The notes under the pieces were generated by a model. The model was not told where the DNA came from. It was given only the letters and a program-made list of their open reading frames with translations, and made no database searches. This document shows positions 1 through 64,000 of a stretch of DNA of 64,000 nt, one piece after another; position 1 is the stretch's first letter; each line of letters opens with the position of its first letter. The DNA comes from Candidatus Poribacteria bacterium (GTDB taxonomy: Bacteria > Poribacteria > WGA-4E > WGA-3G). The stretch covers positions 62,001-126,000 of the forward strand of contig JAJECN010000022.1 of assembly GCA_022821965.1 (NCBI GenBank). Reading direction: 5' to 3'. The translations under genes were made by a program, and so were the position numbers.

Positions 1-1
1 A

Positions 2-2164
2 CCTATCGTTCTTGATATTGACGCGAAACCAGCGGTGCGAAATCAGACAGGGCGCGCCGATACAACCAATCAGAGCAGCAATGCTGGCGTGCAAGTTTCT
101 GAATCAGTCTTAGCCGCTAATGCACAAGGTGAATCGCTCAGACCCTCCGCAGCGCAATGGACACAAGCAACCGGTCCCCAAGGGGGTCCCGTGTCTGATA
201 TATTTGCGACATCTGAAGGCGTGCTTTACGCCTTCTCACCAACAGGCACCTATAGGTTGGCAGCAAACGCTATGGCGTGGGTACCGGTTGACGTTGACGC
301 TTCGACCGAAGGGGGGCGGGTTCCTATGACAGAGCATCAAGGAACACTCTATATTGCCGCTACTGATACGGTCTTTGCCTCAACCGATGACGGTGAGACA
401 TGGAATACATTCTGCCCCCGCCCTGAAGGAAATGCCATTGGATTCATCATCGTGGATGGAAGACAAGGAACCGCCTCCGGTATTACAATGTATCTTGCCC
501 TTGAGAATAAAGGTGTGTTCCGCGCTACGGATGCTGGCAAGCAGTGGTCTCTCCTTGACAATGGATTGAAGGGAAACCGAACGATTTCCACACTGGCAAC
601 AATTGGAGACACGGTATTTGCTGGCACAGACAGCGGTCTCTACCGACTTAATAATTCAGGCGCGTGGGAACGCTTGCTCGTGGATGTCTCCGACACTATC
701 TATGCCTTAGTGGTTTCTGAAAGTAGTCTCTATGTCGGAACAGGTCCTAATTTTCTTGCCTTACAACAGATTGGATCAGAACCAACGGAAATCGCGCAAA
801 TGATGTTCAACAATAATTCAAGTTTGAGCAAAATTTTCTGCTCGACTGACCTCGGAACGTCTTGGGCTGACATAACGCCTACGGAGGGGTCTCACCCTAT
901 AAGGGCACCATTTGGTATAAGTTTATCAGTCGCTGGTAGGACGATCTTAGTGCAAGCCACCACCCAGTTTCGGTCAAGAGATGGCGGAAAAACTTGGGTT
1001 GACCTTCGGGCTGGAATAGATTCGCTTAGACAAAATGTTTTTCCGTCTGTGGCAGTGAACGAGAACACCTTTTACAAAACAGGTTTGACTGGTATCTACC
1101 GCACGACCGATGCTGGCGAGTCGTGGCATCTCTTCATGGACGGGATGGTCGGAACCCGAATACTGGATCTGGTCTCGGTCAATCATAAACTCTATGCGCA
1201 TGCTGGTGGTGAAATTGTACAGTCAACAGATGGCGGTGAGTCGTGGAAATCCGTTCCGGTTGATGCGAATAAGTTTGCGCACAAACCGGTCAAAGCGGAA
1301 CAATCTCACCGCAATTTCTCTGCCGAGTCACGCTTAGCAATTGCTGGCAATACTCTTTACATAATTTCACCTGAAAAAGACAATCTGCGCGTCTTCCGTT
1401 TGTCAGCGGATGGCAATACCCTCATTCCAGTTCAAAGGGAAGCAGATGTTTCCTCCATTGAGTTGTTGGCAGATGGTAAACATATTGAACAAGTTCACGT
1501 ATCTGGAAATCATGAAGGAGACGATAACTCTGTAGAAACATTGCGGCGTAGAGAACATGAGCGAATTGGGGCGTTTGTCGTCAGTCGCGGGGTGCTTTAC
1601 GCAGAATACAAACGGCAGCTTTTCAAATGGAAACCCAGCGATGCGGCGTGGAAAGACACCGGATTGCTCGATACCGGTGAGCAGCCCGAAGCCGATTTGA
1701 AATGCGGGTTCAGGTTAGCCGTTTCAGGCGAGACTGTCTACGTCGGCAAACGGGATGGCAAGTTGTTCCAATCGCAAGATGCCGGAAGCAGTTGGAGAGA
1801 CATTACACCGAACCTCCCATTTCACTTCACCTGTTTCAAGGAAATTATGTTTGCGGGGTCAACGGTTTACATCGCGACGGACAGCGGCGTTTTAGCATCA
1901 AAAACCGGAGAACACTGGCGCGTCATTGCCGATGAAGTCGTTATAGATAGGTTCGCTGTGGACGGCATCACGATTTACGGTGCCGGTGATACGGGAGTCT
2001 ATCGCTTAGATCTTCATGACAAGTGGGAACGGATTTCACCGGGCGTGCCGGGTCAAGTACTCTCACTCGTCGTCGATCGCGACAAACTTTACGTCGCCAC
2101 CAAACACCGCGGAATGTTCCACATCTCACTTGAGGAAGAAAACTACACCCTATCTCAAAAATAA
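2..2164 (+). CDS. Asp-box/BNR beta-propeller protein, 5' end outside window
   Basis: The frame is open from base 2, so the GTG at 35 is probably internal and the gene begins upstream of the window. The protein carries many Asp-box (BNR) motifs, S-x-D-x-G-x-x-W: STDDGETW, TDAGKQW, STDLGTSW, RDGGKTW, TTDAGESW, STDGGESW and SQDAGSSW. These mark sortilin/VPS10-type or photosystem-stability-factor-like beta-propellers of about 700 residues. Such propellers bind ligands or act as glycosidases, but no sialidase catalytic set is obvious, so only the fold is supported. The first 60 residues are low-complexity and polar (N/Q/S-rich), like a linker after an unseen N-terminal membrane or regulatory segment. 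No operon partner is visible downstream. Confidence 0.8.
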   Translation, partial: PIVLDIDAKPAVRNQTGRADTTNQSSNAGVQVSESVLAANAQGESLRPSAAQWTQATGPQGGPVSDIFATSEGVLYAFSPTGTYRLAANAMAWVPVDVDASTEGGRVPMTEHQGTLYIAATDTVFASTDDGETWNTFCPRPEGNAIGFIIVDGRQGTASGITMYLALENKGVFRATDAGKQWSLLDNGLKGNRTISTLATIGDTVFAGTDSGLYRLNNSGAWERLLVDVSDTIYALVVSESSLYVGTGPNFLALQQIGSEPTEIAQMMFNNNSSLSKIFCSTDLGTSWADITPTEGSHPIRAPFGISLSVAGRTILVQATTQFRSRDGGKTWVDLRAGIDSLRQNVFPSVAVNENTFYKTGLTGIYRTTDAGESWHLFMDGMVGTRILDLVSVNHKLYAHAGGEIVQSTDGGESWKSVPVDANKFAHKPVKAEQSHRNFSAESRLAIAGNTLYIISPEKDNLRVFRLSADGNTLIPVQREADVSSIELLADGKHIEQVHVSGNHEGDDNSVETLRRREHERIGAFVVSRGVLYAEYKRQLFKWKPSDAAWKDTGLLDTGEQPEADLKCGFRLAVSGETVYVGKRDGKLFQSQDAGSSWRDITPNLPFHFTCFKEIMFAGSTVYIATDSGVLASKTGEHWRVIADEVVIDRFAVDGITIYGAGDTGVYRLDLHDKWERISPGVPGQVLSLVVDRDKLYVATKHRGMFHISLEEENYTLSQK

Positions 2165-2451
2165 TGGATGTTTTTACTCAAATGATAAGAGGATGGCAAA
2201 TTGAGTAGCATCTGAGTCAACTGAAGTCCCAACGCTAATTGGTGCCGAAATTCCGCAAAATTCAATACGGATAGAACATTAGAAAACCAAAAACTGAATA
2301 GCTCTGAAGAGGTGCCAAATCTAAAATATAGGCAAACCGAAAAAACCACAATCCAACAGATTGTGGTACAAAAGCTGCCATACACATGGAGTTTCCCTGC
2401 TGAGGCTTTAGCGTCGGTTAATTCCTCCCTGACAACGCTTCACAAAAGATC
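2165..2451. other. Intergenic spacer with one hairpin
   Basis: There is no convincing gene in this gap. It contains a perfect 8-bp inverted repeat, CCACAATC-caaca-GATTGTGG at 2346-2366, followed by TACAAAAG. This fits the variable-stem hairpin family seen in other gaps of this window. Confidence 0.5.
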
Positions 2452-3543
2452 TCATTCCGCCAACCGCCGATAAATTTCCTCCAACTTCTCAAGAGACGCC
2501 GCACTGTCAAATTTCTGCTGAATCGTTGCGCGGGCGTTTTTACCCAACTCATTTGTAAAATTAGGTTCGGTCAACATCCGATGCAGTGCTGTTGCTAACG
2601 CTTCTGGCTCTTGTGGTGGAACCCGGACACCGTTTTTCTCATCCTCAATCAAATCTGCAATGCCACCGACATCCGAAGCAATGCAGGGCATTCCGATTCC
2701 CATCGCCTCAATCAGGGCATTTGGCGAACTCTCGTGGAGCGAAGGGAGCACAAAAACATCTGCAGTCAAAAGCACAGAAAAGACATCCTCGCAGAAACCG
2801 GGAAACGCTATCTGTTCTGAGAGTCCGTATTCTGCTACGAGTGCACGGAGTTCTGCTTCCAGTTCACCTTCACCGAGAAACATGCATCGCCACGCGACAT
2901 CCTGCTGGTTCAGTAAATTCAACGCCTCAATCAGATACCGATGCCCTTTTTCGGGTGCGAAGCGTCCTACACTGACGATTAACTTCTCCTCGGATACTTC
3001 CGGTTGGTTCCATTCTTGGGTCGGTAATTCCAATAGGTTTGGAATGCTAACAATCTTTTTTTCTGGATACTGTTTGTGGAGGGACCGCTGAATCTGCGCT
3101 GAATTCGTCAGTAGGATGTCAGCAGTGTTGTAAATAAGTTTTTCTGTGAGCCAGAGCCGAAACTTTCCGTATCTGGCGTGGTAGTCGCCGCGTTGTGAGG
3201 CAATGAATGGAATCTTCCGCCACAGCCTAAGTTTACGGGAAAGTCCACAAAGGAAATTGGAATACCATAACCAACTATGTACGATGTCCGGTTTAACCGC
3301 GTTGATAATACCACCGAGTGCGAAGGCTTTTTCCAATAATTTTATGCGCCTATCTTTGCTTCCAAATGTGGCGACATCCTTTACACAGAGAATCTCAGCA
3401 AGTTCGGCTATGCGTTCCCCTTCAGCACGGCTCAGCACAATATAAGCCTCATATTGCTCCGGTGGCAACCGATCTAACGTCTTGAGCAGCTGCGACTCGG
3501 CACCATCCTTTGTCATGGAATCGATGACATAAAGAATCCGCAT
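2452..3543 (-). CDS. Glycosyltransferase family 4 (GT-B)
   Basis: This is a GT-B fold hexosyltransferase of 363 aa that transfers a sugar from a nucleotide sugar to a glycan or lipid acceptor on the cytoplasmic side. The N-terminal acceptor domain has the typical start RILYVIDSMTKDGAESQ. The C-terminal donor domain has SVGRFAPEKGHRYLIEAL and the signature E-x7-E region HESSPNALIEAMGIGMPCIAS, followed by GGIADLI. The listed 396-aa ORF begins at 3642, but its first 33 residues are unlike the family. The ATG at 3543 follows AAGGAAAG and opens exactly at the family N-terminus, so I chose it. It lies downstream of a membrane glycosyltransferase and ispG on the same strand. Acceptor and donor cannot be told from sequence. 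Confidence 0.85.
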   Translation of the reverse strand: MRILYVIDSMTKDGAESQLLKTLDRLPPEQYEAYIVLSRAEGERIAELAEILCVKDVATFGSKDRRIKLLEKAFALGGIINAVKPDIVHSWLWYSNFLCGLSRKLRLWRKIPFIASQRGDYHARYGKFRLWLTEKLIYNTADILLTNSAQIQRSLHKQYPEKKIVSIPNLLELPTQEWNQPEVSEEKLIVSVGRFAPEKGHRYLIEALNLLNQQDVAWRCMFLGEGELEAELRALVAEYGLSEQIAFPGFCEDVFSVLLTADVFVLPSLHESSPNALIEAMGIGMPCIASDVGGIADLIEDEKNGVRVPPQEPEALATALHRMLTEPNFTNELGKNARATIQQKFDSAASLEKLEEIYRRLAE

Positions 3544-3593
3544 TTTTTTAACTTTCCTTGCGGTTCGATTTTTTAACTTTCCTTGCGGTTCGA
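3544..3593. repeat. Two tandem 25-bp direct repeats
   Basis: The unit TTTTTTAACTTTCCTTGCGG plus TTCGA is repeated twice with period 25. It abuts the start codon of the minus-strand GT4 gene, so each unit carries a copy of the AAGGAAAG ribosome-binding-like stretch. Confidence 0.75.
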
Positions 3594-3801
3594 TAAGGGA
3601 AGTCGTGCTAACACGCCCCTCGGCGGACACCCGTCCCGGCACGTTGTTTGGGACTACAATCTTTCGCTAATATTGACGACTGACGACCGATAACTATTGT
3701 AGGAAGGAATGGTGATTCCGGACACCAGTCTCCTATCCACCGCTGGCGGGGTTTCCTAACCTCGCTACTGACTGCTGATTGCCGATCGCTGATAGCCAGC
3801 A

Positions 3802-5319
3802 CTACCAATACGTGTAGAGCAGAACTTCGCTGATGATGAGTTGCGCAACGAGTATCCCCATCACCCAGTAGAAATCTGATATTGGACGCGGCGTAAGATG
3901 TTTCGCGACAGGGATAACGAAGAATGGCACCATGAAAATCCATATCCGCTCAACTTCCATTGTAAACAGTGTCGAAAATGTGAAAAAGAGGAGGGTGATT
4001 AGGAAACCGACGATGAACGTGTCTAATTTTTCATGACGAAATATCCAAGGGAGACGCGCGCTATCACTCGCCTGTTCAGATGATACGCTGTCCCGTTTCC
4101 ACTGTTTCAGTGTAGATAGAATCTCTCGGAGCCAAACCAGCGTTATCGGAAATCCTACACCAATCAGGAAGGCAAACAGGTTGGCAAAACTCAGATGGAA
4201 ATAACGGGCGATGCTTTCATAACCTGTCCCCATGCCTGCTTCATCCTTTTTGATAGCCGCCCAGAGTGCTTCGATCGGACGGAACCCGGTCAGGATGAAA
4301 AGCAATAGGTAAAATCCGATAAATCCTGAAGCAGCGAATAGCAAAACCTTCAGATACTGCCGGAACTGCTTCCGCTCCAATAAAGCAACAACACACAAAA
4401 ATACACCGACAACGACCGTTGAATACGTCATGAACATTCCGAGTGCAAGCGAAAGCCCTGTTAGCAAACTGTAGGGACGGAACTCATGCCACTTCTGGTC
4501 GGGTATGGTTTCCCGTTCCCGCGCTTTATAAAAGAGGTAGATGCTTAAAATTGGGAAAACGCTGAAGGGACCGTCCATCGAGGTACCGGTGAACATCACG
4601 AAATTGGGGGTGACGAGGAAGAGGAGAAGTGCATACCGTCCGACCTTTTCGCCATAGAGGTGCACGCCGAGGCGATAGATCGGTATCACTGTGAGCGCAG
4701 TGAAGAGAATTGAGACTAAGGATGCCGATACGAGATTGTAACCGAAGAGTCCACTGACATGCCATAAAAAAAGCACACCCCCCGGCGGATGGGTGCGCGT
4801 GTGTCCTGAAAGTGTATCAAACAGTTCGGGTTCGCTATACTCCTTGAGAAACCTACGGATGCCGAGTTCGTCAACCCGCGGCACATCGCCATAATACTCC
4901 AATGACGTGCGTGTATACGGTTCCAGAAGCGTTAAGATCCGTTTCTGTTCACCATCCTCTTCATATTCCCGATAGCCGTCAATTTGGGCAACGCTAATAT
5001 GAATAGCGAGGAAACAGACGAATGCTATGCCGATTAAGTGTCGTTCAGACGCATCCGAAAGTAGGTATCTGTGGCAGAGATAGAGGAAACCTGCACACAC
5101 GAAAATAGCCGGTAATATCCACCAACTCAGGTCGAAACTCGGTTCAGCATAAAGCGGCACAATGTGCTGTCGAAACCGCACCGCACCGAGATTGACAGAG
5201 GTCTCGCGCATGATGTAAAACAGGAATATGTGGTAGACACAGAAAAATAGCGCGAGCAGCCCAATCTGGACGGGAATTAATCGAATCGCTTTTTGGATAC
5301 GCTGCTGTGAGTGATTCAT
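3802..5319 (-). CDS. Polytopic membrane glycosyltransferase-like protein (GT39/PMT superfamily style)
   Basis: The product is 505 aa with about ten to twelve hydrophobic segments. A first TM lies at residues 17-38, followed by a large extracytoplasmic loop with paired acidic residues. Central helices include YALLLFLVTPNFVMFTGTSMDGPF. The TPNFVMFTGTSMDGP and SLYLFYKARE-like stretches and the HPPGGVLFLWHVSG loop match dolichyl/undecaprenyl-phosphate mannosyltransferase-like (ArnT/PMT, GT-C) membrane proteins, in which HPPG-type loops sit by the active site. The likely role is transfer of a sugar from a polyprenyl-phosphate carrier to a surface glycan. It starts 4 bp after the ispG stop, so the two are co-transcribed. 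IspG feeds isoprenoid synthesis and hence polyprenyl carriers, which makes functional sense. Confidence 0.7.
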   Translation of the reverse strand: MNHSQQRIQKAIRLIPVQIGLLALFFCVYHIFLFYIMRETSVNLGAVRFRQHIVPLYAEPSFDLSWWILPAIFVCAGFLYLCHRYLLSDASERHLIGIAFVCFLAIHISVAQIDGYREYEEDGEQKRILTLLEPYTRTSLEYYGDVPRVDELGIRRFLKEYSEPELFDTLSGHTRTHPPGGVLFLWHVSGLFGYNLVSASLVSILFTALTVIPIYRLGVHLYGEKVGRYALLLFLVTPNFVMFTGTSMDGPFSVFPILSIYLFYKARERETIPDQKWHEFRPYSLLTGLSLALGMFMTYSTVVVGVFLCVVALLERKQFRQYLKVLLFAASGFIGFYLLLFILTGFRPIEALWAAIKKDEAGMGTGYESIARYFHLSFANLFAFLIGVGFPITLVWLREILSTLKQWKRDSVSSEQASDSARLPWIFRHEKLDTFIVGFLITLLFFTFSTLFTMEVERIWIFMVPFFVIPVAKHLTPRPISDFYWVMGILVAQLIISEVLLYTYW

Positions 5320-5323
5320 GTCT

Positions 5324-6448
5324 CTATACGGCTTTATCGGTTTGAACTGCCTCCAATTGCTGCGCTGCTTCTAACAACGCATTGGCTAAAAATTCTGGAT
5401 TCACTTCGTCTTTTCCTCGGAAGGTACGCACGCGTTCACCACGAACCTTCAGAACGGCAAGTTCTTTACCGCCCAAATGTATACCAACCTCGGCGTTACG
5501 TGTCTCACCGGGTCCGTTGACTTCACATCCCATCACCGCCACGGGGATATTAATACCGTGTTTCTCTAAAAGTTCCTCAGCGACAGCGACGATGTTTTCA
5601 TAACCTGCGGTAGGGTCGCCGCGCCCGCAGAACGGGCAAGAGACGACGTCGAGCATGTCTTCTGCCATACCGAGTGCGCGGAGGAGTTCTTTGGCGGTCA
5701 AGACCTCTTCAACCGGATCGCCAGTAATCGAGATGCGGATGGTATCGCCAATTCCTTCCAGCAGGAGCGTACCGATGCCGAGCGTCGATTTGACGTGTGC
5801 CCGCCGAGGCGTACCAGCTTCCGTCACACCGAGATGCAAGGGATATGGGACTTTCGCTGAAAGCTGACGGTTCGCTTCTATCATCCGAAGTGGATCACTC
5901 GACTTGACGGAGATAGCGATGTCTCTGAAATCGTGTTCCTCACAGATATTGACGTGCCGCATCGCGCTTTCCACCAAAGCCTCCGCTGTTGGGGACGGAT
6001 ATTTATCTAACAAATCCTTCTCAAGCGACCCCTCGTTAACGCCGATACGGATCGGGATATTCGCTGCTTTCGCTGCAGATAGTACCTCTGCAATCCGTTT
6101 CTCGCTACCGATGTTGCCCGGATTGATGCGCACCTTTGCCACGCCTGCGTCCACCGCCGCGAGTGCATACCGATAGTTGAAGTGGATATCCGATACTATT
6201 GGGACCGAGGCACGCTTCACAAGCGTACTCAGTGCCTTTGCATCCGGTGCTTCAGGAACAGCGACCCGGACAATCTGTGCGCCCGCCTCTGCACATCGCT
6301 CTACCTGTGCGAGGGTGGCATCAACATCGTGCGTCAGTGTTGTCGTCATCGTCTGGATAGAGATGGGGCTGCCGCCGCCGATCGGGATGTTCCCTACCAT
6401 GATTTTTCGTGTAGGGCGTTTGTTGCTGAGCTGTATTAGTTCTTTCAT
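5324..6448 (-). CDS. ispG: 4-hydroxy-3-methylbut-2-en-1-yl diphosphate synthase
   Basis: IspG (GcpE) catalyses the penultimate step of the MEP isoprenoid pathway, converting MEcPP to HMBPP with a [4Fe-4S] cluster. At 374 aa it has the usual bacterial length. It begins with the family N-terminus (RPTRKIMVGNIPIGGGSPISIQ) and has the TIM-barrel stretch RVAVPEAPDAKAL and VRINPGNIGSE. The cluster cysteines are in SCPFCGRGDPT and MGCEVNGPGE, both intact. It is the first gene of a minus-strand unit with the membrane glycosyltransferase (4-bp gap). The organism therefore makes isoprenoids by the MEP route. Confidence 0.97.
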   Translation of the reverse strand: MKELIQLSNKRPTRKIMVGNIPIGGGSPISIQTMTTTLTHDVDATLAQVERCAEAGAQIVRVAVPEAPDAKALSTLVKRASVPIVSDIHFNYRYALAAVDAGVAKVRINPGNIGSEKRIAEVLSAAKAANIPIRIGVNEGSLEKDLLDKYPSPTAEALVESAMRHVNICEEHDFRDIAISVKSSDPLRMIEANRQLSAKVPYPLHLGVTEAGTPRRAHVKSTLGIGTLLLEGIGDTIRISITGDPVEEVLTAKELLRALGMAEDMLDVVSCPFCGRGDPTAGYENIVAVAEELLEKHGINIPVAVMGCEVNGPGETRNAEVGIHLGGKELAVLKVRGERVRTFRGKDEVNPEFLANALLEAAQQLEAVQTDKAV

Positions 6449-6605
6449 ATTTTTTATGGTTATTAGTTATCGGTTGTCAGTTTCTGAAAGTAAATATCGC
6501 ATGAACAACTTTTCTGAAAGGGAACACGGTAGCACAAACTAAAAGTTTATGCTACATGCACATTAATAATGTATTCAATTAGAAATAGTATTATATAGAA
6601 ATCTC
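6449..6605. other. Short intergenic gap with dispersed repeat pieces
   Basis: It holds TTATCGGTTGTCAGT-type short repeats and the sequence AGTTTATGCTACATGCACATT at about 6544-6564. The same sequence recurs at about 37945 near another gene end. No gene is seen. Confidence 0.5.
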
Positions 6606-7709
6606 TTACCTGATAGCCGATAACTGACGACTGGCAACTTTTAAATCTCTAATAAATTTTTCGTTTTCTTGCTGTGTGCCGATGGTCACACGTACTGCAT
6701 CTGGATAACCGTAGCCTGCTATCGGACGGACGATAACTCCCTTTCTCAGAAGCGCGTCGGCGACATCTGCACCCGATTGACCGACGTGCAACATGATGAA
6801 ATTGCCTTCAGTCTCGCGATAGCGAAGTCCAAGGTCATCAAAAGCATTGTAAAGGAAGGCTTTACCGATGTTGTTGTGTTCTTGGCTCTTCACGACGTGA
6901 TCGGTATCCTTCAGTGCTGCGCGTGCCGCTGCCTGCCCTATCAAACTGCAATTGAAGGGTTGGCGAACGCGATTCAATGTCTCAATCAGCGCGGGTGGCG
7001 CGATACCGTAGCCGACGCGCAGCCCAGCAAGCCCATAAATCTTAGAGAACGTCCGAGTGATGGCGAAGTTCCGTCCCTCCAGCACATAAGGGAGCGTTTG
7101 CGGATAGTCTGAACGTGAAACATACTCATAATAGGCTTCGTCAAAAACAACCAGCACATCGTTGGGCACCTGCTCCATAAATGCCGCTGTCTCATCCACT
7201 GTGACCATCGTACCTGTAGGGTTATTCGGATTCGCGACAAAGATCACCTTTGTTTTATCGGTGATTGCCGCTGCCATGGCGGCGAGGTCGTGTGTATCAT
7301 TTTGCATCGGGACGACAACTGCCGTCGCACTGCAGAGTTTCGTTACAAGACTGTAGACGACGAACGCGCCCGCCGCATAGATTACCTCATCCTCAGGTGC
7401 GATATAAGCCTCAGCGATTAATTGCAACACGTCATTCGATCCGTTCCCGAGAATCAGGTGTTCCTCAGAGATGCCGATATGTTGTGCGAGATCCCTTTTA
7501 AGGTAGTAGGCGTTACCATCGGGATAGAGATGCACCTGCGTGGCACTCTCAGCAATCGCCTGCGTCGCTAATGGCGATGGACCCAGCGGATTTTCGTTGG
7601 ATGCCAGTTTGATAATATCGGTAATACCGAACTCGCGCTGGACCTCCTCGATCGGTTTACCACCCTGATAGGGTTGAATCGTGTCAATGCTGGGTTTCGG
7701 TTTTAGCAT
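6606..7709 (-). CDS. hisC: Histidinol-phosphate aminotransferase
   Basis: This is a PLP-dependent class I/II aminotransferase (367 aa) that makes L-histidinol phosphate from imidazole acetol phosphate. Family marks are SNENPLGPSP near the N-terminus, LGNGSNDVLQLI, NPNNPTGTMV, FDEAYYEY, and the PLP-lysine motif TRTFSKIYGLAGLRVGYG. The track ORF begins at 7778, but its first 23 residues are unlike HisC. The ATG at 7709 gives the family start LKPKPSIDTIQPYQGGKP and is preferred. It stands alone among non-histidine genes, so a broader aromatic or phenylalanine aminotransferase role, known for HisC paralogues, cannot be excluded. Confidence 0.93.
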   Translation of the reverse strand: MLKPKPSIDTIQPYQGGKPIEEVQREFGITDIIKLASNENPLGPSPLATQAIAESATQVHLYPDGNAYYLKRDLAQHIGISEEHLILGNGSNDVLQLIAEAYIAPEDEVIYAAGAFVVYSLVTKLCSATAVVVPMQNDTHDLAAMAAAITDKTKVIFVANPNNPTGTMVTVDETAAFMEQVPNDVLVVFDEAYYEYVSRSDYPQTLPYVLEGRNFAITRTFSKIYGLAGLRVGYGIAPPALIETLNRVRQPFNCSLIGQAAARAALKDTDHVVKSQEHNNIGKAFLYNAFDDLGLRYRETEGNFIMLHVGQSGADVADALLRKGVIVRPIAGYGYPDAVRVTIGTQQENEKFIRDLKVASRQLSAIR

Positions 7710-7825
7710 AGCGTTGTGTTTCTCAATTGCCTCGGCTCTCTTATTGCAAACGCATTCACTGAACGCGTTCAAATACACTTCTATTATAACACACCCTCTC
7801 CTTTTTCGAAAAGGAATTTTTCATC

Positions 7826-7942
7826 TATGGTGAAATATACAATTATGTATACACCAAAAGAGGGCGAGGATAAAATCTTCGCCAGCGGGGGTGCGGGTCT
7901 CGCTTCTATTGAAATGTAAACTTATTTTCATAATTCACCATA
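7826..7942. repeat. 117-bp MITE-like element, copy 1
   Basis: The ends TATGGTGAA and TTCACCATA form an inverted repeat, and the body contains the near-palindrome GGCGAGGATAAAATCTTCGCC. It is nearly identical to copies at 9843 and 47405, and related to 48653 and 60919. It has no coding capacity of its own. The TA at both ends is compatible with TA-target insertion of the IS630/Tc1 kind. Confidence 0.85.
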
Positions 7943-7970
7943 AACGTCTGTACGCATAACCCACCCACAA

Positions 7971-7999
7971 TTGACTTTCAGATAGATATCTGATACAAT
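7971..7999 (+). promoter_or_regulatory. Sigma70-type promoter of the AAA/nuclease gene
   Basis: TTGACT, 17-bp spacer, TACAAT. The -10 box ends 30 bp before the ATG at 8030, which is preceded by AGGAG. The -35 box begins 29 bp after MITE copy 1. Confidence 0.75.
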
Positions 8000-8029
8000 A
8001 CTTTTCACCTGAAACAGTAGGAGAAAAAC

Positions 8030-9634
8030 ATGAGACGATTTGGAACTCAAGGTCCCGTCAATCCACAAGATAATTACGTCGTTGCACGGAGTGAGGAACT
8101 CACCGATTTCATCAACCGTGTTAAAGATGGACGATATATTGTGCTGTTCGCGCCGAGGCAGACAGGTAAAACGACGTTTTTCCAAGATGCCCTCAAAGTA
8201 CTCGCAGCGGAAGGGAAAGACTATTTTCCAATACAACTCAATTTTGAAGAGTACGAATACATAACGCCTATCGAGTTTTATCACTCACTTTGTAAAGAGA
8301 TTTGTAAGGAAATCCAGAAGGTCTTCCGAGTCCGTGGTGAACAACTTTCTTCGGAATTCAACAATTTTTTGGCGAACGCGCAGATGACGAACCATCTCTC
8401 GATGCGTGAATTTTTTGAACAGTTCACCCTCTTCGTAGAGAATCAACGGGTCGTTCTCATTATTGACGAATTTGACGGCATTCCACGCGATGCGCTCAAC
8501 GGATTCCTCCGTTCGCTTCGCCGGATATATCTTACCGGACGCGAAGGACGTGCGCCATATAGTGTCGGTATTGTCGGAGTTAAAAACATTACACAACTCA
8601 ACTACGACCGCTCTATCTCGCCATTTAACATACAAGACGAGTTTACATTGCTAAATTTCAGCATAGAACAGGTGCGTGAACTTCTTGCCCAGTACACCGA
8701 TGAAGTCGGACAACAATTCGCACCGAAAGTCATTGAAACAGTTCACAAACAGACAGCAGGACAACCCTTTCTCGTCAATAGGTTCGCGCAGATTCTCACA
8801 GAGGAATTAAATATCTCCAAAACCGAGACGATTCAGATGTCTCACTTCTCACAAGCACACGAACAACTCTTATCGGAAAGAAATACTAACATTTCACACC
8901 TCATTACAAATGTCCGCAGAGACCCACGTTTTGAGAGGATGCTTATGCGCATTGCTTTCTACGGTAGTAGTTCCCATTTTACCTTCCACAATGAAATCAT
9001 CAGTGAACTCGCCACTTATGGTATCATCACAAAGGGACAAGACGGAATGTGTCAGATTCTCAACCCTATCTACCTCCACTGCGTTATCCAAGCACTCAAG
9101 CCCCTTATAAATGGACTTGAGGACGAATATTTCTCCCAAGAGGGTCCCGCTGACTTTTCGGAATATATTACATCCACCGGACAACTTCAGATGCGCACCC
9201 TCATGGAAAATTTCAATGATTTCATCGCACGCGCCGGATTCAGAATACTTCAAGTCCCAGATACACCACAAGAATTCGTCGGGCAATATCTCCTTTTTGC
9301 CTATCTCGATGAATTTGTGAAAATCGTTGGTGCTGCCATGTACTTAGAAGTTCCAACCGGTAGAGGCAGAGCCGATCTCGTCATTTCTCACGGCGGCCAG
9401 ACATACGTTGTTGAAACGAAGGTGTGGCGTAGCGAACGAAGCTATCAGGCAGGTAAGCAACAACTCGCTGCATATTTGAGGTCGGAACGCGCAACGGCAG
9501 GCTACTATGTAGTGTTCGATTATCGCGAGAACTCGGAACAGCGTGTGGAAACAGATACAGTGGATAATCTCACAATTCACAGTTACGTCATCCCTGTCAT
9601 TCAAGCACCTCCATCACAAATCTCACCTGAATGA
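8030..9634 (+). CDS. AAA-like ATPase fused to a PD-(D/E)XK nuclease-like domain
   Basis: The protein is 534 aa. The N-terminal half is a P-loop ATPase of the AAA_35/AAA-ATPase-like type, with Walker A FAPRQTGKTTF at about residues 43-53 and Walker B VVLIIDEFDGI at about 142-152. The C-terminus (about residues 440-500) has RGRADLVI...YVVETKVWR, the D...E-x-K core of the PD-(D/E)XK_9-type nucleases usually fused to this ATPase, followed by a QLAAYL helix. These fusions are widespread in bacteria and often multicopy, with unproven roles proposed in defence or mobile-element biology. It has its own promoter (TTGACT-N17-TACAAT) and a good AGGAG site, so it is monocistronic. Confidence 0.85.
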   Translation: MRRFGTQGPVNPQDNYVVARSEELTDFINRVKDGRYIVLFAPRQTGKTTFFQDALKVLAAEGKDYFPIQLNFEEYEYITPIEFYHSLCKEICKEIQKVFRVRGEQLSSEFNNFLANAQMTNHLSMREFFEQFTLFVENQRVVLIIDEFDGIPRDALNGFLRSLRRIYLTGREGRAPYSVGIVGVKNITQLNYDRSISPFNIQDEFTLLNFSIEQVRELLAQYTDEVGQQFAPKVIETVHKQTAGQPFLVNRFAQILTEELNISKTETIQMSHFSQAHEQLLSERNTNISHLITNVRRDPRFERMLMRIAFYGSSSHFTFHNEIISELATYGIITKGQDGMCQILNPIYLHCVIQALKPLINGLEDEYFSQEGPADFSEYITSTGQLQMRTLMENFNDFIARAGFRILQVPDTPQEFVGQYLLFAYLDEFVKIVGAAMYLEVPTGRGRADLVISHGGQTYVVETKVWRSERSYQAGKQQLAAYLRSERATAGYYVVFDYRENSEQRVETDTVDNLTIHSYVIPVIQAPPSQISPE

Positions 9635-9842
9635 TTCCGTCCAAAATACAGGTTCGTTTAGTTTTCTCTTTTGTAGCGTATCCCGTTAGGTTGCGCTAAT
9701 TGATGCACAGGAAACCAACGGTCTCCTATGCTACAAGGGGTTCTCTGCGTAATTGATGCACAGGCTAACAGCCTATGCTACAAGGGGTTCGCGGATCGGT
9801 AGCAAGGATTTGCATTGAAAATAGGTTTCCAAACTACAAAAC
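9635..9842. repeat. Two variable-stem hairpin repeats ending GCTACAAGGGG
   Basis: Two units, each starting TGATGCACAGG, carry different inverted stems (GGAAACC..GGTCTCC-like and GGCTAACAGCC) and then share the identical tail TATGCTACAAGGGGTTC. No gene is present. The arrangement of conserved flank and variable stem recurs elsewhere in the window. Confidence 0.7.
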
Positions 9843-9960
9843 TATGGTGAAATCTATAATTATGTATACACCAAAAGAGGGCGAGGATACAATCCTCGCC
9901 AGCGGGGGTGGTAGGTCTCGCTCCTATTGAAATGTAAACTTATTTTCATAATTCACCATA
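9843..9960. repeat. 118-bp MITE-like element, copy 2
   Basis: Nearly identical to the copies at 7826 and 47405, with the same inverted ends (TATGGTGAA / TTCACCATA) and hairpin core GGCGAGGATACAATCCTCGCC. Confidence 0.85.
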
Positions 9961-9989
9961 AATAGTCCTGGTCCAAAATATCTGAGTGC

Positions 9990-10017
9990 TTGACAAAAAA
10001 ATGGATTTCGCTAAAAT
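9990..10017 (+). promoter_or_regulatory. Sigma70-type promoter of the DUF1080 gene
   Basis: TTGACA, 16-bp spacer, TAAAAT, 63 bp before the ATG at 10081. An AGGAAAGGAAAA ribosome-binding region lies just before the start. Confidence 0.75.
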
Positions 10018-10080
10018 AGTGCAGGATTGTAATTCTGATTATACCAATTTGCTCATGCTTAGCATAGGAAAGGAAAACTC

Positions 10081-10704
10081 ATGACACAAACACCACCAGA
10101 ATCCGCAGTTGTTCTCTTTGACGGCACAGACCTCAGCAACTGGACAAGCCTCGATGGCAGCGAACCGGGGTGGGAAGTCGAAGACGACGCGATGCTTGTC
10201 ATCCCACGCACCGGCGACATAATAAGCAAAGAAACCTTTACGGATCACTTCGTGCATATCGAATTTAGGTGTCCGGATATGCCTGAAGCCAGCGGACAGG
10301 CAAAAGGCAACAGCGGCGTATTCCTCCAAGGCAGATATGAAGTTCAGGTCTTGGATTCCTACGGTATTGATGTCCCTGGGATGGGCGATTGCGGCGCAAT
10401 TTACAACCAGTTCGCACCGCTCGTTAACGCTTGTAAACCACCGCTTGAATGGCAGTCCTACGATATCACCTTCCGCGCACCGCGTTTCAACGACGCGGGT
10501 GAGATGACCGAAGGACCCCGCATCACCGTTATTCAGAACGGCTTGGTCATCATCAATAACGCGCAGCTGGCGGGTTCAACAGGCGGGAGCGTCGGTGAGG
10601 CTGCAGAGCCGGGTCCACTCCGCCTGCAAGATCACGGCAACGATGTTAGGTACCGGAACGTCTGGGCAGTCGCACTTCCACTTGAAGGCTCGGATCAGTA
10701 TTAG
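10081..10704 (+). CDS. DUF1080 (3-keto-disaccharide hydrolase-type) protein
   Basis: The product is a 207-aa single-domain protein of the DUF1080 family (concanavalin-like jelly roll). It starts VVLFDGTDLSNWT, the hallmark opening, and has GWEVEDDAMLV, FRCP...GNSGVFLQGRYEVQVLDS, and the closing GPLRLQDHGNDVRYRNVWA. Members hydrolyse glycosidic bonds in 3-keto-sugars or bind carbohydrate, and most are exported. This one has no clear signal peptide, so it may be cytoplasmic. It has its own promoter. The aldo-keto reductase 140 bp downstream on the same strand would fit sugar oxidation/reduction chemistry, but that link is inference. Confidence 0.88.
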   Translation: MTQTPPESAVVLFDGTDLSNWTSLDGSEPGWEVEDDAMLVIPRTGDIISKETFTDHFVHIEFRCPDMPEASGQAKGNSGVFLQGRYEVQVLDSYGIDVPGMGDCGAIYNQFAPLVNACKPPLEWQSYDITFRAPRFNDAGEMTEGPRITVIQNGLVIINNAQLAGSTGGSVGEAAEPGPLRLQDHGNDVRYRNVWAVALPLEGSDQY

Positions 10705-10843
10705 AATGGTTGTCGGTTGTCGGTTGTCGGTTGCCAGTAAAGAGATTTATTGTGGCAGCAACAAACAATCTAACTACCACAAGAGATTAACTGATGGCTG
10801 ACGACTGACAACTGACGCCTGATAACTCATAGAGAGGAATTTT
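10705..10843. repeat. Short tandem and dispersed repeats (GGTTGTC, GACTGACAACTGAC)
   Basis: The stretch GGTTGTCGGTTGTCGGTTGTCGGTTGCC is followed by GACGACTGACAACTGACGCC and GATAACTC. The same satellite-like words recur near 3681, 6460, 6610, 11800-11925, 13661-13830, 33735, 34655 and 53466. Confidence 0.65.
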
Positions 10844-11794
10844 ATGGCAACCCATCAAGATCTACCTACAATTCCGAGACGACGACTGGGAAGGACGGAA
10901 TTGAGCATCCCTGTGGTTCCGTTCGGGACGCAGGGGTTCGGAAACAACTTTGGATTCGTTTCTGACGAAGAGGCTGTCGCACTCATCAAACACTCGGTAT
11001 CGATCGGTGTGAACCACTTCGATTGCGCACGCTGCTATGGGGATTCCGCGCGGAAACTCGGTTTAGCGATGAAGGAGATCCCGCGCGAGGATGTCATCAT
11101 TACGGGTCGGCTCTGCTGCCACTCTGCAGCAAAGTGGGGTGGCTATGGAGAGGGTAGACCGGATTACTCCGCCGAACGCGCAATCGCTGACCTCGAAGAC
11201 CAACTCCAACTTCTCAACATCGACTACTTCGACGGCATGCTCATCCACGACCCAGGCGAGATTGATCCAACGCTCGAAAAGGGTGGCACACTTGACGGTT
11301 TGCTCCAGTGTAAAGCGCGTGGACTCGTGAACTACCTTGGATATGGGATGCGTCAGCACGATTTCCACCTCAAGGCGATGGCAACAGGCGATGTAGATCT
11401 CATCCTCTGCTTCAACGACTATAACCTCATCCGGCAGACTGCCGCTGACGAGGTACTGCCCGCCGCTGCTGAAGCGGACATCGGTGTTATGAACGGCTGG
11501 TCAATCCTACGCGGTATCCTCACAGGCGTTGATATCGATGCTGAAATTGAACGTGGACGCTGGAAAAAAGAAGGTGATGTTGCGGCAGCATACCCAATTT
11601 GGGAATGGTGCGTTGAAGAAGGCATAAGTTTGCTTCAACTTGCACTCCAGTTCTGTCTGAAAGAAGATCGGATTCAAGGCAACAACATCGGGAGTCTCAA
11701 CGTTGAGCAACTCGAAGCAAACGTCCGAGCCGCCAGCACCCCGTTGCCTGATGAAGTCTGGGAAAAATACGAAGCATGCTTCGGGGATAATTAG
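10844..11794 (+). CDS. Aldo/keto reductase
   Basis: NAD(P)H-dependent carbonyl reductase with a TIM barrel, 316 aa. It opens RRRLGRTELSIPVVPFGTQGFGN, typical of the family. The catalytic tetrad can be placed: Asp in NHFDCARCYGDS, Tyr in the same motif (CYG), Lys in AMKEIPREDVIITG, and His in DGMLIHD. Later barrel strands include VNYLGYGMRQHD and GVMNGWSILRG, and the cofactor end has the C-terminal helix pattern IGSLNVEQLEANVRA. The substrate is unknown. The ATG has GAGAGGAATTTT ahead of it. Genes of this group often sit with dioxygenase and sugar genes in similar genomes. Confidence 0.9.
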   Translation: MATHQDLPTIPRRRLGRTELSIPVVPFGTQGFGNNFGFVSDEEAVALIKHSVSIGVNHFDCARCYGDSARKLGLAMKEIPREDVIITGRLCCHSAAKWGGYGEGRPDYSAERAIADLEDQLQLLNIDYFDGMLIHDPGEIDPTLEKGGTLDGLLQCKARGLVNYLGYGMRQHDFHLKAMATGDVDLILCFNDYNLIRQTAADEVLPAAAEADIGVMNGWSILRGILTGVDIDAEIERGRWKKEGDVAAAYPIWEWCVEEGISLLQLALQFCLKEDRIQGNNIGSLNVEQLEANVRAASTPLPDEVWEKYEACFGDN

Positions 11795-11930
11795 CGGTTG
11801 ACTGTCGGAGACCATCAGTCGCCAGTTTTCCCAACAAAAGCAGGCGCGGTTTACAACCGCGCCGAACCTGTCACCGAACCCATTTACCGACAACTGATAA
11901 CTGAAAACTATTCCTCTGATAACTCTAACC
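11795..11930. repeat. Intergenic repeats including an 8-bp-stem hairpin
   Basis: It contains GGCGCGGTT-tac-AACCGCGCC (11843-11863), related to other GCGGTT/AACCGC hairpins in the window. ACAACTGATAACTGAAAACT and CTGATAACTC satellite words follow. Confidence 0.6.
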
Positions 11931-13658
11931 ATGAAACAGCACCGCTTATTATGGGCATTTAAATTCCTTTTGCCCTACAAGTACCTCTATCTCTTCGGAA
12001 TTCTCTGTAGCCTCGCAATGGGAGCGGCGCAGCTCATAATCCCTTGGGTCCGAAAACTCATCATTGATGATGGACTTATTCAGCAAAACAACGAAGCCCT
12101 AATTACAGCGATCTTGATTTTTGGTGGTGTCGTGGTACTGTCTATCGCACTCACTTGGGGAATGAACTTAGCCTTTGCTTTCGTAACGGGTCGCTACGCC
12201 GCGGATATGCGCACAGGTATCTTCAAACATCTCCGCAGCCTTTCGGTATCCTACTTTCATGGTGAACGCACCGGACAGATTATATCAAGGCTAACTAATG
12301 ATGTACCGGTCATAAAAGACACTGTTACTTCCACCCTTACGCAGCTTGCAACCCAAATACTCAGCTTGACTTTGGCTTTCATTGTCGCCCTAAGAATCGA
12401 ACCTAAACTAACACTCATCATGCTGCCAGTCATCTGTGCAGCAGGTTTGCAGACACTGATTTTCGCGCCATTTAATCGGCGTGTCGGTCGTGCCCGCCAA
12501 GACTATGCCGCCGACGTTTTATCAGAGTTACATGAAGGTATCACAGGCTCTAAGGAAATACTGGCATTCGGTCGTTCAAATTGGCAGATCGCTCAATTTC
12601 GGGAGCTGTTTCTACGTTTGGTGGGTGTGGAGCGAAGACAGGCTGTTGTACAATCTGCTTCTTTCTCAGTAACATATCTTTTTATGTGGATACCGTCGCT
12701 CCTCCTATTTTTGCTGGGCGGCAGACTTGTGGTGCAGGGCGAGATGACTGTCGGTACTCTTTTTGCCTTCATCGGTTACGTTGAAGCGATGGCCTCCCCG
12801 ATCCGTTCATTCCAAGGAAGCATTGGTAGGATACAAACAGCGATGGGAGCCGTAGATCGGATTAATGAGTTCATGAATGTTCAACCGCAGGTATCGGAAC
12901 TACCCACAGCAAAACCGTTGCAGAATGTCGAAGGGACTCTCACAATGGAGAGCGTCTCTTTCGCATACGAACCTGAAAAACCGGTCGTTCAGGATATTAC
13001 CTTTACGATTCCGGCGCGTCAAAAAGTGGCGATCGTCGGCGCAAGCGGTGTCGGAAAAAGTACACTTGTAGACCTCCTACTCCGTTTTTACGACCCTCAA
13101 CAAGGGAAAATATACATTGACGGATTCGACATTCGCGAAGCGACACTCGACTCCCTCCGCTCCCAAATAGCGGTCGTCTTTCAAGACCCTTTCCTATTTG
13201 CTGGCACAGTCCGAGACAACATCCGATTCGGGAGACTTGATGCCAGCGATGAAGAAGTCGTCGCTGCGGCGAAAGCGGCTAACGCCGACCAATTTATTTC
13301 GCAGCTGCAGCATGGTTACGACACACCGATTGGCGAGCAAGGCGTTACGTTGTCGGGTGGCGAAAGACAGCGGATCGCCATTGCCCGCGCGGTTCTAAAG
13401 AACCCTAAAATTCTCCTGTTAGACGAAGCGACTTCAGCCCTCGACAATCGGACAGAACGAGAGATATGGGAAGCACTAGCGCATTTGATGGAAGGCAAAA
13501 CCGTCCTGATTATCGCGCATCGGCTTTCAACCGTCACTCAGGCGGACCAGATTATTGTGCTCGTAGATGGGAAAATCGCAGAAATCGGAAATCACGAAGA
13601 ATTACGCCGCGCCGAGGGACCCTATACAGATATTTTCGCGATGCAACGCGCAAGTTGA
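11931..13658 (+). CDS. MsbA-like ABC exporter (fused permease-ATPase)
   Basis: This 575-aa half-transporter would homodimerise to export lipids or hydrophobic compounds. Residues 1-310 form the type I exporter membrane domain, with six TM segments beginning YLYLFGILCSLAMGAAQLI and the coupling motif RTGQIISRLTNDV. The C-terminal ATPase has Walker A GASGVGKST, the Q-loop VVFQDPFLFAGTV, signature LSGGERQRIA, Walker B ILLLDEATSALD and the H-loop IAHRLSTV, all intact. It has the usual length. No periplasmic adaptor lies nearby. An LpxL-type acyltransferase at 49 kb would be consistent with a lipid-A-like substrate, but this is speculative. Confidence 0.93.
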   Translation: MKQHRLLWAFKFLLPYKYLYLFGILCSLAMGAAQLIIPWVRKLIIDDGLIQQNNEALITAILIFGGVVVLSIALTWGMNLAFAFVTGRYAADMRTGIFKHLRSLSVSYFHGERTGQIISRLTNDVPVIKDTVTSTLTQLATQILSLTLAFIVALRIEPKLTLIMLPVICAAGLQTLIFAPFNRRVGRARQDYAADVLSELHEGITGSKEILAFGRSNWQIAQFRELFLRLVGVERRQAVVQSASFSVTYLFMWIPSLLLFLLGGRLVVQGEMTVGTLFAFIGYVEAMASPIRSFQGSIGRIQTAMGAVDRINEFMNVQPQVSELPTAKPLQNVEGTLTMESVSFAYEPEKPVVQDITFTIPARQKVAIVGASGVGKSTLVDLLLRFYDPQQGKIYIDGFDIREATLDSLRSQIAVVFQDPFLFAGTVRDNIRFGRLDASDEEVVAAAKAANADQFISQLQHGYDTPIGEQGVTLSGGERQRIAIARAVLKNPKILLLDEATSALDNRTEREIWEALAHLMEGKTVLIIAHRLSTVTQADQIIVLVDGKIAEIGNHEELRRAEGPYTDIFAMQRAS

Positions 13659-13829
13659 ATGGCTATCAGTCCTCAGTACTCAGTTATCAGTACGATTTTT
13701 CTGCGAAAAATCTTTCAGTGAGCAGTTGCCAGTTAAGGAAACCTGATGAACCAGACTCTCACTACGAGGCACTCTTAACTGGTAACTCGTAACTGGAAAC
13801 TGGTAACTATTCCCTCTGACAACTGACAA
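13659..13829. repeat. Intergenic satellite words
   Basis: Runs of TCAGTACTCAGTTATCAGTAC, GTAACTCGTAACTGGAAACTGG and CTGACAACTGACAACTATAAC fill the gap. No gene or clear terminator is seen. Confidence 0.5.
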
Positions 13830-14906
13830 CTATAACTCATCCAAAAACTTATGCGTCACACGTGGGAGTGGATAATCTCGTAGTGCTGCAACCTCAATCC
13901 ACTTCGCGTCTCTCGGTCCATTCAGAACAACCTCGCCTGCTTGATAATCGCATTCAAACACATCTACGACGACCTTGAAATGGGTGTAGGCGTGCCTGAC
14001 ACGGGTGAGGTATCGCACGTTGGTGACAGAGAGGTTGACGACATCGGCAATATGACGAATGCAAGCGGTTTCGGCGGTTTCACCATCGGCGAGTTGCCCA
14101 CCGGGAAACTCCCAGAGTCCACCGAGTAGTCCATCCAGCTGCCGTTGCGTAATCAATACCTCACCTGCCCTATAGATAACCCCAACGGCGATGTGATGTT
14201 CAGGAACAGGTTTCGTCTCCCGTCGCTTCGGGAATTCGGCTTGGTACCCTGTGTGGAACGCCTCACAAAAGGAATTCACGGGACAGACAAGACAGACTGG
14301 CGATTGCGGGCGACACATCGTTGCCCCCAACTCCATCATCGCCTGATTGAAAAGTCCCGGCACGTTTTGATCCAAGAGTTCATCCGCTTTCGCCTGAAAC
14401 AACTTCGCTGACTTTGCGTCGTTAATCGGTGCGTCCATCAGAAACAGGCGCGCCAGCACGCGTTTGATGTTTCCATCCACAGCGGCATACGGCGCGTCAA
14501 AAGCGATGCTCTGCACCGCCGCTGCACTATAATCGCCGACACCGGGCAATTTCCGAAAGGTGGCATAGTCCTGTGGCACCTTCCCATCCAATTCGTTCAC
14601 AATAACCTGTGCTGCCTTGTGGAGATTCCGTGCCCTCGCATAATACCCCAAGCCTTCCCATACCTTCAGTACATCTTGTAGCGGCGCGACTGCCAAACGC
14701 TGCACATCTGGAAAACGTTCAATGAATCTCTCATAGTATCCGACGACCTTCTTGACCTGCGTCTGTTGGAGCATCACCTCGGAGATCCAAATGCGGTAGG
14801 GATCGTCTGTGTTCCGCCACGGCATGTCGCGCTGGTACTTCTTGAACCACGCTACGAGCGCGTCTCGGAAATCTTGGTAGTGTTCGGGTAAGGGTTTTTT
14901 GTGCAT
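13830..14906 (-). CDS. mutY: A/G-specific adenine DNA glycosylase
   Basis: MutY removes adenine mispaired with 8-oxoguanine. At 358 aa it has the full architecture. The HhH-GPD domain has the catalytic Glu in WISEVMLQQTQV, the helix-hairpin-helix LPGVGDYSAAAV and the catalytic Asp in YAAVDGNIKRVLARL. The iron-sulfur cluster loop is C-x6-C-x2-C-x5-C (CRPQSPVCLVCPVNSFC). A C-terminal NUDIX-like MutT domain for 8-oxoG recognition holds GLLGGLWEFPGGQLADGETAETA. It is convergent with the ABC exporter and monocistronic. Confidence 0.97.
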   Translation of the reverse strand: MHKKPLPEHYQDFRDALVAWFKKYQRDMPWRNTDDPYRIWISEVMLQQTQVKKVVGYYERFIERFPDVQRLAVAPLQDVLKVWEGLGYYARARNLHKAAQVIVNELDGKVPQDYATFRKLPGVGDYSAAAVQSIAFDAPYAAVDGNIKRVLARLFLMDAPINDAKSAKLFQAKADELLDQNVPGLFNQAMMELGATMCRPQSPVCLVCPVNSFCEAFHTGYQAEFPKRRETKPVPEHHIAVGVIYRAGEVLITQRQLDGLLGGLWEFPGGQLADGETAETACIRHIADVVNLSVTNVRYLTRVRHAYTHFKVVVDVFECDYQAGEVVLNGPRDAKWIEVAALRDYPLPRVTHKFLDEL

Positions 14907-14916
14907 ATTTATCTGA

Positions 14917-15027
14917 ATCGCGGATTGTCGCGGATTTCACGGATTTCGCGGATTTTGGGTATTCTTGTTTTTAGATTTTTTGTCTGAAGCAGGATTTTCA
15001 GGATTCACGGATTTTCAGGATTAGAGC
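14917..15027. repeat. Short direct repeats (CGCGGATTTCACGGATTT / CAGGATTTTCAGGATT)
   Basis: The words CGCGGATT, CACGGATTTC and TTTCAGGATT are repeated several times between mutY and the FGE-fold gene. No coding sequence is present. Confidence 0.6.
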
Positions 15028-15073
15028 GGCTGTCGGATTGACACGTGATTTTTGGGCATTGATTGCCGATGGT

Positions 15074-15796
15074 TTATTCGTCATCCATGGCAATCCGGAA
15101 GCCGACGCTATGAATAGCCTGTATCGGTTCATACGCGGCACGGTTGGCACAGCGTGCGGCGAACTCACCTCGGGCAATCCATGAACCGCCACGAATCACC
15201 TTCCGGCGACCTTCGCTTGCGCCGATTGGATTCTCCGCAGGCGAGTATTTATATGTCTCCATGTGAAACCAATCGGAACACCAATCGTAGGCGTTGCCCG
15301 CCATATCGTAGCATCCGTAAGGACTCACACCGGACGGATAACTCCCGACAGGCATCAACCGCTTATTCCCCGATTCCGATGTGTTTGTCCTACTCGCATC
15401 CCATATATCTCCCCAAGGATACTCGCGAGCATCGGTGCCGCGTGCTGCTTTCTCCCACTCCGCCTCTGTCGGCAAGCGATATTCCGCGTTTTCAAGTGAA
15501 CCGAGCCACTCCAAAAAATGGGTCGCATCGTTCCAGCTCACACCAACGACTGGGAAATCGGGCGCGTTGAGATGTTCTTCTGTCCAGAACAGCGGTTGTG
15601 GATGTCCCGTCGCTTCTACAAATCGGGCGTACTGTGCGTTCGTGACCTGATACGTGCCGATGGCGTAAGCATCGAGTTGGACACTGCGTTGGGGTTCTTC
15701 TGGATCGGTTTTCCGCATTCCAGTCGGAATCGTTCCCATCGTGAACTCACCAGCGGGGATATGGATTAAAGGATAGTCAAATGTTTCGATGTGCAT
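15074..15796 (-). CDS. Formylglycine-generating-enzyme-fold protein lacking the catalytic cysteines
   Basis: A 240-aa SUMF1/FGE-sulfatase-domain protein (C-type-lectin-like fold). Family marks are FTMGTIPTG, VTNAQYARFVEATGH, PVVGVSWNDATHFLEWLG, YRLPTEAEWEKAARG, YPWGD, MAGNAYDWCSDWF and VIRGGSW...VGFRIA. True FGE uses two cysteines just after the GGS(Y/F) motif. Here the stretch is GGSWIARGEFAARCANRA, and only the later Cys that aligns with the RCAAR motif remains. It is therefore unlikely to convert cysteine to formylglycine in sulfatases. Related non-catalytic members act as binding modules or in sulfoxide synthase-like chemistry. No signal peptide is apparent and no sulfatase gene lies nearby. 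Confidence 0.85.
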   Translation of the reverse strand: MHIETFDYPLIHIPAGEFTMGTIPTGMRKTDPEEPQRSVQLDAYAIGTYQVTNAQYARFVEATGHPQPLFWTEEHLNAPDFPVVGVSWNDATHFLEWLGSLENAEYRLPTEAEWEKAARGTDAREYPWGDIWDASRTNTSESGNKRLMPVGSYPSGVSPYGCYDMAGNAYDWCSDWFHMETYKYSPAENPIGASEGRRKVIRGGSWIARGEFAARCANRAAYEPIQAIHSVGFRIAMDDE

Positions 15797-16131
15797 GTAG
15801 GCGCGTTCGTCCTCTGATACAGCGTTACAATAACAGTGTTAGTATAGCACATCACTAACTTCTGTTTCAATTTCTTCTGTAGGCGCGAACTCCCGGTCGC
15901 GATACGCATTGACTTATGATTGGAAACTGAACACCTCTGAATAACTAACGAAATACCTTTGATTTTTTGGCTAACCTATGATACACTTTGAAATACGCCT
16001 TGTGTCCCATATATTGACGATAAAACAAGAATACACGATGAACTCCGTTCAGAGTATAATCTGAGAAACTTGCGAGTGCGAAAGTTCGGTTCTGCACGTA
16101 AACAGTTTGGTGATTTTGCCAAGAAGGTCCT
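15797..16131. other. Promoter-bearing intergenic region before the HNH gene
   Basis: There is no gene in this 335-bp gap. The promoter TTGATT-N17-TACACT (15959-15987) drives the HNH gene, leaving a leader of about 145 nt. The rest is unremarkable. Confidence 0.5.
15959..15987 (+). promoter_or_regulatory. Sigma70-type promoter of the HNH endonuclease gene
   Basis: TTGATT, 17-bp spacer, TACACT. It implies a long leader of about 145 nt before the start codon at 16138. Confidence 0.6.
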
Positions 16132-16137
16132 GTGAGA

Positions 16138-17043
16138 ATGACAAGAGAAGAAATTATTGAGAAATTTCAGAATTTGAATATATGGAAGAGCAAAGATCAA
16201 CGGGCAGTGCATAAGCCGTTATTAGTTCTATACGTAATTGGAAAATTGCTGCGTGGTGAAAATAGGCTCATTTCATACGCTGATGTAGAAGACGACCTTC
16301 GGAATTTGCTAAAAGAGTTTGGACCATTGAAACCAAATCACCGCCCTCAGTATCCATTTTGGCGGTTGCGAAATGAAAAAGATAGAATCTGGGAAATACC
16401 TGATGCCCACGGAATTCAGGAATACATACGAAAGGATGGAACTTCAACTGGTGATGCTCGTATAGCAGATTTAAGACGTTACGGTGTAGGTGGTTTTCCT
16501 GAACCTATAGCCTATCAACTTCGGCAACAGCCGCAAATCGCTTTTGAGGTTGTACAGAACCTATTAAATTCCCATTTTCCATTCTCGTATCATAGTGATA
16601 TTTTACAGACAGTCGGGATAGTGCTTCCGTTCCTACAGTTCCAATCTCGGATTCCAGACTTCCGAGAAAATGTCCTAAGAGCCTACAATTATAGCTGCGC
16701 TGTTTGTGGTTTTGATGTGAAGTTACGAAATCAGCCCGTTGCCTTGGAAGCTTCCCACATAAAATGGCACCAAGCAGGCGGCCCTGATACAGAAGTCAAT
16801 GGATTAGCACTCTGTTCCTTACATCATAAACTATTTGACCGTGGGGTTTTTACGTTGTCATCAAAGTTAAAAATCCTCGTTTCAGAATATGCTTATGGAT
16901 CTGTCGGTTTTGACGAATGGCTGATGAAATTTCATAATAAAGAGATTAATTTTCCGCAGAGGCGAGCGTACCATCCTCACGAAGATTTTATAGATTGGCA
17001 TCTCAGAGAAGTATTCAAATGGCCTGAGCGTGAAAAAATTTGA
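16138..17043 (+). CDS. HNH endonuclease of the phosphorothioate-DNA-binding (McrA-like) family
   Basis: A 301-aa type IV-like endonuclease. The N-terminal half (about residues 1-150) matches the sulfur-binding-domain family: RAVHKPLLVLYVIGKL near residue 25 and HRPQYPFWRLRNE near residue 75. In ScoMcrA a Tyr-Pro pair lines the sulfur pocket, and the YPFWRL motif could provide it. The C-terminal HNH is intact: zinc cysteines CAVC, catalytic region LEASHIKWHQ, and NGLALCSLHHKLFDRGVF. Members cut near phosphorothioated sites in foreign DNA. Lying beside a PT-writing locus is unexpected (see findings). GTG 16132 and ATG 16138 are both possible; AAGAAGG lies 10 nt from the ATG, which I chose. It has its own promoter and a 449-bp gap to the operon. 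PT-binding is inferred, not shown. Confidence 0.8.
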   Translation: MTREEIIEKFQNLNIWKSKDQRAVHKPLLVLYVIGKLLRGENRLISYADVEDDLRNLLKEFGPLKPNHRPQYPFWRLRNEKDRIWEIPDAHGIQEYIRKDGTSTGDARIADLRRYGVGGFPEPIAYQLRQQPQIAFEVVQNLLNSHFPFSYHSDILQTVGIVLPFLQFQSRIPDFRENVLRAYNYSCAVCGFDVKLRNQPVALEASHIKWHQAGGPDTEVNGLALCSLHHKLFDRGVFTLSSKLKILVSEYAYGSVGFDEWLMKFHNKEINFPQRRAYHPHEDFIDWHLREVFKWPEREKI

Positions 17044-17492
17044 CATTTAAAACATAATTGTGTTAGAATCTAAGTAAATATTGAATAAACTGGAATTCCT
17101 AATTTCAGTTTAAGATACAATACAACTAAATCTGATATTTTGATACCTAATCAGTAAACGTAATGAAAAATCGAGATATAAAAACTGCTGTCAATACACT
17201 ACATAGAACTGATGACAACTGCCCTGTCCGGCAATTCTTCGCGTCCTTTAGTCCCTTATGTCTATTGGGCTTGAATAACAAGCCGATTTACCCCCCCCCA
17301 CTTTACAAACGATAAGCGTTTTACTATACAAAATATTTACGGCATCTGCCAATGCTCCGCGCCCGCGCGTCATCTTGCTCGATGGCATTCCATGTGGGTT
17401 GTTTTTATTGTCATATTTTCCGCTGTTACTCTCACTTTTTTCCCCCTATTGCTGTCTGCATCAGGAACTGTTCTATTTCGGGAGGACGAGAT
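17044..17492. other. Leader region of the phosphorothioation operon
   Basis: This 449-bp gap is not coding, although the ORF track extends the DUF4007 frame upstream to 17352 through cysteine-rich, unfamiliar sequence. It contains a C9-10 homopolymer near 17291, a promoter (17302-17330) and GGAGG at 17481-17485. Confidence 0.6.
17302..17330 (+). promoter_or_regulatory. Sigma70-type promoter of the PT operon
   Basis: TTTACA, 17-bp spacer, TATACA, about 160 bp upstream of the proposed TTG start at 17493. The match is good but not perfect. Confidence 0.6.
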
Positions 17493-18470
17493 TTGAGTAA
17501 CGCGTACACAATCCCTCTACAGACAATTACGCCATCTTTCTCGGGACACCAGACGTTTCCATTCCGATACACATGGTTAAAGAAGGGTGTTGAAGCCGTG
17601 ATAAAAGATCCGGCAGTCTTTTCATCCGAGAACGCCTCTGTTACGTTAGGGGTCGGAAAAAACATGGTGAGCTCCATCCGCCACTGGTGCCGCGTATCAA
17701 GGCTCATTGAAGAAGGGATAGGTCAACCTAAACAACCTCCCATGGGTCTCGGTGAGCAAGCAACGGTCTTTCGGCGTGGTCAATTCTCGCCAACTGACCT
17801 TGGCAGAGCCATCTTTGACGAAAACGGATTCGACCCATACCTCGATGATCCAGCCACTTTGTGGTTGATTCACTGGCAGATAGCAACCAATACCAATCAG
17901 GCGACTGCGTGGTATTGGGCATTTAACATTTTAAGAGGAAACCAATTCACACCGCCCATATTCGCACGAGAATTGTATAAATGGGCACAACAACAGAAAA
18001 AATCCATGCGGACTGTTTCTGAAAACACACTTCAACGGGATGTCAATTGCTTTATCCGTACTTACTGTCAGGCGCGCCACACCGAGGCCGTCGTTGAGGA
18101 GACGTTTGACTGTCCACTCGTTGAACTCAACCTAATCGCCGAATTACCAGATGGGAATGGATATGAATTCCAACGAGGCAGCAAAGAAACACTGCCAATT
18201 GAAGTCGTTGCGTGGACGTTAGATACTTTTTGGAAAAGCAACTCCCTTCAAAAAAAAACACAAACACTTTCGTTTTCGAATTTGATGTATGACCCATCAA
18301 GTCCCGGGCGGGTTTTCAGATTAGACGAAGACACGATGACGACGTATCTTGAAAATCTTGAGCAACTCACGGACGGTGCGTTGCGATACGATGAAACAAC
18401 AGGGGTAAAGCAGGTTTACCGACACAGAGATTTAAACCAGATGGAACTTTTAAAGAGGTACTATGAATAA
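17493..18470 (+). CDS. DUF4007 protein, SspB-like component of DNA phosphorothioation
   Basis: The 325-aa product has the DUF4007 opening FSGHQTFPFRYTWLKKGVEAV, followed by LGVGKNMVSSIRHW, LSPTDLGRAIF-type, GFDPYLDDPATLWLIHWQI and TAWYWAFN, all family hallmarks. DUF4007 proteins occur in PT operons; from memory SspB, the DNA nickase of the SspABCD single-strand PT system, has this domain. The listed ORF starts at 17352, but a TTG at 17493 lies 7 nt after a perfect GGAGG and gives a sensible N-terminus, so I moved the start. The end overlaps the next gene by 8 bp, indicating coupling. The probable role is nicking or positioning on DNA before sulfur insertion. Confidence 0.82.
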   Translation: MSNAYTIPLQTITPSFSGHQTFPFRYTWLKKGVEAVIKDPAVFSSENASVTLGVGKNMVSSIRHWCRVSRLIEEGIGQPKQPPMGLGEQATVFRRGQFSPTDLGRAIFDENGFDPYLDDPATLWLIHWQIATNTNQATAWYWAFNILRGNQFTPPIFARELYKWAQQQKKSMRTVSENTLQRDVNCFIRTYCQARHTEAVVEETFDCPLVELNLIAELPDGNGYEFQRGSKETLPIEVVAWTLDTFWKSNSLQKKTQTLSFSNLMYDPSSPGRVFRLDEDTMTTYLENLEQLTDGALRYDETTGVKQVYRHRDLNQMELLKRYYE

Positions 18471-21400
18471 CGTCCCCTTATCAGATATTTTTCACATCAC
18501 AGAACGTTTTCAGCGTTCTGTACATCTGGAGCGCGATTTTTATACCGAAAACGCGTTAGATGGGTACGTTGTGACTGTCAAAGCGCGGGAAACCCTCACC
18601 CGTCTTATTTCAGCACAAGAGAATAGTGCAACCTCGAAAGCATGGTCCCTCACTGGTCCTTATGGATCAGGAAAATCAGCGTTCGCGCTCTTTGCTGCAA
18701 AACTACTCGGAGATACCAACACACCTACAACACAACAGGCTTTAAATCTATTGAGACGTGAAGACATCGCATTATACGAACGATTTATGCACATAAAGGG
18801 GAATGGAGATTACTCGCTATCCGGTTTTTGTCCGGTGCTTATTTCAGGAGAGCGCGCCCCGCTTCCAATCGCCCTTCTGCGTGCTTTAGAACAGGGTCTT
18901 AAGACCTTCGGAATCCCATCTTCCAGTTCACTGCGGCGGAACATCAAAAAATTACTGAAAACAGAGACAGTCTATAGAACGCCATCAGCATCTGAAATCA
19001 CGGCACTTTTTGAATCGGCGACGCGCGTGATTCGTAAAAACGGCGGCACCGGTCTGTTGTTAGTTATTGACGAACTCGGTAAGTTCCTTGAATATGCCGC
19101 GCAATCTCCAGCACAAGGCGATGTGTTTGTGCTACAAACCCTCGCTGAATTTGCCACACGCAGCGATCAGACCCCGCTATTTCTGTTGACAATTCTGCAT
19201 CAGGCTTTTGAACAATACGCACACCGAGTCGCAAAATCACAGCGCGAGGAGTGGGCAAAGGTACAAGGACGGTTTGAAGATATTGCCTTCGTGGAACCCT
19301 CTGAACAGGTACTCCGCCTGATTGGATCCGCTATCAAAAGGACTTCAAAAGGTAAGGAAAGCAATTTATCACTGCCCATTGAATTCAATCTCAAACCGAC
19401 GCAACTTGCCGACGAAAGCTTTAGCGAACTCCTAAGAAACTGTCTACCGCTCCACCCGACCGTAGCACTTGTTATCGGTTCAATTTTCCGACGGTTCGCA
19501 CAGAATGAACGTTCTCTTTTCGCTTTCCTGAGTTCAAATGAACCTTATGGACTACAAGACTTTCTTTCAAACCGGCACTATGATAGTGGTGTGCTGCCGA
19601 TGTTTTCGGTCGCCGATCTGTACGATTATCTCAACACCACTATAGGGAATCGACTATCTGCCGCACGCGACGGTGATAAGTGGGTAGAAATTGAGATGGC
19701 TATTAATCGGTTGGCAGATCCATCACCGACCACAGTGAGACTCATTAAGACTATCGGATTACTCAGTATCGTCGGAGAAGTAAGCACTAACCTGAAAGCC
19801 TCAAAACATATACTCCGTTATGCCTTAGACGATCACACCGAAGAATTCGCGAAGGAATTTGAGACAGCACTAAAGACGTTAGAAAGACGTTCAATTGTTA
19901 CTTATCGTCGCTACAACGATGTTTACGCACTGTGGGAAGGGAGCGACATTGATATCGAAGCGATGTCTCACGAAGCGGAAGGACACCTCGATCCAAATGA
20001 GACACTTACGAATTACCTTTCAAAACTCACACCGCCGCGACCTCTTATTGCCCGCCGGCACCTGTTTGAGAAAGGCACACTTCGCTATTTTGACGTTCGG
20101 TACACCGATCTTGAAAATTTTGATGCGAACCTGAATAAATCCTGTAGTGAAGCAGACGGACTTGTGCTTTATGTACTTCCAGCAAGTGAAGATGAAGTCA
20201 GTCAGTTCATCGAAAAAGCAAGTGGAAAAGACGTTACAGAACGCCAAAATGTGTTAATTGCAATCCCACACTCCACCCGTTTTCTCCGCGATGCTGTCAC
20301 TGAACTCGCCTGTCTGCACTGGATTTCGGAAAATACGGCCGAACTTGAGGGCGATGCGGTTGCGAGACGTGAACTTTCAATCCGGTGGGTAGAAGCGGAG
20401 CGAAATGTATCCGATCAGTTAGCAGTCGTTTTTGGCAGCGACAGCGAGGAGTCTTGCAAATGGTTTCACAAGGGACAACGGGTAGGTATCAACTCTCAAC
20501 GTGCGAGAAATGAACACTTGTCAAAAATCTGTGATGAGGTTTACCACAAAACCCCTTTTATTCGGAATGAACTGATCAATCGGCGGAAAATCTCTGGTGC
20601 TGTAACGACTGCCCGAAAAAAATTAATTCAAGCGATGCTTGAAAACGGTGATCAGGAAAACCTCGGTATTACTGGTTATCCTGCTGAAATGAGCATCTAC
20701 CGCTCACTCTTATCGGATACAGGAATCCATCGTGAAGTTTCCGGTATGTGGGGATTCCACCCACCAAAAACGGACGATAAAAACGAAATAAAACACACAT
20801 GGAACGCAATTGAGGCTTTTCTTGAAGCGTGTGAAGGTGAGCGACAACCTGTCGTGAAACTCTATGAACGTTTGATGGCACCACCGCTTGGGGTGCGAAG
20901 CGGTCCTCTGCCTATTCTTTTGTGCGCGATGATGCACCATTACAAAACAGAAATCGCGCTTTATGAAAACGGATCCTTTATAGCAGATTGGTCAATGCCG
21001 GTTTTTGAAAGACTTCTGAAAGCACCGCAACAATTTGAACTGAAACGTTTTCAGATGACAGGAATCCGCTCCGATCTATTTTCACAATTTTCAAGGGCGT
21101 TCAATCAATCAACAGAAACCCAAAAACCAGATCTGCTGACGGTCGTCACGCCGCTTATGCGTGCTATTGCGCAACTTCCGAAGTATACTTTGGTAACACA
21201 AGAATTGAGTGACAATGCGAAAAATTTTCGTAAAACCGTCTTGAATGCGCGTGAGCCTGACGAACTCCTCTTTACACAACTGCCGGCAGCATTTGGATTT
21301 CCTGTTTTTAGTACGCAGATAACAACAGATTCACAAGCAGTTTCGGAATTTTTTAGTGCACTGCAAAGCGCATTGTCGGAATTAGAAAAGGTTTATGACC

Positions 21401-21951
21401 GCCTACTGAATTCGGTTGAACTTCTGTTGATCGAAGCATTCACCTTGACACCAACTGCGGAGAAACTCCGTGCTGAACTGGTGGCAAGAGCCGAACCTTT
21501 GTTATCGGTGACAATTGAAATTGATCTCAAAGGATTTTTAGTCCAAGTCTGTAGTGGTGGACACGATCACACGGGTTGGCTTGAGGCAATCGCGACCTAC
21601 CTCGCCAAAAAACCACCCTCAGCATGGGTAGATGCCGATAAAGCCCAGTTTGAGATTAACCTTTCTCAGATCGCGAGGAAGTTTCGGCACTTTGAAGCGG
21701 TGTCCTATGAAAAACTGGCGCGCACTGAATCATCAACAGGCGAGCCGATCCGAGTGGGTATCACCGCCCCGAATCGAACAGAACAGGAACGGGTTGTTAC
21801 CTTGACACCGACTGCTGATGAGCAAACCGCTGAAATGGAAGATGAGATTAGGAAAGTATTCTACAAGTTTGACGTAGACGATAATCCAGAACTCCATATC
21901 GCAATTTTGGCGCGAATTTCACAAAAATGGATGCAACAACTTGATGAATAG
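18463..21951 (+). CDS. Large P-loop ATPase, SspC-like (BrxC-like style)
   Basis: The protein is 1162 aa. Walker A GPYGSGKS lies at residues 65-72 and Walker B LLLVIDELGKFLEY at about 197-210, followed by a sensor-like stretch FLLTILHQAFEQYA and an Arg-rich winged segment. The remaining about 800 residues are helical with no recognised catalytic motif. Size, ATPase core and position directly between the DUF4007 and PP-loop genes match SspC, the ATPase of the SspABCD system. Related giant ATPases occur in BREX and other defence loci. It starts inside the end of the DUF4007 gene (8-bp overlap) and is followed 12 nt later by the PP-loop gene, so the three are translated together. The assignment to SspC rests on order and architecture. 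Confidence 0.75.
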   Translation: MNNVPLSDIFHITERFQRSVHLERDFYTENALDGYVVTVKARETLTRLISAQENSATSKAWSLTGPYGSGKSAFALFAAKLLGDTNTPTTQQALNLLRREDIALYERFMHIKGNGDYSLSGFCPVLISGERAPLPIALLRALEQGLKTFGIPSSSSLRRNIKKLLKTETVYRTPSASEITALFESATRVIRKNGGTGLLLVIDELGKFLEYAAQSPAQGDVFVLQTLAEFATRSDQTPLFLLTILHQAFEQYAHRVAKSQREEWAKVQGRFEDIAFVEPSEQVLRLIGSAIKRTSKGKESNLSLPIEFNLKPTQLADESFSELLRNCLPLHPTVALVIGSIFRRFAQNERSLFAFLSSNEPYGLQDFLSNRHYDSGVLPMFSVADLYDYLNTTIGNRLSAARDGDKWVEIEMAINRLADPSPTTVRLIKTIGLLSIVGEVSTNLKASKHILRYALDDHTEEFAKEFETALKTLERRSIVTYRRYNDVYALWEGSDIDIEAMSHEAEGHLDPNETLTNYLSKLTPPRPLIARRHLFEKGTLRYFDVRYTDLENFDANLNKSCSEADGLVLYVLPASEDEVSQFIEKASGKDVTERQNVLIAIPHSTRFLRDAVTELACLHWISENTAELEGDAVARRELSIRWVEAERNVSDQLAVVFGSDSEESCKWFHKGQRVGINSQRARNEHLSKICDEVYHKTPFIRNELINRRKISGAVTTARKKLIQAMLENGDQENLGITGYPAEMSIYRSLLSDTGIHREVSGMWGFHPPKTDDKNEIKHTWNAIEAFLEACEGERQPVVKLYERLMAPPLGVRSGPLPILLCAMMHHYKTEIALYENGSFIADWSMPVFERLLKAPQQFELKRFQMTGIRSDLFSQFSRAFNQSTETQKPDLLTVVTPLMRAIAQLPKYTLVTQELSDNAKNFRKTVLNAREPDELLFTQLPAAFGFPVFSTQITTDSQAVSEFFSALQSALSELEKVYDRLLNSVELLLIEAFTLTPTAEKLRAELVARAEPLLSVTIEIDLKGFLVQVCSGGHDHTGWLEAIATYLAKKPPSAWVDADKAQFEINLSQIARKFRHFEAVSYEKLARTESSTGEPIRVGITAPNRTEQERVVTLTPTADEQTAEMEDEIRKVFYKFDVDDNPELHIAILARISQKWMQQLDE

Positions 21952-21963
21952 AGAGGGAAAAAC

Positions 21964-22800
21964 ATGGAACAAAAAATCCGCCACGTCCTTGGACTCTCCG
22001 GTGGTAAAGATAGTTCTGCACTCGCTGTTTATATGCGGGATAGAGTACCGGAGATGGAATACTTTTTTTCTGATACAGGCAAAGAATTGCAGGAGACTTA
22101 CGATTTTTTAGATCGGTTAGAGGCGTTTCTCGGCAAACCGATTGTACGCCTCAACATGAACGCCGATGCCAACAGTAACCGAGATTTCGATCATTGGCTG
22201 ACAGTCTACGGTGGTTTGCTGCCGTCATCGCAAATTCGCTGGTGCACCGTTAACCTCAAAATAAGACCTTTTGAGGAATACATCGGTGAGGATAACGCGT
22301 ATCACTATATTGCTATCCGTGCCGACGAAGATCGTATCGGTTACAAGCCTCCGAGTATCTCCTCTCTCCATAATATTGAACCCAAATACCCATTCAAAGA
22401 GGACGGCATTACGAAAGAGGACGTGTACCGAATATTGGAGGAAAGTGGACTCGGTTTGCCCGATTATTATAAGTGGCGGACGCGTTCCGGTTGCTATTTC
22501 TGCTTCTTCCAGCGTAAATCCGAGTGGGTTGGACTGTTAGAGCAACACCCAGACCTTTTTGAACTCGCCAAGGGTTATGAGAAATTCAATCCAGAGACAG
22601 GCGAACGGTTCACGTGGTGTCAGGGCGAAAGTTTGGAGGAACTATCACAACCAGATCGGATCGCGGAGATCAAGGCAAATACTGAAAAGGCGATGGCATC
22701 TAAGAAAGCGGCAAAACCGAATCGTCGTTTGATAGAGATTCTCACTGATGTTCTTGATGATGAGGACGACGAGGAGCCATGTCTGCCTTGCCATAAGTGA
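21964..22800 (+). CDS. PP-loop PAPS-reductase-like sulfur-insertion protein (SspD/DndC-like)
   Basis: A 278-aa ATP pyrophosphatase-family enzyme that would adenylate the DNA backbone for sulfur transfer. The PP-loop SGGKDSSAL lies at residues 11-19, FFSDTGKELQETYDFLD follows, then SSQIRWCTVNLKIRPFEEY and SGCYFCFFQRKSEW. The cysteines at RWCT and GCYFC are candidate iron-sulfur ligands as in DndC. It is shorter than classical DndC, nearer to SspD. An additional CLPC pair ends the protein after an acidic DDEDDEE tract. AGAGGG precedes the ATG. Its place after the DUF4007 and ATPase genes reproduces the B-C-D order. A housekeeping sulfate assimilation role is unlikely in this context. Confidence 0.85.
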   Translation: MEQKIRHVLGLSGGKDSSALAVYMRDRVPEMEYFFSDTGKELQETYDFLDRLEAFLGKPIVRLNMNADANSNRDFDHWLTVYGGLLPSSQIRWCTVNLKIRPFEEYIGEDNAYHYIAIRADEDRIGYKPPSISSLHNIEPKYPFKEDGITKEDVYRILEESGLGLPDYYKWRTRSGCYFCFFQRKSEWVGLLEQHPDLFELAKGYEKFNPETGERFTWCQGESLEELSQPDRIAEIKANTEKAMASKKAAKPNRRLIEILTDVLDDEDDEEPCLPCHK

Positions 22801-22842
22801 CAGAAATAAACCCATTATGTTTGAAAGGGAACAGATAATAGA

Positions 22843-24966
22843 ATGAGACTTCGGACAATACCTGATATTCAACCGCTCTATATATTGCCAAAGGACCCTG
22901 TGACGAAAGATGTCCTGATTCCGTGCTTTCAGTCTGCGACCTCTGTTGATTGCATGATGGGTTTCTTTTCAAGTGAAATTCTGGTATCACTCGCGCCAGG
23001 TTTGGCAAGTTTTATAGACTGCTCGGACGAAAGTTTACGTCTTATTATCAGTCCACTTCTGAGAACCGAAGATAGGGAAGCAATCGAACTGGGTACGACC
23101 TCCGTTGAAGATATCGCTCGTGAGTCTTTAGAGGATTTTATTGTTACAGAAAACGCCATTGCACAACATACACTAAAGTGTCTCTCGTGGATGCTACGTC
23201 ACGGACGCGTGGAAATCAAAATTGCTTTGATGAAAGATGCTCTTTTCCACCCGAAAGTCTGGCTCTTTCGCGAAGGCAATGACGTAATAGCAGCACACGG
23301 ATCCAGTAATATGACGTACGCCGGTATTGAAAAAAATATTGAGCAAGTGTCTATATCCAAATCGTGGGAGGATACCAATCAGTCCTATATAACAGAAAAG
23401 TTTTGCGATCAGTTTAGGCAACTTTGGACAAATTACGATGAGACTTGTACTGTCATACCGATACCACGAGCGATTGAGGAAAATCTGTTGAAAACTTATA
23501 ATTCAGATATCCCACCAACCGAGGCAGAATTGCACACACTCTACGAAGAGCAAACTGGTTCTATAGATGAATCTTCGGCATCCTATAACTATGATAAGCT
23601 ATCTCGCCCTCCATTTGCCATACCCTCATACCTGCGGTATGAGGACGGTCCTTTTGAACATCAAGGTAAGGCAATTAAAGCGTGGTGTGAAGCTGGTTAT
23701 CATGGCATTTTAGAAATGGCGACTGGTTCTGGGAAGACAATTACCGCCATGATTTGCGCCCATAGGCTTTATAATGTAGAAAAACCACTCCTTATTGTCG
23801 TGGCTGCGCCTTATATTCCTCTTATTCAACAGTGGTGTGATGAGATTTTATCCTTTAGACTCAAGGCAGTTAACCTAACCGAAGCGAACGGAGCAAAGGG
23901 ACGTGCCCTTGAACTTAACAAGCTCAAACGAAGACTCCGAAACGGCAGCAGTGACGTTGAAGTAGTTGTAGTTACGCACCGCACACTTTGTAATAGTGGT
24001 TTTAAAACTGAACTTGAGAAATATGACTGTAAAACTTTGCTTATCGCGGATGAAGTACACAATCTCGGAAGTGAGGGATTCATAACCGATCCGCCCGATT
24101 TCTTTGATTACAGATTGGGACTATCAGCAACCCCTATCCGCCAGTATGATGAAGTGGGAACAGAGCAGCTATTTTCGTTTTTTGGTCCTATTGTTTTCCA
24201 GTTCACCCTTGAGGAAGCGATCGGGCGATGTCTCGTTGAGTACGAATACTACGTCCATCCGGTAGAACTTACAGAGGATGAAATGGAGAAATGGTACGAG
24301 CTCACGGAAAGGATCGGGAAAAATGCGTGGCGACAGGAAGAAGATCCAAACGATGAGTACCTTATGAAGCTGCTCCGGGATAGACGTGCTCTCTTGGAAA
24401 ATGCTGAAAATAAGATCGCTGTGTTAGAAAATGTTTTGACACAACGCGAAGACTTCGACAGACTCTGCCATACGTTGATTTACACGTCTGACAAGGCACC
24501 GCAGCAGCTGAAAGATGTTAACGCCTTACTGAACAAACACGGTGTTCTCTTCCACCAACTCACACATGAAGAGACACCCGACCGGAAAAAAACCGCCCAA
24601 ATTATCCAGTCTTTTCAGGAAGGAACATTACGCATTTTAACTGCCAAACGCGTTCTTGATGAAGGGATCAATATTCCACAGATTGAAAAGGCTTTTATTC
24701 TTGCGAGTACCACAGTGGAACGTCAATGGGTGCAACGTCGTGGACGGTTGCTCCGCACTTGTAGCAAGACAGGCAAAACACACAGTGAAATCCACGACTT
24801 CATGGCTTTACCGCCGGATTTGGATAATCTGGACACTCGCGCTCGCGCCTTAATAGAGTCCGAACTCAAACGGATCCAAGCATTCGCTTACCTTGCGAAA
24901 AACTTTGGCAGACCTGATGGTCCTTTGAGTCACATCGACCAACTTGTTAAAGCCCTTTACACATAA
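22843..24966 (+). CDS. PLD-like / DEVH superfamily 2 helicase, PT-system restriction component (SspF-like?)
   Basis: The product is 707 aa. An N-terminal phospholipase-D-like region has HPKVWLF and GSSNMTYAG (about residues 130-158), a single HKD-like half. The SF2 helicase core has Walker A MATGSGKTITAM (about 287-298), DEVH box LLIADEVHNLGS, motif III LSATPIRQYDE and motif VI QRRGRLLRT. This domain order is that of proteins annotated as DNA phosphorothioation system restriction enzymes (COG1061-like). The likely role is translocating on or cutting unmodified invader DNA. It sits 42 nt after the sspD-like gene and 11 nt before the 81-aa gene. Whether it equals SspF of the SspFGH module should be decided by sequence comparison. 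Confidence 0.8.
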   Translation: MRLRTIPDIQPLYILPKDPVTKDVLIPCFQSATSVDCMMGFFSSEILVSLAPGLASFIDCSDESLRLIISPLLRTEDREAIELGTTSVEDIARESLEDFIVTENAIAQHTLKCLSWMLRHGRVEIKIALMKDALFHPKVWLFREGNDVIAAHGSSNMTYAGIEKNIEQVSISKSWEDTNQSYITEKFCDQFRQLWTNYDETCTVIPIPRAIEENLLKTYNSDIPPTEAELHTLYEEQTGSIDESSASYNYDKLSRPPFAIPSYLRYEDGPFEHQGKAIKAWCEAGYHGILEMATGSGKTITAMICAHRLYNVEKPLLIVVAAPYIPLIQQWCDEILSFRLKAVNLTEANGAKGRALELNKLKRRLRNGSSDVEVVVVTHRTLCNSGFKTELEKYDCKTLLIADEVHNLGSEGFITDPPDFFDYRLGLSATPIRQYDEVGTEQLFSFFGPIVFQFTLEEAIGRCLVEYEYYVHPVELTEDEMEKWYELTERIGKNAWRQEEDPNDEYLMKLLRDRRALLENAENKIAVLENVLTQREDFDRLCHTLIYTSDKAPQQLKDVNALLNKHGVLFHQLTHEETPDRKKTAQIIQSFQEGTLRILTAKRVLDEGINIPQIEKAFILASTTVERQWVQRRGRLLRTCSKTGKTHSEIHDFMALPPDLDNLDTRARALIESELKRIQAFAYLAKNFGRPDGPLSHIDQLVKALYT

Positions 24967-24977
24967 CGGAGGATACT

Positions 24978-25223
24978 ATGTCGTATAACAAGCAAAAAAT
25001 GGTGGAACTGATCCTCAATGAATCTGAATCTATTGAGGAGAGATGCGATGGTTACAGGAAAAAAATTCTTGACGCAATCATTGAAATCCTTAACGCGGAA
25101 AGAGATCATAAAGCGCAAAGGACAAGTATCCAAAAACAAGTAAATCAAGCATGCCATAAGGCTGGTGACTTTCTCGCGAGGAAACACGATATAGATAATC
25201 CAACGACAGAGGTTATCCAATGA
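24978..25223 (+). CDS. Small helical protein, SspG-position
   Basis: An 81-aa protein rich in charged residues, predicted to be mostly alpha-helical: KQKMVELILNESESIEERC followed by IIEILNAERDHKAQR. I do not recognise the family. ACGGAGG precedes its ATG, and its last codons overlap the start of the DndD-like gene (ATGA, 4 bp). It is thus translationally coupled and probably a partner of that SMC-like ATPase. It occupies the middle slot between helicase and SMC ATPase, where SspG would lie if this is an SspFGH-type module. Function unknown. Confidence 0.7.
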   Translation: MSYNKQKMVELILNESESIEERCDGYRKKILDAIIEILNAERDHKAQRTSIQKQVNQACHKAGDFLARKHDIDNPTTEVIQ

Positions 25224-27337
25224 AACTAATCAGTGCAAAATTTCAGAACTTTCGTCTGCTACGAGATTTAAGATTGGATTTTTCGACAAGTAACGATAAA
25301 AAACTAACCGTCATTCGCGCCTCAAACGAGAGCGGAAAAACGACTATCTTAACAGCACTTCAGTGGGCACTCTACGGCGACAACGCCCTGCCTAACAGAG
25401 GTAGGGGACATCGCCTATTTCCAATTGATTGGGATGTCCCTGATGGACGGGCAATTCCGATATCTGTGCAAGTCGATTTTGAAAAACCTGCATCAGAGTT
25501 AAATCGGAATCAGACGAGCCGCTACTGTCTCATTCGTTCCGTAGAGGAGACAACCGAGGGGCTCAGACAAAACTCAAAAGTAGAATTGTTTGAACTGACA
25601 GAAACCGGGAGTGCTCCGATTCCTCCACCACTAGAAGCACAGATATCCCGACTCCTGTTACCTCTTCATTTGCGTGAGGTGTTTTTCACCGACGGCGACC
25701 GAGCACTGAGTTTCATCGAATCAGAAAACAATAATACACAGGTTAAAAATGCTATTCAATCGTTGTTAGGTCTTGACGTGATTGAGTCTGCACTCGATCA
25801 CTTGAAAAAGACGCTCGCTGGACTCAATAGAGATTCAAAGAATATCGGATCCGATACAGAAATCACCGCAATCGTTACAGAATTAGAGGAGATAGATCAA
25901 AAGATTGAACGTCTTGAAAATGAAAGAGACGATGCGAAACTCCAATTTGATGCAGTCAATCAAAGTCTAACAGAAATTGATAAAGACCTTGAAGTAGCAT
26001 TGGTTAATGGGGATCAAGAAGAACTTAATCGTGAACTGCAAAAAGCAGAGGCAGAACTAAAGAGAATCAGAAATCAAGAAGAAAAACTGGTTTCCGAGCA
26101 TTCACAACTCTTTAGAAAACCGCCTCTGTTCCGTGATTTGCTTGCCCCGGTTTTGAAAAAAAGTTTTGAGAAATTGGATAAACTCCGCGATCAAGGGAAA
26201 CTGCCGAGAACAACAATTCCGGTGCTTGCCGAACGGTTAACAGATGTTACCTGCATCTGTGGCGAATCGCTGGATCGACACTCAGAAGACGGGAAGCGTC
26301 GCAGAGCACATATTGAACAACTGATTAGTGAGAGTCAGAAATCTGATGAATTCCAAAAATGTCTCACCGACCTCTATTACGGTTCATTGGCACTGAAACC
26401 GATAGAGACCAACGATGCGCAACACTGGATCGCTGAGTACAAGAGAAACGCAATCCGTCGAGATGAACTTGAAACGCGACGCGGGGAATTAGAGAAAGCC
26501 TTAGCAGCACTTGAAGTCCAACTTGAAAACATAGGAGACATTGACATTCAAGAACTTCGTGCCGCCAAACAAGACTATATCGCTCAACGCGATTCTTTGA
26601 ACCACATCCGTATAGAGCACGAAAGAGAACTTGAACGTCTGAAGGAAAGGCAGAGGTCCTTAAGCGCAACGCGTAATAACCTTATCAGTAAACGGAGGAG
26701 AGGGAAAGGAATATTAGCCAGATTAGACACCACACGCGACATAGATCAAATTCTTAAAAATTCCTACAACCGAATCACAAACGAGGAATTGCAAAAAGTG
26801 AGTCGGTTGATGAACACTCTCTTTTTAGAGATGATTGGTGCGGATGCCGAACAGAACGCAATCATTCATAAAGCGGAAATCAGTGACAAGTTTGATATTC
26901 TCGTCTACGGACCCAATGAACGTGCTTTGAATCCTGATCGAGATTTAAACGGTGCCTCTCGGCGAGCATTAACGATAGCGTTTATTCTCGCTCTGACTAA
27001 GGTAAGTGAAGTTGCAGCACCAAATGTGATTGACACACCCCTTGGAATGATGGACGGGTTCGTCAAACGTTCCGTTCTCAAAACTGCTATTCAAGAAAGT
27101 TCACAACTCATTCTCTTTTTAACGCGTTCTGAAATTAAAGACTGTGAGGATATTATATCAGATAAGGCGGGACGTATAATCACCATCACTAATTCAGCAC
27201 ACTATCCCAATATATTGGTGAACGATCCACATATAAACGAACCTCAGGCACTCCGATGTCCGTGCCAGGGCCTCGGAGAATGCGATATGTGTAAGCGGCG
27301 AACGGACGCTGAGGTGGAAGTCCAACCGGCACCTTAG
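25220..27337 (+). CDS. DndD-like SMC/RecN-type ATPase (SspH-position)
   Basis: This 705-aa SMC-family ATPase resembles DndD. The N-terminal lobe MKLISAKFQNFRLLRDL is followed by Walker A ASNESGKTTIL (about 36-46). Long coiled coils at about 210-290 and 420-500 flank a hook-like region with CICGESL (about 350). The C-terminal lobe has NGASRRALTIAFILAL (signature) and VIDTPLGMMDGFVKR (Walker B/D-loop), as in DndD's DTPL motif. It ends with an unusual cysteine cluster, CPCQGLGECDMCKRR. DndD supplies ATPase activity in dnd modification, and similar proteins also appear in restriction modules. Start overlap with the 81-aa gene implies coupled expression. Confidence 0.85.
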   Translation: MKLISAKFQNFRLLRDLRLDFSTSNDKKLTVIRASNESGKTTILTALQWALYGDNALPNRGRGHRLFPIDWDVPDGRAIPISVQVDFEKPASELNRNQTSRYCLIRSVEETTEGLRQNSKVELFELTETGSAPIPPPLEAQISRLLLPLHLREVFFTDGDRALSFIESENNNTQVKNAIQSLLGLDVIESALDHLKKTLAGLNRDSKNIGSDTEITAIVTELEEIDQKIERLENERDDAKLQFDAVNQSLTEIDKDLEVALVNGDQEELNRELQKAEAELKRIRNQEEKLVSEHSQLFRKPPLFRDLLAPVLKKSFEKLDKLRDQGKLPRTTIPVLAERLTDVTCICGESLDRHSEDGKRRRAHIEQLISESQKSDEFQKCLTDLYYGSLALKPIETNDAQHWIAEYKRNAIRRDELETRRGELEKALAALEVQLENIGDIDIQELRAAKQDYIAQRDSLNHIRIEHERELERLKERQRSLSATRNNLISKRRRGKGILARLDTTRDIDQILKNSYNRITNEELQKVSRLMNTLFLEMIGADAEQNAIIHKAEISDKFDILVYGPNERALNPDRDLNGASRRALTIAFILALTKVSEVAAPNVIDTPLGMMDGFVKRSVLKTAIQESSQLILFLTRSEIKDCEDIISDKAGRIITITNSAHYPNILVNDPHINEPQALRCPCQGLGECDMCKRRTDAEVEVQPAP

Positions 27338-27346
27338 GAGATTGAT

Positions 27347-27850
27347 ATGGCACCACAATACGACAACCCTTTCCGCAACATGACGATTATTTCACCCAGG
27401 ACGCAGCAAGAAAACTACGATCACTACTGCCAAACAGGACAGGGCGCGAAAGCCGATAACACTCCGTTTCCACGGAAGGTGGATCTTTGGTTTGCGGGCC
27501 TCTCACTGGCAGTGCGGAAGAATCTTAAACCGATGGATTTAAAGAAAGAGGAAACCGTTAGTATCATTAACGGTGATATTTTTAACACTGATGGTTGGCA
27601 GGCACAAGCGATAATGCTGATAGCGATAGCAGTTGAGGGAAACTTAGAGGCTGTCCTAAATCCACGTCGTATGATGGATATTGCCAACGGTTTAGCGGCT
27701 GCCGGTGTCAATGACATCATAAAAATGCTAAGCGAAGGACCTGAAAAAGCGATATGGAATCTGTCTGAAGCCTTTGAAGGCGTATTGCAATCTGATACTG
27801 GTACAGGGGAACAATCGGACCAGGATCGACTCGCTGAAGCCCTGCTATGA
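27347..27850 (+). CDS. Conserved PT-locus protein of unknown function (DndE position)
   Basis: The product is a 167-aa cytoplasmic protein with a hydrophilic start (NPFRNMTIISPRTQQENY) and a probable helical core, FPRKVDLWFAGLSLAVRKNLKP, then GWQAQAIMLIAIAVEGNLEAVL and IANGLAAAGVNDIIKML. I do not recognise the family and it does not look like the canonical DndE sequence. It follows the DndD-like gene by 9 nt, the usual place for dndE after dndD, so an analogous DNA-nick-binding or structural role is possible but unproven. GGAGATTGAT precedes the ATG. The C-terminus is acidic and polar (TGTGEQSDQDR). Confidence 0.65.
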   Translation: MAPQYDNPFRNMTIISPRTQQENYDHYCQTGQGAKADNTPFPRKVDLWFAGLSLAVRKNLKPMDLKKEETVSIINGDIFNTDGWQAQAIMLIAIAVEGNLEAVLNPRRMMDIANGLAAAGVNDIIKMLSEGPEKAIWNLSEAFEGVLQSDTGTGEQSDQDRLAEALL

Positions 27851-27860
27851 TTCTATAACC

Positions 27861-27890
27861 TTACAGAAATTGCCCAAACTTCAGTATAAT
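27861..27890 (+). promoter_or_regulatory. Possible internal promoter in the PT locus
   Basis: A consensus TATAAT at 27885 lies in the 57-bp gap, with a weak TTACAG 18 bp upstream. GAGGTG at about 27894 precedes the ATG at 27908. It could drive the last three genes separately. Confidence 0.45.
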
Positions 27891-27907
27891 TTAGAGGTGT
27901 ATGAACT

Positions 27908-28198
27908 ATGCCGAAAGAGTTACCACCATCTTTAAAAGTAGGTACCGGATGGATAGAATTGGAAATCATCTCCGAACCGGATGTAGTTTTAACATTCAAA
28001 GGTTACGCGCCTATACTTCACGTTCAAAAAATTAGCAATAACCTTGAGTATATCTTCTACATATCAGCATCCTCTTTAGGACGTTCTCTTGAAGAGCTAC
28101 GCGAAAAGAATGAAGGTGTTTTCCAAGGCATTCAGTTTCGCGTCCGTAAAAAGGAGTCCGCTAAAACCGCCCCTTACGAGGTTGAAGCGATAGAATGA
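27908..28198 (+). CDS. Small beta-rich protein of unknown function in the PT locus
   Basis: A 96-aa protein with alternating hydrophobic residues suggesting a small beta barrel: GWIELEIISEPDVVLTFKGYAP, NNLEYIFYISA, then one helix LGRSLEELREKNEG and the strand FQGIQFRVRKK. I do not recognise it. The length and pattern could fit an OB-like or accessory DNA-binding fold, but there is no motif to prove this. Its end overlaps the next start (ATGA, 4 bp), so it is coupled to the 455-aa protein. AGAGGTG lies upstream of the ATG, and a TATAAT box precedes it. Confidence 0.65.
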   Translation: MPKELPPSLKVGTGWIELEIISEPDVVLTFKGYAPILHVQKISNNLEYIFYISASSLGRSLEELREKNEGVFQGIQFRVRKKESAKTAPYEVEAIE

Positions 28199-29562
28199 CC
28201 CAGTTAAATTTACAACACACTTGCTCCGAAATTTTTACATACCTGGGTGTTAGCCCAAATCCATTGCGGATAGCGGAACTAATCAATCGCGTCCAACCGA
28301 GTTGCTGGACTTTTAGATTCACATTCAATGGTACCGGGCGAACAATAGTACAAATCGACTGCGATCACGCCATCTCCGACACTGATACCCTTACGTTAAT
28401 TGATGGATCATTGAAAGAAGTTTTCTTTGCTGATTCTCTTTCTTTGCATCAAACAGAAAAATTCTTCACAGTCAATATCTGTGAACTCTTCAAAAACCTC
28501 CCATCTTCAAACCAGATTACACTCCGTAATAATCTATCTAAGGGCACGGATTCCCTTTTGACACTAAAGGGATTTGGGAGATCTCACACTACGCCAAAAG
28601 AGTTACAAAAAATTTCCACTGTTTCTTCTTATTTTTTGGAAAATACCTGGCTCGGGGCTCCAGATTTCGCGGACTCAGCGTATTACATTCGTTGGATGGT
28701 ATTTGCGGAAGAATATGTAATCCGACCTCAGAATCGGTATATAAATAAATTGGGATCCACAGATTACTTCACTACGCAAACAAATCTGTACAACACACAT
28801 GGAATTCACATCGGTCATGCCAGTTTTTATACCGCCCCATCGCTTACAAATAATGAACTGTACACTATGTTCGGTCCAGTTCATCCACGAAAGGAAGATT
28901 GGCTGATTAGAAAGAATAAAGACCCATACTGGATTGTAGAAATTGGTTCGGAAACATTAAAACGGACTACAATTTGTGGAGGACATACACGCAAATTAAT
29001 TGATGAATTAGTTGATTCTGTTGAAAATGCACGACTTTCAATCACAGAATCAAATTTGTATCAAAACTATAAAGAAAAGATGCAATGGGAACAACAAACC
29101 GAATCGTCGCGAAATCTGAAAGTAAGGCAAGAGCGGGCGCGGGTGGGCAATAGAGTGCTTTTTAAAGGTAAACCGTTGATGCTTGTTCCTTCAAACGAAA
29201 ACGAAGTGCTTGTCTTGCTTGCTAAATTAGAGGCACTTAACGCCCTTCCTTTTCATGAATTCCTCTTATGGGAATATACACCGCGCGCTGGCATAGATGC
29301 AATAGCCTCCTACCAAATAAGGGAAGTTGATGCACAATCCATGTTTGTACCGATTGAATTAGAATATCACTTTGAGAATTTTAATGATCACGGACATCCT
29401 TATCATCAAGTTAATCTTGTAACTTGCTGGGATTTCCGCAATAACGAAACCACTGCAAAATTGCATAAACACAATGAATGGTTATATGAATACCGAGACG
29501 ACGCATCTGTCTTTATCGTTGTACTATCTCGTATCCCCAACCTTCAAATTGAGGACAATTAA
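28195..29562 (+). CDS. Unrecognised PT-locus protein with a possible degenerate PD-(D/E)XK domain
   Basis: The 455-aa protein has an N-terminal 280 residues of mixed alpha/beta with no known motif (CWTFRFTFNGTGRTIVQIDCDHAI; WLGAPDFADSAYYIRWMVFAEEY). A charged helix follows at about 290-320 (YKEKMQWEQQTESSRNLKVRQE). The C-terminus (about 335-450) resembles a restriction-endonuclease-like core: a helix ENEVLVLLAKLEAL, the strand RAGIDAIASY with Asp near 368, PIELEYHF with Glu near 388 and 390, and HPYHQVNLVTCWDF. The usual Lys of E-x-K is replaced by Glu, so activity is doubtful. It is coupled to the 96-aa gene upstream (4-bp overlap) and sits 3 nt before the DGQHR gene. The fold call is inference. 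Confidence 0.6.
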   Translation: MTQLNLQHTCSEIFTYLGVSPNPLRIAELINRVQPSCWTFRFTFNGTGRTIVQIDCDHAISDTDTLTLIDGSLKEVFFADSLSLHQTEKFFTVNICELFKNLPSSNQITLRNNLSKGTDSLLTLKGFGRSHTTPKELQKISTVSSYFLENTWLGAPDFADSAYYIRWMVFAEEYVIRPQNRYINKLGSTDYFTTQTNLYNTHGIHIGHASFYTAPSLTNNELYTMFGPVHPRKEDWLIRKNKDPYWIVEIGSETLKRTTICGGHTRKLIDELVDSVENARLSITESNLYQNYKEKMQWEQQTESSRNLKVRQERARVGNRVLFKGKPLMLVPSNENEVLVLLAKLEALNALPFHEFLLWEYTPRAGIDAIASYQIREVDAQSMFVPIELEYHFENFNDHGHPYHQVNLVTCWDFRNNETTAKLHKHNEWLYEYRDDASVFIVVLSRIPNLQIEDN

Positions 29563-29565
29563 TCA

Positions 29566-30645
29566 ATGAGTAATAAAATTGGCGAAATTGCCGGAGTCGT
29601 TCAGAAAACTCAAGCGAATCAGAAGTACTTATTTGGGACAATTCCCTCTGACAAGGTTAAAAACGTGACCTTTGTTCCAGTAAACGAATCCAGTTCCCGT
29701 AAGACCCCTCTTAATGAACAGACAGAAGAGGGTTACCAACGCCCTGGCTCGTTGTCACGTATGAGAGCCTTCGCTAGGTTCCTCAAAGATCATCCTAACA
29801 GCATTATACCACCAATCCTCCTCTCTGGACGCGGCAATTGGCATTTCAAACCAAATGGGGAAAGACAAGAGGTAGGAAAACTTATCATTCAAGAGAAAGC
29901 CGCCATTCTTGATGGTCAACACCGTCTTGGCGGCTTTGTGCACTTATATGAATCTGAAGATGATGTACGTGAAATCTCCTTCATTCTTCTTCCTGATCTG
30001 GATCCTGAAGAAGAAAAGAAGGAATTTCTCGTCGTTAACAATACGCAAAAAGGTGTCCCTAAATCGTTAACTATATACCTGGAGGATACGGAAGAAGCAC
30101 AAGTTGCGTGGGGGCTCAATGAAGAGGCAGACAGTCCTTTTAATGGGAAAATTACAAAAACGACATTACAACGCTCACAACTTTTTAATCTTGCCAGCGT
30201 AGCAAAACAAGTTAAACGCTTGTTTGCTATTGGCGGCGTTCAAGACTTAGATGTTGGACAGAAGATTGATTTTATGTCCCGGTTTTGGACAATAATTGCT
30301 GACCATCTTCATGAAGAATGGACAGATATTGAAAAACTTGATGATCCTGAAATAAAAGGCAGTCGCAGAAACTCTTTTGAGTACAAACTCCTTGAGCTCA
30401 CCGGACTTATAGCTTGGGCACACACTGGTGCCCACATTTTTTCCCGTAGTTACAGCGAGGAAACGGGTATGAATTGGGATAATGTCAGCCGCCTAGTAGA
30501 AGCAGCATCTGAAATAAATTGGCGTAAAAATGGTGACTACGCAGGTATGACTGGTGAGTATGGCGGCAAAATTATGGCAGACGATATGATTCGTTTATTA
30601 CCACCCGAAAGTGCTGAAACAGGTTTACATCAGGCTCTGAGTTGA
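29566..30645 (+). CDS. DGQHR-domain protein, DndB-like
   Basis: A 359-aa DndB/DGQHR-family protein. The hallmark DGQHR is at about residues 115-119 (KAAILDGQHRLGGF). It is preceded by the ParB-like segment RPGSLSRMRAFARFLKDHPNSIIPP and followed by ISFILLPDLDPEEEKKEFLVVNNTQKGVPKSL, all typical. DndB is a DNA-binding regulator that limits dnd expression and modification level. DGQHR proteins also occur in other defence islands. Its position last, 3 nt after the 455-aa gene and directly before a hairpin terminator, fits a regulatory or auxiliary role. Its separation from sspBCD by seven genes is unlike classical dndBCDE order. Confidence 0.82.
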   Translation: MSNKIGEIAGVVQKTQANQKYLFGTIPSDKVKNVTFVPVNESSSRKTPLNEQTEEGYQRPGSLSRMRAFARFLKDHPNSIIPPILLSGRGNWHFKPNGERQEVGKLIIQEKAAILDGQHRLGGFVHLYESEDDVREISFILLPDLDPEEEKKEFLVVNNTQKGVPKSLTIYLEDTEEAQVAWGLNEEADSPFNGKITKTTLQRSQLFNLASVAKQVKRLFAIGGVQDLDVGQKIDFMSRFWTIIADHLHEEWTDIEKLDDPEIKGSRRNSFEYKLLELTGLIAWAHTGAHIFSRSYSEETGMNWDNVSRLVEAASEINWRKNGDYAGMTGEYGGKIMADDMIRLLPPESAETGLHQALS

Positions 30646-30681
30646 ACTCGGCAACTAATTAGACAATATAAAACAGAAAAG

Positions 30682-30720
30682 ATACCACCGTCCCTGACTT
30701 GGGGAACGGTGGTATTTTTA
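30682..30720 (+). terminator. Rho-independent terminator closing the PT operon
   Basis: ATACCACCGTCCC and GGGGAACGGTGGTAT form a long stem (one bulged base) around a short TGACTT loop, followed by TTTTTA. It lies 37 bp after the DndB-like stop codon. Confidence 0.85.
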
Positions 30721-31395
30721 GGATTTACGCAGCTACCCCTTGTCCGGACGGATCTCCGGGCACATCCGAAAACGTGCACACATCCCTATATCCCATCCAG
30801 ATATGCCCTATCCAAAAAACCAAATATTTCCCTTGACTTTATTACTTTATATACGTTATACTTAAAATATATTATGTTTTCAATCAAAATAAAACTAAAA
30901 CTGTCTGCAACAATAATAAAATGTAGTATTCTATAAGAACTAAATTTTGGACAATTTTTCACAGATTTTCATGTGATAGATTTCTATACAGATGCCGCCC
31001 CTACGGGGCTGCAGCTCTTGGAAACCGATGAGATGCTTTTTCTACGAGTTAGGTTCGCGTGAAAACTCATAAAAAATATTAAAAGATTTGAACATTGCAT
31101 GTCAAACAAACTTATGGTAAAGTTCACACTTATTTGGCGATTACAAAAGGTTCACAGCCATCACGCACAGAACACTGATAAAAATATGACCCGGCAGAGT
31201 ACCTGAGGAAAGGAAACGCATTTCTTGTATCAAACGCAAAATAACGCAAAACTCGTCGAGAAGAACCGCAGGAGCACCCGCTTCACGACAAATCTATTTT
31301 GCATTGAAAGGTGAAATAAGGACAAAACGCAAACCTAAACGCAACCAGAACACGCGGGAGTGGGAAACTTAAAATATACGCCGAATGTCTCTCAG
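30721..31395. other. Long A/T-rich intergenic gap
   Basis: I see no gene in about 675 bp. It holds a copy of the dispersed motif CAGATGCCGCCCCTACGGGG (about 30990; relatives at 37520, 37570 and 47528) and a few spaced ACGCAAA words near 31235 and 31325. The 75-aa ORF here looks random. Confidence 0.5.
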
Positions 31396-31424
31396 TTGAC
31401 ATCTGCCATCAGATATGTTATTAT
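31396..31424 (+). promoter_or_regulatory. Strong sigma70-type promoter of the AlkD-like gene
   Basis: TTGACA, 17-bp spacer, TATTAT, ending 45 bp before the proposed start at 31470. This is the best promoter match in the window. Confidence 0.8.
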
Positions 31425-31469
31425 TTTCATACGCTCCGAAATTATCCGTCTCCTAAAGGATAAAACCTC

Positions 31470-32648
31470 TTGACTATGAGAGATCAACGCACGCTTTTTG
31501 ATCTGACACAAGATGGTCTGATCATCGGTGAAAAGATTCAGCGCATCTATCCTGAATTCGATGTGTCTGCCTTTGTTGCGGATGTCCGGACGGAGATGGA
31601 GGGGCAGACGATCTATAACGTGACGAATGCTATCGGTCGCGTCCTGCGCCAGTATCTGCCACAGGATTATTCCGATGCGCTTGCTATCTTGATGGATTTC
31701 GTTGAAATGGAGGCTCCACCGGAACCGGCTCGACATCCCACTGCCGAAACTGAGACGAGTCTGAGACCGATTGCCCATTTTATCAGTCTCTACGGGTTAG
31801 CGGATTTTGACGCATCTCTGGACGCTTTTTGTGAACTCTCTAAACATCGGTGTACGCGTGGTGGGGAAATTCGGGAGTTTATTATCAAGGACACGGAGCG
31901 GTGTTTTGAACGTTTTGGTGAATGGGTTAGGAACGAAAATGCAAATCTCCGTCTGTTTGTAGCTGCATCGCTCTGCATGCGTGGGACATGGCAGAAATGG
32001 CTGCGTCCGTTTATTGAGAACCCACAACCGATTCTAGCACTTCTGGAGACACTCAAAGATGATCCGGATGGACGTGTCCGGGAGCAGGTCGCTACAGATA
32101 TGCGTGATATTGTTAAGGAGTATCCAGAGGCGGGGTATGCTACGTTGGAGCGGTGGGGGCAGGACGGTAAACCGGAAACGCAGAAAATTCTCAAGCAGGC
32201 ACTCAAGTATCAGGTGAAGATTGGCGACGAACGCGCCTTTAAACTCCTCGGTCTGGGCGCGGTGCCGAAGTTAGGTAAGGCAGACATCACGTTGACCGAG
32301 CTGCAATCTGAACGTCTGGCACTTTCCATCAACGACGTTTTCCGTTTTTCATTCAGTTTACAGAGTGAATCCGATGCGGATCAGACGATCCTGAACTATT
32401 ACGTTGTCGCTTACAAACGTCCATCAGGACACATCACGCGCAAACGCTACCGCCTCAGTCAACGGACGTTGAAACCGAGACAGCGTGTCGCGTACGAAAA
32501 GTCTTTGTTTCCATTGCCGTCACTCAAGCAGTACGATGACGGTAAGGCGTGTCTTGGGTGGCACCGTTTTGAGTTGGAGATAAACGGCAATGTGCTTGGC
32601 GGTTTTGACTTTGAAGTGACCGCGCCGAAAGATCGGAAAACCTTTTGA
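31470..32648 (+). CDS. AlkD-like DNA alkylation repair protein (HEAT repeats)
   Basis: A 392-aa protein. Residues about 30-265 form tandem ARM/HEAT-like helical pairs as in AlkC/AlkD glycosylases, which excise N3/N7-alkylpurines. Examples are YNVTNAIGRVLRQYLPQDYSDALAILMDF, RPIAHFISLYG, WVRNENANLRLFVAASLC and LLETLKDDPDGRVREQVATDMRDI. The C-terminal 120 residues are a beta-sandwich extension (LSINDVFRFSFSLQSE, NYYVVAYKRPSG, RQRVAYEKSL, GWHRFELEINGN), as in longer AlkD/AlkC relatives. The TTG at 31470 is 9 nt from AAAGGA; the ATG at 31476 is also possible. It has a strong own promoter and lies next to the defence locus, but there is no sign of shared regulation. Confidence 0.82.
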   Translation: MTMRDQRTLFDLTQDGLIIGEKIQRIYPEFDVSAFVADVRTEMEGQTIYNVTNAIGRVLRQYLPQDYSDALAILMDFVEMEAPPEPARHPTAETETSLRPIAHFISLYGLADFDASLDAFCELSKHRCTRGGEIREFIIKDTERCFERFGEWVRNENANLRLFVAASLCMRGTWQKWLRPFIENPQPILALLETLKDDPDGRVREQVATDMRDIVKEYPEAGYATLERWGQDGKPETQKILKQALKYQVKIGDERAFKLLGLGAVPKLGKADITLTELQSERLALSINDVFRFSFSLQSESDADQTILNYYVVAYKRPSGHITRKRYRLSQRTLKPRQRVAYEKSLFPLPSLKQYDDGKACLGWHRFELEINGNVLGGFDFEVTAPKDRKTF

Positions 32649-32985
32649 ACTGGCTGCTATAAACATGCCGTCGCTATGCGACTGAAGAGGTTTTGAAGTC
32701 TTTGAGGTTTCCGTGTAAAATCCGGTGCGGTTGGGAAACCGCACCTACCGGGCCTGGGGATCCGGTGCGGTTGGGAATGCAGGTCGCAACCCCCTTTATC
32801 CCCCTTATCCCCCTTCCCAGTAACGGGTGGGGACCCCGGGGGTAGGTGAGTACACCGCAAAACCGAACCTACCTGGCTTAGACATTACTAAAGAGGCGAG
32901 GTTAAAAACCTCGCCAGCAGGGGTAGAAGCTTTAGAACAAAAGCCCCCCGTAACTAAATCTATCATCGGGATATGGGACACAAAG
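32649..32985. repeat. Composite dispersed-repeat block
   Basis: The gap consists of repeat modules: TTGAGGTTTCCGTGTAAAAT, CCGGTGCGGTT-gggA-AACCGCACC, a G/C-rich run (CCCCCTTTATCCCCCTTATC), GTACACCGCAAAACCGAACC and the hairpin GGCGAGGTTAAAAACCTCGCC (32895-32915). The same modules recur at 37400-37665 and 47555-47700. The ORF track wrongly extends the HAD gene through it. Confidence 0.75.
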
Positions 32986-33726
32986 ATGACCATTAACGGA
33001 ATTTTCTTTGACTTATACGGCACACTCTTGGTGTACGGAAATATGGATGCTGCATGGTCTGACTGGTTAAACGAATTTCATAAACAACTCAGATTGCACG
33101 GGTTGACATGTTCAATAGAATCATTTGCGAAAAGGTGCGATCAGTTTTTTGGTAAAAGCGAACCAACACCGCGACAATACAATATGACGGTGTTTGAACA
33201 ACGTATCCACAACCTCTGTTTGGATTTAGATCTGAATCTAACTCCTGAAGATATAACAGAGATTGCGAACAAAATCGCCAGTGCTTGGCAAAAACATATA
33301 TTGCTCGATGCTGAGGCATTAGACATCCTACAAATACTACATCACTCCAAAAAACTCGCGCTCATTTCCAATTTCGATCATCCACCGCACGTTCATTCAG
33401 TTCTCAATGAACTCGGTTTGACGGATTTTTTTGATTCGGTTGTTATCTCCGGTGAAGTGGGGGTCAAGAAACCGGATCCACGCATATTTGACTCGGCTTT
33501 TGTGCAGACTGGCATGAAGCCTGAAGAAGTCGTTTATGTTGGAGACACGGAAGACTATACAGCGGCAGCTCGTGCTGCGGGTATTGTGCCGATAGTGATA
33601 CAAAGGGAAAATGAGGGTAATGCGTTTGATTTCAGCGTAAATAAAGATAGTTCGGAGGGAAAAGAATTCACGCTTAATGTAAGGACGATAACTCAACTAT
33701 CGGAACTTATAGGACAGTTTGTTTGA
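32986..33726 (+). CDS. HAD-superfamily hydrolase
   Basis: Haloacid-dehalogenase-like phosphatase (246 aa) with an alpha-helical cap (C1). Motif I is FFDLYGTLL with nucleophile Asp at residue 9, motif II is LALISNF, motif III Lys lies in GVKKPDPRIF, and motif IV is VYVGDTEDYTAAARAAG. The substrate is unknown; such enzymes act on small phosphorylated metabolites. The track's 299-aa form starts inside a repeat block, so I use the ATG at 32986, directly before the family start MTINGIFFDLYG. It is followed by the PhyH pair on the same strand, 45 bp away. Confidence 0.9.
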   Translation: MTINGIFFDLYGTLLVYGNMDAAWSDWLNEFHKQLRLHGLTCSIESFAKRCDQFFGKSEPTPRQYNMTVFEQRIHNLCLDLDLNLTPEDITEIANKIASAWQKHILLDAEALDILQILHHSKKLALISNFDHPPHVHSVLNELGLTDFFDSVVISGEVGVKKPDPRIFDSAFVQTGMKPEEVVYVGDTEDYTAAARAAGIVPIVIQRENEGNAFDFSVNKDSSEGKEFTLNVRTITQLSELIGQFV

Positions 33727-33771
33727 ATCGTATGTTGACGGTTGATTGCCATAACGAAAGGAGTCGCACAC

Positions 33772-34506
33772 ATGACAGGTGAAGAGAAATTCAAAGTAGA
33801 CCTTGAAGGGTATCTCGTTATAAAGAACGTTTTGACCGACGATGAAGTCGCCGAGATGAATGAGATTATTGATAATGGGGATCGCCAAGGACCGCCGAGT
33901 CTCTGGGGTGAACCCTTTAAAAGGCTTATCGACCATCCGAAAGTTTTGCCGTATCTTATTGATTTGTTAGGTACACATGTCCGACTCGATCATGACTACG
34001 CCCTCTTCATGGAGAAAGGGCAAGGGCGCGGCGGATTACACGGCGGCGAGGATGGTGGACGCGCCGGTGGACACGTCGGTGATCATTGGTATAAGTATCG
34101 GGATGGACATATACGGAATGGGTTGTCCGTGATGACGTATAATCTGGCGGATGCACCCGCAGGGGCGGGTGGGTTTGCTTGTATCCCAGCGAGCCATAAG
34201 AGTAATTTCGTACCGGAAATTCCGTCAGAGGTTCGGCGATTTGAGCGTCCTGCACATTACGTTGTCCAGCCACCTGTCGAGGCGGGAGATGTGCTGTTTT
34301 TCACGGAGGCACTCATTCACGGGACGATGCCGTGGACAGCGGAACATGAACGTCGGTCGCTGCTCTATAAATACAGTCCTGGACATTCCGCGTGGTCGGG
34401 GAACTATTACGACATCGGTAAATATGAGGGGTTGACGGAACAACAGAAACGAATGCTGATGCCGCCATCCATCGGTAGACGACCGCCAGTTGTTGATTCT
34501 GAATAA
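33772..34506 (+). CDS. Phytanoyl-CoA dioxygenase (PhyH) family protein, copy 1
   Basis: A 244-aa Fe(II)/2-oxoglutarate oxygenase-like protein. Cupin strands are visible in GYLVIKNVLTDDEVAEMNEII, VRLDHDYALFME, NGLSVMTYNLADAPAGAGGFACIPASHKSN and VVQPPVEAGDVLFFTEALIHGTMPW. The distal His is in ALIHGT. The proximal motif is GLHGGEDGG, in which His is followed by Gly-Gly and not by H-x-D. ATG 33772 follows AAAGGAG; the track start at 33742 is 10 codons too early. It is paralogous to the next gene. The substrate is unknown; this family is strongly expanded in poribacteria-like genomes. Confidence 0.88.
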   Translation: MTGEEKFKVDLEGYLVIKNVLTDDEVAEMNEIIDNGDRQGPPSLWGEPFKRLIDHPKVLPYLIDLLGTHVRLDHDYALFMEKGQGRGGLHGGEDGGRAGGHVGDHWYKYRDGHIRNGLSVMTYNLADAPAGAGGFACIPASHKSNFVPEIPSEVRRFERPAHYVVQPPVEAGDVLFFTEALIHGTMPWTAEHERRSLLYKYSPGHSAWSGNYYDIGKYEGLTEQQKRMLMPPSIGRRPPVVDSE

Positions 34507-34704
34507 AGAAATCCAGTGAGGTTACATGAAGGTTAATAATTTAATCGGGTAATCTCTGAACGTGCGATAAATCGCACTACTACGAACAGCCCCGTTTGTA
34601 GTAGGGAGACCATTATTTTCACTAAATCGCACCATTATCTGTAGAACCTCTTTTCTGACAGCCGATTGCTGATGGCTGAAAGCCAAGTGAAAGGATTATT
34701 TACT
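34507..34704. other. Gap between the duplicated PhyH genes
   Basis: It contains the inverted words GTGCGATAAATCGCACTACTACGAACAGCC and ATTTTCACTAAATCGCACC plus CTGACAGCCGATTGCTGATGGCTG satellite sequence. No gene is present. Confidence 0.5.
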
Positions 34705-35436
34705 ATGACAGGTGAAGAGAAATTTCAGGTAGACCTTGAAGGGTATCTCGTCATAAAGAACGTTTTGACTAATGACGAAGTTGCTGAGATGAACGATATT
34801 ATTGATAACACAGAACGTCAGGGACCTCCAAGCCTGTGGGGTGAACCCTTTAAGCGGCTGATTGATCATCCGAAAATTCTGCCCTATCTTCTCAATCTAT
34901 TGGGTCCGCATGTCCGTTTAGATCACGATTACGCTATCTTCATGGAGGAGGGTCCCCATATTAATGGCTTGCACGGTGGCGAAGATGGCGGTGGACCCGG
35001 CGGTCCTGAAGCGGATCACTGGTATAAGTATCGCGACGGTATCATGCGGAACGGATTGTCTGTGATGACTTACAATCTGGCGGATGCTCCCGAAGGTGCG
35101 GGTGGATTCGCCTGTATTCCGGGAAGCCATAAGAGCAACTTTTTGCGGGAAATCCCGACAGAGGTTCGGCGATTTGAGCGTCCTGCACACTATGTCGTCC
35201 AACCCCCTCTGGAAGCGGGGGATGTCGTCTTTTTCACAGAGGCACTCGTTCACGGAACGATGCCGTGGAAGGCAAAACATCAACGGCGGTCATTGCTTTA
35301 TAAGTACAGCCCTGGACACTCCTCATGGGCACAACACTATTACGACATCAGCAAATACGGAGAATTGACGGAACAACAGAAACGGATGTTGCTGCCGCCT
35401 TCTATTGGTAGTCGTCCGCGCGTTGTTGAAGGTTAA
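34705..35436 (+). CDS. Phytanoyl-CoA dioxygenase (PhyH) family protein, copy 2
   Basis: The 243-aa paralogue of the preceding gene is nearly collinear with it. The start MTGEEKFQVDLEGYLVIKNVL differs in one residue over the first 20 from copy 1. It keeps GLHGGEDGGG, NGLSVMTYNLADAPEGAGG, the distal His in EALVHGTMPW and the final KRMLLPPSIGSRP. The start chosen follows AAAGGATTATTTACT and aligns with copy 1. The ankyrin gene begins 2 nt after its stop, so they form one unit. Divergence is mostly in the middle loop (PHINGLHGG vs RGGLHGG), where a substrate difference could arise. Confidence 0.88.
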   Translation: MTGEEKFQVDLEGYLVIKNVLTNDEVAEMNDIIDNTERQGPPSLWGEPFKRLIDHPKILPYLLNLLGPHVRLDHDYAIFMEEGPHINGLHGGEDGGGPGGPEADHWYKYRDGIMRNGLSVMTYNLADAPEGAGGFACIPGSHKSNFLREIPTEVRRFERPAHYVVQPPLEAGDVVFFTEALVHGTMPWKAKHQRRSLLYKYSPGHSSWAQHYYDISKYGELTEQQKRMLLPPSIGSRPRVVEG

Positions 35437-35438
35437 AC

Positions 35439-36605
35439 ATGGCAAAGGTTCAACTTACTGGAAATCAAAGCGATTTTCTTAAAATTGTTGTTGCGGCGGC
35501 AGGGCGCGGGGACCTTGATACTGTTCGCCAATTGCTTGATGATAATCCCGCTTGGATTCATACTGTCGGCTCACACGGTCGGACGATGTTGTGGGAGGCG
35601 GCATATCGTGGGAAATTGGAGATGGTTCAATTTCTGCTTGAACGGGGTGCTGATATAAATCTGCCGGGTTGTTACCATATCCAGCATCGCCTTGAGATAA
35701 CGCCTTACTGTGTGGCGCGGTATGAAAGGCGCGACAGCGTAGCAGATTATCTGCTTGAGCAGGGCGCGACAATTGACATCCATACCGCTGGCTATCTCGG
35801 AGACTACGATGCAGTCCAGGCACACCTTGATAGCGATCCAAGCCTCATCAACAAAGGATACCTTCAGGCAGTGATGCTACCGGCTGGGAAGCCTCATACC
35901 TTTGAACACCGCGAAACGGCGTGGGCAACTCCGCTCTGTTATGCCATCAGGGGCGAAGACCCAGCAATCGTTGAACTGCTTATCTCGCGAGGTGCGACCA
36001 TCGAGCCATATAGCGAACGTTTTCTGGATTATGCCGTCTCGGGGAATCGGATAGAGATTACCACGTTGTTACTCGAAAACGGGGCGGATCCGAACAAAGC
36101 ACCACGTATCTTGGACGACGGTTCCGAAATGAGCGAGCTGCTCAAAAGTTACGGTGTCCCACCGAAGGACATAAACGCGCAGGGGGACATGGGGTGGCCC
36201 ATGCTTGTTTACGTCTGTCGCGGCGATAATAGGGAACACCCCGAAGAAATCCTGAGACTGTTAGAACTGGGTGCCGATATCAATGTTCGGAATTACAAAG
36301 GAAAAACGGGGTTACACTATGCAGCGAAGGCGGGTTTTCTCAATGTCATCAATCTGCTCATCGAAAAAGGTGCGGACCTTGATGCCACTGACAATAACGA
36401 CGAAACCCCACTGTTTGATGCAATCCGATCAACAATAAAGGACGGAGAGAAACAGCGTGCTGCTATAGAGGCTTTGCTTGTTAAAGGGGCGAATCCGAAC
36501 CTTAAGAATGGGAAAGGTTTGACACCATTGCAAATCGCGAAACGAATGCGACGGGCGGATGCGGGGAGAATCGTCGAGTTGTTGCGGCGGTACGATGCGG
36601 TTTAG
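35439..36605 (+). CDS. Ankyrin-repeat protein
   Basis: The 388-aa protein has about nine ankyrin repeats: MLWEAAYRGKLEMVQFLLERGADINL, TPLCYAIRGEDPAIVELLISRGA, YAVSGNRIEITTLLLENGADPNK, TGLHYAAKAGFLNVINLLIEKGADLDA, TPLFDAI...IEALLVKGANPNLKN and TPLQIAKRM. It lacks a signal peptide and any catalytic domain, so it is a protein-binding scaffold, probably cytoplasmic. ATG follows the PhyH stop by 2 nt and GGTTAAAC. The partner could be the dioxygenase upstream, but this is only from position. Confidence 0.9.
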   Translation: MAKVQLTGNQSDFLKIVVAAAGRGDLDTVRQLLDDNPAWIHTVGSHGRTMLWEAAYRGKLEMVQFLLERGADINLPGCYHIQHRLEITPYCVARYERRDSVADYLLEQGATIDIHTAGYLGDYDAVQAHLDSDPSLINKGYLQAVMLPAGKPHTFEHRETAWATPLCYAIRGEDPAIVELLISRGATIEPYSERFLDYAVSGNRIEITTLLLENGADPNKAPRILDDGSEMSELLKSYGVPPKDINAQGDMGWPMLVYVCRGDNREHPEEILRLLELGADINVRNYKGKTGLHYAAKAGFLNVINLLIEKGADLDATDNNDETPLFDAIRSTIKDGEKQRAAIEALLVKGANPNLKNGKGLTPLQIAKRMRRADAGRIVELLRRYDAV

Positions 36606-36618
36606 GACGTAGGTTGAA

Positions 36619-37350
36619 ATGAAAACACCTTACACACGCGAGAGACTCATTCGAGACTTTACCGATCTCGGCATCGAAAAGGGAGATACACTCTTTATTC
36701 ATTCCTCTTTTAAGAGTTTAGGACCGGTCGATGGCGGGGCAGGTACGGTAATCTCTGCGCTCGAAGCGGTTATTGGAGAGGACGGGCTGATTTTAATGCC
36801 GACTTTTAGTCTCTTGCCGAGTCGGGAAGAACGTGTTGCGTCATGGGATGTTGCGACAACGCCTTCAACAGTCGGATGGTTGACGGAGTTTTTTCGGCAG
36901 ATGCCCGGTACCTATCGCTCTGATCACTATTCGCACGCTGTTGCTGCGCGCGGGAAAGACGCGGAAATATTTGTAGCAGATCACCTCCGACGCGAAGGCT
37001 ACCAATCGCCGTGGGATCATCACCCGTGGGGAAAGACCTACGGCACGCATTCTCCGATGTTCCGTGCTTATAAGACAAACGCCAAACTTTTGATGATCGG
37101 TGTCGATTATGAGACCTCGACCTATATCCATCTTGTTGAGGTTATCCATTGGAACAAACGCCTTGCTGACGATGCACAGGCACAGTTTATCGGATTGAAC
37201 CGTCCAGCACTTGGTGAATTCTGGGAGGGACTGGGTCAGTTGCGGCGAGGTCCGGTGGGGGATTCGGATTGTCGGTTGTTCCACATTAAGATGTATGTGG
37301 ATACGCTTCTGGCAGAGGTGGAATGTAATCCTGAGCCGTATGTTGGATGA
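36619..37350 (+). CDS. Aminoglycoside N(3)-acetyltransferase family protein
   Basis: This 243-aa protein belongs to the AAC(3)/YokD antibiotic_NAT fold, which acetylates amines using acetyl-CoA. Marks are TRERLIRDFTDLGIEKGDTLFIHSSFKSLGPVDGG, a classic start, and LIMPTFS-like (LILMPTF), TPSTVGWLTEFFR, SDHYSHAVAARGKDAE, and GTHSPMFRAYKTNAKLLMIGV...STYIHLVEV. The conserved HSS and SH regions are present. Many chromosomal relatives do not confer resistance and act on other amines, so the role is open. It follows the ankyrin gene by 13 nt and ends a co-directional group. Confidence 0.85.
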   Translation: MKTPYTRERLIRDFTDLGIEKGDTLFIHSSFKSLGPVDGGAGTVISALEAVIGEDGLILMPTFSLLPSREERVASWDVATTPSTVGWLTEFFRQMPGTYRSDHYSHAVAARGKDAEIFVADHLRREGYQSPWDHHPWGKTYGTHSPMFRAYKTNAKLLMIGVDYETSTYIHLVEVIHWNKRLADDAQAQFIGLNRPALGEFWEGLGQLRRGPVGDSDCRLFHIKMYVDTLLAEVECNPEPYVG

Positions 37351-37950
37351 ACCCCAATTATTTACGCGTTAACAGGCGCGATTTACAACCGCGTACTAAC
37401 GGGATTCAACAGGTTTTGAAGGAAACCTCAAGGTTTCCGTGTAAAACTCGGCGCGGTTATAAACCGCACCATAGGTGTCAATTTAGGGATTTTTTCGTTA
37501 ATTTTTTCGCCGTAGATCTCCACAGATACCGCCCCTACGGGGCTTAGGTTCGTGCGGTTGCGTTTTTCTACAGAGATACCATCCCTACGGGATTCAAGCG
37601 GTTCTTGGAATCTGAAAGGTTTTTGTGTAAAATCCGGTGCGGTTGGAAACCGCACCATAGTGTCAATTTAGCCTTGTAGGTTGGGTTGAACGGCGTTGAA
37701 AATCAGACGTGTATCCTAAAAGAATCTCGAATCTAACAGACTGTCGTATAGACCCAAAAACTGAGTGAAACCCAACATCATATCTACATCTTTGGGAGAA
37801 AACGTTGGGTTTCACTTGATCTGTTTACAATGCGGCTGTTCAAAGCAAGCACAACTTTCTTTCATTGGCAAGCGTCGGGTGTGATCCGTTCAACCCAACC
37901 TACAATGAAACTTCTCTAAAATTGACAGTTATGGTGTGGTTACATGAAGT
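37351..37950. repeat. 600-bp dispersed-repeat region
   Basis: It is built of repeat modules and has no gene: GGCGCGATTTACAACCGCG, GGAAACCTCAAGGTTTCC, CGGCGCGGTTATAAACCGC, CAGATACCGCCCCTACGGGG, ATACCATCCCTACGGGATTCAAG, CCGGTGCGGTTGGAAACCGCACC, and AACCCAACCTACAA/TTGTAGGTTGGGTT in both orientations. Parts of each are shared with the gaps at 31000, 32700, 40750 and 47550. Confidence 0.7.
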
Positions 37951-38922
37951 TTATGCTACATGCACATTCATTTCGATATTAAACCCCTCTTTCCGAATAC
38001 GTTGGTCGAAGTAGAGGAGCGTACAACCGATAACCCAGATCGGTATTGTGAAGGTATCAACACCTAAGTTGATAAGGTACATCAACACATAAGAGAGACG
38101 CAACTCCGCAAGATTTGTTGGCAGTTCCCACAAGCTCATCCATCGTACAGTGTCCAAAAGACTGCCTACTCCCTCAAGTCCGGTTAGAATAAGTAGGAAG
38201 GCAAAAACAGCGCGGAGTACAAAACCGATAGCGAAAGGAAGGAGGAAAATCGCGAGTATCGTGCCAATGACGCGCCACCGTCTCCCTCTGATTAGTTCAC
38301 GGCTGCGTCTTAATCCAGCCCGCATGGACCTTTCCTCCAGCAAAACAGTAGAAAGGAAGAAACTCCAGTAAGGTAGAAAGAAACCGACGATGCTAACTAT
38401 CATGATCGCAAAGAGCAAGCCAAGAGTGAAATTCAAGAGCAAAACATTTACATTGCCTACACCTACAGTGCTTATATAAGAATCTATGAGTACTATGAAC
38501 AGAATGTTTGCGAGAAATCCGCAGAGAAACGCGACCAATCCGATTAAAAGCGAACCAACGAAGCAGGGTAAAAATCGAGGCATTGCTTGTCTTAACACAG
38601 CACGGACTCTAATGTTTCTACCGAAATAGGCTTCGGTACTGGCAAACATGAGTCCACTTACTACGAAAATAGAAACACCGAAGATAATACTCACAGTAGA
38701 AATCCAGATTGCTATTTTCGCGCCTCTTCCAACCGAATCGTCAAGAAAAACGATTGAAATCACAATGAGCATTGCAACGAAGTAACCGGAGGCTATCGTA
38801 AGAAACGGCAAGAAATGCGCACGATAGAGGCTGAATATGGCATCCAGCAGATCTCCGAACCCCATTGGACGTAGTTTTTGGGGTTCATTATTCATTTGTG
38901 ATGGATTGGTCTGTTTTGACAT
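37951..38922 (-). CDS. Polytopic membrane protein (GPDPase-membrane-domain-like)
   Basis: The 323-aa protein has about six TM helices after the conserved cytoplasmic lead RPMGFGDLLDAIFSLYRAHFLPF. Segments include FLTIASGYFVAMLIVISIVF, VSIIFGVSIFVVSGLM and LLIGLVAFLCGFLANILFIVLI. The STVLLEERSMRAGLRRSRELIRGRRWRVIG loop is typical of the glycerophosphodiester-phosphodiesterase membrane-domain/DUF975-like proteins, whose role is unclear (membrane insertion or anchoring). It overlaps the end of the RDD gene by 35 bp, so it is co-translated. It shares the MNFTDILDGIF-type start with the 294-aa protein at 46.4 kb, a distant paralogue. Confidence 0.75.
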   Translation of the reverse strand: MSKQTNPSQMNNEPQKLRPMGFGDLLDAIFSLYRAHFLPFLTIASGYFVAMLIVISIVFLDDSVGRGAKIAIWISTVSIIFGVSIFVVSGLMFASTEAYFGRNIRVRAVLRQAMPRFLPCFVGSLLIGLVAFLCGFLANILFIVLIDSYISTVGVGNVNVLLLNFTLGLLFAIMIVSIVGFFLPYWSFFLSTVLLEERSMRAGLRRSRELIRGRRWRVIGTILAIFLLPFAIGFVLRAVFAFLLILTGLEGVGSLLDTVRWMSLWELPTNLAELRLSYVLMYLINLGVDTFTIPIWVIGCTLLYFDQRIRKEGFNIEMNVHVA

Positions 38923-39676
38923 TTTTATTTTCTGAACAAAGCATTTTAAGGGTGTAAACTTCCTCTAAAAATTTATCGTAGCTGATTGAACCACTGCCCC
39001 CCATCTTTTCAACAATCGGGCTGCCGATGGCACTCGCCAATGCTGCGCGTCGACCTTCAGAGAGCTTGGCACGACGGGTGAGATATTCACATATTGTGCG
39101 CGTTTCTGCCTCGGTGACTAACGCCGGTTGAATCCAAGCATCATACATAAGTTCTTGCGGTGAAACGCTATATGAACCTGCTTGAGGAAGCGTCAACTCC
39201 GCGCGTACGGTTTTAATAACAAGTGTCCCTGCAGCCAAATCGCCTAATCGTTGCCAATTTTTATTTAGCAACATAACAAGTAGACCTACGCCATAAAAGA
39301 GGGGAAGAAAATCGGCGATCCGCACCAAATTACGGATTGCAGAATCAGCGAAACTAATCGGATATCCGCCTTCTTTAATAACGCGCAAACCGAGTACACG
39401 CTTTCCGAGCGATTGCCCATTCGTGGCAATCTCAAATACTATGTAGTAGCCCCAGTTGAGTGCGAAGACAAGAACACCGCCTAACGCACTAAGCCACTTG
39501 CCGAGAACATCTCCAAGCTCCGAGATAAAACGCTCGTTGACGTAGTATCCGACAAGGGCAATCAGTAAGAGTAATAAGAAGTCAATAAGTGCTGCATAGA
39601 AACGCGAGCCAATACCTGCTTGCTGGAAGTTGATGTCGATCTGTTCTGGTGTTTCTACGGATAAGTGGTCGTTCAT
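38888..39676 (-). CDS. RDD-family membrane protein
   Basis: A 262-aa RDD protein with three to four TM helices. The first region carries RFYAALIDFLLLLLIALVGYY (the Arg...Asp of the name), the second is GVLVFALNWGYYIVFEIATNGQSLGKRVLGLRVI, and the final Asp-containing segment is RNLVRIADFLPLFYGVGLLVMLL. RDD proteins act in membrane transport or assembly and often accompany SpoIIM and MoxR-DUF58 genes, as here. The C-terminal 90 residues are a cytoplasmic tail. It is divergent from spoIIM with a 121-bp shared promoter region. Confidence 0.85.
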   Translation of the reverse strand: MNDHLSVETPEQIDINFQQAGIGSRFYAALIDFLLLLLIALVGYYVNERFISELGDVLGKWLSALGGVLVFALNWGYYIVFEIATNGQSLGKRVLGLRVIKEGGYPISFADSAIRNLVRIADFLPLFYGVGLLVMLLNKNWQRLGDLAAGTLVIKTVRAELTLPQAGSYSVSPQELMYDAWIQPALVTEAETRTICEYLTRRAKLSEGRRAALASAIGSPIVEKMGGSGSISYDKFLEEVYTLKMLCSENKNVKTDQSITNE

Positions 39677-39797
39677 TTGTGGAAGCGAGTCCCTTTCTGC
39701 GCAAAAAGGTTGATTTTTGATACAAAATGTTGTCTAATTATGTTATAGGCAGTTTGTTTATTTCAATTATAACGCAATTTCAGTAAAACGGACAATA

Positions 39798-40736
39798 ATG
39801 TTATCTACAGAATTCATTGCCAAAAAACAGAAAACATGGGACGAACTTGAAGTACTGCTAAACCATTCACGTGGCGCGAGTGCGAGAGAACTTGACAGGC
39901 TTGGGTATCTATACCGGCGCGTTACGTCCGATTTAGCGGTCGCACGTCGTGATTTCCCACAAGATCAATGTGTCCGGTATCTGAACGCGCTTGCATCCCG
40001 TGCGCATTCTAAAGTCTATCAAACCTCTCCTTTCAAGCGTGGTACCTTCCGGGATTTTTTCCACTTCGGCTTCCCTACACTGTTTCGGGAAAACCTCAGT
40101 TTCATCGGAGCATCGTTCCTGATGTTCGTCCTTGCGTTTACTGCAGCATATTGGATCGCTCTGGCAACCCCCGAATTCGCAGAAAAACTCGTCCCTGACG
40201 ACGTTCTATCTCATATTAAGGAGTTAGAAGGCGGCGAGTGGAACGATACATCAGCGGAAAATCGAAATCTATTTGCCTCCTTTGTCATGACGAACAACAT
40301 TCGGGTCGCTTTCTTTGCCTTTGCGTGGGGCATCACATTTATGGTAGGCACTGTTTATATTTTAGTCCTCAACGGTATTCTCATCGGTGCGATTGCAGGA
40401 TTGTGTCACGTTCACGGGGCGGCACTGTCGCTCTGGTCGTTTGTGTCGCCGCACGGCTATATTGAATTAACAACGATTTTTATTGCTGGTGGTGCCGGGT
40501 TGAAGTTGGGATATTCACTCATCGCACCGTCGCTGTTTACGCGGAAGCGTGCTTTGACGGATGCTGCAAAAACGGCTATCCGTTTGCTTGCTGGATGTGT
40601 CGCGCTGCTCGTCGTTGCTGGGATTATTGAGGGTTTTGTGTCGCCTTCCAGTTTACCATCAACTTTCAAAATCGGATTTGGTGCTGTAACGGGTGTTTTA
40701 CTGTTTATCTATCTGTTTGCAATGAAAGAACGCTAA
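39798..40736 (+). CDS. SpoIIM/DUF95-family membrane protein
   Basis: A 312-aa stage II sporulation protein M-like protein. The N-terminal cytoplasmic segment (WDELEVLLNHSRGASARELDRLGYLYRRVTSDLAVA) is characteristic. Five TM helices follow: LSFIGASFLMFVLAFTAAYWIAL, NNIRVAFFAFAWGITFMVGTVYILVLNG, SPHGYIELTTIFIAGGAGL with the conserved HGYIE/PHG, and two at the end. In non-sporulators it belongs to RDD/MoxR stress-membrane clusters. There is no sign of sporulation genes. It diverges from the RDD gene. Confidence 0.88.
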   Translation: MLSTEFIAKKQKTWDELEVLLNHSRGASARELDRLGYLYRRVTSDLAVARRDFPQDQCVRYLNALASRAHSKVYQTSPFKRGTFRDFFHFGFPTLFRENLSFIGASFLMFVLAFTAAYWIALATPEFAEKLVPDDVLSHIKELEGGEWNDTSAENRNLFASFVMTNNIRVAFFAFAWGITFMVGTVYILVLNGILIGAIAGLCHVHGAALSLWSFVSPHGYIELTTIFIAGGAGLKLGYSLIAPSLFTRKRALTDAAKTAIRLLAGCVALLVVAGIIEGFVSPSSLPSTFKIGFGAVTGVLLFIYLFAMKER

Positions 40737-41001
40737 TGTAACGTGCGTTCGACTTCAGTAAAAATGTTGGGTTTCACTCGTTTCTCTATGACTTGAAGTT
40801 TCCTGAAAGTTTGAAGGTTCTACACTCAATATGCCTACTCTTTGAAGTTCCGTTCAACCCAACCTACAACGAAGTCCTGCGGACGCAAACTGGAAAGTTT
40901 GCGCTACAATGTCTTACAATGAAGTGCTGTGGGCGCAAACTGGAAAGTTTTGCGGCGTACTCGCCCAGATGCGACGTGCATCGCGCTACAATGTACTTTT
41001 A
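40737..41001. repeat. Dispersed repeats, including an 83-bp repeat shared with 53.5 kb
   Basis: Bases 40924-41006 are nearly identical to 53541-53623 (…GGGCGCAAACTGGAAAGTTT…GCGACGTGCATCGCGCTACA…). A GCAAACTGGAAAGTTTGC hairpin with the GCTACAATG tail lies just upstream at 40893. The TTGGGTTTCAC and CAACCCAACCTACAA words are also present. The 83-bp copy runs over the 3' end of the DUF58 gene. Confidence 0.8.
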
Positions 41002-42357
41002 TTAAATCCGAGACTTTGCTTTAAGTTCCAAGTATTTATTTACCACCGCCATCGTCAACTGATGTGCAGGAACATCAATTGTGATGACACCCTGACGGCG
41101 CAGAATCTCTAACGTCGCGTGTTTCTCTTGCAATAGACGCTCGGCAATGGCTTTCTGGTACATTGATTTGGAATCCGCGAGAGCCTGCTCCGCCAATTCG
41201 ACAATGCCAGAATCCGTCAAGGTTACGCAAGCAACGAGGTGATGTCTGGAGAGTTGTGCGACATAGGCGGCGACCCCTTCGGCAGAATCCTTGTCCAGAA
41301 TATCGGTGAAAAGGATAATGAGAGCACGTTTTCGCTGTTTTGAGGCGAGGTATTTGAACGCCGTTTCAAAGTCCGCTTCAACGGTATGAACCGGTAACGC
41401 ATAGATCGTTTCCAGCATGGTGAGAAACTGCTTTTTGCCCGGCTTCGGTGCAAGATACTGATGAACAGTATCAGCGAAAGCGATCAATCCCACCTTATCT
41501 CCCTTGAGTGTTGAAACGTAAGCCGTCATCAAAGTTGTATTGATGGCGTAATCCAATTTGAGCATCGCCTTTTGCGAGATCGCCCCGGCGGTGGAAGGTG
41601 TAGGGGTTTCTAAAAGGATCGGTGATGCCATAAGTCTACCGGTGTCTAACATAATCACAACATCTTGACTCCGTTCCGTCTCAAATTCTCGGACAATCGG
41701 TTTGCGCTGACGGGCGGTAGCGTTCCAATCAATCCGCCGAAAATCGTCGTCGGGTGAATATTCACGCAACCGCTCCATCTCCGTTCCTTCGCCGAATTGT
41801 CGAGAAGTTTTAAGCCCGATTTGGTGGAGCATCCCACGCTTCACTAAGAGTTCATATTGTCGCACTGCTTGTAAATTCGGATAAACCTTTACTTCGGTCG
41901 CTGCGGGTATCCGATGCCGCCGAATGACGAGTCCCAAAACACCCCAACACTGCAGATGAATATCAACGAATTGATAGATGCCTCGCCGTAACGGCGTGAG
42001 ACGATACGATATATCTATATCGTCCATCGGTGAAACATAGCAATCGTGGAGGACTTTCTCAAACAGGAACTCGTCGGGAAAATCGTCTTTAAGACGCAGC
42101 CTGACCCGATAGCGTGAGCGGTTAACAATTTTCAGGACCACGACGTTCTCTACACCCAATGAAAACTTTGAGTTCATCTCACGGCGAATCTCAACGTTCT
42201 GAGACACGGGGTTTGTTATATAATCTATTGTACTTACGATGAACAGCAGCACCACATACGCTCCACCGACAATCAACAGGTAAGGTGAAACGCTGTAAAG
42301 CACAATCGGGATAGCAACAGGAATCAGGAAGATGAGGAGACGATTGCTTAAATGCAT
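41002..42357 (-). CDS. DUF58 protein with von Willebrand-like region
   Basis: A 451-aa protein. Two TM helices open it (LLIFLIPVAIPIVLYSVSPYLLIVGGAYVVLLFIV), then a beta-rich region. The DUF58 core SPDDDFRRIDWNATARQRKPIVREFETERSQDVVIMLDTGRLM (about 200-245) precedes a vWA-like fold with IILFTDI near 345. DUF58 proteins pair with MoxR ATPases, act in chaperone-like or cell-envelope assembly functions, and bind metal through a MIDAS-like D-x-G/S motif (here MLDTGR, incomplete). It follows MoxR by 8 nt in the same operon. Its 3' end lies inside the 83-bp repeat. Confidence 0.9.
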   Translation of the reverse strand: MHLSNRLLIFLIPVAIPIVLYSVSPYLLIVGGAYVVLLFIVSTIDYITNPVSQNVEIRREMNSKFSLGVENVVVLKIVNRSRYRVRLRLKDDFPDEFLFEKVLHDCYVSPMDDIDISYRLTPLRRGIYQFVDIHLQCWGVLGLVIRRHRIPAATEVKVYPNLQAVRQYELLVKRGMLHQIGLKTSRQFGEGTEMERLREYSPDDDFRRIDWNATARQRKPIVREFETERSQDVVIMLDTGRLMASPILLETPTPSTAGAISQKAMLKLDYAINTTLMTAYVSTLKGDKVGLIAFADTVHQYLAPKPGKKQFLTMLETIYALPVHTVEADFETAFKYLASKQRKRALIILFTDILDKDSAEGVAAYVAQLSRHHLVACVTLTDSGIVELAEQALADSKSMYQKAIAERLLQEKHATLEILRRQGVITIDVPAHQLTMAVVNKYLELKAKSRI

Positions 42358-42365
42358 CTTTAGAC

Positions 42366-43319
42366 CTAACGCGGAATTTCTGCCTCAGCGAGGAGTCGAT
42401 CAATTATATCATCCGGGGTTAATCCCTCAATCTCGGCATCCGGTTTCAGCAAAATACGATGGCGATAGACATGAGGTGCCAAGAGTTTAACATCGTCAGG
42501 TAGAATATAGTCTCGTCCTTGCAGTGCTGCATAAGTTTTGCTTGCTAACAACAGGGCGATAGAAGCCCGTGGACTCCCGCCCAAAACTAATTCACTTGAA
42601 TTCCGAGACGCCTCGGCTAAACCGACAATATAATTGAAGATTGAATCTTCTACGGTGACCTTCTGAATTTCCGCCTGACATTCTTCCAGCGATGCGCTAT
42701 CAACGATGCTTTCAATACCGACCGTCTCCAAGCGGGTGGCGTTAAACCCGTGGTGATAGTTCATCAAAATCTGGGTTTCCACCTCTGGGATAGGGTAATC
42801 CACTCGCAATTTGAAGAGAAAGCGATCAAGTTGTGCTTCAGGGAGCGGATACGTGCCCTCATATTCGATAGGATTCTGTGTTGCCAACACCATAAAAGGT
42901 GGAGGCAATTCATGGCGTATACCGTCAATACTTACCTGCCGCTCCTCCATACACTCCAAAAGTGCGGATTGCGTCTTGGCAGGTGAGCGGTTGATCTCAT
43001 CAGCGAGCAGCACATTCGTGAAAACGGGACCGCGCTTCAGATTAAATTGGTTTGTTGTTAAGTCGTAGACACTCGTGCCAACGATATCGGACGGCATGAG
43101 GTCGGGGGTAAACTGTACGCGGCTAAATTGTCCAGAAACGACCATCGCTAACGTTTTCGCTATAAGTGTTTTCGCGGTGCCGGGGACCCCTTCTAACAGA
43201 ACATGTCCACCTGAAAACAGACTGACAACAATAAGTTCAAAAAGCTCTGTCTGTCCGACAACAACCTTTTGTGCTTCTTGTTTCATTTTTTCATAAACTG
43301 TTTGAACGAGATTCGTCAT
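42366..43319 (-). CDS. MoxR-type AAA+ ATPase
   Basis: A 317-aa AAA+ ATPase. Walker A is GVPGTAKT (about 41-48), Walker B is VLLADEINRSPAKTQSALLECMEERQV, sensor 1 lies in FMVLATQNPIEYEGTYPLPEAQLDRFLF, and the C-terminal lid has GGSPRASIALLLASKTYAAL. MoxR proteins act with DUF58/vWA partners as chaperones in metal insertion or envelope assembly. The usual length and all motifs are intact. Its operon is DUF4350-MoxR-DUF58, with the DUF58 gene 8 nt downstream. Confidence 0.95.
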   Translation of the reverse strand: MTNLVQTVYEKMKQEAQKVVVGQTELFELIVVSLFSGGHVLLEGVPGTAKTLIAKTLAMVVSGQFSRVQFTPDLMPSDIVGTSVYDLTTNQFNLKRGPVFTNVLLADEINRSPAKTQSALLECMEERQVSIDGIRHELPPPFMVLATQNPIEYEGTYPLPEAQLDRFLFKLRVDYPIPEVETQILMNYHHGFNATRLETVGIESIVDSASLEECQAEIQKVTVEDSIFNYIVGLAEASRNSSELVLGGSPRASIALLLASKTYAALQGRDYILPDDVKLLAPHVYRHRILLKPDAEIEGLTPDDIIDRLLAEAEIPR

Positions 43320-43464
43320 ATATCAATGTGCCTTTTTACAGGGGCGAGGTTGAAAACCTCGCCAGCAAATGTCAGATAATCGACAGGGGCGAGGTTGAAA
43401 ACTTCGCCAGCAAATGCGGATAATCCATGAGAAATAAGACGGAATTGGGATAGTTATTTCAAAT
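43320..43464. repeat. Two tandem copies of a roughly 45-bp GGCGAGG hairpin repeat
   Basis: ACAGGGGCGAGGTTGAAAAC-CTCGCCAGCAAATG occurs at 43339-43371 and again from 43384 (hairpin cores 43343-43363 and 43388-43408). It lies between the DUF4350 stop and MoxR start. Confidence 0.8.
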
Positions 43465-44604
43465 TTAGAAACTCCGATGTCCTACCAATTTTGTTCTGCT
43501 AATCTTTGTGCTTTCACGATGCGCCTCAACGCGCTGCGCGAGGTCAAGCAATTGTGCTTCCGATATATCGTTGGAAGATTCCAAGTCCATCACGAGTTCC
43601 GCAAGCTGCTCGTCATCATCAATAGCACCGCGTTGGGTTAATTCTTCCAAAAAGGCATCTGTACTTAGAGTAGGACTAACACGCCAACGCATACCGAGGT
43701 CATACCTGAATTGTTCGCGAATATGCCTCAAAATCTCCATGCGTGTATTCCCCTTTTGATACAAATCAGTCATCGCGTGGACGTACTCGGAACTCAAACG
43801 CCTACTCCTCTTCTGCGCATCTAAAGGTTTGCCGAACCGCCGTCCTCTCAATATCAGAAAAACGAAGACAGTGAGACAGATATAGATAGCCGCCAAACCG
43901 CCCGGTGTTCTAAATAAGAGCACCGCAAATGGATTTTGTGGCTTTGATTCCCGCGTGTAGTATTTCCACACAGCAAGCCCGATTCGGGCATTGGGTGGAA
44001 ACGTTGAAGTTAAGTTGTAAAGAAACATAGCATTGCCAACATGCCGCAGCCCACTCTTACGAAATATAGAATCGGAAGCAATAAAAAAGGCGCGTCCTTT
44101 TCCATCGCGCAGTGTTACAACGACAGCGTCGTTCTCTGTTCCGTAGAGCATCGCGACTTCGCGCTGAGAAGTCTTAATAGCAAAATTCGTACTCGCGCGA
44201 ATTTCATCAACCGGATGCTGAGGAAAAAGCGGCTCATCTGGAATTCGATATGAGAATTCCAACCTTTTCATTAGTTTTTGGAGTTCTAAACCGAACGCTG
44301 CGTAGAGTTGATGCAGCGCCTGATCTTTACCAGCCACAATTAACGTGCCTCCAGCATTGACAAAGTTTTTTATATCCTGGACCTCCGTTTCAGTAAGTGG
44401 CTCGTCGATGTCATGTAGGAACAAAGCATCGTACCTATCCAGTCGCGCTGGATATAGCACTGATATTTCTCTAACGTTGAACCTTAAGTTGCGTAAGATA
44501 CGGGAAAGCACCTCTCTATTCGATAGATATGAATCAGCCGATAACTCGGAACCAGCACATGTAATCAAGATGAGACTGAAAATAGATATTTGGACAATTC
44601 GCAT
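43465..44604 (-). CDS. DUF4350-like secreted/membrane protein
   Basis: A 379-aa protein with an N-terminal signal-like segment (VQISIFSLILITCAG; possible lipobox ITCAG). It then has the DUF4350-like glutamine-amidotransferase fold: YPARLDRYDALFLHDIDEPLTETEVQDIKNFVNAGGTLIVAGKD. A C-terminal TM LAAIYICLTVFVFLILRGRRFG precedes a cytoplasmic tail with RRLSSEYVHAMTDLYQKGN. This is the standard companion of DUF4129, MoxR and DUF58 genes. The gene is cytologically envelope-facing; enzymatic activity is unlikely to be known. It is 30 nt after the DUF4129 gene. Confidence 0.78.
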   Translation of the reverse strand: MRIVQISIFSLILITCAGSELSADSYLSNREVLSRILRNLRFNVREISVLYPARLDRYDALFLHDIDEPLTETEVQDIKNFVNAGGTLIVAGKDQALHQLYAAFGLELQKLMKRLEFSYRIPDEPLFPQHPVDEIRASTNFAIKTSQREVAMLYGTENDAVVVTLRDGKGRAFFIASDSIFRKSGLRHVGNAMFLYNLTSTFPPNARIGLAVWKYYTRESKPQNPFAVLLFRTPGGLAAIYICLTVFVFLILRGRRFGKPLDAQKRSRRLSSEYVHAMTDLYQKGNTRMEILRHIREQFRYDLGMRWRVSPTLSTDAFLEELTQRGAIDDDEQLAELVMDLESSNDISEAQLLDLAQRVEAHRESTKISRTKLVGHRSF

Positions 44605-44634
44605 TTTGACTGTGGCTGAGCGGATACTATTAAT

Positions 44635-45264
44635 TCAGTTCCTCACATAGACTTTTTGTAAGAGGTCTCGATAATTCGCGACCGTCTCTGCATCACACGG
44701 CTTGTGTCCGTACCAGACTTCATCAAAAACAGTAATCGCAGGTCCGAGTGCGGTGTGTAGGTCGATGTCTTTTTGCGCTCGATGGAGATATTCGCGATTT
44801 GTTAGACTCCTATCATAGGGGAGCATACCGCGTTCTTGGAGGTGCAAAATAGCGGAGAGATAGAGGAAGCGGAGTGCGCCGCGAAAATCGCTTGCTGCCT
44901 CTGCGGTTTCCGCGCGAGCAAGGGCAGCTCTCTCTGTTTCTACATGCTCCAACTCGGTGTCCGACACGTCGTCGAATGCCTCGGTAATCAAATTCACTCG
45001 GATTTGGCGGATGAAAAAGACGATTACAATCCCCAATGCTACGGCTCCGAGAGGAAACAGAAGAAACCTGAGATCAGCATCCCAGTCCCGTCTGGGTTCA
45101 AGGAGTTTCAATAAAACTTCTCGGTATTTTTCGTAAGAAACCTCCATTTCTTCACGACGCTTCTCTAATTCTTCGCGAAATGCCTGTTCTTCAGTCTCCA
45201 TTGCGAAGAGCGCGAAAAAACCGATAAAGCACACTACGACACAAAGACAAACTCTTTTTTTCAC
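44635..45264 (-). CDS. DUF4129-domain membrane protein
   Basis: A 209-aa protein starting at GTG 45264, 2 nt after the preceding stop codon and after AGAGGTGG, so the track's 45342 start is too early. It has an N-terminal hydrophobic segment (CLCVVVCFIGFFALFAM), a coiled helical part, TM FLLFPLGAVALGIVIVFFI, and the C-terminal DUF4129 domain: AEAASDFRGALRFLYLSAILHLQERG then LTNREYLHRAQ and FDEVWYGHKPCD. DUF4129 is the cytosolic/periplasmic tail often fused to transglutaminases. Here it stands alone, as expected in a MoxR-DUF58 cluster. Confidence 0.85.
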   Translation of the reverse strand: MKKRVCLCVVVCFIGFFALFAMETEEQAFREELEKRREEMEVSYEKYREVLLKLLEPRRDWDADLRFLLFPLGAVALGIVIVFFIRQIRVNLITEAFDDVSDTELEHVETERAALARAETAEAASDFRGALRFLYLSAILHLQERGMLPYDRSLTNREYLHRAQKDIDLHTALGPAITVFDEVWYGHKPCDAETVANYRDLLQKVYVRN

Positions 45265-45266
45265 GG

Positions 45267-46376
45267 TTATACCACCTCTTTTACAGCATCCGTTTGCCCA
45301 TCTATCCGTTCGAGATAGAGTTGTGTCGTTAAAATCGCCCATATCGGCACCAAAAAGGTAGCAATCAAACCCTTGACAATAAGGATCGCCACCGTGGTGG
45401 GAACACTCAATAATTGCGGCAGCACTATCTCAATATCACCACCAATGAAGAGACTCAAGAACTTGAGAGGCGGTAACGCCTCGCGAATTGGTGCGAGATC
45501 CGAGATAAACATAGAAAACGCGAACAACGCAATACCGAGCAGTACAGAGGTAATAACAGAAGCAATCCAACCTGTCAGAAGATAAATCCCGAAAAAACGT
45601 AATCTTGCGCCGCTGACCAACGCATGACTCCGGCGAAAAATGCCGATGATGGAGTTATTCTCAAGGATGAGGCATGGGTTGTAGAGGCTCAACGTCACAA
45701 GAAAATAAATATGTAAAACATTGGAAACCGTAATCAAAAATAACGTCAACTCAAAGGGTAATATACGATTCAGCGAAGGTATCAACAATGAAACTAATCC
45801 ATAGAGACTGGCAACCACCTCCAGAATTAAGACGAAGAGCACAAGTGCCCCTAAAACCATCAATGCTTTGCGTCCAGTTTGCCGCCACATTTCACGCGCG
45901 GTTGGCGAAGTCAGATCCTGTGCAATATCGGTAGCCTGTGAGTCACGTGATATGCGGGCAACAGCGAGGGACAGTGGACAGAACGTTAGCAGTAGCAGGA
46001 TTAGGAGACTGTATTCAAAACTTCGGAAATTGAGTTCCCATCTCCATGTAATCCCTTTATCGTCGGTTGAATAGAAAGAGGGTATCAGATAGAATTGCCA
46101 ATTCACACCTGACGACTTTGTATCGGCACGAACACTCGTAATCGTGGGATGAATGGCACTGAGCGTGTTAACATTCGCAGTGACTGTGCCGTCAAGTCTG
46201 TTGAAGGAATCATTAATATCTTGCTCAAACCGTGAAATGCTAAAGAAAAACAGCGCAATATCCAATATAATTGCGATGATCGAAACCGGCATCATGATAC
46301 GCCAGAACAGACCACCGTGATTGCGATAGAGTGTAACAATTTTTCCAGCACGTCTGGTGCGTTGATTGTCAAGCAT
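45267..46376 (-). CDS. Polytopic membrane protein of the MoxR cluster
   Basis: A 369-aa protein with about six TM segments: IMMPVSIIAIILDIALFFFSI, SLLILLLLTFCPLSLAVA, ALMVLGALVLFVLILEVVASLYGL, ELTLFLITVSNVLHIYFLVTLSLY, and a YLLTGWIASVITSVLLGIALFAFSMFI pair. An extracytoplasmic loop (60-110) follows the first TM. The NPCLILENNSIIGIFRRSHALVSG loop is like the VEERS...LKRSRELVKGR loop of the neighbouring GPDPase-membrane-domain-like proteins, suggesting distant homology. I cannot name a function. It starts 45 bp after the 294-aa gene and is tightly coupled to the DUF4129 gene. Confidence 0.75.
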   Translation of the reverse strand: MLDNQRTRRAGKIVTLYRNHGGLFWRIMMPVSIIAIILDIALFFFSISRFEQDINDSFNRLDGTVTANVNTLSAIHPTITSVRADTKSSGVNWQFYLIPSFYSTDDKGITWRWELNFRSFEYSLLILLLLTFCPLSLAVARISRDSQATDIAQDLTSPTAREMWRQTGRKALMVLGALVLFVLILEVVASLYGLVSLLIPSLNRILPFELTLFLITVSNVLHIYFLVTLSLYNPCLILENNSIIGIFRRSHALVSGARLRFFGIYLLTGWIASVITSVLLGIALFAFSMFISDLAPIREALPPLKFLSLFIGGDIEIVLPQLLSVPTTVAILIVKGLIATFLVPIWAILTTQLYLERIDGQTDAVKEVV

Positions 46377-46421
46377 CTTGATTTCCTTACCACTGTCTTT
46401 GAAAAGTGTGGCAGCGACTTT

Positions 46422-47306
46422 CTAATCCGTTACCTGCATCTCAATATCAAAAGCCTCTTTCCGAATCCGCAGATCGAAGTAGAGCAGTGTCGAACCGATA
46501 AGTGCAATCGGCATTGTTAGCGTGGCAATGAGTAGCCCAACAAAACGCTGAACAGCGTAAGTAAACCACCCAGCCTCGGTTGGGGTTGGCGCAAATAAAC
46601 GGCGGAGCATATCCAATATACCGTTACCCCCGTCAGTTTGTTCAGTTGCGATGATCCCTGCCAATGTGAGAATAAACTCAATAGAAATGTAAAGAATGAT
46701 TGTTATCATTCCAGAGATTAGATAAATTGATAGCACAATTCCAAGCACTCGCCACCAACTACCTTTAACCAATTCCGTACTGCGCCCCAACGCATTCCAC
46801 GCTTTGCTCTCCTCAATCAGGACAGGTAGACTATAGAGATTCCACCGAACTCCAAAATAGATACCGAAAGGAATACCAATAACCGTAATACACAAACCTA
46901 CCGTACCCAATAGCCAGAGGACACTGCTGCCGAGATAGGGCCAAAAACGGCGGAACGCCTGTTGAAAGGCAGCTCCTGAGGTCATCTCTCTTCCTAAGTA
47001 GACTTGCGCGCTCGCGTACATTAACCCCGCAGTCACCAACAAAGAGATTACAGAAGTCGCCATTAAACTGAACCCTGCTATAATGAAAATCGTACTCGGT
47101 GTCGCTTCCAGTATAAAATAGGCAGAGATCAAATCTACTGCAAATCCCAAAACGAGATAAACGGCTGCAATCTTTAACAATAGGTGGTAGTGGTTACGAT
47201 AGACAGTAAATATCCCGTCCAGAATATCCGTGAAATTCATCGGTTGTAGAGGTGCCGTATCGGTTTGACTGTCATTTGTCTGCGCTAATTCGTTGCGTTC
47301 TTGCAT
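46422..47306 (-). CDS. Polytopic membrane protein, paralogue of the 323-aa protein
   Basis: A 294-aa protein with the lead QPMNFTDILDGIFTVYRNHYHLLLKI, matching RPMGFGDLLDAIFSLYRAHF in the gene at 38 kb. About six TM helices follow (IAAVYLVLGFAVDLISAYFIL, TSVISLLVTAGLMYASAQVYL, LGSSVLWLLGTVGLCITVIGIPFGIYFGV). The loop PVLIEESKAWNALGRSTELVKGSWWRVLGI is shared with the same family. First gene of the minus-strand cluster that leads into MoxR-DUF58, so probably part of the same envelope function. Role unknown. Confidence 0.78.
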   Translation of the reverse strand: MQERNELAQTNDSQTDTAPLQPMNFTDILDGIFTVYRNHYHLLLKIAAVYLVLGFAVDLISAYFILEATPSTIFIIAGFSLMATSVISLLVTAGLMYASAQVYLGREMTSGAAFQQAFRRFWPYLGSSVLWLLGTVGLCITVIGIPFGIYFGVRWNLYSLPVLIEESKAWNALGRSTELVKGSWWRVLGIVLSIYLISGMITIILYISIEFILTLAGIIATEQTDGGNGILDMLRRLFAPTPTEAGWFTYAVQRFVGLLIATLTMPIALIGSTLLYFDLRIRKEAFDIEMQVTD

Positions 47307-47404
47307 GTTCTCTCCAAGGTCTGAGGGTCGTTATTATTACAAACTATCTTACCACATTTTGTGCTTTACATCAAATTTACGAACTATGTACCCGCAGGGG
47401 CATT

Positions 47405-47521
47405 TATAGTGAATATACAATTATGTATACACCAAAAGAGGGCGAGGATACAATCCTCGCCAGCGGAGGTGGCAGGTCTCGCTTCTATTGAAATGTAAAC
47501 TTATTTTCATAATTCACCATA
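47405..47521. repeat. 117-bp MITE-like element, copy 3
   Basis: It starts TATAGTGAATATACAATTATG and ends AATTCACCATA, with the core GGCGAGGATACAATCCTCGCC. It is almost identical to copies 1 and 2; the TATAGTGAA end is intermediate to the divergent copies. Confidence 0.85.
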
Positions 47522-47700
47522 TTTCTACACAGATACCATCCGTACGGGATTCAAGAGGTTTTTGAAAGCTTCAAGGTTTTTGTGTAAAATCCGGTGCGGT
47601 TAGGAATGCAGATCGCAAATGTAAAGCAAAGACAAATTTGGTTTCCGCGTGTGGGAGACCAAATTTGGGTGAGTACACCGCAAAACCGAACCTACCGGAC
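47522..47700. repeat. Composite dispersed-repeat block
   Basis: It carries ATACCATCCGTACGGGATTCAAG, AGGTTTTTGTGTAAAATCCGG, GTGCGGTTAGGAATGCAGATCGC and GTGAGTACACCGCAAAACCG. The same order of modules is found at 32686-32876. No gene is present. Confidence 0.7.
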
Positions 47701-47744
47701 TGGATCTGCGACGGTTATTTTTCTTAAATTGACCCTATGGTTAA

Positions 47745-47780
47745 ATAAAAAAGGCAAGAACGGCGTGTTCTTGCCTTTTT
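47745..47780. terminator. Bidirectional terminator-like hairpin of the LamG gene
   Basis: GGCAAGAAC-ggcgt-GTTCTTGCC (9-bp stem) is flanked by AAAAAA and TTTTT, so it can end transcription in either direction. It lies 12 bp after the LamG stop codon on the minus strand. Confidence 0.9.
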
Positions 47781-47791
47781 GTGTAGAGCCG

Positions 47792-48592
47792 TTATTGCTT
47801 TATATATGCCCATGTAGTGGTGAGTTTGTCGGTGGGGGAAACGGCGAACGCCTTTTCTAATCCATCATCCATGATACTCTGAATCTCATCCTCACCCAGA
47901 GCCACACTAAAAATACCCACGTCGTCAATGATGCCTCTGTATTTACCGGCATAACCAGAGCCGATGAGCAAACTAAGATCACTCGGACTGGAGTCTCCGC
48001 ACGGATGGGCACCACATTTTAGCCACTTACTCTCGGCGGTAACTTCACCGTCTTTGTACATTTTATACTCGCGTTTTGAGACGTCTCTCGTCTCAGCGAC
48101 GTGAATCCATTCATCGTCTACGAAAGTACCAGGGGAAGGTCTCGTAACCTCCACATAAGGTTGACAATTTCCGCCACAATCACCCCAATAAAAGCTCAAC
48201 CGCCCATCAGGTTCCTGTGTCAAGCAGCCTTCACCGCCATAAGATTTGCAAACTGTGTTTTGGCGACCTGCACCTACGCTTTCAGGTCTAACCCAATAAA
48301 CAATTGTCACGTCTCCGTGGAACTGAAGTGATTTGTTATTACCCATATCCACAAAAGATGTGCCATCAAACTCCAGGGCCTTACCAAATTTGCCATCCAC
48401 CCACTTAGGTTTATTGGTGAGTGTACCGTCGTTCCCGTTTTGAGAGGAATCTTTTGCAATATCCCCCTTACCTTCGTCAAATTTCCATACACCTACGATA
48501 GTTTCAGGGTCTATCAGTGCATAACTTGAAGTCGTTAGTATACCTATAGTAAACAGAACGACTATACCTATCCATACCAATCTGATTTTCAT
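47792..48592 (-). CDS. Secreted LamG (concanavalin A-like lectin) domain protein
   Basis: A 266-aa protein with a signal peptide (MKIRLVWIGIVVLFTIGILTTSSYA). The LamG/Laminin_G_3 domain follows: GVWKFDEGKGDIAKDSSQNGNDGTL (the D-x-S-G-N-G-N-x-G start), GKALEFDGTSFVDM, FHGDVTIVYWVRPES, WIHVAETRDVSKREYKMYKDGE and GIIDDVGIFSVALGEDEIQSIMDDG. Such domains bind glycans. ATG 48592 follows AAGGAG and gives the signal peptide, so the track's 301-aa version is too long. Tandem hairpin repeats lie upstream and a strong terminator follows. Confidence 0.88.
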   Translation of the reverse strand: MKIRLVWIGIVVLFTIGILTTSSYALIDPETIVGVWKFDEGKGDIAKDSSQNGNDGTLTNKPKWVDGKFGKALEFDGTSFVDMGNNKSLQFHGDVTIVYWVRPESVGAGRQNTVCKSYGGEGCLTQEPDGRLSFYWGDCGGNCQPYVEVTRPSPGTFVDDEWIHVAETRDVSKREYKMYKDGEVTAESKWLKCGAHPCGDSSPSDLSLLIGSGYAGKYRGIIDDVGIFSVALGEDEIQSIMDDGLEKAFAVSPTDKLTTTWAYIKQ

Positions 48593-48903
48593 CTGTCTAC
48601 TCCTTTTTATGTAGTAGGCGAGGTTGCAAACCTCGCCAGCGGCGTTTGAGCTTATAGTAGGCAAGGTTCCTACGGGGAAATACCCTATCAAAAACACCTC
48701 GCCAGCAGCGTTTGGGCTTTTTGTCTTGAATAACTTGTGTACGTATTTTTGAACTTTACTATAACAGATTTAGCGAAATAGTCAAGAAAAATTTCTGCTG
48801 CGTATATACTTGAGAACCCTTGTAGCATAGACTGTGAGTCTGTGCGTGTATAGGACGCAAACTAAAAGTTTGCGCTACAAAAGAGAAAATTAAATGACCC
48901 TGG
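48593..48903. repeat. Repeat-rich gap with a truncated MITE and a divergent copy 4
   Basis: It contains a GGCGAGGTTGCAAACCTCGCC hairpin (48617-48637), a divergent copy of the MITE-like element (48653-48763) and the hairpin GCAAACTAAAAGTTTGC with GCTACAAAAG tail near 48850. Confidence 0.7.
48653..48763. repeat. MITE-like element, divergent copy 4
   Basis: It begins TATAGTAGGCAAGGTT, contains CACCTCGCCAGCAGCG and ends GAACTTTACTATA. The right end matches the copy at 60919-61035, and the core is disrupted. Confidence 0.6.
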
Positions 48904-48932
48904 TTGCTTTGCGCAGATAGATGTGGTATACT
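48904..48932 (+). promoter_or_regulatory. Sigma70-type promoter of the acyltransferase gene
   Basis: TTGCTT, 17-bp spacer, TATACT. The -10 box lies inside the ORF track's upstream extension and so supports the start at 48972. Confidence 0.7.
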
Positions 48933-48971
48933 CTATCGTATGATAGGATTCATGACGAAGGAGACATAGGG

Positions 48972-49877
48972 ATGTCCACTGCGCGTGTTCGATGGAAGGA
49001 TAGATGCGTATATAGAATAGTGTCTATTTTTGGATGGTGGTGCTGTCGCCTTCCGAAAAGGTGGGCAATGCAATTGGGGAAAGGTATCGGCATCCTCTTC
49101 TATTATCTCGTCAAAAAACGGCGGGACATCGCTTTGGACAATCTGAAAATCGCGTTCGGTAGCTATCTCACAACATCAAAGCGCACAGAAATCTGCAAGG
49201 CGAGCTTTATCAACGTCGGTAAGACCTGCATTGAATTCCTACGATTTCCTAAACTAAATGCTGAAAACATTTGGAACGAGGTCTCCGTAGACGGAGCAGA
49301 AAATCTCCGCGCCGCTTTGGTAGGGGGTAAAGGCGCGATCGTCTTCCTGCCACATTTCGGGAATTGGGAGCTGCTTTCGCTTGTATACGGTGCCCTAATC
49401 CCGAATCGGGCGAAAGCTATCGCTTTCCCGATAAAAAACACTTTGCTTAACACTTACATTTGGCAGCACCGCGAGCAGATGAGTCTAAAACTGATTCCTC
49501 GGAAGCGTGCAATCCGAGAGACACTGGGTGCCCTTAAAAACAATCAGGCAGTCGGGTTTTTCGCAGATCAGAATGCCGGTCCAGAAGGTGTATTCGTCGA
49601 TTTTTTAGGGAAGCCAGCTTCAGCAGCCCGCGGTCCCGCCGTCTTAGCACGAAAGACCGGGGCACCGCTCCTCTTCTCCCTTAGTGTCCGTCAACCAGAC
49701 GATCGGCACCGAGTCTATATTTCATCTCCAATTCACGTCAAAGCCTCCGATAATCTTGAACAGGATGTTGAAATTTACACAACACAGATGTTGGCACAAT
49801 TGGAAACATATATTCATAAATACCCTGAACAGTGGCTATGGCTTCACAATCGTTGGAAAACACAACTTTCGAGATAA
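48972..49877 (+). CDS. LpxL/HtrB-type lysophospholipid/lipid A acyltransferase
   Basis: A 301-aa membrane-associated acyltransferase that adds a secondary acyl chain to lipid A or a similar lipid. The catalytic HX4E motif is in FLPHFGNWELLS (about residue 117-122). Other marks are an N-terminal membrane helix GIGILFYYLVKKRRDIALDNLKIAFG and later GFFADQNAGPEGVFVDFLGKPASAARGPAVLA. ATG 48972 follows AAGGAG; the 17-residue upstream extension lies over the promoter. It implies an outer membrane with lipid A-like lipid. It stands alone upstream of ctpA with 106 bp between. Confidence 0.9.
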   Translation: MSTARVRWKDRCVYRIVSIFGWWCCRLPKRWAMQLGKGIGILFYYLVKKRRDIALDNLKIAFGSYLTTSKRTEICKASFINVGKTCIEFLRFPKLNAENIWNEVSVDGAENLRAALVGGKGAIVFLPHFGNWELLSLVYGALIPNRAKAIAFPIKNTLLNTYIWQHREQMSLKLIPRKRAIRETLGALKNNQAVGFFADQNAGPEGVFVDFLGKPASAARGPAVLARKTGAPLLFSLSVRQPDDRHRVYISSPIHVKASDNLEQDVEIYTTQMLAQLETYIHKYPEQWLWLHNRWKTQLSR

Positions 49878-49983
49878 AAATTGTATTGCATCAAGTCTGA
49901 ATTCATGTTAGAATAGAACGAATCCCAAAAATGTTGACAAAGTTTACGTTAAAATAAATTTTAGATTACAAAGGGAAATCCTC

Positions 49984-51531
49984 ATGAAAAGATACACTTT
50001 GTCCTTCATCGTTTTAGTGATTGCTATCGGCATTCCATTTCTGCTCATTACTCCAAACGAAAGAGATGCGATGAGTGGAAATGAACGCGTGACGCGCGAG
50101 TTGCTAAACGACGCGCTCAGAAAAGCGGTTCAAATTGCGACAGAGAATTATTATAAGCCGATAGAAGATCCGAACAAGATGTATCGTGGTGCGATCAAAG
50201 GGGCGTTGGCATCCCTTGAAGATGATTACACGTACTATATCTTGAAGCGTGAGCATCAGCGCGCCGTCGAAAATCTCTATAACGCGGAATTTGGAGGACT
50301 TGGTGTTCAAATCTATGACGACCACCGTGGGTTCATTAAGATTTCTAAACCGATTCCGAATACCCCCGCTGCGCTGGCGAATCTCCAAGCGGGCGATTAC
50401 ATTACCAAAGTTGACGGTAAGCGGATCCATCTGAGCGAAAAAACTGGTATGACGCGTGCCAGCGTGATCGATTTACTGCGCGGAGAAACGGGTACTGATG
50501 TAACGATCACAGTGCAGCGCAAATTTCTTGAACCCTTCGATGTAACGCTGACGCGTGCGATTGTTCCGATCAGGAGCGTGAAATCCACGATGCTTGACGG
50601 GGATATCGGGTATATTCAGATTTCAGGATTCATCGGAAATAAGGAAGGGACAGAAGAAGAGTTTAAAAATGCGCTCACAGCACACAAAGCCGGGGGCATG
50701 AAATCCCTCATTTTAGATCTACGAGGCAATCAAGGTGGACTTCTGAACGCTGCATATCACATTGCGGATGCTTTTATTGACAAAGGTCTCATCGTGTCAA
50801 CAAAAAGCGAAACAAACAGAAAATTTGATGAAGAATATCCAGCGACCCCCAATATCTTGTGTCCACTGGATATTCCACTCGTTGTGCTCGTCAATGAATA
50901 TAGCGCGAGTGCTTCCGAAATCGTAGCGGGTGCGATTAAGGATACGCGTCGCGGGATACTCGTCGGTCAGAAAACTTACGGCAAAGGGGTCGTCCAAAAA
51001 CGCTACGAACTGTCAGATGGCAGCTCAATGTCGCTCACGATCTCAACTTATTATACACCGAATGGCACTTCAATTAACGAGGTAGGGATCACGCCACAGG
51101 TCTCTGTTGCGCGTGAAGAACCCGATGAGATAGAACATATCATGCTGAGAAAACTCGCTTCAACCGATTCCGTCGAAAATTTCGTTTCAAAATGGATTGA
51201 CGACGCGCATCAGAAACAGGGTGAAATGCCAAAAGATTTCTCTCTGCTTGAAAGGGATCTGCCGAAATTGCAGCAAACGCTTAAAGCGGAAGAAAATATC
51301 ACCCTCAGTCTACGATGGCTCAGCCCCCGTGCAAAGCAGATTTTTAACCTTTATGTCGGTATTGATCAGGTCGTAAATTTAGCGCACGACCAACAATTGA
51401 TAGAGGCAATCCGCATCATTGAAGCGAATGAGGTTGAGAAGTACCTTAACCCAACACCCGATGCAGCGGAACCTCCCTCAACGACACAAGCGAATATGCC
51501 TCCGGAACATGAGACGACAACTGAAGAATAG
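49984..51531 (+). CDS. Carboxyl-terminal processing protease (S41)
   Basis: A 515-aa periplasmic CtpA/Prc-type serine protease. A signal/anchor segment YTLSFIVLVIAIGIPFLLI opens it. The PDZ domain follows (GGLGVQIYDDHRGFIKISKPIPNTPAALANLQAGDYITKVDGK), then the catalytic core with strand GYIQISGFI. The nucleophile is in NEYSASASEIVAGAI (Ser near 309) and the general-base Lys in GQKTYGKGVVQ (near 333). It cleaves C-terminal tails of envelope proteins. The stop is 4 bp before the next gene's start, so the two are co-translated. Confidence 0.94.
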   Translation: MKRYTLSFIVLVIAIGIPFLLITPNERDAMSGNERVTRELLNDALRKAVQIATENYYKPIEDPNKMYRGAIKGALASLEDDYTYYILKREHQRAVENLYNAEFGGLGVQIYDDHRGFIKISKPIPNTPAALANLQAGDYITKVDGKRIHLSEKTGMTRASVIDLLRGETGTDVTITVQRKFLEPFDVTLTRAIVPIRSVKSTMLDGDIGYIQISGFIGNKEGTEEEFKNALTAHKAGGMKSLILDLRGNQGGLLNAAYHIADAFIDKGLIVSTKSETNRKFDEEYPATPNILCPLDIPLVVLVNEYSASASEIVAGAIKDTRRGILVGQKTYGKGVVQKRYELSDGSSMSLTISTYYTPNGTSINEVGITPQVSVAREEPDEIEHIMLRKLASTDSVENFVSKWIDDAHQKQGEMPKDFSLLERDLPKLQQTLKAEENITLSLRWLSPRAKQIFNLYVGIDQVVNLAHDQQLIEAIRIIEANEVEKYLNPTPDAAEPPSTTQANMPPEHETTTEE

Positions 51532-51535
51532 GCAT

Positions 51536-53467
51536 ATGAATTCCAGAACCGAGACCCCCCCCGATGTCATCACCAAAAAAGCAGTAATTGTCGGATTAAT
51601 TTTGGTGGTTGTCAATGCCTATTGGGTGGGGATAGCGAGTGAACTCTGGTATGCGGTCTACACACTGGTTTCACCGTTCTCCAATGCCGTTTTCACGTTA
51701 GTCATACTCCTCGTTCTCAATGTTCTACTCCGTAAACTTTCACCACGTATCGCCTTTACCCCTGCAGAATTGCTGCTCGTCTACATTATGGTGACGATGG
51801 TGTCCACGATCTCTGGACACGCGATGATGGCGATCCTCATGGGAACGCTTGCACACCCTTTTTGGTTTGCAAGCCCTGAAAACGAATGGGCGCAACTCTT
51901 TCTGCACCACATCCCGTCATGGCTTACGGTACACGAGTTTGAATGGTTAGCCGGTTATTATGAAGGGGAATCCAGTCTCTACTGGGCAGAACATCTCCGG
52001 ATTTGGATTAGACCGGCACTTCTCTGGTCTGGATTCATTTTCTTACTCTACGGTTCATTACTCTGTTTAGGACTGCTACTCCGCAAGCAGTGGATGGAAC
52101 GTGAAAAACTGAGTTTCCCACTAACGCAATTGCCGTTGCAAATGACAACCAATCGGGGTTTCTTTCGCTCCCGTGCGCTCTGGTTCGGTTTCGGATTCGC
52201 TGCGTTGCTTCGTGTGATGGCTGGGTTGCACGACATTTTTCCGGTTATCCCTGCGCTGCCTCCCAACTATCGGCTCGACCAGCACTTTACGGAGCGACCC
52301 TGGAACGCGATAGGTTATGCCTCAATGTCCTTTAATCTTGCGGTTGTTGGACTGACCTATTTCATGCCGCTCGACCTTGCGTTCTCGACATGGTTCTTTT
52401 TCTGGCTCACTCGCGCGGAACGTGTGATTGCGAGTGCAGTCGGTGTTACAAATATCAGTGTCCTGCATCTTAACGATCGCGCATCGGGTGCTTGGGTAGG
52501 CATCGCCGTACTGACGCTTTGGATGAGTCGGCGGCACTTCGCTCGTTTCTTCCGACATGTGATTGGGCGTGAGTGGGGTGACGATAGCAACGAACCCGTC
52601 TCTTACCGGACGGTAGCAGTGTTGACAGTGCTAAGTGTAGGACTTGTTTTCGGATTCTGCTATGCGGCGGGTATGTCGTTATGGGCAATTAGTGTATTTT
52701 ATGCGCTATTTATCGCATTCGCTATAGCAATCGGACGCGTGCGTGCCGAACTCGGTCCGCCCTATCACGAAGTTATCGGTATCAATCCACGGCAAATGAT
52801 GGTCAGTATGTTCGGGACGCGACAATTGGGGGCTGCAAACCTCACAATAATGACGTTCCTCTACGCTTTTAATCGTTGCAACCGTTCGCACCCGATGCCG
52901 AACCAGATTGAATCACTTCGGATCGGTGAACGCTCAGGAATGCCCGGAAAAACCTTGCTGCTGGGAATGGCACTTGCCATTGGAGTCGGCGCGTTGGCGA
53001 CATTCTGGACCTATTTGCAAGTCGCGTATCATTACGGCGTTCTGGCGCGATGTCAAGGCGTTGTCGGACGATTTGGATGGGAGAGTTTCAACCCGCTTCA
53101 GAGTTGGTTACAGCATCCCAAAGAACCGGATATTAGCGCGATTACCTTTATGTGTGGCGGGTTCGCGTTCGTGTTCCTTCTCAATTTTTTGCGGACACGT
53201 CTGCTGTGGTGGACGCTACATCCATCGGGCTATGTGCTTTCGGGCGCATCGTGGGGCGGACTCATCTATTTTTGGTTTCCTGTGATGGTAAGTTGGTTGA
53301 TTAAGTTCCTGATTCTCCGCTTTTGGGGTTGGCAGATGTATCGTAAAGCGATCCCTTTCTTCCTTGGATTAGTTTTAGGCGACTACATTCCGCGAAGTAT
53401 CTTGAGTCTCATCAGTTTTGCTTTGAATCTCTATATGCCTTCGTCCGGTGCGGGTCATACACTTTAG
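51536..53467 (+). CDS. Large polytopic membrane protein, DUF6785-like
   Basis: A 643-aa protein with about fourteen TM segments and almost no soluble loops. It starts IVGLILVVVNAYWVGIASELWY, with later helices TPAELLLVYIMVTMVSTISGHAMM and NLAVVGLTYFMPLDLAFSTWFFFWLTRAERV. I recognise it as the DUF6785/DUF6784-type membrane family found in poribacteria-like and planctomycete genomes, function unknown. The ATG at 51536 is 4 bp after the ctpA stop, while the track start at 51419 runs inside ctpA and is rejected. Coupling to a C-terminal processing protease suggests envelope quality control or maturation. Confidence 0.7.
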   Translation: MNSRTETPPDVITKKAVIVGLILVVVNAYWVGIASELWYAVYTLVSPFSNAVFTLVILLVLNVLLRKLSPRIAFTPAELLLVYIMVTMVSTISGHAMMAILMGTLAHPFWFASPENEWAQLFLHHIPSWLTVHEFEWLAGYYEGESSLYWAEHLRIWIRPALLWSGFIFLLYGSLLCLGLLLRKQWMEREKLSFPLTQLPLQMTTNRGFFRSRALWFGFGFAALLRVMAGLHDIFPVIPALPPNYRLDQHFTERPWNAIGYASMSFNLAVVGLTYFMPLDLAFSTWFFFWLTRAERVIASAVGVTNISVLHLNDRASGAWVGIAVLTLWMSRRHFARFFRHVIGREWGDDSNEPVSYRTVAVLTVLSVGLVFGFCYAAGMSLWAISVFYALFIAFAIAIGRVRAELGPPYHEVIGINPRQMMVSMFGTRQLGAANLTIMTFLYAFNRCNRSHPMPNQIESLRIGERSGMPGKTLLLGMALAIGVGALATFWTYLQVAYHYGVLARCQGVVGRFGWESFNPLQSWLQHPKEPDISAITFMCGGFAFVFLLNFLRTRLLWWTLHPSGYVLSGASWGGLIYFWFPVMVSWLIKFLILRFWGWQMYRKAIPFFLGLVLGDYIPRSILSLISFALNLYMPSSGAGHTL

Positions 53468-53656
53468 TGTTGGTTGTCAGTTTTCAGTTGTCACGAGAGG
53501 ACGACCTTGTGGCCCTTGTAGCACAAACTTTCGAGTTTGTGTGCTATGGGCGCAAACTGGAAAGTTTTGCGGCGTACTCGCCCAGATGCGACGTGCATCG
53601 CGCTACAATGTGCTTTTATCAAACTCGCGAACTATGCATTCGCTGGAGATTAGAGA
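53468..53656. repeat. Dispersed repeats, including the 83-bp repeat
   Basis: It has GGTTGTCAGTTTTCAGTTGTCAC satellite sequence, the hairpin GCACAAACTTTCGAGTTTGTGTGC with CTATG tail, and 53541-53623 nearly identical to 40924-41006. Confidence 0.75.
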
Positions 53657-54700
53657 ATGACACCACTGCTCACTGTCGAATCCATTACAAAGCAATTTGC
53701 CTCTACCCCTGTTGTGCAGGATGTGAGTTTCTCGGTTTATCTGGGAGAAATTTTCGCGCTTTTGGGACCCAGTGGTTGCGGGAAAACAACAACCTTGCGT
53801 ATCATAGCGGGATTTGAAATTGCAGATGCTGGAACAATCTCAATGGCAGGAAAAACATTTGCGAACAGTGAGACCCACGTCCCTCCTGAATCACGAGGCA
53901 TTGGGTTTGTGTTTCAGGACTATGCCCTTTTTCCACACAAGAATGTGCTTGAGAATGTCGCTTTTGGTCTCCGAAAGGTGTCGAAAAAGACGCGACAAGA
54001 AAGGGCATTTGAGGTGCTGGGTATGGTCGGTTTGACGGATTTACATTCGCGTCTACCACACCATCTCTCTGGCGGCGAGCAGCAGCGGGTTGCCTTGGCA
54101 CGCGCGATCATTGCACGTCCCAAACTTCTCCTCTTGGATGAACCCTTCTCAAGTCTTGATCCGGGGTTGCGACAGGCGACGCGCGAAGAGGTCCGATCAC
54201 TTCTGAAAGCGGAAGGGATTAGCGCAATTCTCGTCACACACGCGCAGGAGGAAGCCTTGAGTTTCGCCGAACGTTTGGGAGTGATGAAAGAGGGTACGCT
54301 TGAACAGATCGGCACGCCTGAAGCGGTATACCGCCAGCCGAAAACGGCTTATGTCGCAGACTTTTTAGGGCAGACGAATTTCGTTCAAGCACACGTCAAA
54401 GACGGGATTGCGGAAACACCATTCGGACGCGTAAAAGTGGAGGGTGCTGACAGAGGGGACGTGCTTCTCTCTATCCGACCTGAATGCTTGAAGATGATAG
54501 CATCCGATTCTCAGAACAACCCCGCAAAAAGCGGGCGTATCGTAGGGCAGGAATTTAAAGGGCACGACTTCACTTATCGGGTTGAGGTAGACAGAAAGTA
54601 CTATTTCGTTCAGACCGACTACCGCTGTCCGTTTCAGGTTGGCGACACTGTGCTGTTGGAAGCCGCTTCGGCAGTGGCAGTCATGCCTGAAAACACATAA
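53657..54700 (+). CDS. ABC transporter ATP-binding subunit (PotA/FbpC-like)
   Basis: A 347-aa cytoplasmic ATPase with a C-terminal TOBE domain. Walker A is GPSGCGKTT, Q-loop GFVFQDYALFPHKNV, signature LSGGEQQRVALARA, Walker B LLLLDEPFSSLD, H-loop VTHAQEEA. The C-terminal 100 residues (VLLSIRPECLKMI; YYFVQTDYRCPFQVGDTVLLE) form the regulatory TOBE fold. The relatives drive iron, polyamine or sulfate import. No permease or binding protein is next to it, so its partner is elsewhere. GGCTGGAGATTAGAGA precedes the ATG. Confidence 0.92.
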   Translation: MTPLLTVESITKQFASTPVVQDVSFSVYLGEIFALLGPSGCGKTTTLRIIAGFEIADAGTISMAGKTFANSETHVPPESRGIGFVFQDYALFPHKNVLENVAFGLRKVSKKTRQERAFEVLGMVGLTDLHSRLPHHLSGGEQQRVALARAIIARPKLLLLDEPFSSLDPGLRQATREEVRSLLKAEGISAILVTHAQEEALSFAERLGVMKEGTLEQIGTPEAVYRQPKTAYVADFLGQTNFVQAHVKDGIAETPFGRVKVEGADRGDVLLSIRPECLKMIASDSQNNPAKSGRIVGQEFKGHDFTYRVEVDRKYYFVQTDYRCPFQVGDTVLLEAASAVAVMPENT

Positions 54701-54752
54701 GTGTGCCGAGCAACGCCTATAGGAGCGGTTTCTAACCCCGATATTTTCCGAA

Positions 54753-56798
54753 TTACAACAACATACCTCGGATTTCATTAATCCCTTGGATCATTCGTGT
54801 GAATGCTTCAACCAGCCGGTCAATTTCTGCATGGACTGTGGCATCATCACTATTCTCTAATGCATCAAGAACCCCGGGAAAAACAATCGCTGCATAGCCT
54901 GTGTTGAGTCCGGGTGCATAGATGAGATGCTTAAACCAAGGACGTAATGGCAAGCCTGCCTGATCCGTCAAATTTCGCTCTAATCGGTACAATCGTTGGT
55001 TTATCTCCGCAATCTGAGATAGATCGTTGGAAGCGAGGTAACGCGCAAGCTCCTGATTCAACGACCCTGCCACCTGTTGCCATTCTGTGAGTAAACCATC
55101 TAACTTCCCAACGTCTTTGGCAATTTTGTTCTTTGAACCAGAGTTCTGCAACAACTTTAAAGGGGTCATCAGGTCTGTCGCGTAAGTCTCGTAATCAAAG
55201 GGCAGAATATCGGCATTGGCAAGCTGCAGCGCGAGTGTACCCCAGATCTGTGCCATCGCCGCCTGATACTGAAACGTCGGATCGCCGAAGTGCTCCATCC
55301 AGTAGAAGTTATCTTGCATGGCATGGTAGACCCCGTAGGGACCACCGAATCCCATGCTAACAGCAGGGATGCCAGCATGTCCAACAAACGGCGAATGGTC
55401 CGAACCACTTCCAAGGTTGCCAACTTGTGGAATCTCCTTACCCTGAGAGGTCTTCCAACTCTCGTAAATCGGCTTTAGTGTTCCTGGATCAATAACGTTC
55501 TGCGTTACCTCTCGCATCAACTCTCGCAGTGATGGAATCGCACTAACATAGAACCGCCCACCAGTTGCGGCGATGTCTACATTGAGATAGGCAATGGCTT
55601 TTTGCTGGAGGGTTGCTTTTAAGTCCTCAACCCATTCGGTTGAACCGAGTATGCCGAATTCTTCAGCATCCCACGAAGCGAAAACAATACTCCGCTTGGG
55701 ACGCACGCCTGTTTTAGCGAGTTCCCCCAAACATTGTGCGACCTCCAAAAGCGAGGTCGTGCCACTGCCGGGGTCTGCTGCGCCATACACCCATGCGTCG
55801 TGATGGTTACCTAAGATCACCCACTGATCTGGATATTGCGTTCCTTCCAAAGTCGCAATGACATTATGGATTGAACGGATGCTGTGTTCACAACGCACCT
55901 TGAGACGAACCTTCGCAGGTCCCGGTCCGATATGATAGGCAAAAGGTAAACCTCCCTGCCACTGTGACGGAACATTCGGTCCCGCGAGTGCCCTCAGAAA
56001 CGGTTCAGCATCCCTATAGGCGATCGGAGCGACAGGAATCTTGGGGAGATCTGTCGCTTCGTCAATTGAGAGTCTTTCGGCATCTTTAGTCGCCGCCCAA
56101 CCGGGTGTCAGCGGGTCACTGGCGTGTTGAAAGATATACTTCACGGTGCCACGCTGTATCGCATCGTCTGAACGCCATGGACCGCGAGGGTAGACATCTC
56201 CGCGTATGTATCCATCGTCTGCTGGATCTGAGTACAGGATCAAGCCAACCGCGCCGTTATCACCCGCCACTTTTGCTTTCACACCACGATAGCTGCCTCC
56301 ATATCGAGCGATACAGATTTTGCCTTCTACTGAGATGCCCTGTTTAGCGAGAATTTGGTAGTCCTCGGGCAATCCTTTGTTGACATAGATGAGTTGGGCA
56401 GTTACATCCCCATCGGGTGAATAGGCGTTGTATCCGGGCACAATTTCGGTTTCATAAGAATCTTTGTCCCATTCCCAACTGGATTCCTTGCCGACGGCGA
56501 GATGTTGGGTAGGTGAAACAAGTTCTACATGCACCTCAAGGGGATGCGGAAGATATACATGATATTCGTACATCTGAACTTGTAAACCGTAGTTTCCAAA
56601 TTCTGTACGCAGGTATTCTGCTATCTTGCGGCTATTCTCTGTACCTGCAAGGTGAGGTTCCTCGCTCAGGAAACGCAATTTATGCTGGCATCTTTCTGCC
56701 GATACCAGTTCCTTAAAACGGATTTCATACTGCTTTTGTGAGGCAGCATTTTCTGCTGTGAACCCACGCATACCAAAGACATTATGCGAAGAAAGCAT
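54753..56798 (-). CDS. M28-family aminopeptidase (PSMA/transferrin-receptor-like), 5' end probably frameshifted
   Basis: A 681-aa zinc peptidase. A PA domain (IVPGYNAYSPDGDVTAQLIYVNKGL...GKICIARYGGSYRGVKAKVAGDNGAVGLILYSDPADDG) is inserted before the M28 core. The metal and catalytic residues are in GNHHDAWVYGAADPGSG, SWDAEEFGILGSTEW and SGSDHSPFVGHAG. The C-terminal dimer domain follows. The annotated ATG at 56798 leaves no signal peptide. A single-base deletion in the A6 run at 56866-56871 would join an upstream ATG (56889, after AGGGGG) that gives a perfect exported N-terminus (see findings). It is convergent with the ABC gene. Confidence 0.9.
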   Translation of the reverse strand: MLSSHNVFGMRGFTAENAASQKQYEIRFKELVSAERCQHKLRFLSEEPHLAGTENSRKIAEYLRTEFGNYGLQVQMYEYHVYLPHPLEVHVELVSPTQHLAVGKESSWEWDKDSYETEIVPGYNAYSPDGDVTAQLIYVNKGLPEDYQILAKQGISVEGKICIARYGGSYRGVKAKVAGDNGAVGLILYSDPADDGYIRGDVYPRGPWRSDDAIQRGTVKYIFQHASDPLTPGWAATKDAERLSIDEATDLPKIPVAPIAYRDAEPFLRALAGPNVPSQWQGGLPFAYHIGPGPAKVRLKVRCEHSIRSIHNVIATLEGTQYPDQWVILGNHHDAWVYGAADPGSGTTSLLEVAQCLGELAKTGVRPKRSIVFASWDAEEFGILGSTEWVEDLKATLQQKAIAYLNVDIAATGGRFYVSAIPSLRELMREVTQNVIDPGTLKPIYESWKTSQGKEIPQVGNLGSGSDHSPFVGHAGIPAVSMGFGGPYGVYHAMQDNFYWMEHFGDPTFQYQAAMAQIWGTLALQLANADILPFDYETYATDLMTPLKLLQNSGSKNKIAKDVGKLDGLLTEWQQVAGSLNQELARYLASNDLSQIAEINQRLYRLERNLTDQAGLPLRPWFKHLIYAPGLNTGYAAIVFPGVLDALENSDDATVHAEIDRLVEAFTRMIQGINEIRGMLL

Positions 56799-57201
56799 AA
56801 ATACGGCGAGTATGCAGATAAGACAGAAATTCGGTCTCCATGCCTGCCTTGGTAGATAGAATATATTTTTTAGTGCTATAATGAGTCATTACCCCCTTCT
56901 GTTTTGTGAATATCATACCACATTTCATACGCGTTTTCACTATATTTTTTTATCTATGTGATTTCCTATTATTTTTTGTCATGAAATGGAAAATGCCCTG
57001 AAAAATTGACATTATACTGAATTATTTGTTAAAATAGAATGGAATGTTAAAATAGAATGGAAATCAAAATTACCCCGCGCAATTCAGTTTTCGGTTTTAT
57101 TCGTTTTGTACTGAGCACTATCACAAGGGAACGTCCCGAACCTAAAATTGCGCTATGGAAGAACTGAATGTCCGTAAAAATCGACTGCAAGGAAAACCTA
57201 A
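56799..57201. other. 403-bp gap with PhoB-like gene promoter
   Basis: It contains the candidate extended M28 start, an A/T-rich stretch, the promoter at 57006-57035, and a tandem GTTAAAATAGAATGGA repeat at 57028-57062. No further gene is seen. Confidence 0.5.
57006..57035 (+). promoter_or_regulatory. Sigma70-type promoter of the response regulator
   Basis: TTGACA, 18-bp spacer, TAAAAT, about 165 bp upstream of the ATG at 57202. Confidence 0.6.
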
Positions 57202-57894
57202 ATGGATGCAAAGATTCTAATTGTTGAAGATGAACGTGATATCGTGGACCTATTACGATATAACCTACAAGAAGCTGGCTTTGAAACGGATTACGTACGG
57301 AACGGTGCTGATGCTCTCCATCGCGCTGTCGAAAAACCACCGGACCTTATTTTGTTAGACTTGATGCTGCCAGAGGTGGATGGACTCATCGTCTGTCGCT
57401 TATTAAAGAATGATCCGAGGACGAAAAATATTCCTATCGTGATGGTAACGGCAAAGGCGGAAGAACGAGACCGAGTTGCCGGATTGGAACTTGGGGCAGA
57501 TGATTACATCACAAAACCCTTTAGCCCAAGGGAAGTCGTACTTCGGGTGTCCGCTGTGTTACGCCGTATTCAGGTCGGTAAACAGACAGAAGATACAAAG
57601 CAGATCGAAACACACGGGTTAACAATCGACCTCGACAAACATCAGGTATTGACCGACAACGGTCCAATCGACCTCACAGCAACCGAGTTTAAACTCATCA
57701 CCTTATTTGCCCGTTCACCGGGACGCGTTTTCACCCGCGATGTTCTGATGGATGTGATTTGGGGACAGGAGTATTACGGCATCGACCGAACGGTGGACAC
57801 ACACGTTAGCCGACTTCGACGCAAACTTGGGGAATTGGGTAAGCATATTGAGACTGTGCACGGGGTTGGGTATCGGTTTAAGGAAAGTATTTGA
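57202..57894 (+). CDS. OmpR/PhoB-family response regulator
   Basis: A 230-aa two-component regulator. The receiver domain has KILIVEDERDIVDLL with acidic pocket, phosphoacceptor Asp in LILLDLMLPEVDG, Thr/Ser switch in IVMVTAKAE, and Lys in DDYITKPFSPRE. The C-terminal winged helix (DLTATEFKLITLFARSPGRVFTRDVLMDVIWGQEYYGIDRTVDTHVSRLRRKLG) binds DNA. Length and sequence match PhoB-like regulators. There is no histidine kinase next to it in this window, unlike typical phoB-phoR pairs. AAGGAAAACCTAA precedes the ATG. Confidence 0.95.
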   Translation: MDAKILIVEDERDIVDLLRYNLQEAGFETDYVRNGADALHRAVEKPPDLILLDLMLPEVDGLIVCRLLKNDPRTKNIPIVMVTAKAEERDRVAGLELGADDYITKPFSPREVVLRVSAVLRRIQVGKQTEDTKQIETHGLTIDLDKHQVLTDNGPIDLTATEFKLITLFARSPGRVFTRDVLMDVIWGQEYYGIDRTVDTHVSRLRRKLGELGKHIETVHGVGYRFKESI

Positions 57895-58036
57895 AGACTG
57901 CGTCCCAAACCTTGATTTGAGGATGTGCTTTTAACGTTGCTAAATTTATAGTGCTTCCAAGCGAGAGGGAACCCTCAAGGTTTCCTCCCGCGTTGAATTG
58001 CACTTGTAGGGTTGATATACAGATCTCACTCGAGAC

Positions 58037-58411
58037 CTACGGAAACTCTATTCCGAGTTTTCGACACACCTTTCGGATTTTGTTAATCGCGCCGCCTATC
58101 TGCTTCCCGCCTCGCGTAACACCAAAAAGATGTTGGCTTACAACACGGCGAGAAATACCGAGAATGTTCCCAATCTCCTCCTGCGTTTTACCTTTATAGA
58201 AGTAGAGTTGAATACATTCCGCTTGACGTTTGGTTAGTTCCTTCGCGATAATCCAACGAATTTGCTTCAGGACGACCTGCCGTTTGGCACGGCGCGCCTC
58301 CGCATATTCGTCATCAGGTGCCCGATACCAGAAATAGTCCTCGGTTGTGAGCTGATCAAAATACTCCGGTGGCACCGGGATCTCCCAAAAATCGGGATTA
58401 AATTTGGGCAT
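58037..58411 (-). CDS. Sigma-70 region 4-like HTH protein
   Basis: The 124-aa protein has a helix-turn-helix resembling region 4 of sigma-70 factors: LTKRQAECIQLYFYKGKTQEEIGNILGISRRVVSQHLFG (about residues 60-98). Its N-terminus is short and lacks regions 2 and 3, so it is not a full sigma factor. It may be a transcription regulator or a phage/transposon-style sigma-like protein. The ATG is preceded by GAGGGAGTTGC. It follows a chain of unusual short leader ORFs and palindromes on the same strand (see findings), which suggests regulated expression. Confidence 0.72.
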   Translation of the reverse strand: MPKFNPDFWEIPVPPEYFDQLTTEDYFWYRAPDDEYAEARRAKRQVVLKQIRWIIAKELTKRQAECIQLYFYKGKTQEEIGNILGISRRVVSQHLFGVTRGGKQIGGAINKIRKVCRKLGIEFP

Positions 58412-58463
58412 AGATAAGCAACTCCCTCAAATGTGAGGCGACTGCGCCTATGCCTTAATCAAA

Positions 58464-58535
58464 TTATCGATAAAGGGCAGAGGCACCATCGCCATAGACT
58501 AAATACTGAAGTGTGGCGTGGCTTATACGTAACAT
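58464..58535 (-). CDS. Candidate 23-aa leader or small protein
   Basis: The ORF begins MLRISHATLQYLVYGDG. AAGGAGGTAGCCATT precedes its ATG with ideal Shine-Dalgarno spacing, and a second AAGGAGG lies just upstream. It lies 52 bp before the sigma-like gene on the same strand. It is too short for the ORF track. Whether it is translated is unknown. Confidence 0.4.
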   Translation of the reverse strand: MLRISHATLQYLVYGDGASALYR

Positions 58536-58724
58536 AATGGCTACCTCCTTATCCTCCTTATTGTTTTATAATTGGGAACGGTGCAAGGATGTCAAAGACT
58601 TTTTGCAAACCGCACATAACAGTATACCAAACAATGGAAAAATATGCGATAAAAATTCGGTTCAGCACGCGAGGATTAACAAAGACCGCGTCCTACACCA
58701 AAAGTAGCATACTTTGAAAATAGG

Positions 58725-58751
58725 GGACAGAGGGGTTTGAATCCTCCGTCC
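58725..58751. repeat. 9-bp-stem hairpin
   Basis: GGACAGAGG...CCTCCGTCC pair over 9 bp (one G-T) around a GGTTTGAAT loop. It has no T-run, so it is not an obvious terminator. It resembles the small dispersed hairpins elsewhere. Confidence 0.4.
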
Positions 58752-58766
58752 CTTTCCAAAGAGTGC

Positions 58767-58807
58767 GACACTTGGTGTCACACCGCAAGGGCGTAACACT
58801 AAGTGTC
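58767..58807. promoter_or_regulatory. Two palindromic operator-like sites
   Basis: GACAC-ttg-GTGTC (58767-58779, perfect) and AACAC-taa-GTGTC (58795-58807, one mismatch), centres 28 bp apart, are likely binding sites for a dimeric regulator. Confidence 0.5.
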
Positions 58808-58831
58808 ACACCTCCTCTGGTTTGCTAACAT
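58799..58831 (-). CDS. Candidate 10-aa leader peptide
   Basis: MLANQRRCDT with stop. It is preceded by AGGAGGTATTTATT and begins ATGTTA, as does the 23-aa sORF. The second palindrome lies inside it. Very tentative. Confidence 0.25.
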   Translation of the reverse strand: MLANQRRCDT

Positions 58832-59013
58832 AATAAATACCTCCTTTTTTTCGCTTGCCACAATACAGCGGCAATAGGATACCATCGCCATAAAAAATGA
58901 CAATGATTCACTTAAACACATTTTCGGATGCACTTTTGCGCGTTTTCGCAAAAAAAAAATGAAAAAATTATTTTTTCCGGTTGGAAAGCGATGCGGATCC
59001 CTTTTACAAATTG

Positions 59014-60900
59014 CTATTGCCCTGGAACTTGGTTCATATCCCAGAGAGTAACTGCACCATCTTCACTTCCACTGGCAAGTGTTTGCCCATCAGGACTGAA
59101 TGCTACAGCTCGACTCCACCCCGGATGCCCAATAAAAGTCCCGATATGCTTGCCAGTGAAGGGATCCCATAATTCGATCGTTTGCCAACTGACACTTGCA
59201 ATTGTCCTCCCATCTGGACTGAAAGCAATGCCATAGACAGTACTATTTACACGTTTTAAGATATTCAACCACTCACCCGTTTCCACATCCCAGAGAGAGA
59301 TCCCACCGCCCTCACCGCCACTTGCAAGCACGGTACCATCTGGAGAAAATACGACAGTAGCGGTTTTATGCGTATGTCCTTTGAGAGTTGTTTTAATTTT
59401 GCCCGTGTGGATATCCCACAACCGAATTATCTCCTCGTCAGTCGCAGCGGCGATCGTTCGTCCATCAGGACTGAGTGAAATAGCTCTGACTCCGTTACTT
59501 GGATCCAGTTCTGTGATGTTCCCTGTGATAGTTTTCAGGAGCTTACCAGTTTCAACATTCCAAATACGAATCGTATTGTCCCAACTTCCACTCATAAGTG
59601 TTGCACCATCTGGTGAATAGACGATAGAAGGGATCCCTTCTTCATGTCCAGTGATAGTTTTTTGGAGCTGCCCAGTCGCCACATCCCAAAAACAGATTTT
59701 GCCATCCCAACTTCCACTGGCAAGCATTCGACCATCCGGTGAATATACTACTGAACTAACGTTATTGGTATGCCCAACGAGCGTTTTTAAGAGTTTGCCG
59801 GTCTGTACATCTCGCAACGGAATTGTATAGTCCGCCATCTCACTACTCGCGAAGGTTCTACCATCTGGTGAAAACGCCACCGATCTCACCATAAACGTGT
59901 GACCAGTGATTGTATTCAAAAGTTTACCAGTGTCCACCTCCCAAAAACGGAGCGTCTCTCCGTAACTCCTACTGGCAAGAGTTTCGCTATTTGGTGAATA
60001 AATTACAGCATCAACGCCAGACGTATGTCCAGTGAGTGTTTTTAGGAGTTCTCCAGTGTTAACATCCCAGATACGGATGGTCTTGTCAGATCCAGCACTC
60101 ACAAGTGCTGCCCCACCTGGTAAATAGATAACAGAATTAATGCCAGACGTATGTCCAGTGAATGTTTTTAAAAGTTCTCCAGTGTGGATATCCCAAATAC
60201 GAATTTTGGAATCCCGACCCGCACTCGCCAATGTCTGCCCATCAGGAGAATATGCGAGACTAAAAATCCTTTTGGGATGCTCAGTGATAGTTTTCAGAAG
60301 TTGTCCGGTAGTCACATCCCAAATACGAATCGTATTGTCCTCCCAACCGACACTCGCCAGCATCTTTCCATCATTTGAATGTGCGATAAAGTAGATACGA
60401 TCTGTGTGCCCTACAAAGGTTTTTAACAGCTTACCGGTGTGGATATCCCAAAGTTGAATTTCATTGTTCCAATTTGCGCTCGCAAGGGTTTCTCCGGTAG
60501 GGCTGAATGCTAACGAATGGATCCCGTGTGTGTTTCCTACAAGGACACTTTTCAATTTGTTGGTATGTATGTCCCATAAATAAACGCTGCCGTCAGTTGC
60601 AGCAGCAAGTGTCTTTCCATCGGGACTGAGGTGCATATCTTCAGTGAACGGTTCTGTAATTAGATCCAGTTCTTCACCGGTGTGGGCATCGTATATCCAG
60701 ATGCCGATTGAACTCAAAACGGCGAGGCGATGCCCATCCGGAAAATAGACGCAATCGGTGAGCGTGCCCTTTCCAAAACGGGCGATAGCTCCTTCTGGGA
60801 GATGCCATCGGGTGTAATCTTGCGCGAAACTACTCGGTAGAAAGAGAGCGGCGGTTAATAAAAAGATAAGCGTAAAGTAAAAAAATATCGCTGTTCTCAT
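59014..60900 (-). CDS. Secreted WD40-repeat protein
   Basis: A 628-aa protein with a signal peptide (MRTAIFFYFTLIFLLTAALFL) and about fourteen WD40 repeats, the equivalent of two 7-bladed propellers. Typical units are FSPDGRTLASG...IRIWDVTTGQLLKTITEH and SPDGKTLAAATDGSVYLWDIHTNKL. Such proteins are interaction scaffolds, likely periplasmic or surface-exposed. The ATG at 60900 after AAGGAG replaces the track start at 61071, which lies over a MITE element. It is highly similar to the interrupted gene next to it and is probably its tandem duplicate. Confidence 0.92.
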   Translation of the reverse strand: MRTAIFFYFTLIFLLTAALFLPSSFAQDYTRWHLPEGAIARFGKGTLTDCVYFPDGHRLAVLSSIGIWIYDAHTGEELDLITEPFTEDMHLSPDGKTLAAATDGSVYLWDIHTNKLKSVLVGNTHGIHSLAFSPTGETLASANWNNEIQLWDIHTGKLLKTFVGHTDRIYFIAHSNDGKMLASVGWEDNTIRIWDVTTGQLLKTITEHPKRIFSLAYSPDGQTLASAGRDSKIRIWDIHTGELLKTFTGHTSGINSVIYLPGGAALVSAGSDKTIRIWDVNTGELLKTLTGHTSGVDAVIYSPNSETLASRSYGETLRFWEVDTGKLLNTITGHTFMVRSVAFSPDGRTFASSEMADYTIPLRDVQTGKLLKTLVGHTNNVSSVVYSPDGRMLASGSWDGKICFWDVATGQLQKTITGHEEGIPSIVYSPDGATLMSGSWDNTIRIWNVETGKLLKTITGNITELDPSNGVRAISLSPDGRTIAAATDEEIIRLWDIHTGKIKTTLKGHTHKTATVVFSPDGTVLASGGEGGGISLWDVETGEWLNILKRVNSTVYGIAFSPDGRTIASVSWQTIELWDPFTGKHIGTFIGHPGWSRAVAFSPDGQTLASGSEDGAVTLWDMNQVPGQ

Positions 60901-60918
60901 ATCAACAATTTCTCCTTT

Positions 60919-61035
60919 TATAGTAAAGCCTACAATTAAATGGACATTAAGAGTCGGCGAGGTTCCAAACCTCGCCAGCGGGGGCGGGAAACCGTTGTTT
61001 TCCAAAATGTCAACATATTTTTCCGCTTTACTATA
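60919..61035. repeat. 117-bp MITE-like element, divergent copy 5
   Basis: It starts TATAGTAAAG and ends CTTTACTATA, an exact 10-bp inverted repeat. The core is GGCGAGGTTCCAAACCTCGCC (60956-60976). It is the same length as the copies at 7826 and 47405 although the ends differ. It lies in the leader of the WD40 gene. Confidence 0.75.
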
Positions 61036-61043
61036 AGACGTTA

Positions 61044-61488
61044 TCAATCTGGAATCTGGTTCATATCCCACAGAATAACCGTGCCGTTATTCCCGCTGGC
61101 AAGTGTTTTCCCATCCGGACTGAACGCTATTGCTTCAATCCACCCCAGATATCCAGTGAAAGTACCTATGTGCTCGGCAGTGAAGGTATTCCATAATTCA
61201 ATCGTCTGCAGACTCCCACTCGCAAGTATTTTCCCATCCGGACTAAAAGCGATCCGATAGACAACACCCCGTGCTTTTACGATATTATGTAGCAATTTCC
61301 CAGTGTGCACATCCCACAAATAGGGGTCGCCACTACCACTTGCAAGCATAGTGCCATCTGGAGAAAATGTGACTGTATTAACTCCATGCGCCGTGAGGGT
61401 TGTTTTGACTTTGCCCGTGGGTATATCCCATAACCGAATCACTTCTTCATCAGTTGCCACTGCAAGCGTCCGTCCATCTGGATTGAGC
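61044..61488 (-). pseudogene. 3' part of WD40 gene interrupted by an IS
   Basis: This is the C-terminal about 148 residues of the WD40 gene whose 5' part lies at 62835-64000. It carries DGRTLAVATDEEVIRLWDI, KTTLTAHGVNTVTFSPDG and LASGNNGTVILWDMNQ. The stop is at 61044. Joining at the TSD restores GVKAIALNPDGRTLAVATDE in frame, the same as the paralogue's NGVRAISLSPDGRTIAAATDE. The track's start at 61643 lies inside the IS and is not real. Confidence 0.85.
61480..61488. repeat. Target site duplication of ISAs1-like element (left)
   Basis: GGATTGAGC, identical to 62835-62843 on the other side. Confidence 0.9.
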
Positions 61489-61539
61489 CAGAGGCATTCA
61501 ATTGTCGGTGAGACCTCACAGAGGCAAAGGTAAATGATG

Positions 61540-61579
61540 CTATCAGAGATGGCGTGACTTTTCACGCCATCTCTGATAG
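61540..61579. promoter_or_regulatory. Perfect 18-bp-stem hairpin inside the IS
   Basis: CTATCAGAGATGGCGTGA-cttt-TCACGCCATCTCTGATAG, 40 bp before the transposase ATG. It may block read-through transcription into the transposase or shield its ribosome-binding site. Confidence 0.8.
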
Positions 61580-61619
61580 AATACACCTCATTATACAACC
61601 ACATATTTTGAGGTGAACC

Positions 61620-62825
61620 ATGACGAAAACAACGTCCCGCCACTTCCTTGACATCTTAGCAAAAGTCCCCGATTTTCGCAACAACCGAGGCAAACGACAT
61701 CCCCTCTCTGCCATCCTCGGTCTCGCTGTGATCGCTATGATGTGTGGCTGTCGCAGTTATGCTGCCATTGCCGAGTGGGGACGCACCTATCACTCGGATC
61801 TCCCAAAAGCACTCGGATTCAGACGCACAAAGACACCTTGTGCTTCAACATTCCATTATGTTTTCAAAGACCTTGATGCCATCGCTTTGGAAAACACACT
61901 CACAGACTGGGCACTAACCGTCTTAGAAGGCTTATCGCATGAAACTGACACGCAAGCACTCGCCATAGACGGCAAAACCTTATGTGGAAGTGATAAACAA
62001 GGCGCAACGATTAGACACCTCTTGTCTGTCGTCTCTCACCAACTCGGAATCACTCTCACACAACAACCTGTCAATGCCAAAACAAACGAGATACCAATCG
62101 CAACACAGATACTTCAGGCTCTCGATGTCTCTGGGAAGATCGTCACAACCGACGCCCTCCTGACACAAAAGGCGTTTTGTCAAACACTCCGTGAGAAAAA
62201 TGCCGATTATGTCCTGCCCGTGAAAGCCAATCAGAAACAGACGTATCAAGACATAAAACTTCTCTTTGAACCCGAAACGCCCCCGAAAACTGACGTTGAC
62301 CCCCAAGACTATCAAGCCCGCGTCTTTGAAACCCTCCATCAGGAAGCAGACGCACATTTCGATACCTACTCTTGTATGGAAAATGAACATGGGGTCATCA
62401 CGACACGAACATTGACGACTTCCACTTTGCTCAATGAACACTTAGCATGGCCAGGACTCGCTCAAGTTTATGAATATCGGACACACCGCAAGCATAGACG
62501 CACCGGAAAGATTACGCACCATGTGCAGTATGGGATCACGAGTTTGTCCACAGCACAAGCATCCGCCCAACGCTTATTGGAACTCCGCCGCGGACATTGG
62601 GCAATAGAAAATCTCTCCCACCGCACACGCGACATGCTTTTGGGGGAGGACGCTTCACAGGTTCGCTGCGGCAACATTCCACACGTCATGGCAACCCTGC
62701 GTAATACTGTGCTAACGCTGCTCCGCATATCAGGGTATACAAAAATAGCACAGGCATTCCGATTTTTCGCCGCACGTCCCACTGAAGCACTCAAAATCAT
62801 TCAAAACCCAATACTCGACAATTGA
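61620..62825 (+). CDS. ISAs1-family transposase (H-repeat-associated type)
   Basis: A 401-aa DDE transposase. The N-terminal DDE_Tnp_1-associated domain opens with FLDILAKVPDFRNNRGKRHPLSAILGLAVIAMMCGCRSYAAIAEWGR, typical of H-repeat-associated proteins. The catalytic region has ALAIDGKTLCGS (first Asp) and GKIVTTDALLTQKAFCQ (second Asp), and the Glu is expected in RGHWAIENLSHRTRDMLLGEDASQVR. It ends within the right IS terminus. GAGGTG precedes the ATG. It appears intact. Confidence 0.95.
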   Translation: MTKTTSRHFLDILAKVPDFRNNRGKRHPLSAILGLAVIAMMCGCRSYAAIAEWGRTYHSDLPKALGFRRTKTPCASTFHYVFKDLDAIALENTLTDWALTVLEGLSHETDTQALAIDGKTLCGSDKQGATIRHLLSVVSHQLGITLTQQPVNAKTNEIPIATQILQALDVSGKIVTTDALLTQKAFCQTLREKNADYVLPVKANQKQTYQDIKLLFEPETPPKTDVDPQDYQARVFETLHQEADAHFDTYSCMENEHGVITTRTLTTSTLLNEHLAWPGLAQVYEYRTHRKHRRTGKITHHVQYGITSLSTAQASAQRLLELRRGHWAIENLSHRTRDMLLGEDASQVRCGNIPHVMATLRNTVLTLLRISGYTKIAQAFRFFAARPTEALKIIQNPILDN

Positions 62826-62834
62826 ATGCCTCTG

Positions 62835-62843
62835 GGATTGAGC
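62835..62843. repeat. Target site duplication of ISAs1-like element (right)
   Basis: GGATTGAGC, identical to 61480-61488. Confidence 0.9.
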
Positions 62844-64000
62844 GCAATAGCCTTGACTCCGATGCCTGGATCGGGTGCCGTTATATTTCCTGTGAACATC
62901 TGCAGAAGATGTCCGGTGGCAACATTCCACAAACGGATTTCATTATCCCAACTTCCACTCACAAGGGACTTACCATCGGGTGTATAGACGATAGAACGCG
63001 CCCCTTTCGTATGAGCAGTGATGGTTTTGAGGAGTTCTTCGGTATGCACATCCCACATACGGATTTTACCATCCCGATTCCCACTCGCCAATGTCCCACC
63101 ATCTGGAGAATAAGTCACTGAAAGAACTTCATCTGTATGTCCAGTGAGCGTTTTCACGATTTGCCCACTCTGTACGTCTCGTAGCACAATTGTATTGTTG
63201 CCTCTACTAATTGCGAGTGTTTTGCCATTCGGTGAAAAAGCCAATGACCTCGATCCAAACCTATGTGAAGTAAAGGTTTTGAGGAGTTCTCCAGTGCCAA
63301 TATTCCAAAAGCGCAGGGTTCCGTCGTATCCGCTACTGACAAGGGTTCCTCCATCGAGTGAATACTTCAAAGCGTCAACGTCCCGTGTATGACCCTTAAG
63401 AATTTTTATAGTCTTACCAGTGCCAACATCCCACATACGGATTGTCTTATCCCGGCTTCCGCTGACAAGTGTGGTGCCATCTGGTGAATAGATTATAGAA
63501 CCGACCCGATCTGTATGTCCGCTAAAGGTTTTCAAGAGTTTTCCGGTCCTAACATCCCAAATACGAATCTTGGCATCCCGCCCACCAGTTGCAAGTGTTT
63601 GACTATCAGGTGCATACACAATACTTTCGATGCGCTCGGTGTGTCCCGTAATGGCTTTTAGGCGTTCTTCAGTCCTTACATCCCAAATAAGAAGCGTATT
63701 ATCCCTCCAAGCGGTGCACGCCAATGTCTTTCCATCGTTTGAATATGCGATGAAGCGGATCCTTTCTGTATGCCCAACGAAAGTCTGTTTCAACTCACCG
63801 GTGCTAACATCCCAGAGTCGAACCGTGGTGTCCCGACTTCCACCTGCGAGGGTTTCTCCAGTTGGACTGAACGCCAACGAATAGATCCTGTCCTTGTGCC
63901 CCACAAGCAATTTATTGAGTTTGTTAGTTTGTAGGTCCCATAACGCGACTTCATGATCACTTGCAGCAGCAAGCGTCCTACCATCAGGACTGGGCACCAT
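62835..64000 (-). pseudogene. 5' part of interrupted WD40 gene (continues beyond the window)
   Basis: The part carries about nine WD40 repeats and lacks the signal-peptide end, which would lie past 64000. The ORF listed as starting at 64000 begins inside a repeat (MVPSPDGRTLAAASDHEVALWD), which aligns with MHLSPDGKTLAAATDGSVYLWD inside the neighbour, so it is internal. The coding frame runs into the IS and adds RGIQLSSIGF before a stop. Until the IS leaves, only a truncated product can be made. Sequence is close to the 59014-60900 gene. Confidence 0.85.

Follow-up and report, generated by a model that had tools for sequence, protein, structure and literature searches.

A poribacterial operon that probably couples an Ssp-type phosphorothioation writer with a PbeABCD-type restriction module

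The 64,000-nucleotide stretch of DNA analyzed here (the window) contains a compact gene set predicted to serve DNA phosphorothioation (PT). The window comes from a member of the Poribacteria, a sponge symbiont whose draft genome assembly comprises 62 contigs. Ssp-type PT lies in a single strand, e.g., C-PS-CA. The published partners of Ssp are SspE and SspFGH, and the published PbeABCD depends on Dnd-made PT. Of 2,678 sspBCD loci, however, 2,211 were without SspE and without SspFGH, and the existence of other restriction partners was proposed (Wang et al., 2021; PMC8092258). The initial annotation of this locus read it as sspBCD followed by an SspFGH-type trio and Dnd elements.

Gene content of the locus

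The features identified, with their coordinates in the window, are as follows.

16132..17043 (ORF; ATG at 16138), +: predicted SBD-HNH phosphorothioated-DNA-binding restriction endonuclease (PTDR), 303 aa; NF045808, SBD structures, PF13391
17040..17069, +: promoter-like TTGACA-18-TAGAAT 5' of sspB; 11/12 consensus positions, one of the two best in the region, by consensus match only
17493..18470, +: sspB (DUF4007), 325 aa, TTG start; PF13182 1.4e-89, PADLOC SspB 5.7e-98, PDB 6juf
18463..21951, +: sspC, P-loop ATPase, 1162 aa, Walker A GPYGSGKS, Walker B LLVIDE; PADLOC SspC 1126 bits, E 0, and motifs
21964..22800, +: sspD, PP-loop sulfurtransferase, 278 aa, SGGKDS; PADLOC SspD 1.1e-114 and motifs
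22843..24966, +: pbeA, single HKD (PLD) nuclease domain plus SF2 helicase, 707 aa; PADLOC PbeA 4.4e-200, motifs and tree
24978..25223, +: small PbeB-like protein, 81 aa; lies between pbeA and pbeC, with 35% identity to the gene at this position on plasmid CP099618.1
25220..27337, +: pbeC, CxC-type ABC ATPase, 705 aa; PADLOC PbeC 1.6e-54 and motifs
27347..27850, +: pbeD, 167 aa; matched Dnd-linked PbeD / "DNA phosphorothioation-associated protein 4" by hhalign (94.8%, E 5e-8)
27908..28198, +: p96, small protein; Poribacteria only, adjoining sspD wherever the contig allows
28195..29562, +: p455, orphan protein, encoded between p96 and dgqhr in some loci; found in two genomes only
29566..30645, +: dgqhr, DGQHR (DndB/ParB-Srx-family) protein, 359 aa; TIGR03187 1.2e-36, PF14072 1.5e-21 (above cut-off)
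30682..30715, unstranded (listed on the − strand): terminator-like 13-pair inverted repeat directly 3' of the operon; from a pattern scan whose terminator-like sites overall number no more than chance

All ten genes from sspB to dgqhr, whose products have 325, 1162, 278, 707, 81, 705, 167, 96, 455, and 359 amino acid residues, respectively, were present on the + strand. The HMM scores of the DUF4007, PP-loop, PLD plus helicase, SMC/DndD-like ATPase and DGQHR domains were far above chance. The intergenic gaps were between −8 and 57 bp, and Shine-Dalgarno-like sequences were present. Given this tight spacing and these sequences, the ten genes likely form one transcription unit. The Rfam search gave no match, and BREX type 4 was rejected, as the operon proteins are without PglZ or BrxL domains.

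The three writer proteins of an Ssp system are encoded, namely the DUF4007 nickase SspB, SspC with its Walker A and B motifs, and the PP-loop SspD. Thus, the sspB-C-D order read by the initial annotation was right, and HMM searches recovered the similarity of the DUF4007 and 1162-residue proteins to SspB and SspC. SspB scored 300 bits with the DUF4007 HMM and matched the SspB structure 6juf at 1.4e-33. Its TTG start at 17493 is preceded by GGGAGGA, and the longest ORF begins at 17352. The PP-loop protein scored 381 bits with the SspD model vs. 19 bits with the CysH model PRK02090 (cut-off 154); by these scores, it is SspD, not housekeeping CysH. No desulfurase gene (SspA/IscS) was found inside the operon, and 13 Aminotran_5 matches, at the family level, were found across the genome. 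SspE (DUF262-DUF1524) is absent from the locus, and DUF262 proteins are encoded on other contigs.

Components of a PbeABCD system are also encoded, i.e., an HKD plus SF2 PbeA, a CxC PbeC and PbeD, the last being the 167-residue protein that, together with the 96-residue, 455-residue and DGQHR proteins, had been correctly placed after the presumed trio. The HPK...GSSN, GSGKT, and DEVH motifs of PbeA are all intact, and PbeC possesses Walker A SNESGKTT, CIC at 345 (CxC zinc hook) and Walker B PNVIDTP. PbeC does contain the SMC/DndD-like domain for which it was first named, but its score of 131.7 bits with the DndD equivalog did not reach the cut-off of 245.9. The 81-residue protein had no match among the library HMMs, and the name PbeB is given by position and weak similarity. 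A relationship of PbeD to DndE (Rakesh 2024) was unsupported by profile comparisons (0.4% and 2.3%, shallow alignments). Different from the founding PbeABCD example, no Dnd writer is found beside Pbe, and an Ssp writer is in its place.

Association of Ssp with Pbe

PbeA of the class found in the window was identified in eight poribacterial genomes, in seven of which sspD was on the same contig. The same seven-gene order, sspBCD-pbeABCD, plus sspA, was found on the Sphingomonadaceae plasmid CP099618.1. Moreover, a Rhizobium plasmid contains sspABCD/pbeBCDA, an independent-looking pair with a different gene order. In the phylogenetic tree, the nine collinear Ssp-linked PbeA formed a clade with 100/100 support, apart from the Dnd-linked PbeA of Poribacteria, and every poribacterial PbeA of 37% identity that could be checked adjoins dndCDE. 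Within the Pbe family, the module of the window probably represents a branch dedicated to Ssp.

Taken as a whole, the locus is probably a PT restriction-modification operon in which an Ssp-type writer (SspBCD) drives a PbeABCD-type restriction module. In the mechanism that we infer, from its biochemical steps and the polarity of PT sensing to the functions of p96, p455, and the DGQHR protein, sulfur would be supplied by an IscS-type desulfurase encoded elsewhere and activated by SspD; SspB would nick DNA and SspC would move along it to mark self DNA with PT. DNA would be scanned by PbeC together with PbeD and PbeB, and on unmarked DNA PbeA would translocate and its HKD domain would damage the DNA or stall replication. 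By analogy with its ParB-fold relatives (DndB and the N-termini of SspE and DndI), the DGQHR protein most likely sets or senses the PT level, and p96 may be a writer accessory. The Ssp-Pbe reading is supported by the HMM identities, intact motifs, short gaps, recurrence, the PbeA clade, the Aminotran_5 desulfurase-family genes elsewhere and the lack of DndC. Counting against it are the different published partners, the basis of the PbeB name, the exchange of neighboring genes described below and the draft state of the genome.

PbeABCD has until now been described with Dnd. The Ssp-Pbe pair is unnamed in the open-access texts consulted, although an unnamed instance may exist in survey tables; dnd and ssp are pooled with pbe in a survey from 2020. 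Here, PbeABCD is one of the other partners of sspBCD, with an order conserved across phyla and a clade of its own.

Accompanying genes and alternative explanations

p96 was found in 8 of the 85 poribacterial genomes, beside sspD in 7 of those, and in none of the sequences of the plasmid search. For p455, searches of Pfam, the PDB, and phage and plasmid sequences gave no match. No relative of either protein was found outside Poribacteria when Pfam and the PDB were searched together with plasmids, phages, viral contigs and genome contigs (some of these for p96). Their AlphaFold models from two sequences were unusable, with pLDDT of 33 (p455) and 43. Comparison of p455 with the HATPase of other loci found no relationship. 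By eye, the C-terminus of p455 (GID...ELEY...CWD) resembles the PD-(D/E)XK layout. The DGQHR protein contains DGQHR at 116 and FxxxN at 154. Its matches were limited to the general DGQHR domain and PF14072 and did not include the DndB equivalog TIGR03233. As judged from these matches, it is a DndB-family protein, as first annotated, but not DndB proper.

The p96-p455-DGQHR genes may instead encode a second, stand-alone effector, i.e., a split-gene device similar to SspE/DndI in which a ParB/Srx-fold DGQHR sensor NTPase acts with a p455 nuclease, and which joined the Ssp writer separately from Pbe. This is possible but on balance doubtful. In one poribacterial genome (G020), the trio is found with sspBCD but without Pbe, and its neighbors there are a GIY-YIG protein and a larger DGQHR protein. 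Of 19 poribacterial sspBCD loci, 11 also encode DndB-family proteins, and the nucleases found with them vary. The relationship of DUF262 of SspE/GmrS to DGQHR (PMC4619093) and the layout of the p455 C-terminus also favor it. However, p455 is missing from two loci with p96 and the DGQHR protein, and its nuclease identity is putative, given the empty searches and low pLDDT. The ten-gene order, thought at first to be undescribed, was indeed not found in the open-access texts consulted; two other poribacterial genomes carry a shorter form of the operon that lacks the 455-residue gene.

The gene at the 5' end, whose ATG at 16138 is where the annotated interval starts, was unmentioned by the initial annotation. 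Its product scored 317 bits with NF045808 (cut-off 180) and has the HNH domain PF13391. Its N-terminus matched the SBD structures of SprMcrA/ScoMcrA (7cc9, 5zmo); H27, K28, Y74, and P75 align to H116, R117, Y164, and P165 of the sulfur pocket, with R78 instead of A168. It is therefore a predicted PT-dependent endonuclease that would cut sulfur-marked DNA. SBD-HNH enzymes are thought to be incompatible with a PT writer. Yet among 35 poribacterial genomes carrying SBD-HNH, the gene was ≤8 kb from sspD in 28; on plasmids, the linkage was absent among the matches listed. A role as a weapon against Dnd-marked DNA was weakened, because 6 of 9 genomes with dnd-type Pbe also carry SBD-HNH. Speculatively, and with a low probability in our estimate, the reader in Poribacteria works with the Ssp writer and not against it: the PT mark would tell it which DNA is self, and it would dock on or be held by marked DNA and cut unmarked or abnormally marked DNA. 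SspBCD plus SBD-HNH would then be a minimal PT defense, to which Pbe and other modules are added. Given the steady pairing with a supposedly incompatible writer, how a PT reader avoids self-damage is directly testable.

Poribacterial sspBCD have several kinds of neighbor genes (cargo). In the SspC tree, Pbe and non-Pbe loci were mixed, and supported branches force at least five cargo changes; thus, the modules have been exchanged. Cargo also differs under nearly identical sspBC, so the partnership between writer and Pbe need not be obligate. These results, with cargo interchangeable at one site, might suggest a defense island in which sspBCD, Pbe, and the remaining genes are unconnected systems that share site and strand by chance. 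This is improbable, however, given the overlapping genes and gaps of 9–57 bp, the identical order on the alphaproteobacterial plasmid and the Ssp-specific PbeA clade. Further candidate partners, several in number, are found next to this Ssp writer in Poribacteria.

The least probable explanation by far, that of the initial annotation, is a hybrid of two PT modification systems, to which genuine SspBCD, the DndD score of PbeC and the DndB-family protein lend some color, but which is refuted by the family assignments (the PbeA and PbeC models win clearly, and the supposed SspFGH-type trio is PbeA, PbeB-like, and PbeC) and by the lack of DndC, DndD, and DndE from the operon and of DndC from the whole draft genome; moreover, no SspF (a Walker-A protein) and no SspH (with its FtsK/SpoIIIE-like C-terminus; PMC8092258) were found among the ORFs, and a plasmid locus that does have an FtsK-type sspFGH-like trio next to sspD bears little resemblance to this one.

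Comparison with known systems

Similar to DndB/DGQHR proteins (TIGR03187, TIGR04172), the 359-residue protein shares the DGQHR and FxxxN motifs and PF14072, but its score with the Dnd-specific DGQHR equivalog does not reach the cut-off, and it is Ssp-linked. With SBD-HNH PT-dependent endonucleases (SprMcrA, EcoWI; NF045808), the 5' gene product shares the HNH domain and the sulfur-binding domain with its H, K, Y, and P pocket; here, however, the gene adjoins a PT writer, whereas under 3.6% were near dnd in a published survey. The locus is similar to SspABCD-SspE and SspABCD-SspFGH of Vibrio, E. coli, and Streptomyces in its three writer proteins and, presumably, in a desulfurase from elsewhere when sspA is absent. 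It differs by PbeABCD restriction and by the added DGQHR protein and SBD-HNH gene. Finally, the A-B-C-D order of the module, with the PbeB-like protein in second place, and its intact PbeA and PbeC motifs are shared with DndCDEA-PbeABCD of Haloterrigena jeotgali and CxC ABC-ATPase systems; different from these, an Ssp writer replaces Dnd and PbeA falls into its own clade.

Gene content and layout of the operon

The operon belongs to a 5.69-Mb draft genome of the phylum Poribacteria. Its ten genes (17493-30645, forward strand) were all on a single strand, spaced by intergenic distances from -8 to 57 bp, and ribosome-binding-like sequences preceded them. The associated features were:

Upstream of sspB: promoter-like element TTGACA-18-TAGAAT, a sequence pattern
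3' of the last operon gene: inverted repeat of 13 pairs, a sequence pattern
16132-17043: eleventh gene (SBD-HNH), 449 bp apart from the ten-gene run

SspB (DUF4007; PDB 6juf), SspC and SspD were assigned unambiguously, in the sspB-C-D order that the initial annotation had proposed. Its SspFGH-type trio was found to be PbeA-B-C with PbeD next, and SspF-G-H identity for the four genes after sspD was rejected. PbeA possessed a single HKD motif and a complete SF2 helicase. PbeC, previously described as a DndD-like SMC ATPase, contained ABC motifs and a CxC hook and scored far under the DndD equivalog cut-off. The profile comparison of PbeD with Dnd-linked PbeD gave 94.8%, and PbeB was assigned from its position and 35% identity to a plasmid homologue. 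The product of the last operon gene has a DGQHR domain, belongs to the DndB/ParB-Srx group and may be a regulator or phosphorothioation (PT) sensor. DndB-family proteins were found in 11 of 19 poribacterial sspBCD loci, and the "Dnd element" of the initial annotation is therefore the local rule rather than peculiar to this operon.

The genes after pbeD varied among genomes. A 96-aa protein (p96) and DGQHR were downstream of pbeD in G062 and G066, p96 occurred without DGQHR in G081 and G030 (whose contig ends shortly after), and the pair was at a contig end in G057. The 455-aa protein (p455) was an extra gene, found only in the window and in G020, a poribacterial genome of the same order. In the G020 locus (L010, 8573-17331), p96-p455-DGQHR precede sspB and sspC, and sspD has as its neighbours a ThsB-like TIR gene and genes for a GIY-YIG protein and for a protein of 717 aa with a DGQHR domain.

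Within the genus of the window, conserved genes flanked the operon: a 575-aa gene, MutY and FGE upstream, and ~244-aa paralogues, a 388-aa gene and a 243-aa gene downstream. In the downstream flank (31470-37350), the paralogues are conserved across the genus and vary in copy number. The flanks were not the same in other poribacterial genera.

Recurrence of the pairing and exchange of cargo

Full-length PbeA of 70–85% identity was found in seven other poribacterial genomes. PbeA and sspD shared a contig in six of them, directly after sspD in five and 2.7 kb away in G030; in the seventh, G049, the locus was divided over contigs. Beyond Poribacteria, the searches covered plasmid, phage and viral-contig sequences and a single scan of genome contigs. 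A Sphingomonadaceae plasmid carried sspA-B-C-D-pbeA-B-C-D, the same order as in the window, and a Rhizobium plasmid carried sspABCD facing pbeBCDA. Poribacterial PbeA of 37% identity adjoined dndCDE in every locus with a long enough contig.

In a tree of 25 PbeA sequences, the window's class (eight poribacterial and one Sphingomonadaceae) formed a 100/100 clade, and six poribacterial Dnd-type PbeA formed another. The Rhizobium PbeA was apart on a long branch, and thus the Ssp-Pbe pairing might have arisen once or twice. The second, Dnd-linked PbeABCD lineage of Poribacteria (L097-L102 and L104) is convergent with dndCDE. In the pbe locus of a Chlorohelix plasmid (L113, 7572-13497), an IS4 transposase lies inside pbeA and pbeC is truncated; this locus adjoins an SBD-HNH-like gene and dnd genes.

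Cargo types at the other poribacterial sspBCD loci included a GIY-YIG protein accompanied by one or two DndB-like proteins, DUF262-HNH and PIN proteins, HATPases and prokaryotic Argonaute. G014 encoded p96, a DndB-like protein and a protein in which an SspE-like DGQQR motif was recognised by eye. SspC was nearly identical in G066 (Pbe cargo) and G071 (DUF262-HNH, GIY-YIG and DndB-like), and supported branches of the SspC tree forced at least five cargo changes. Restriction modules have thus been swapped while the Ssp writer stayed stable. At L095 (7028-9028), prokaryotic Argonaute is directly 3' of sspD and an SBD-HNH gene. In a Chlorohelix plasmid (L015, 7417-11990), two genes are inserted between sspC and sspD, one for a sensor histidine kinase and the other for a 714-aa protein, and an sspFGH-like trio follows.

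A predicted PT reader beside the writer

The eleventh gene had been overlooked in the initial annotation. Its product matched NF045808 (phosphorothioated DNA-binding restriction endonuclease) far over the cut-off. The N-terminus aligned with the SprMcrA and ScoMcrA sulfur-binding domains, and H, K, Y and P of the sulfur pocket were retained. SBD-HNH genes were found in 35 poribacterial genomes. They were less than 8 kb from sspD in 28 genomes (15 within 100 bp of sspD, and 13 at 2.4–5.3 kb, mostly upstream of sspB), and co-occurrence gave a Fisher p of 2e-4 with kinship of the genomes ignored. Such enzymes have been argued to avoid PT writers, with <3.6% found near dnd (Lutz et al., PMC7461809). 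Either the reader recognizes a sequence context unlike the Ssp mark, or it is inactive, or it reads the mark as self. Of the nine genomes with the Dnd-linked PbeA class, six also carry sspD and the reader gene; this coexistence lowers the likelihood that the reader simply cuts Dnd-marked DNA. In L092 (5313-7121) and L093 (12782-14520), sspD adjoins an SBD-HNH gene; neither sspB nor sspC was seen in the examined stretches around these sspD genes, which are possibly orphan sulfurtransferase/reader pairs.

Proposed mechanism and relation to known systems

An IscS-type desulfurase would pass sulfur to SspD, and SspB nicking and the SspC ATPase would set single-strand PT, by analogy with characterised Ssp (PMC8092258). 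Similar to characterised Pbe, the restriction module would stop replication of unmarked DNA (PMC6459918). HKD cleavage by Pbe has been proposed by Rakesh et al. (PMC10853773).

Among the open-access texts covered, none named an Ssp-Pbe system. The published CxC/Pbe system consists of an HKD-SF2 helicase, a small protein, a CxC ATPase and PbeD (PMC10853773), which pbeABCD of the window fits. Writer and restriction module are both known; what appears to be new is that they are paired, in a conserved syntenic order and with a PbeA that forms a separate clade.
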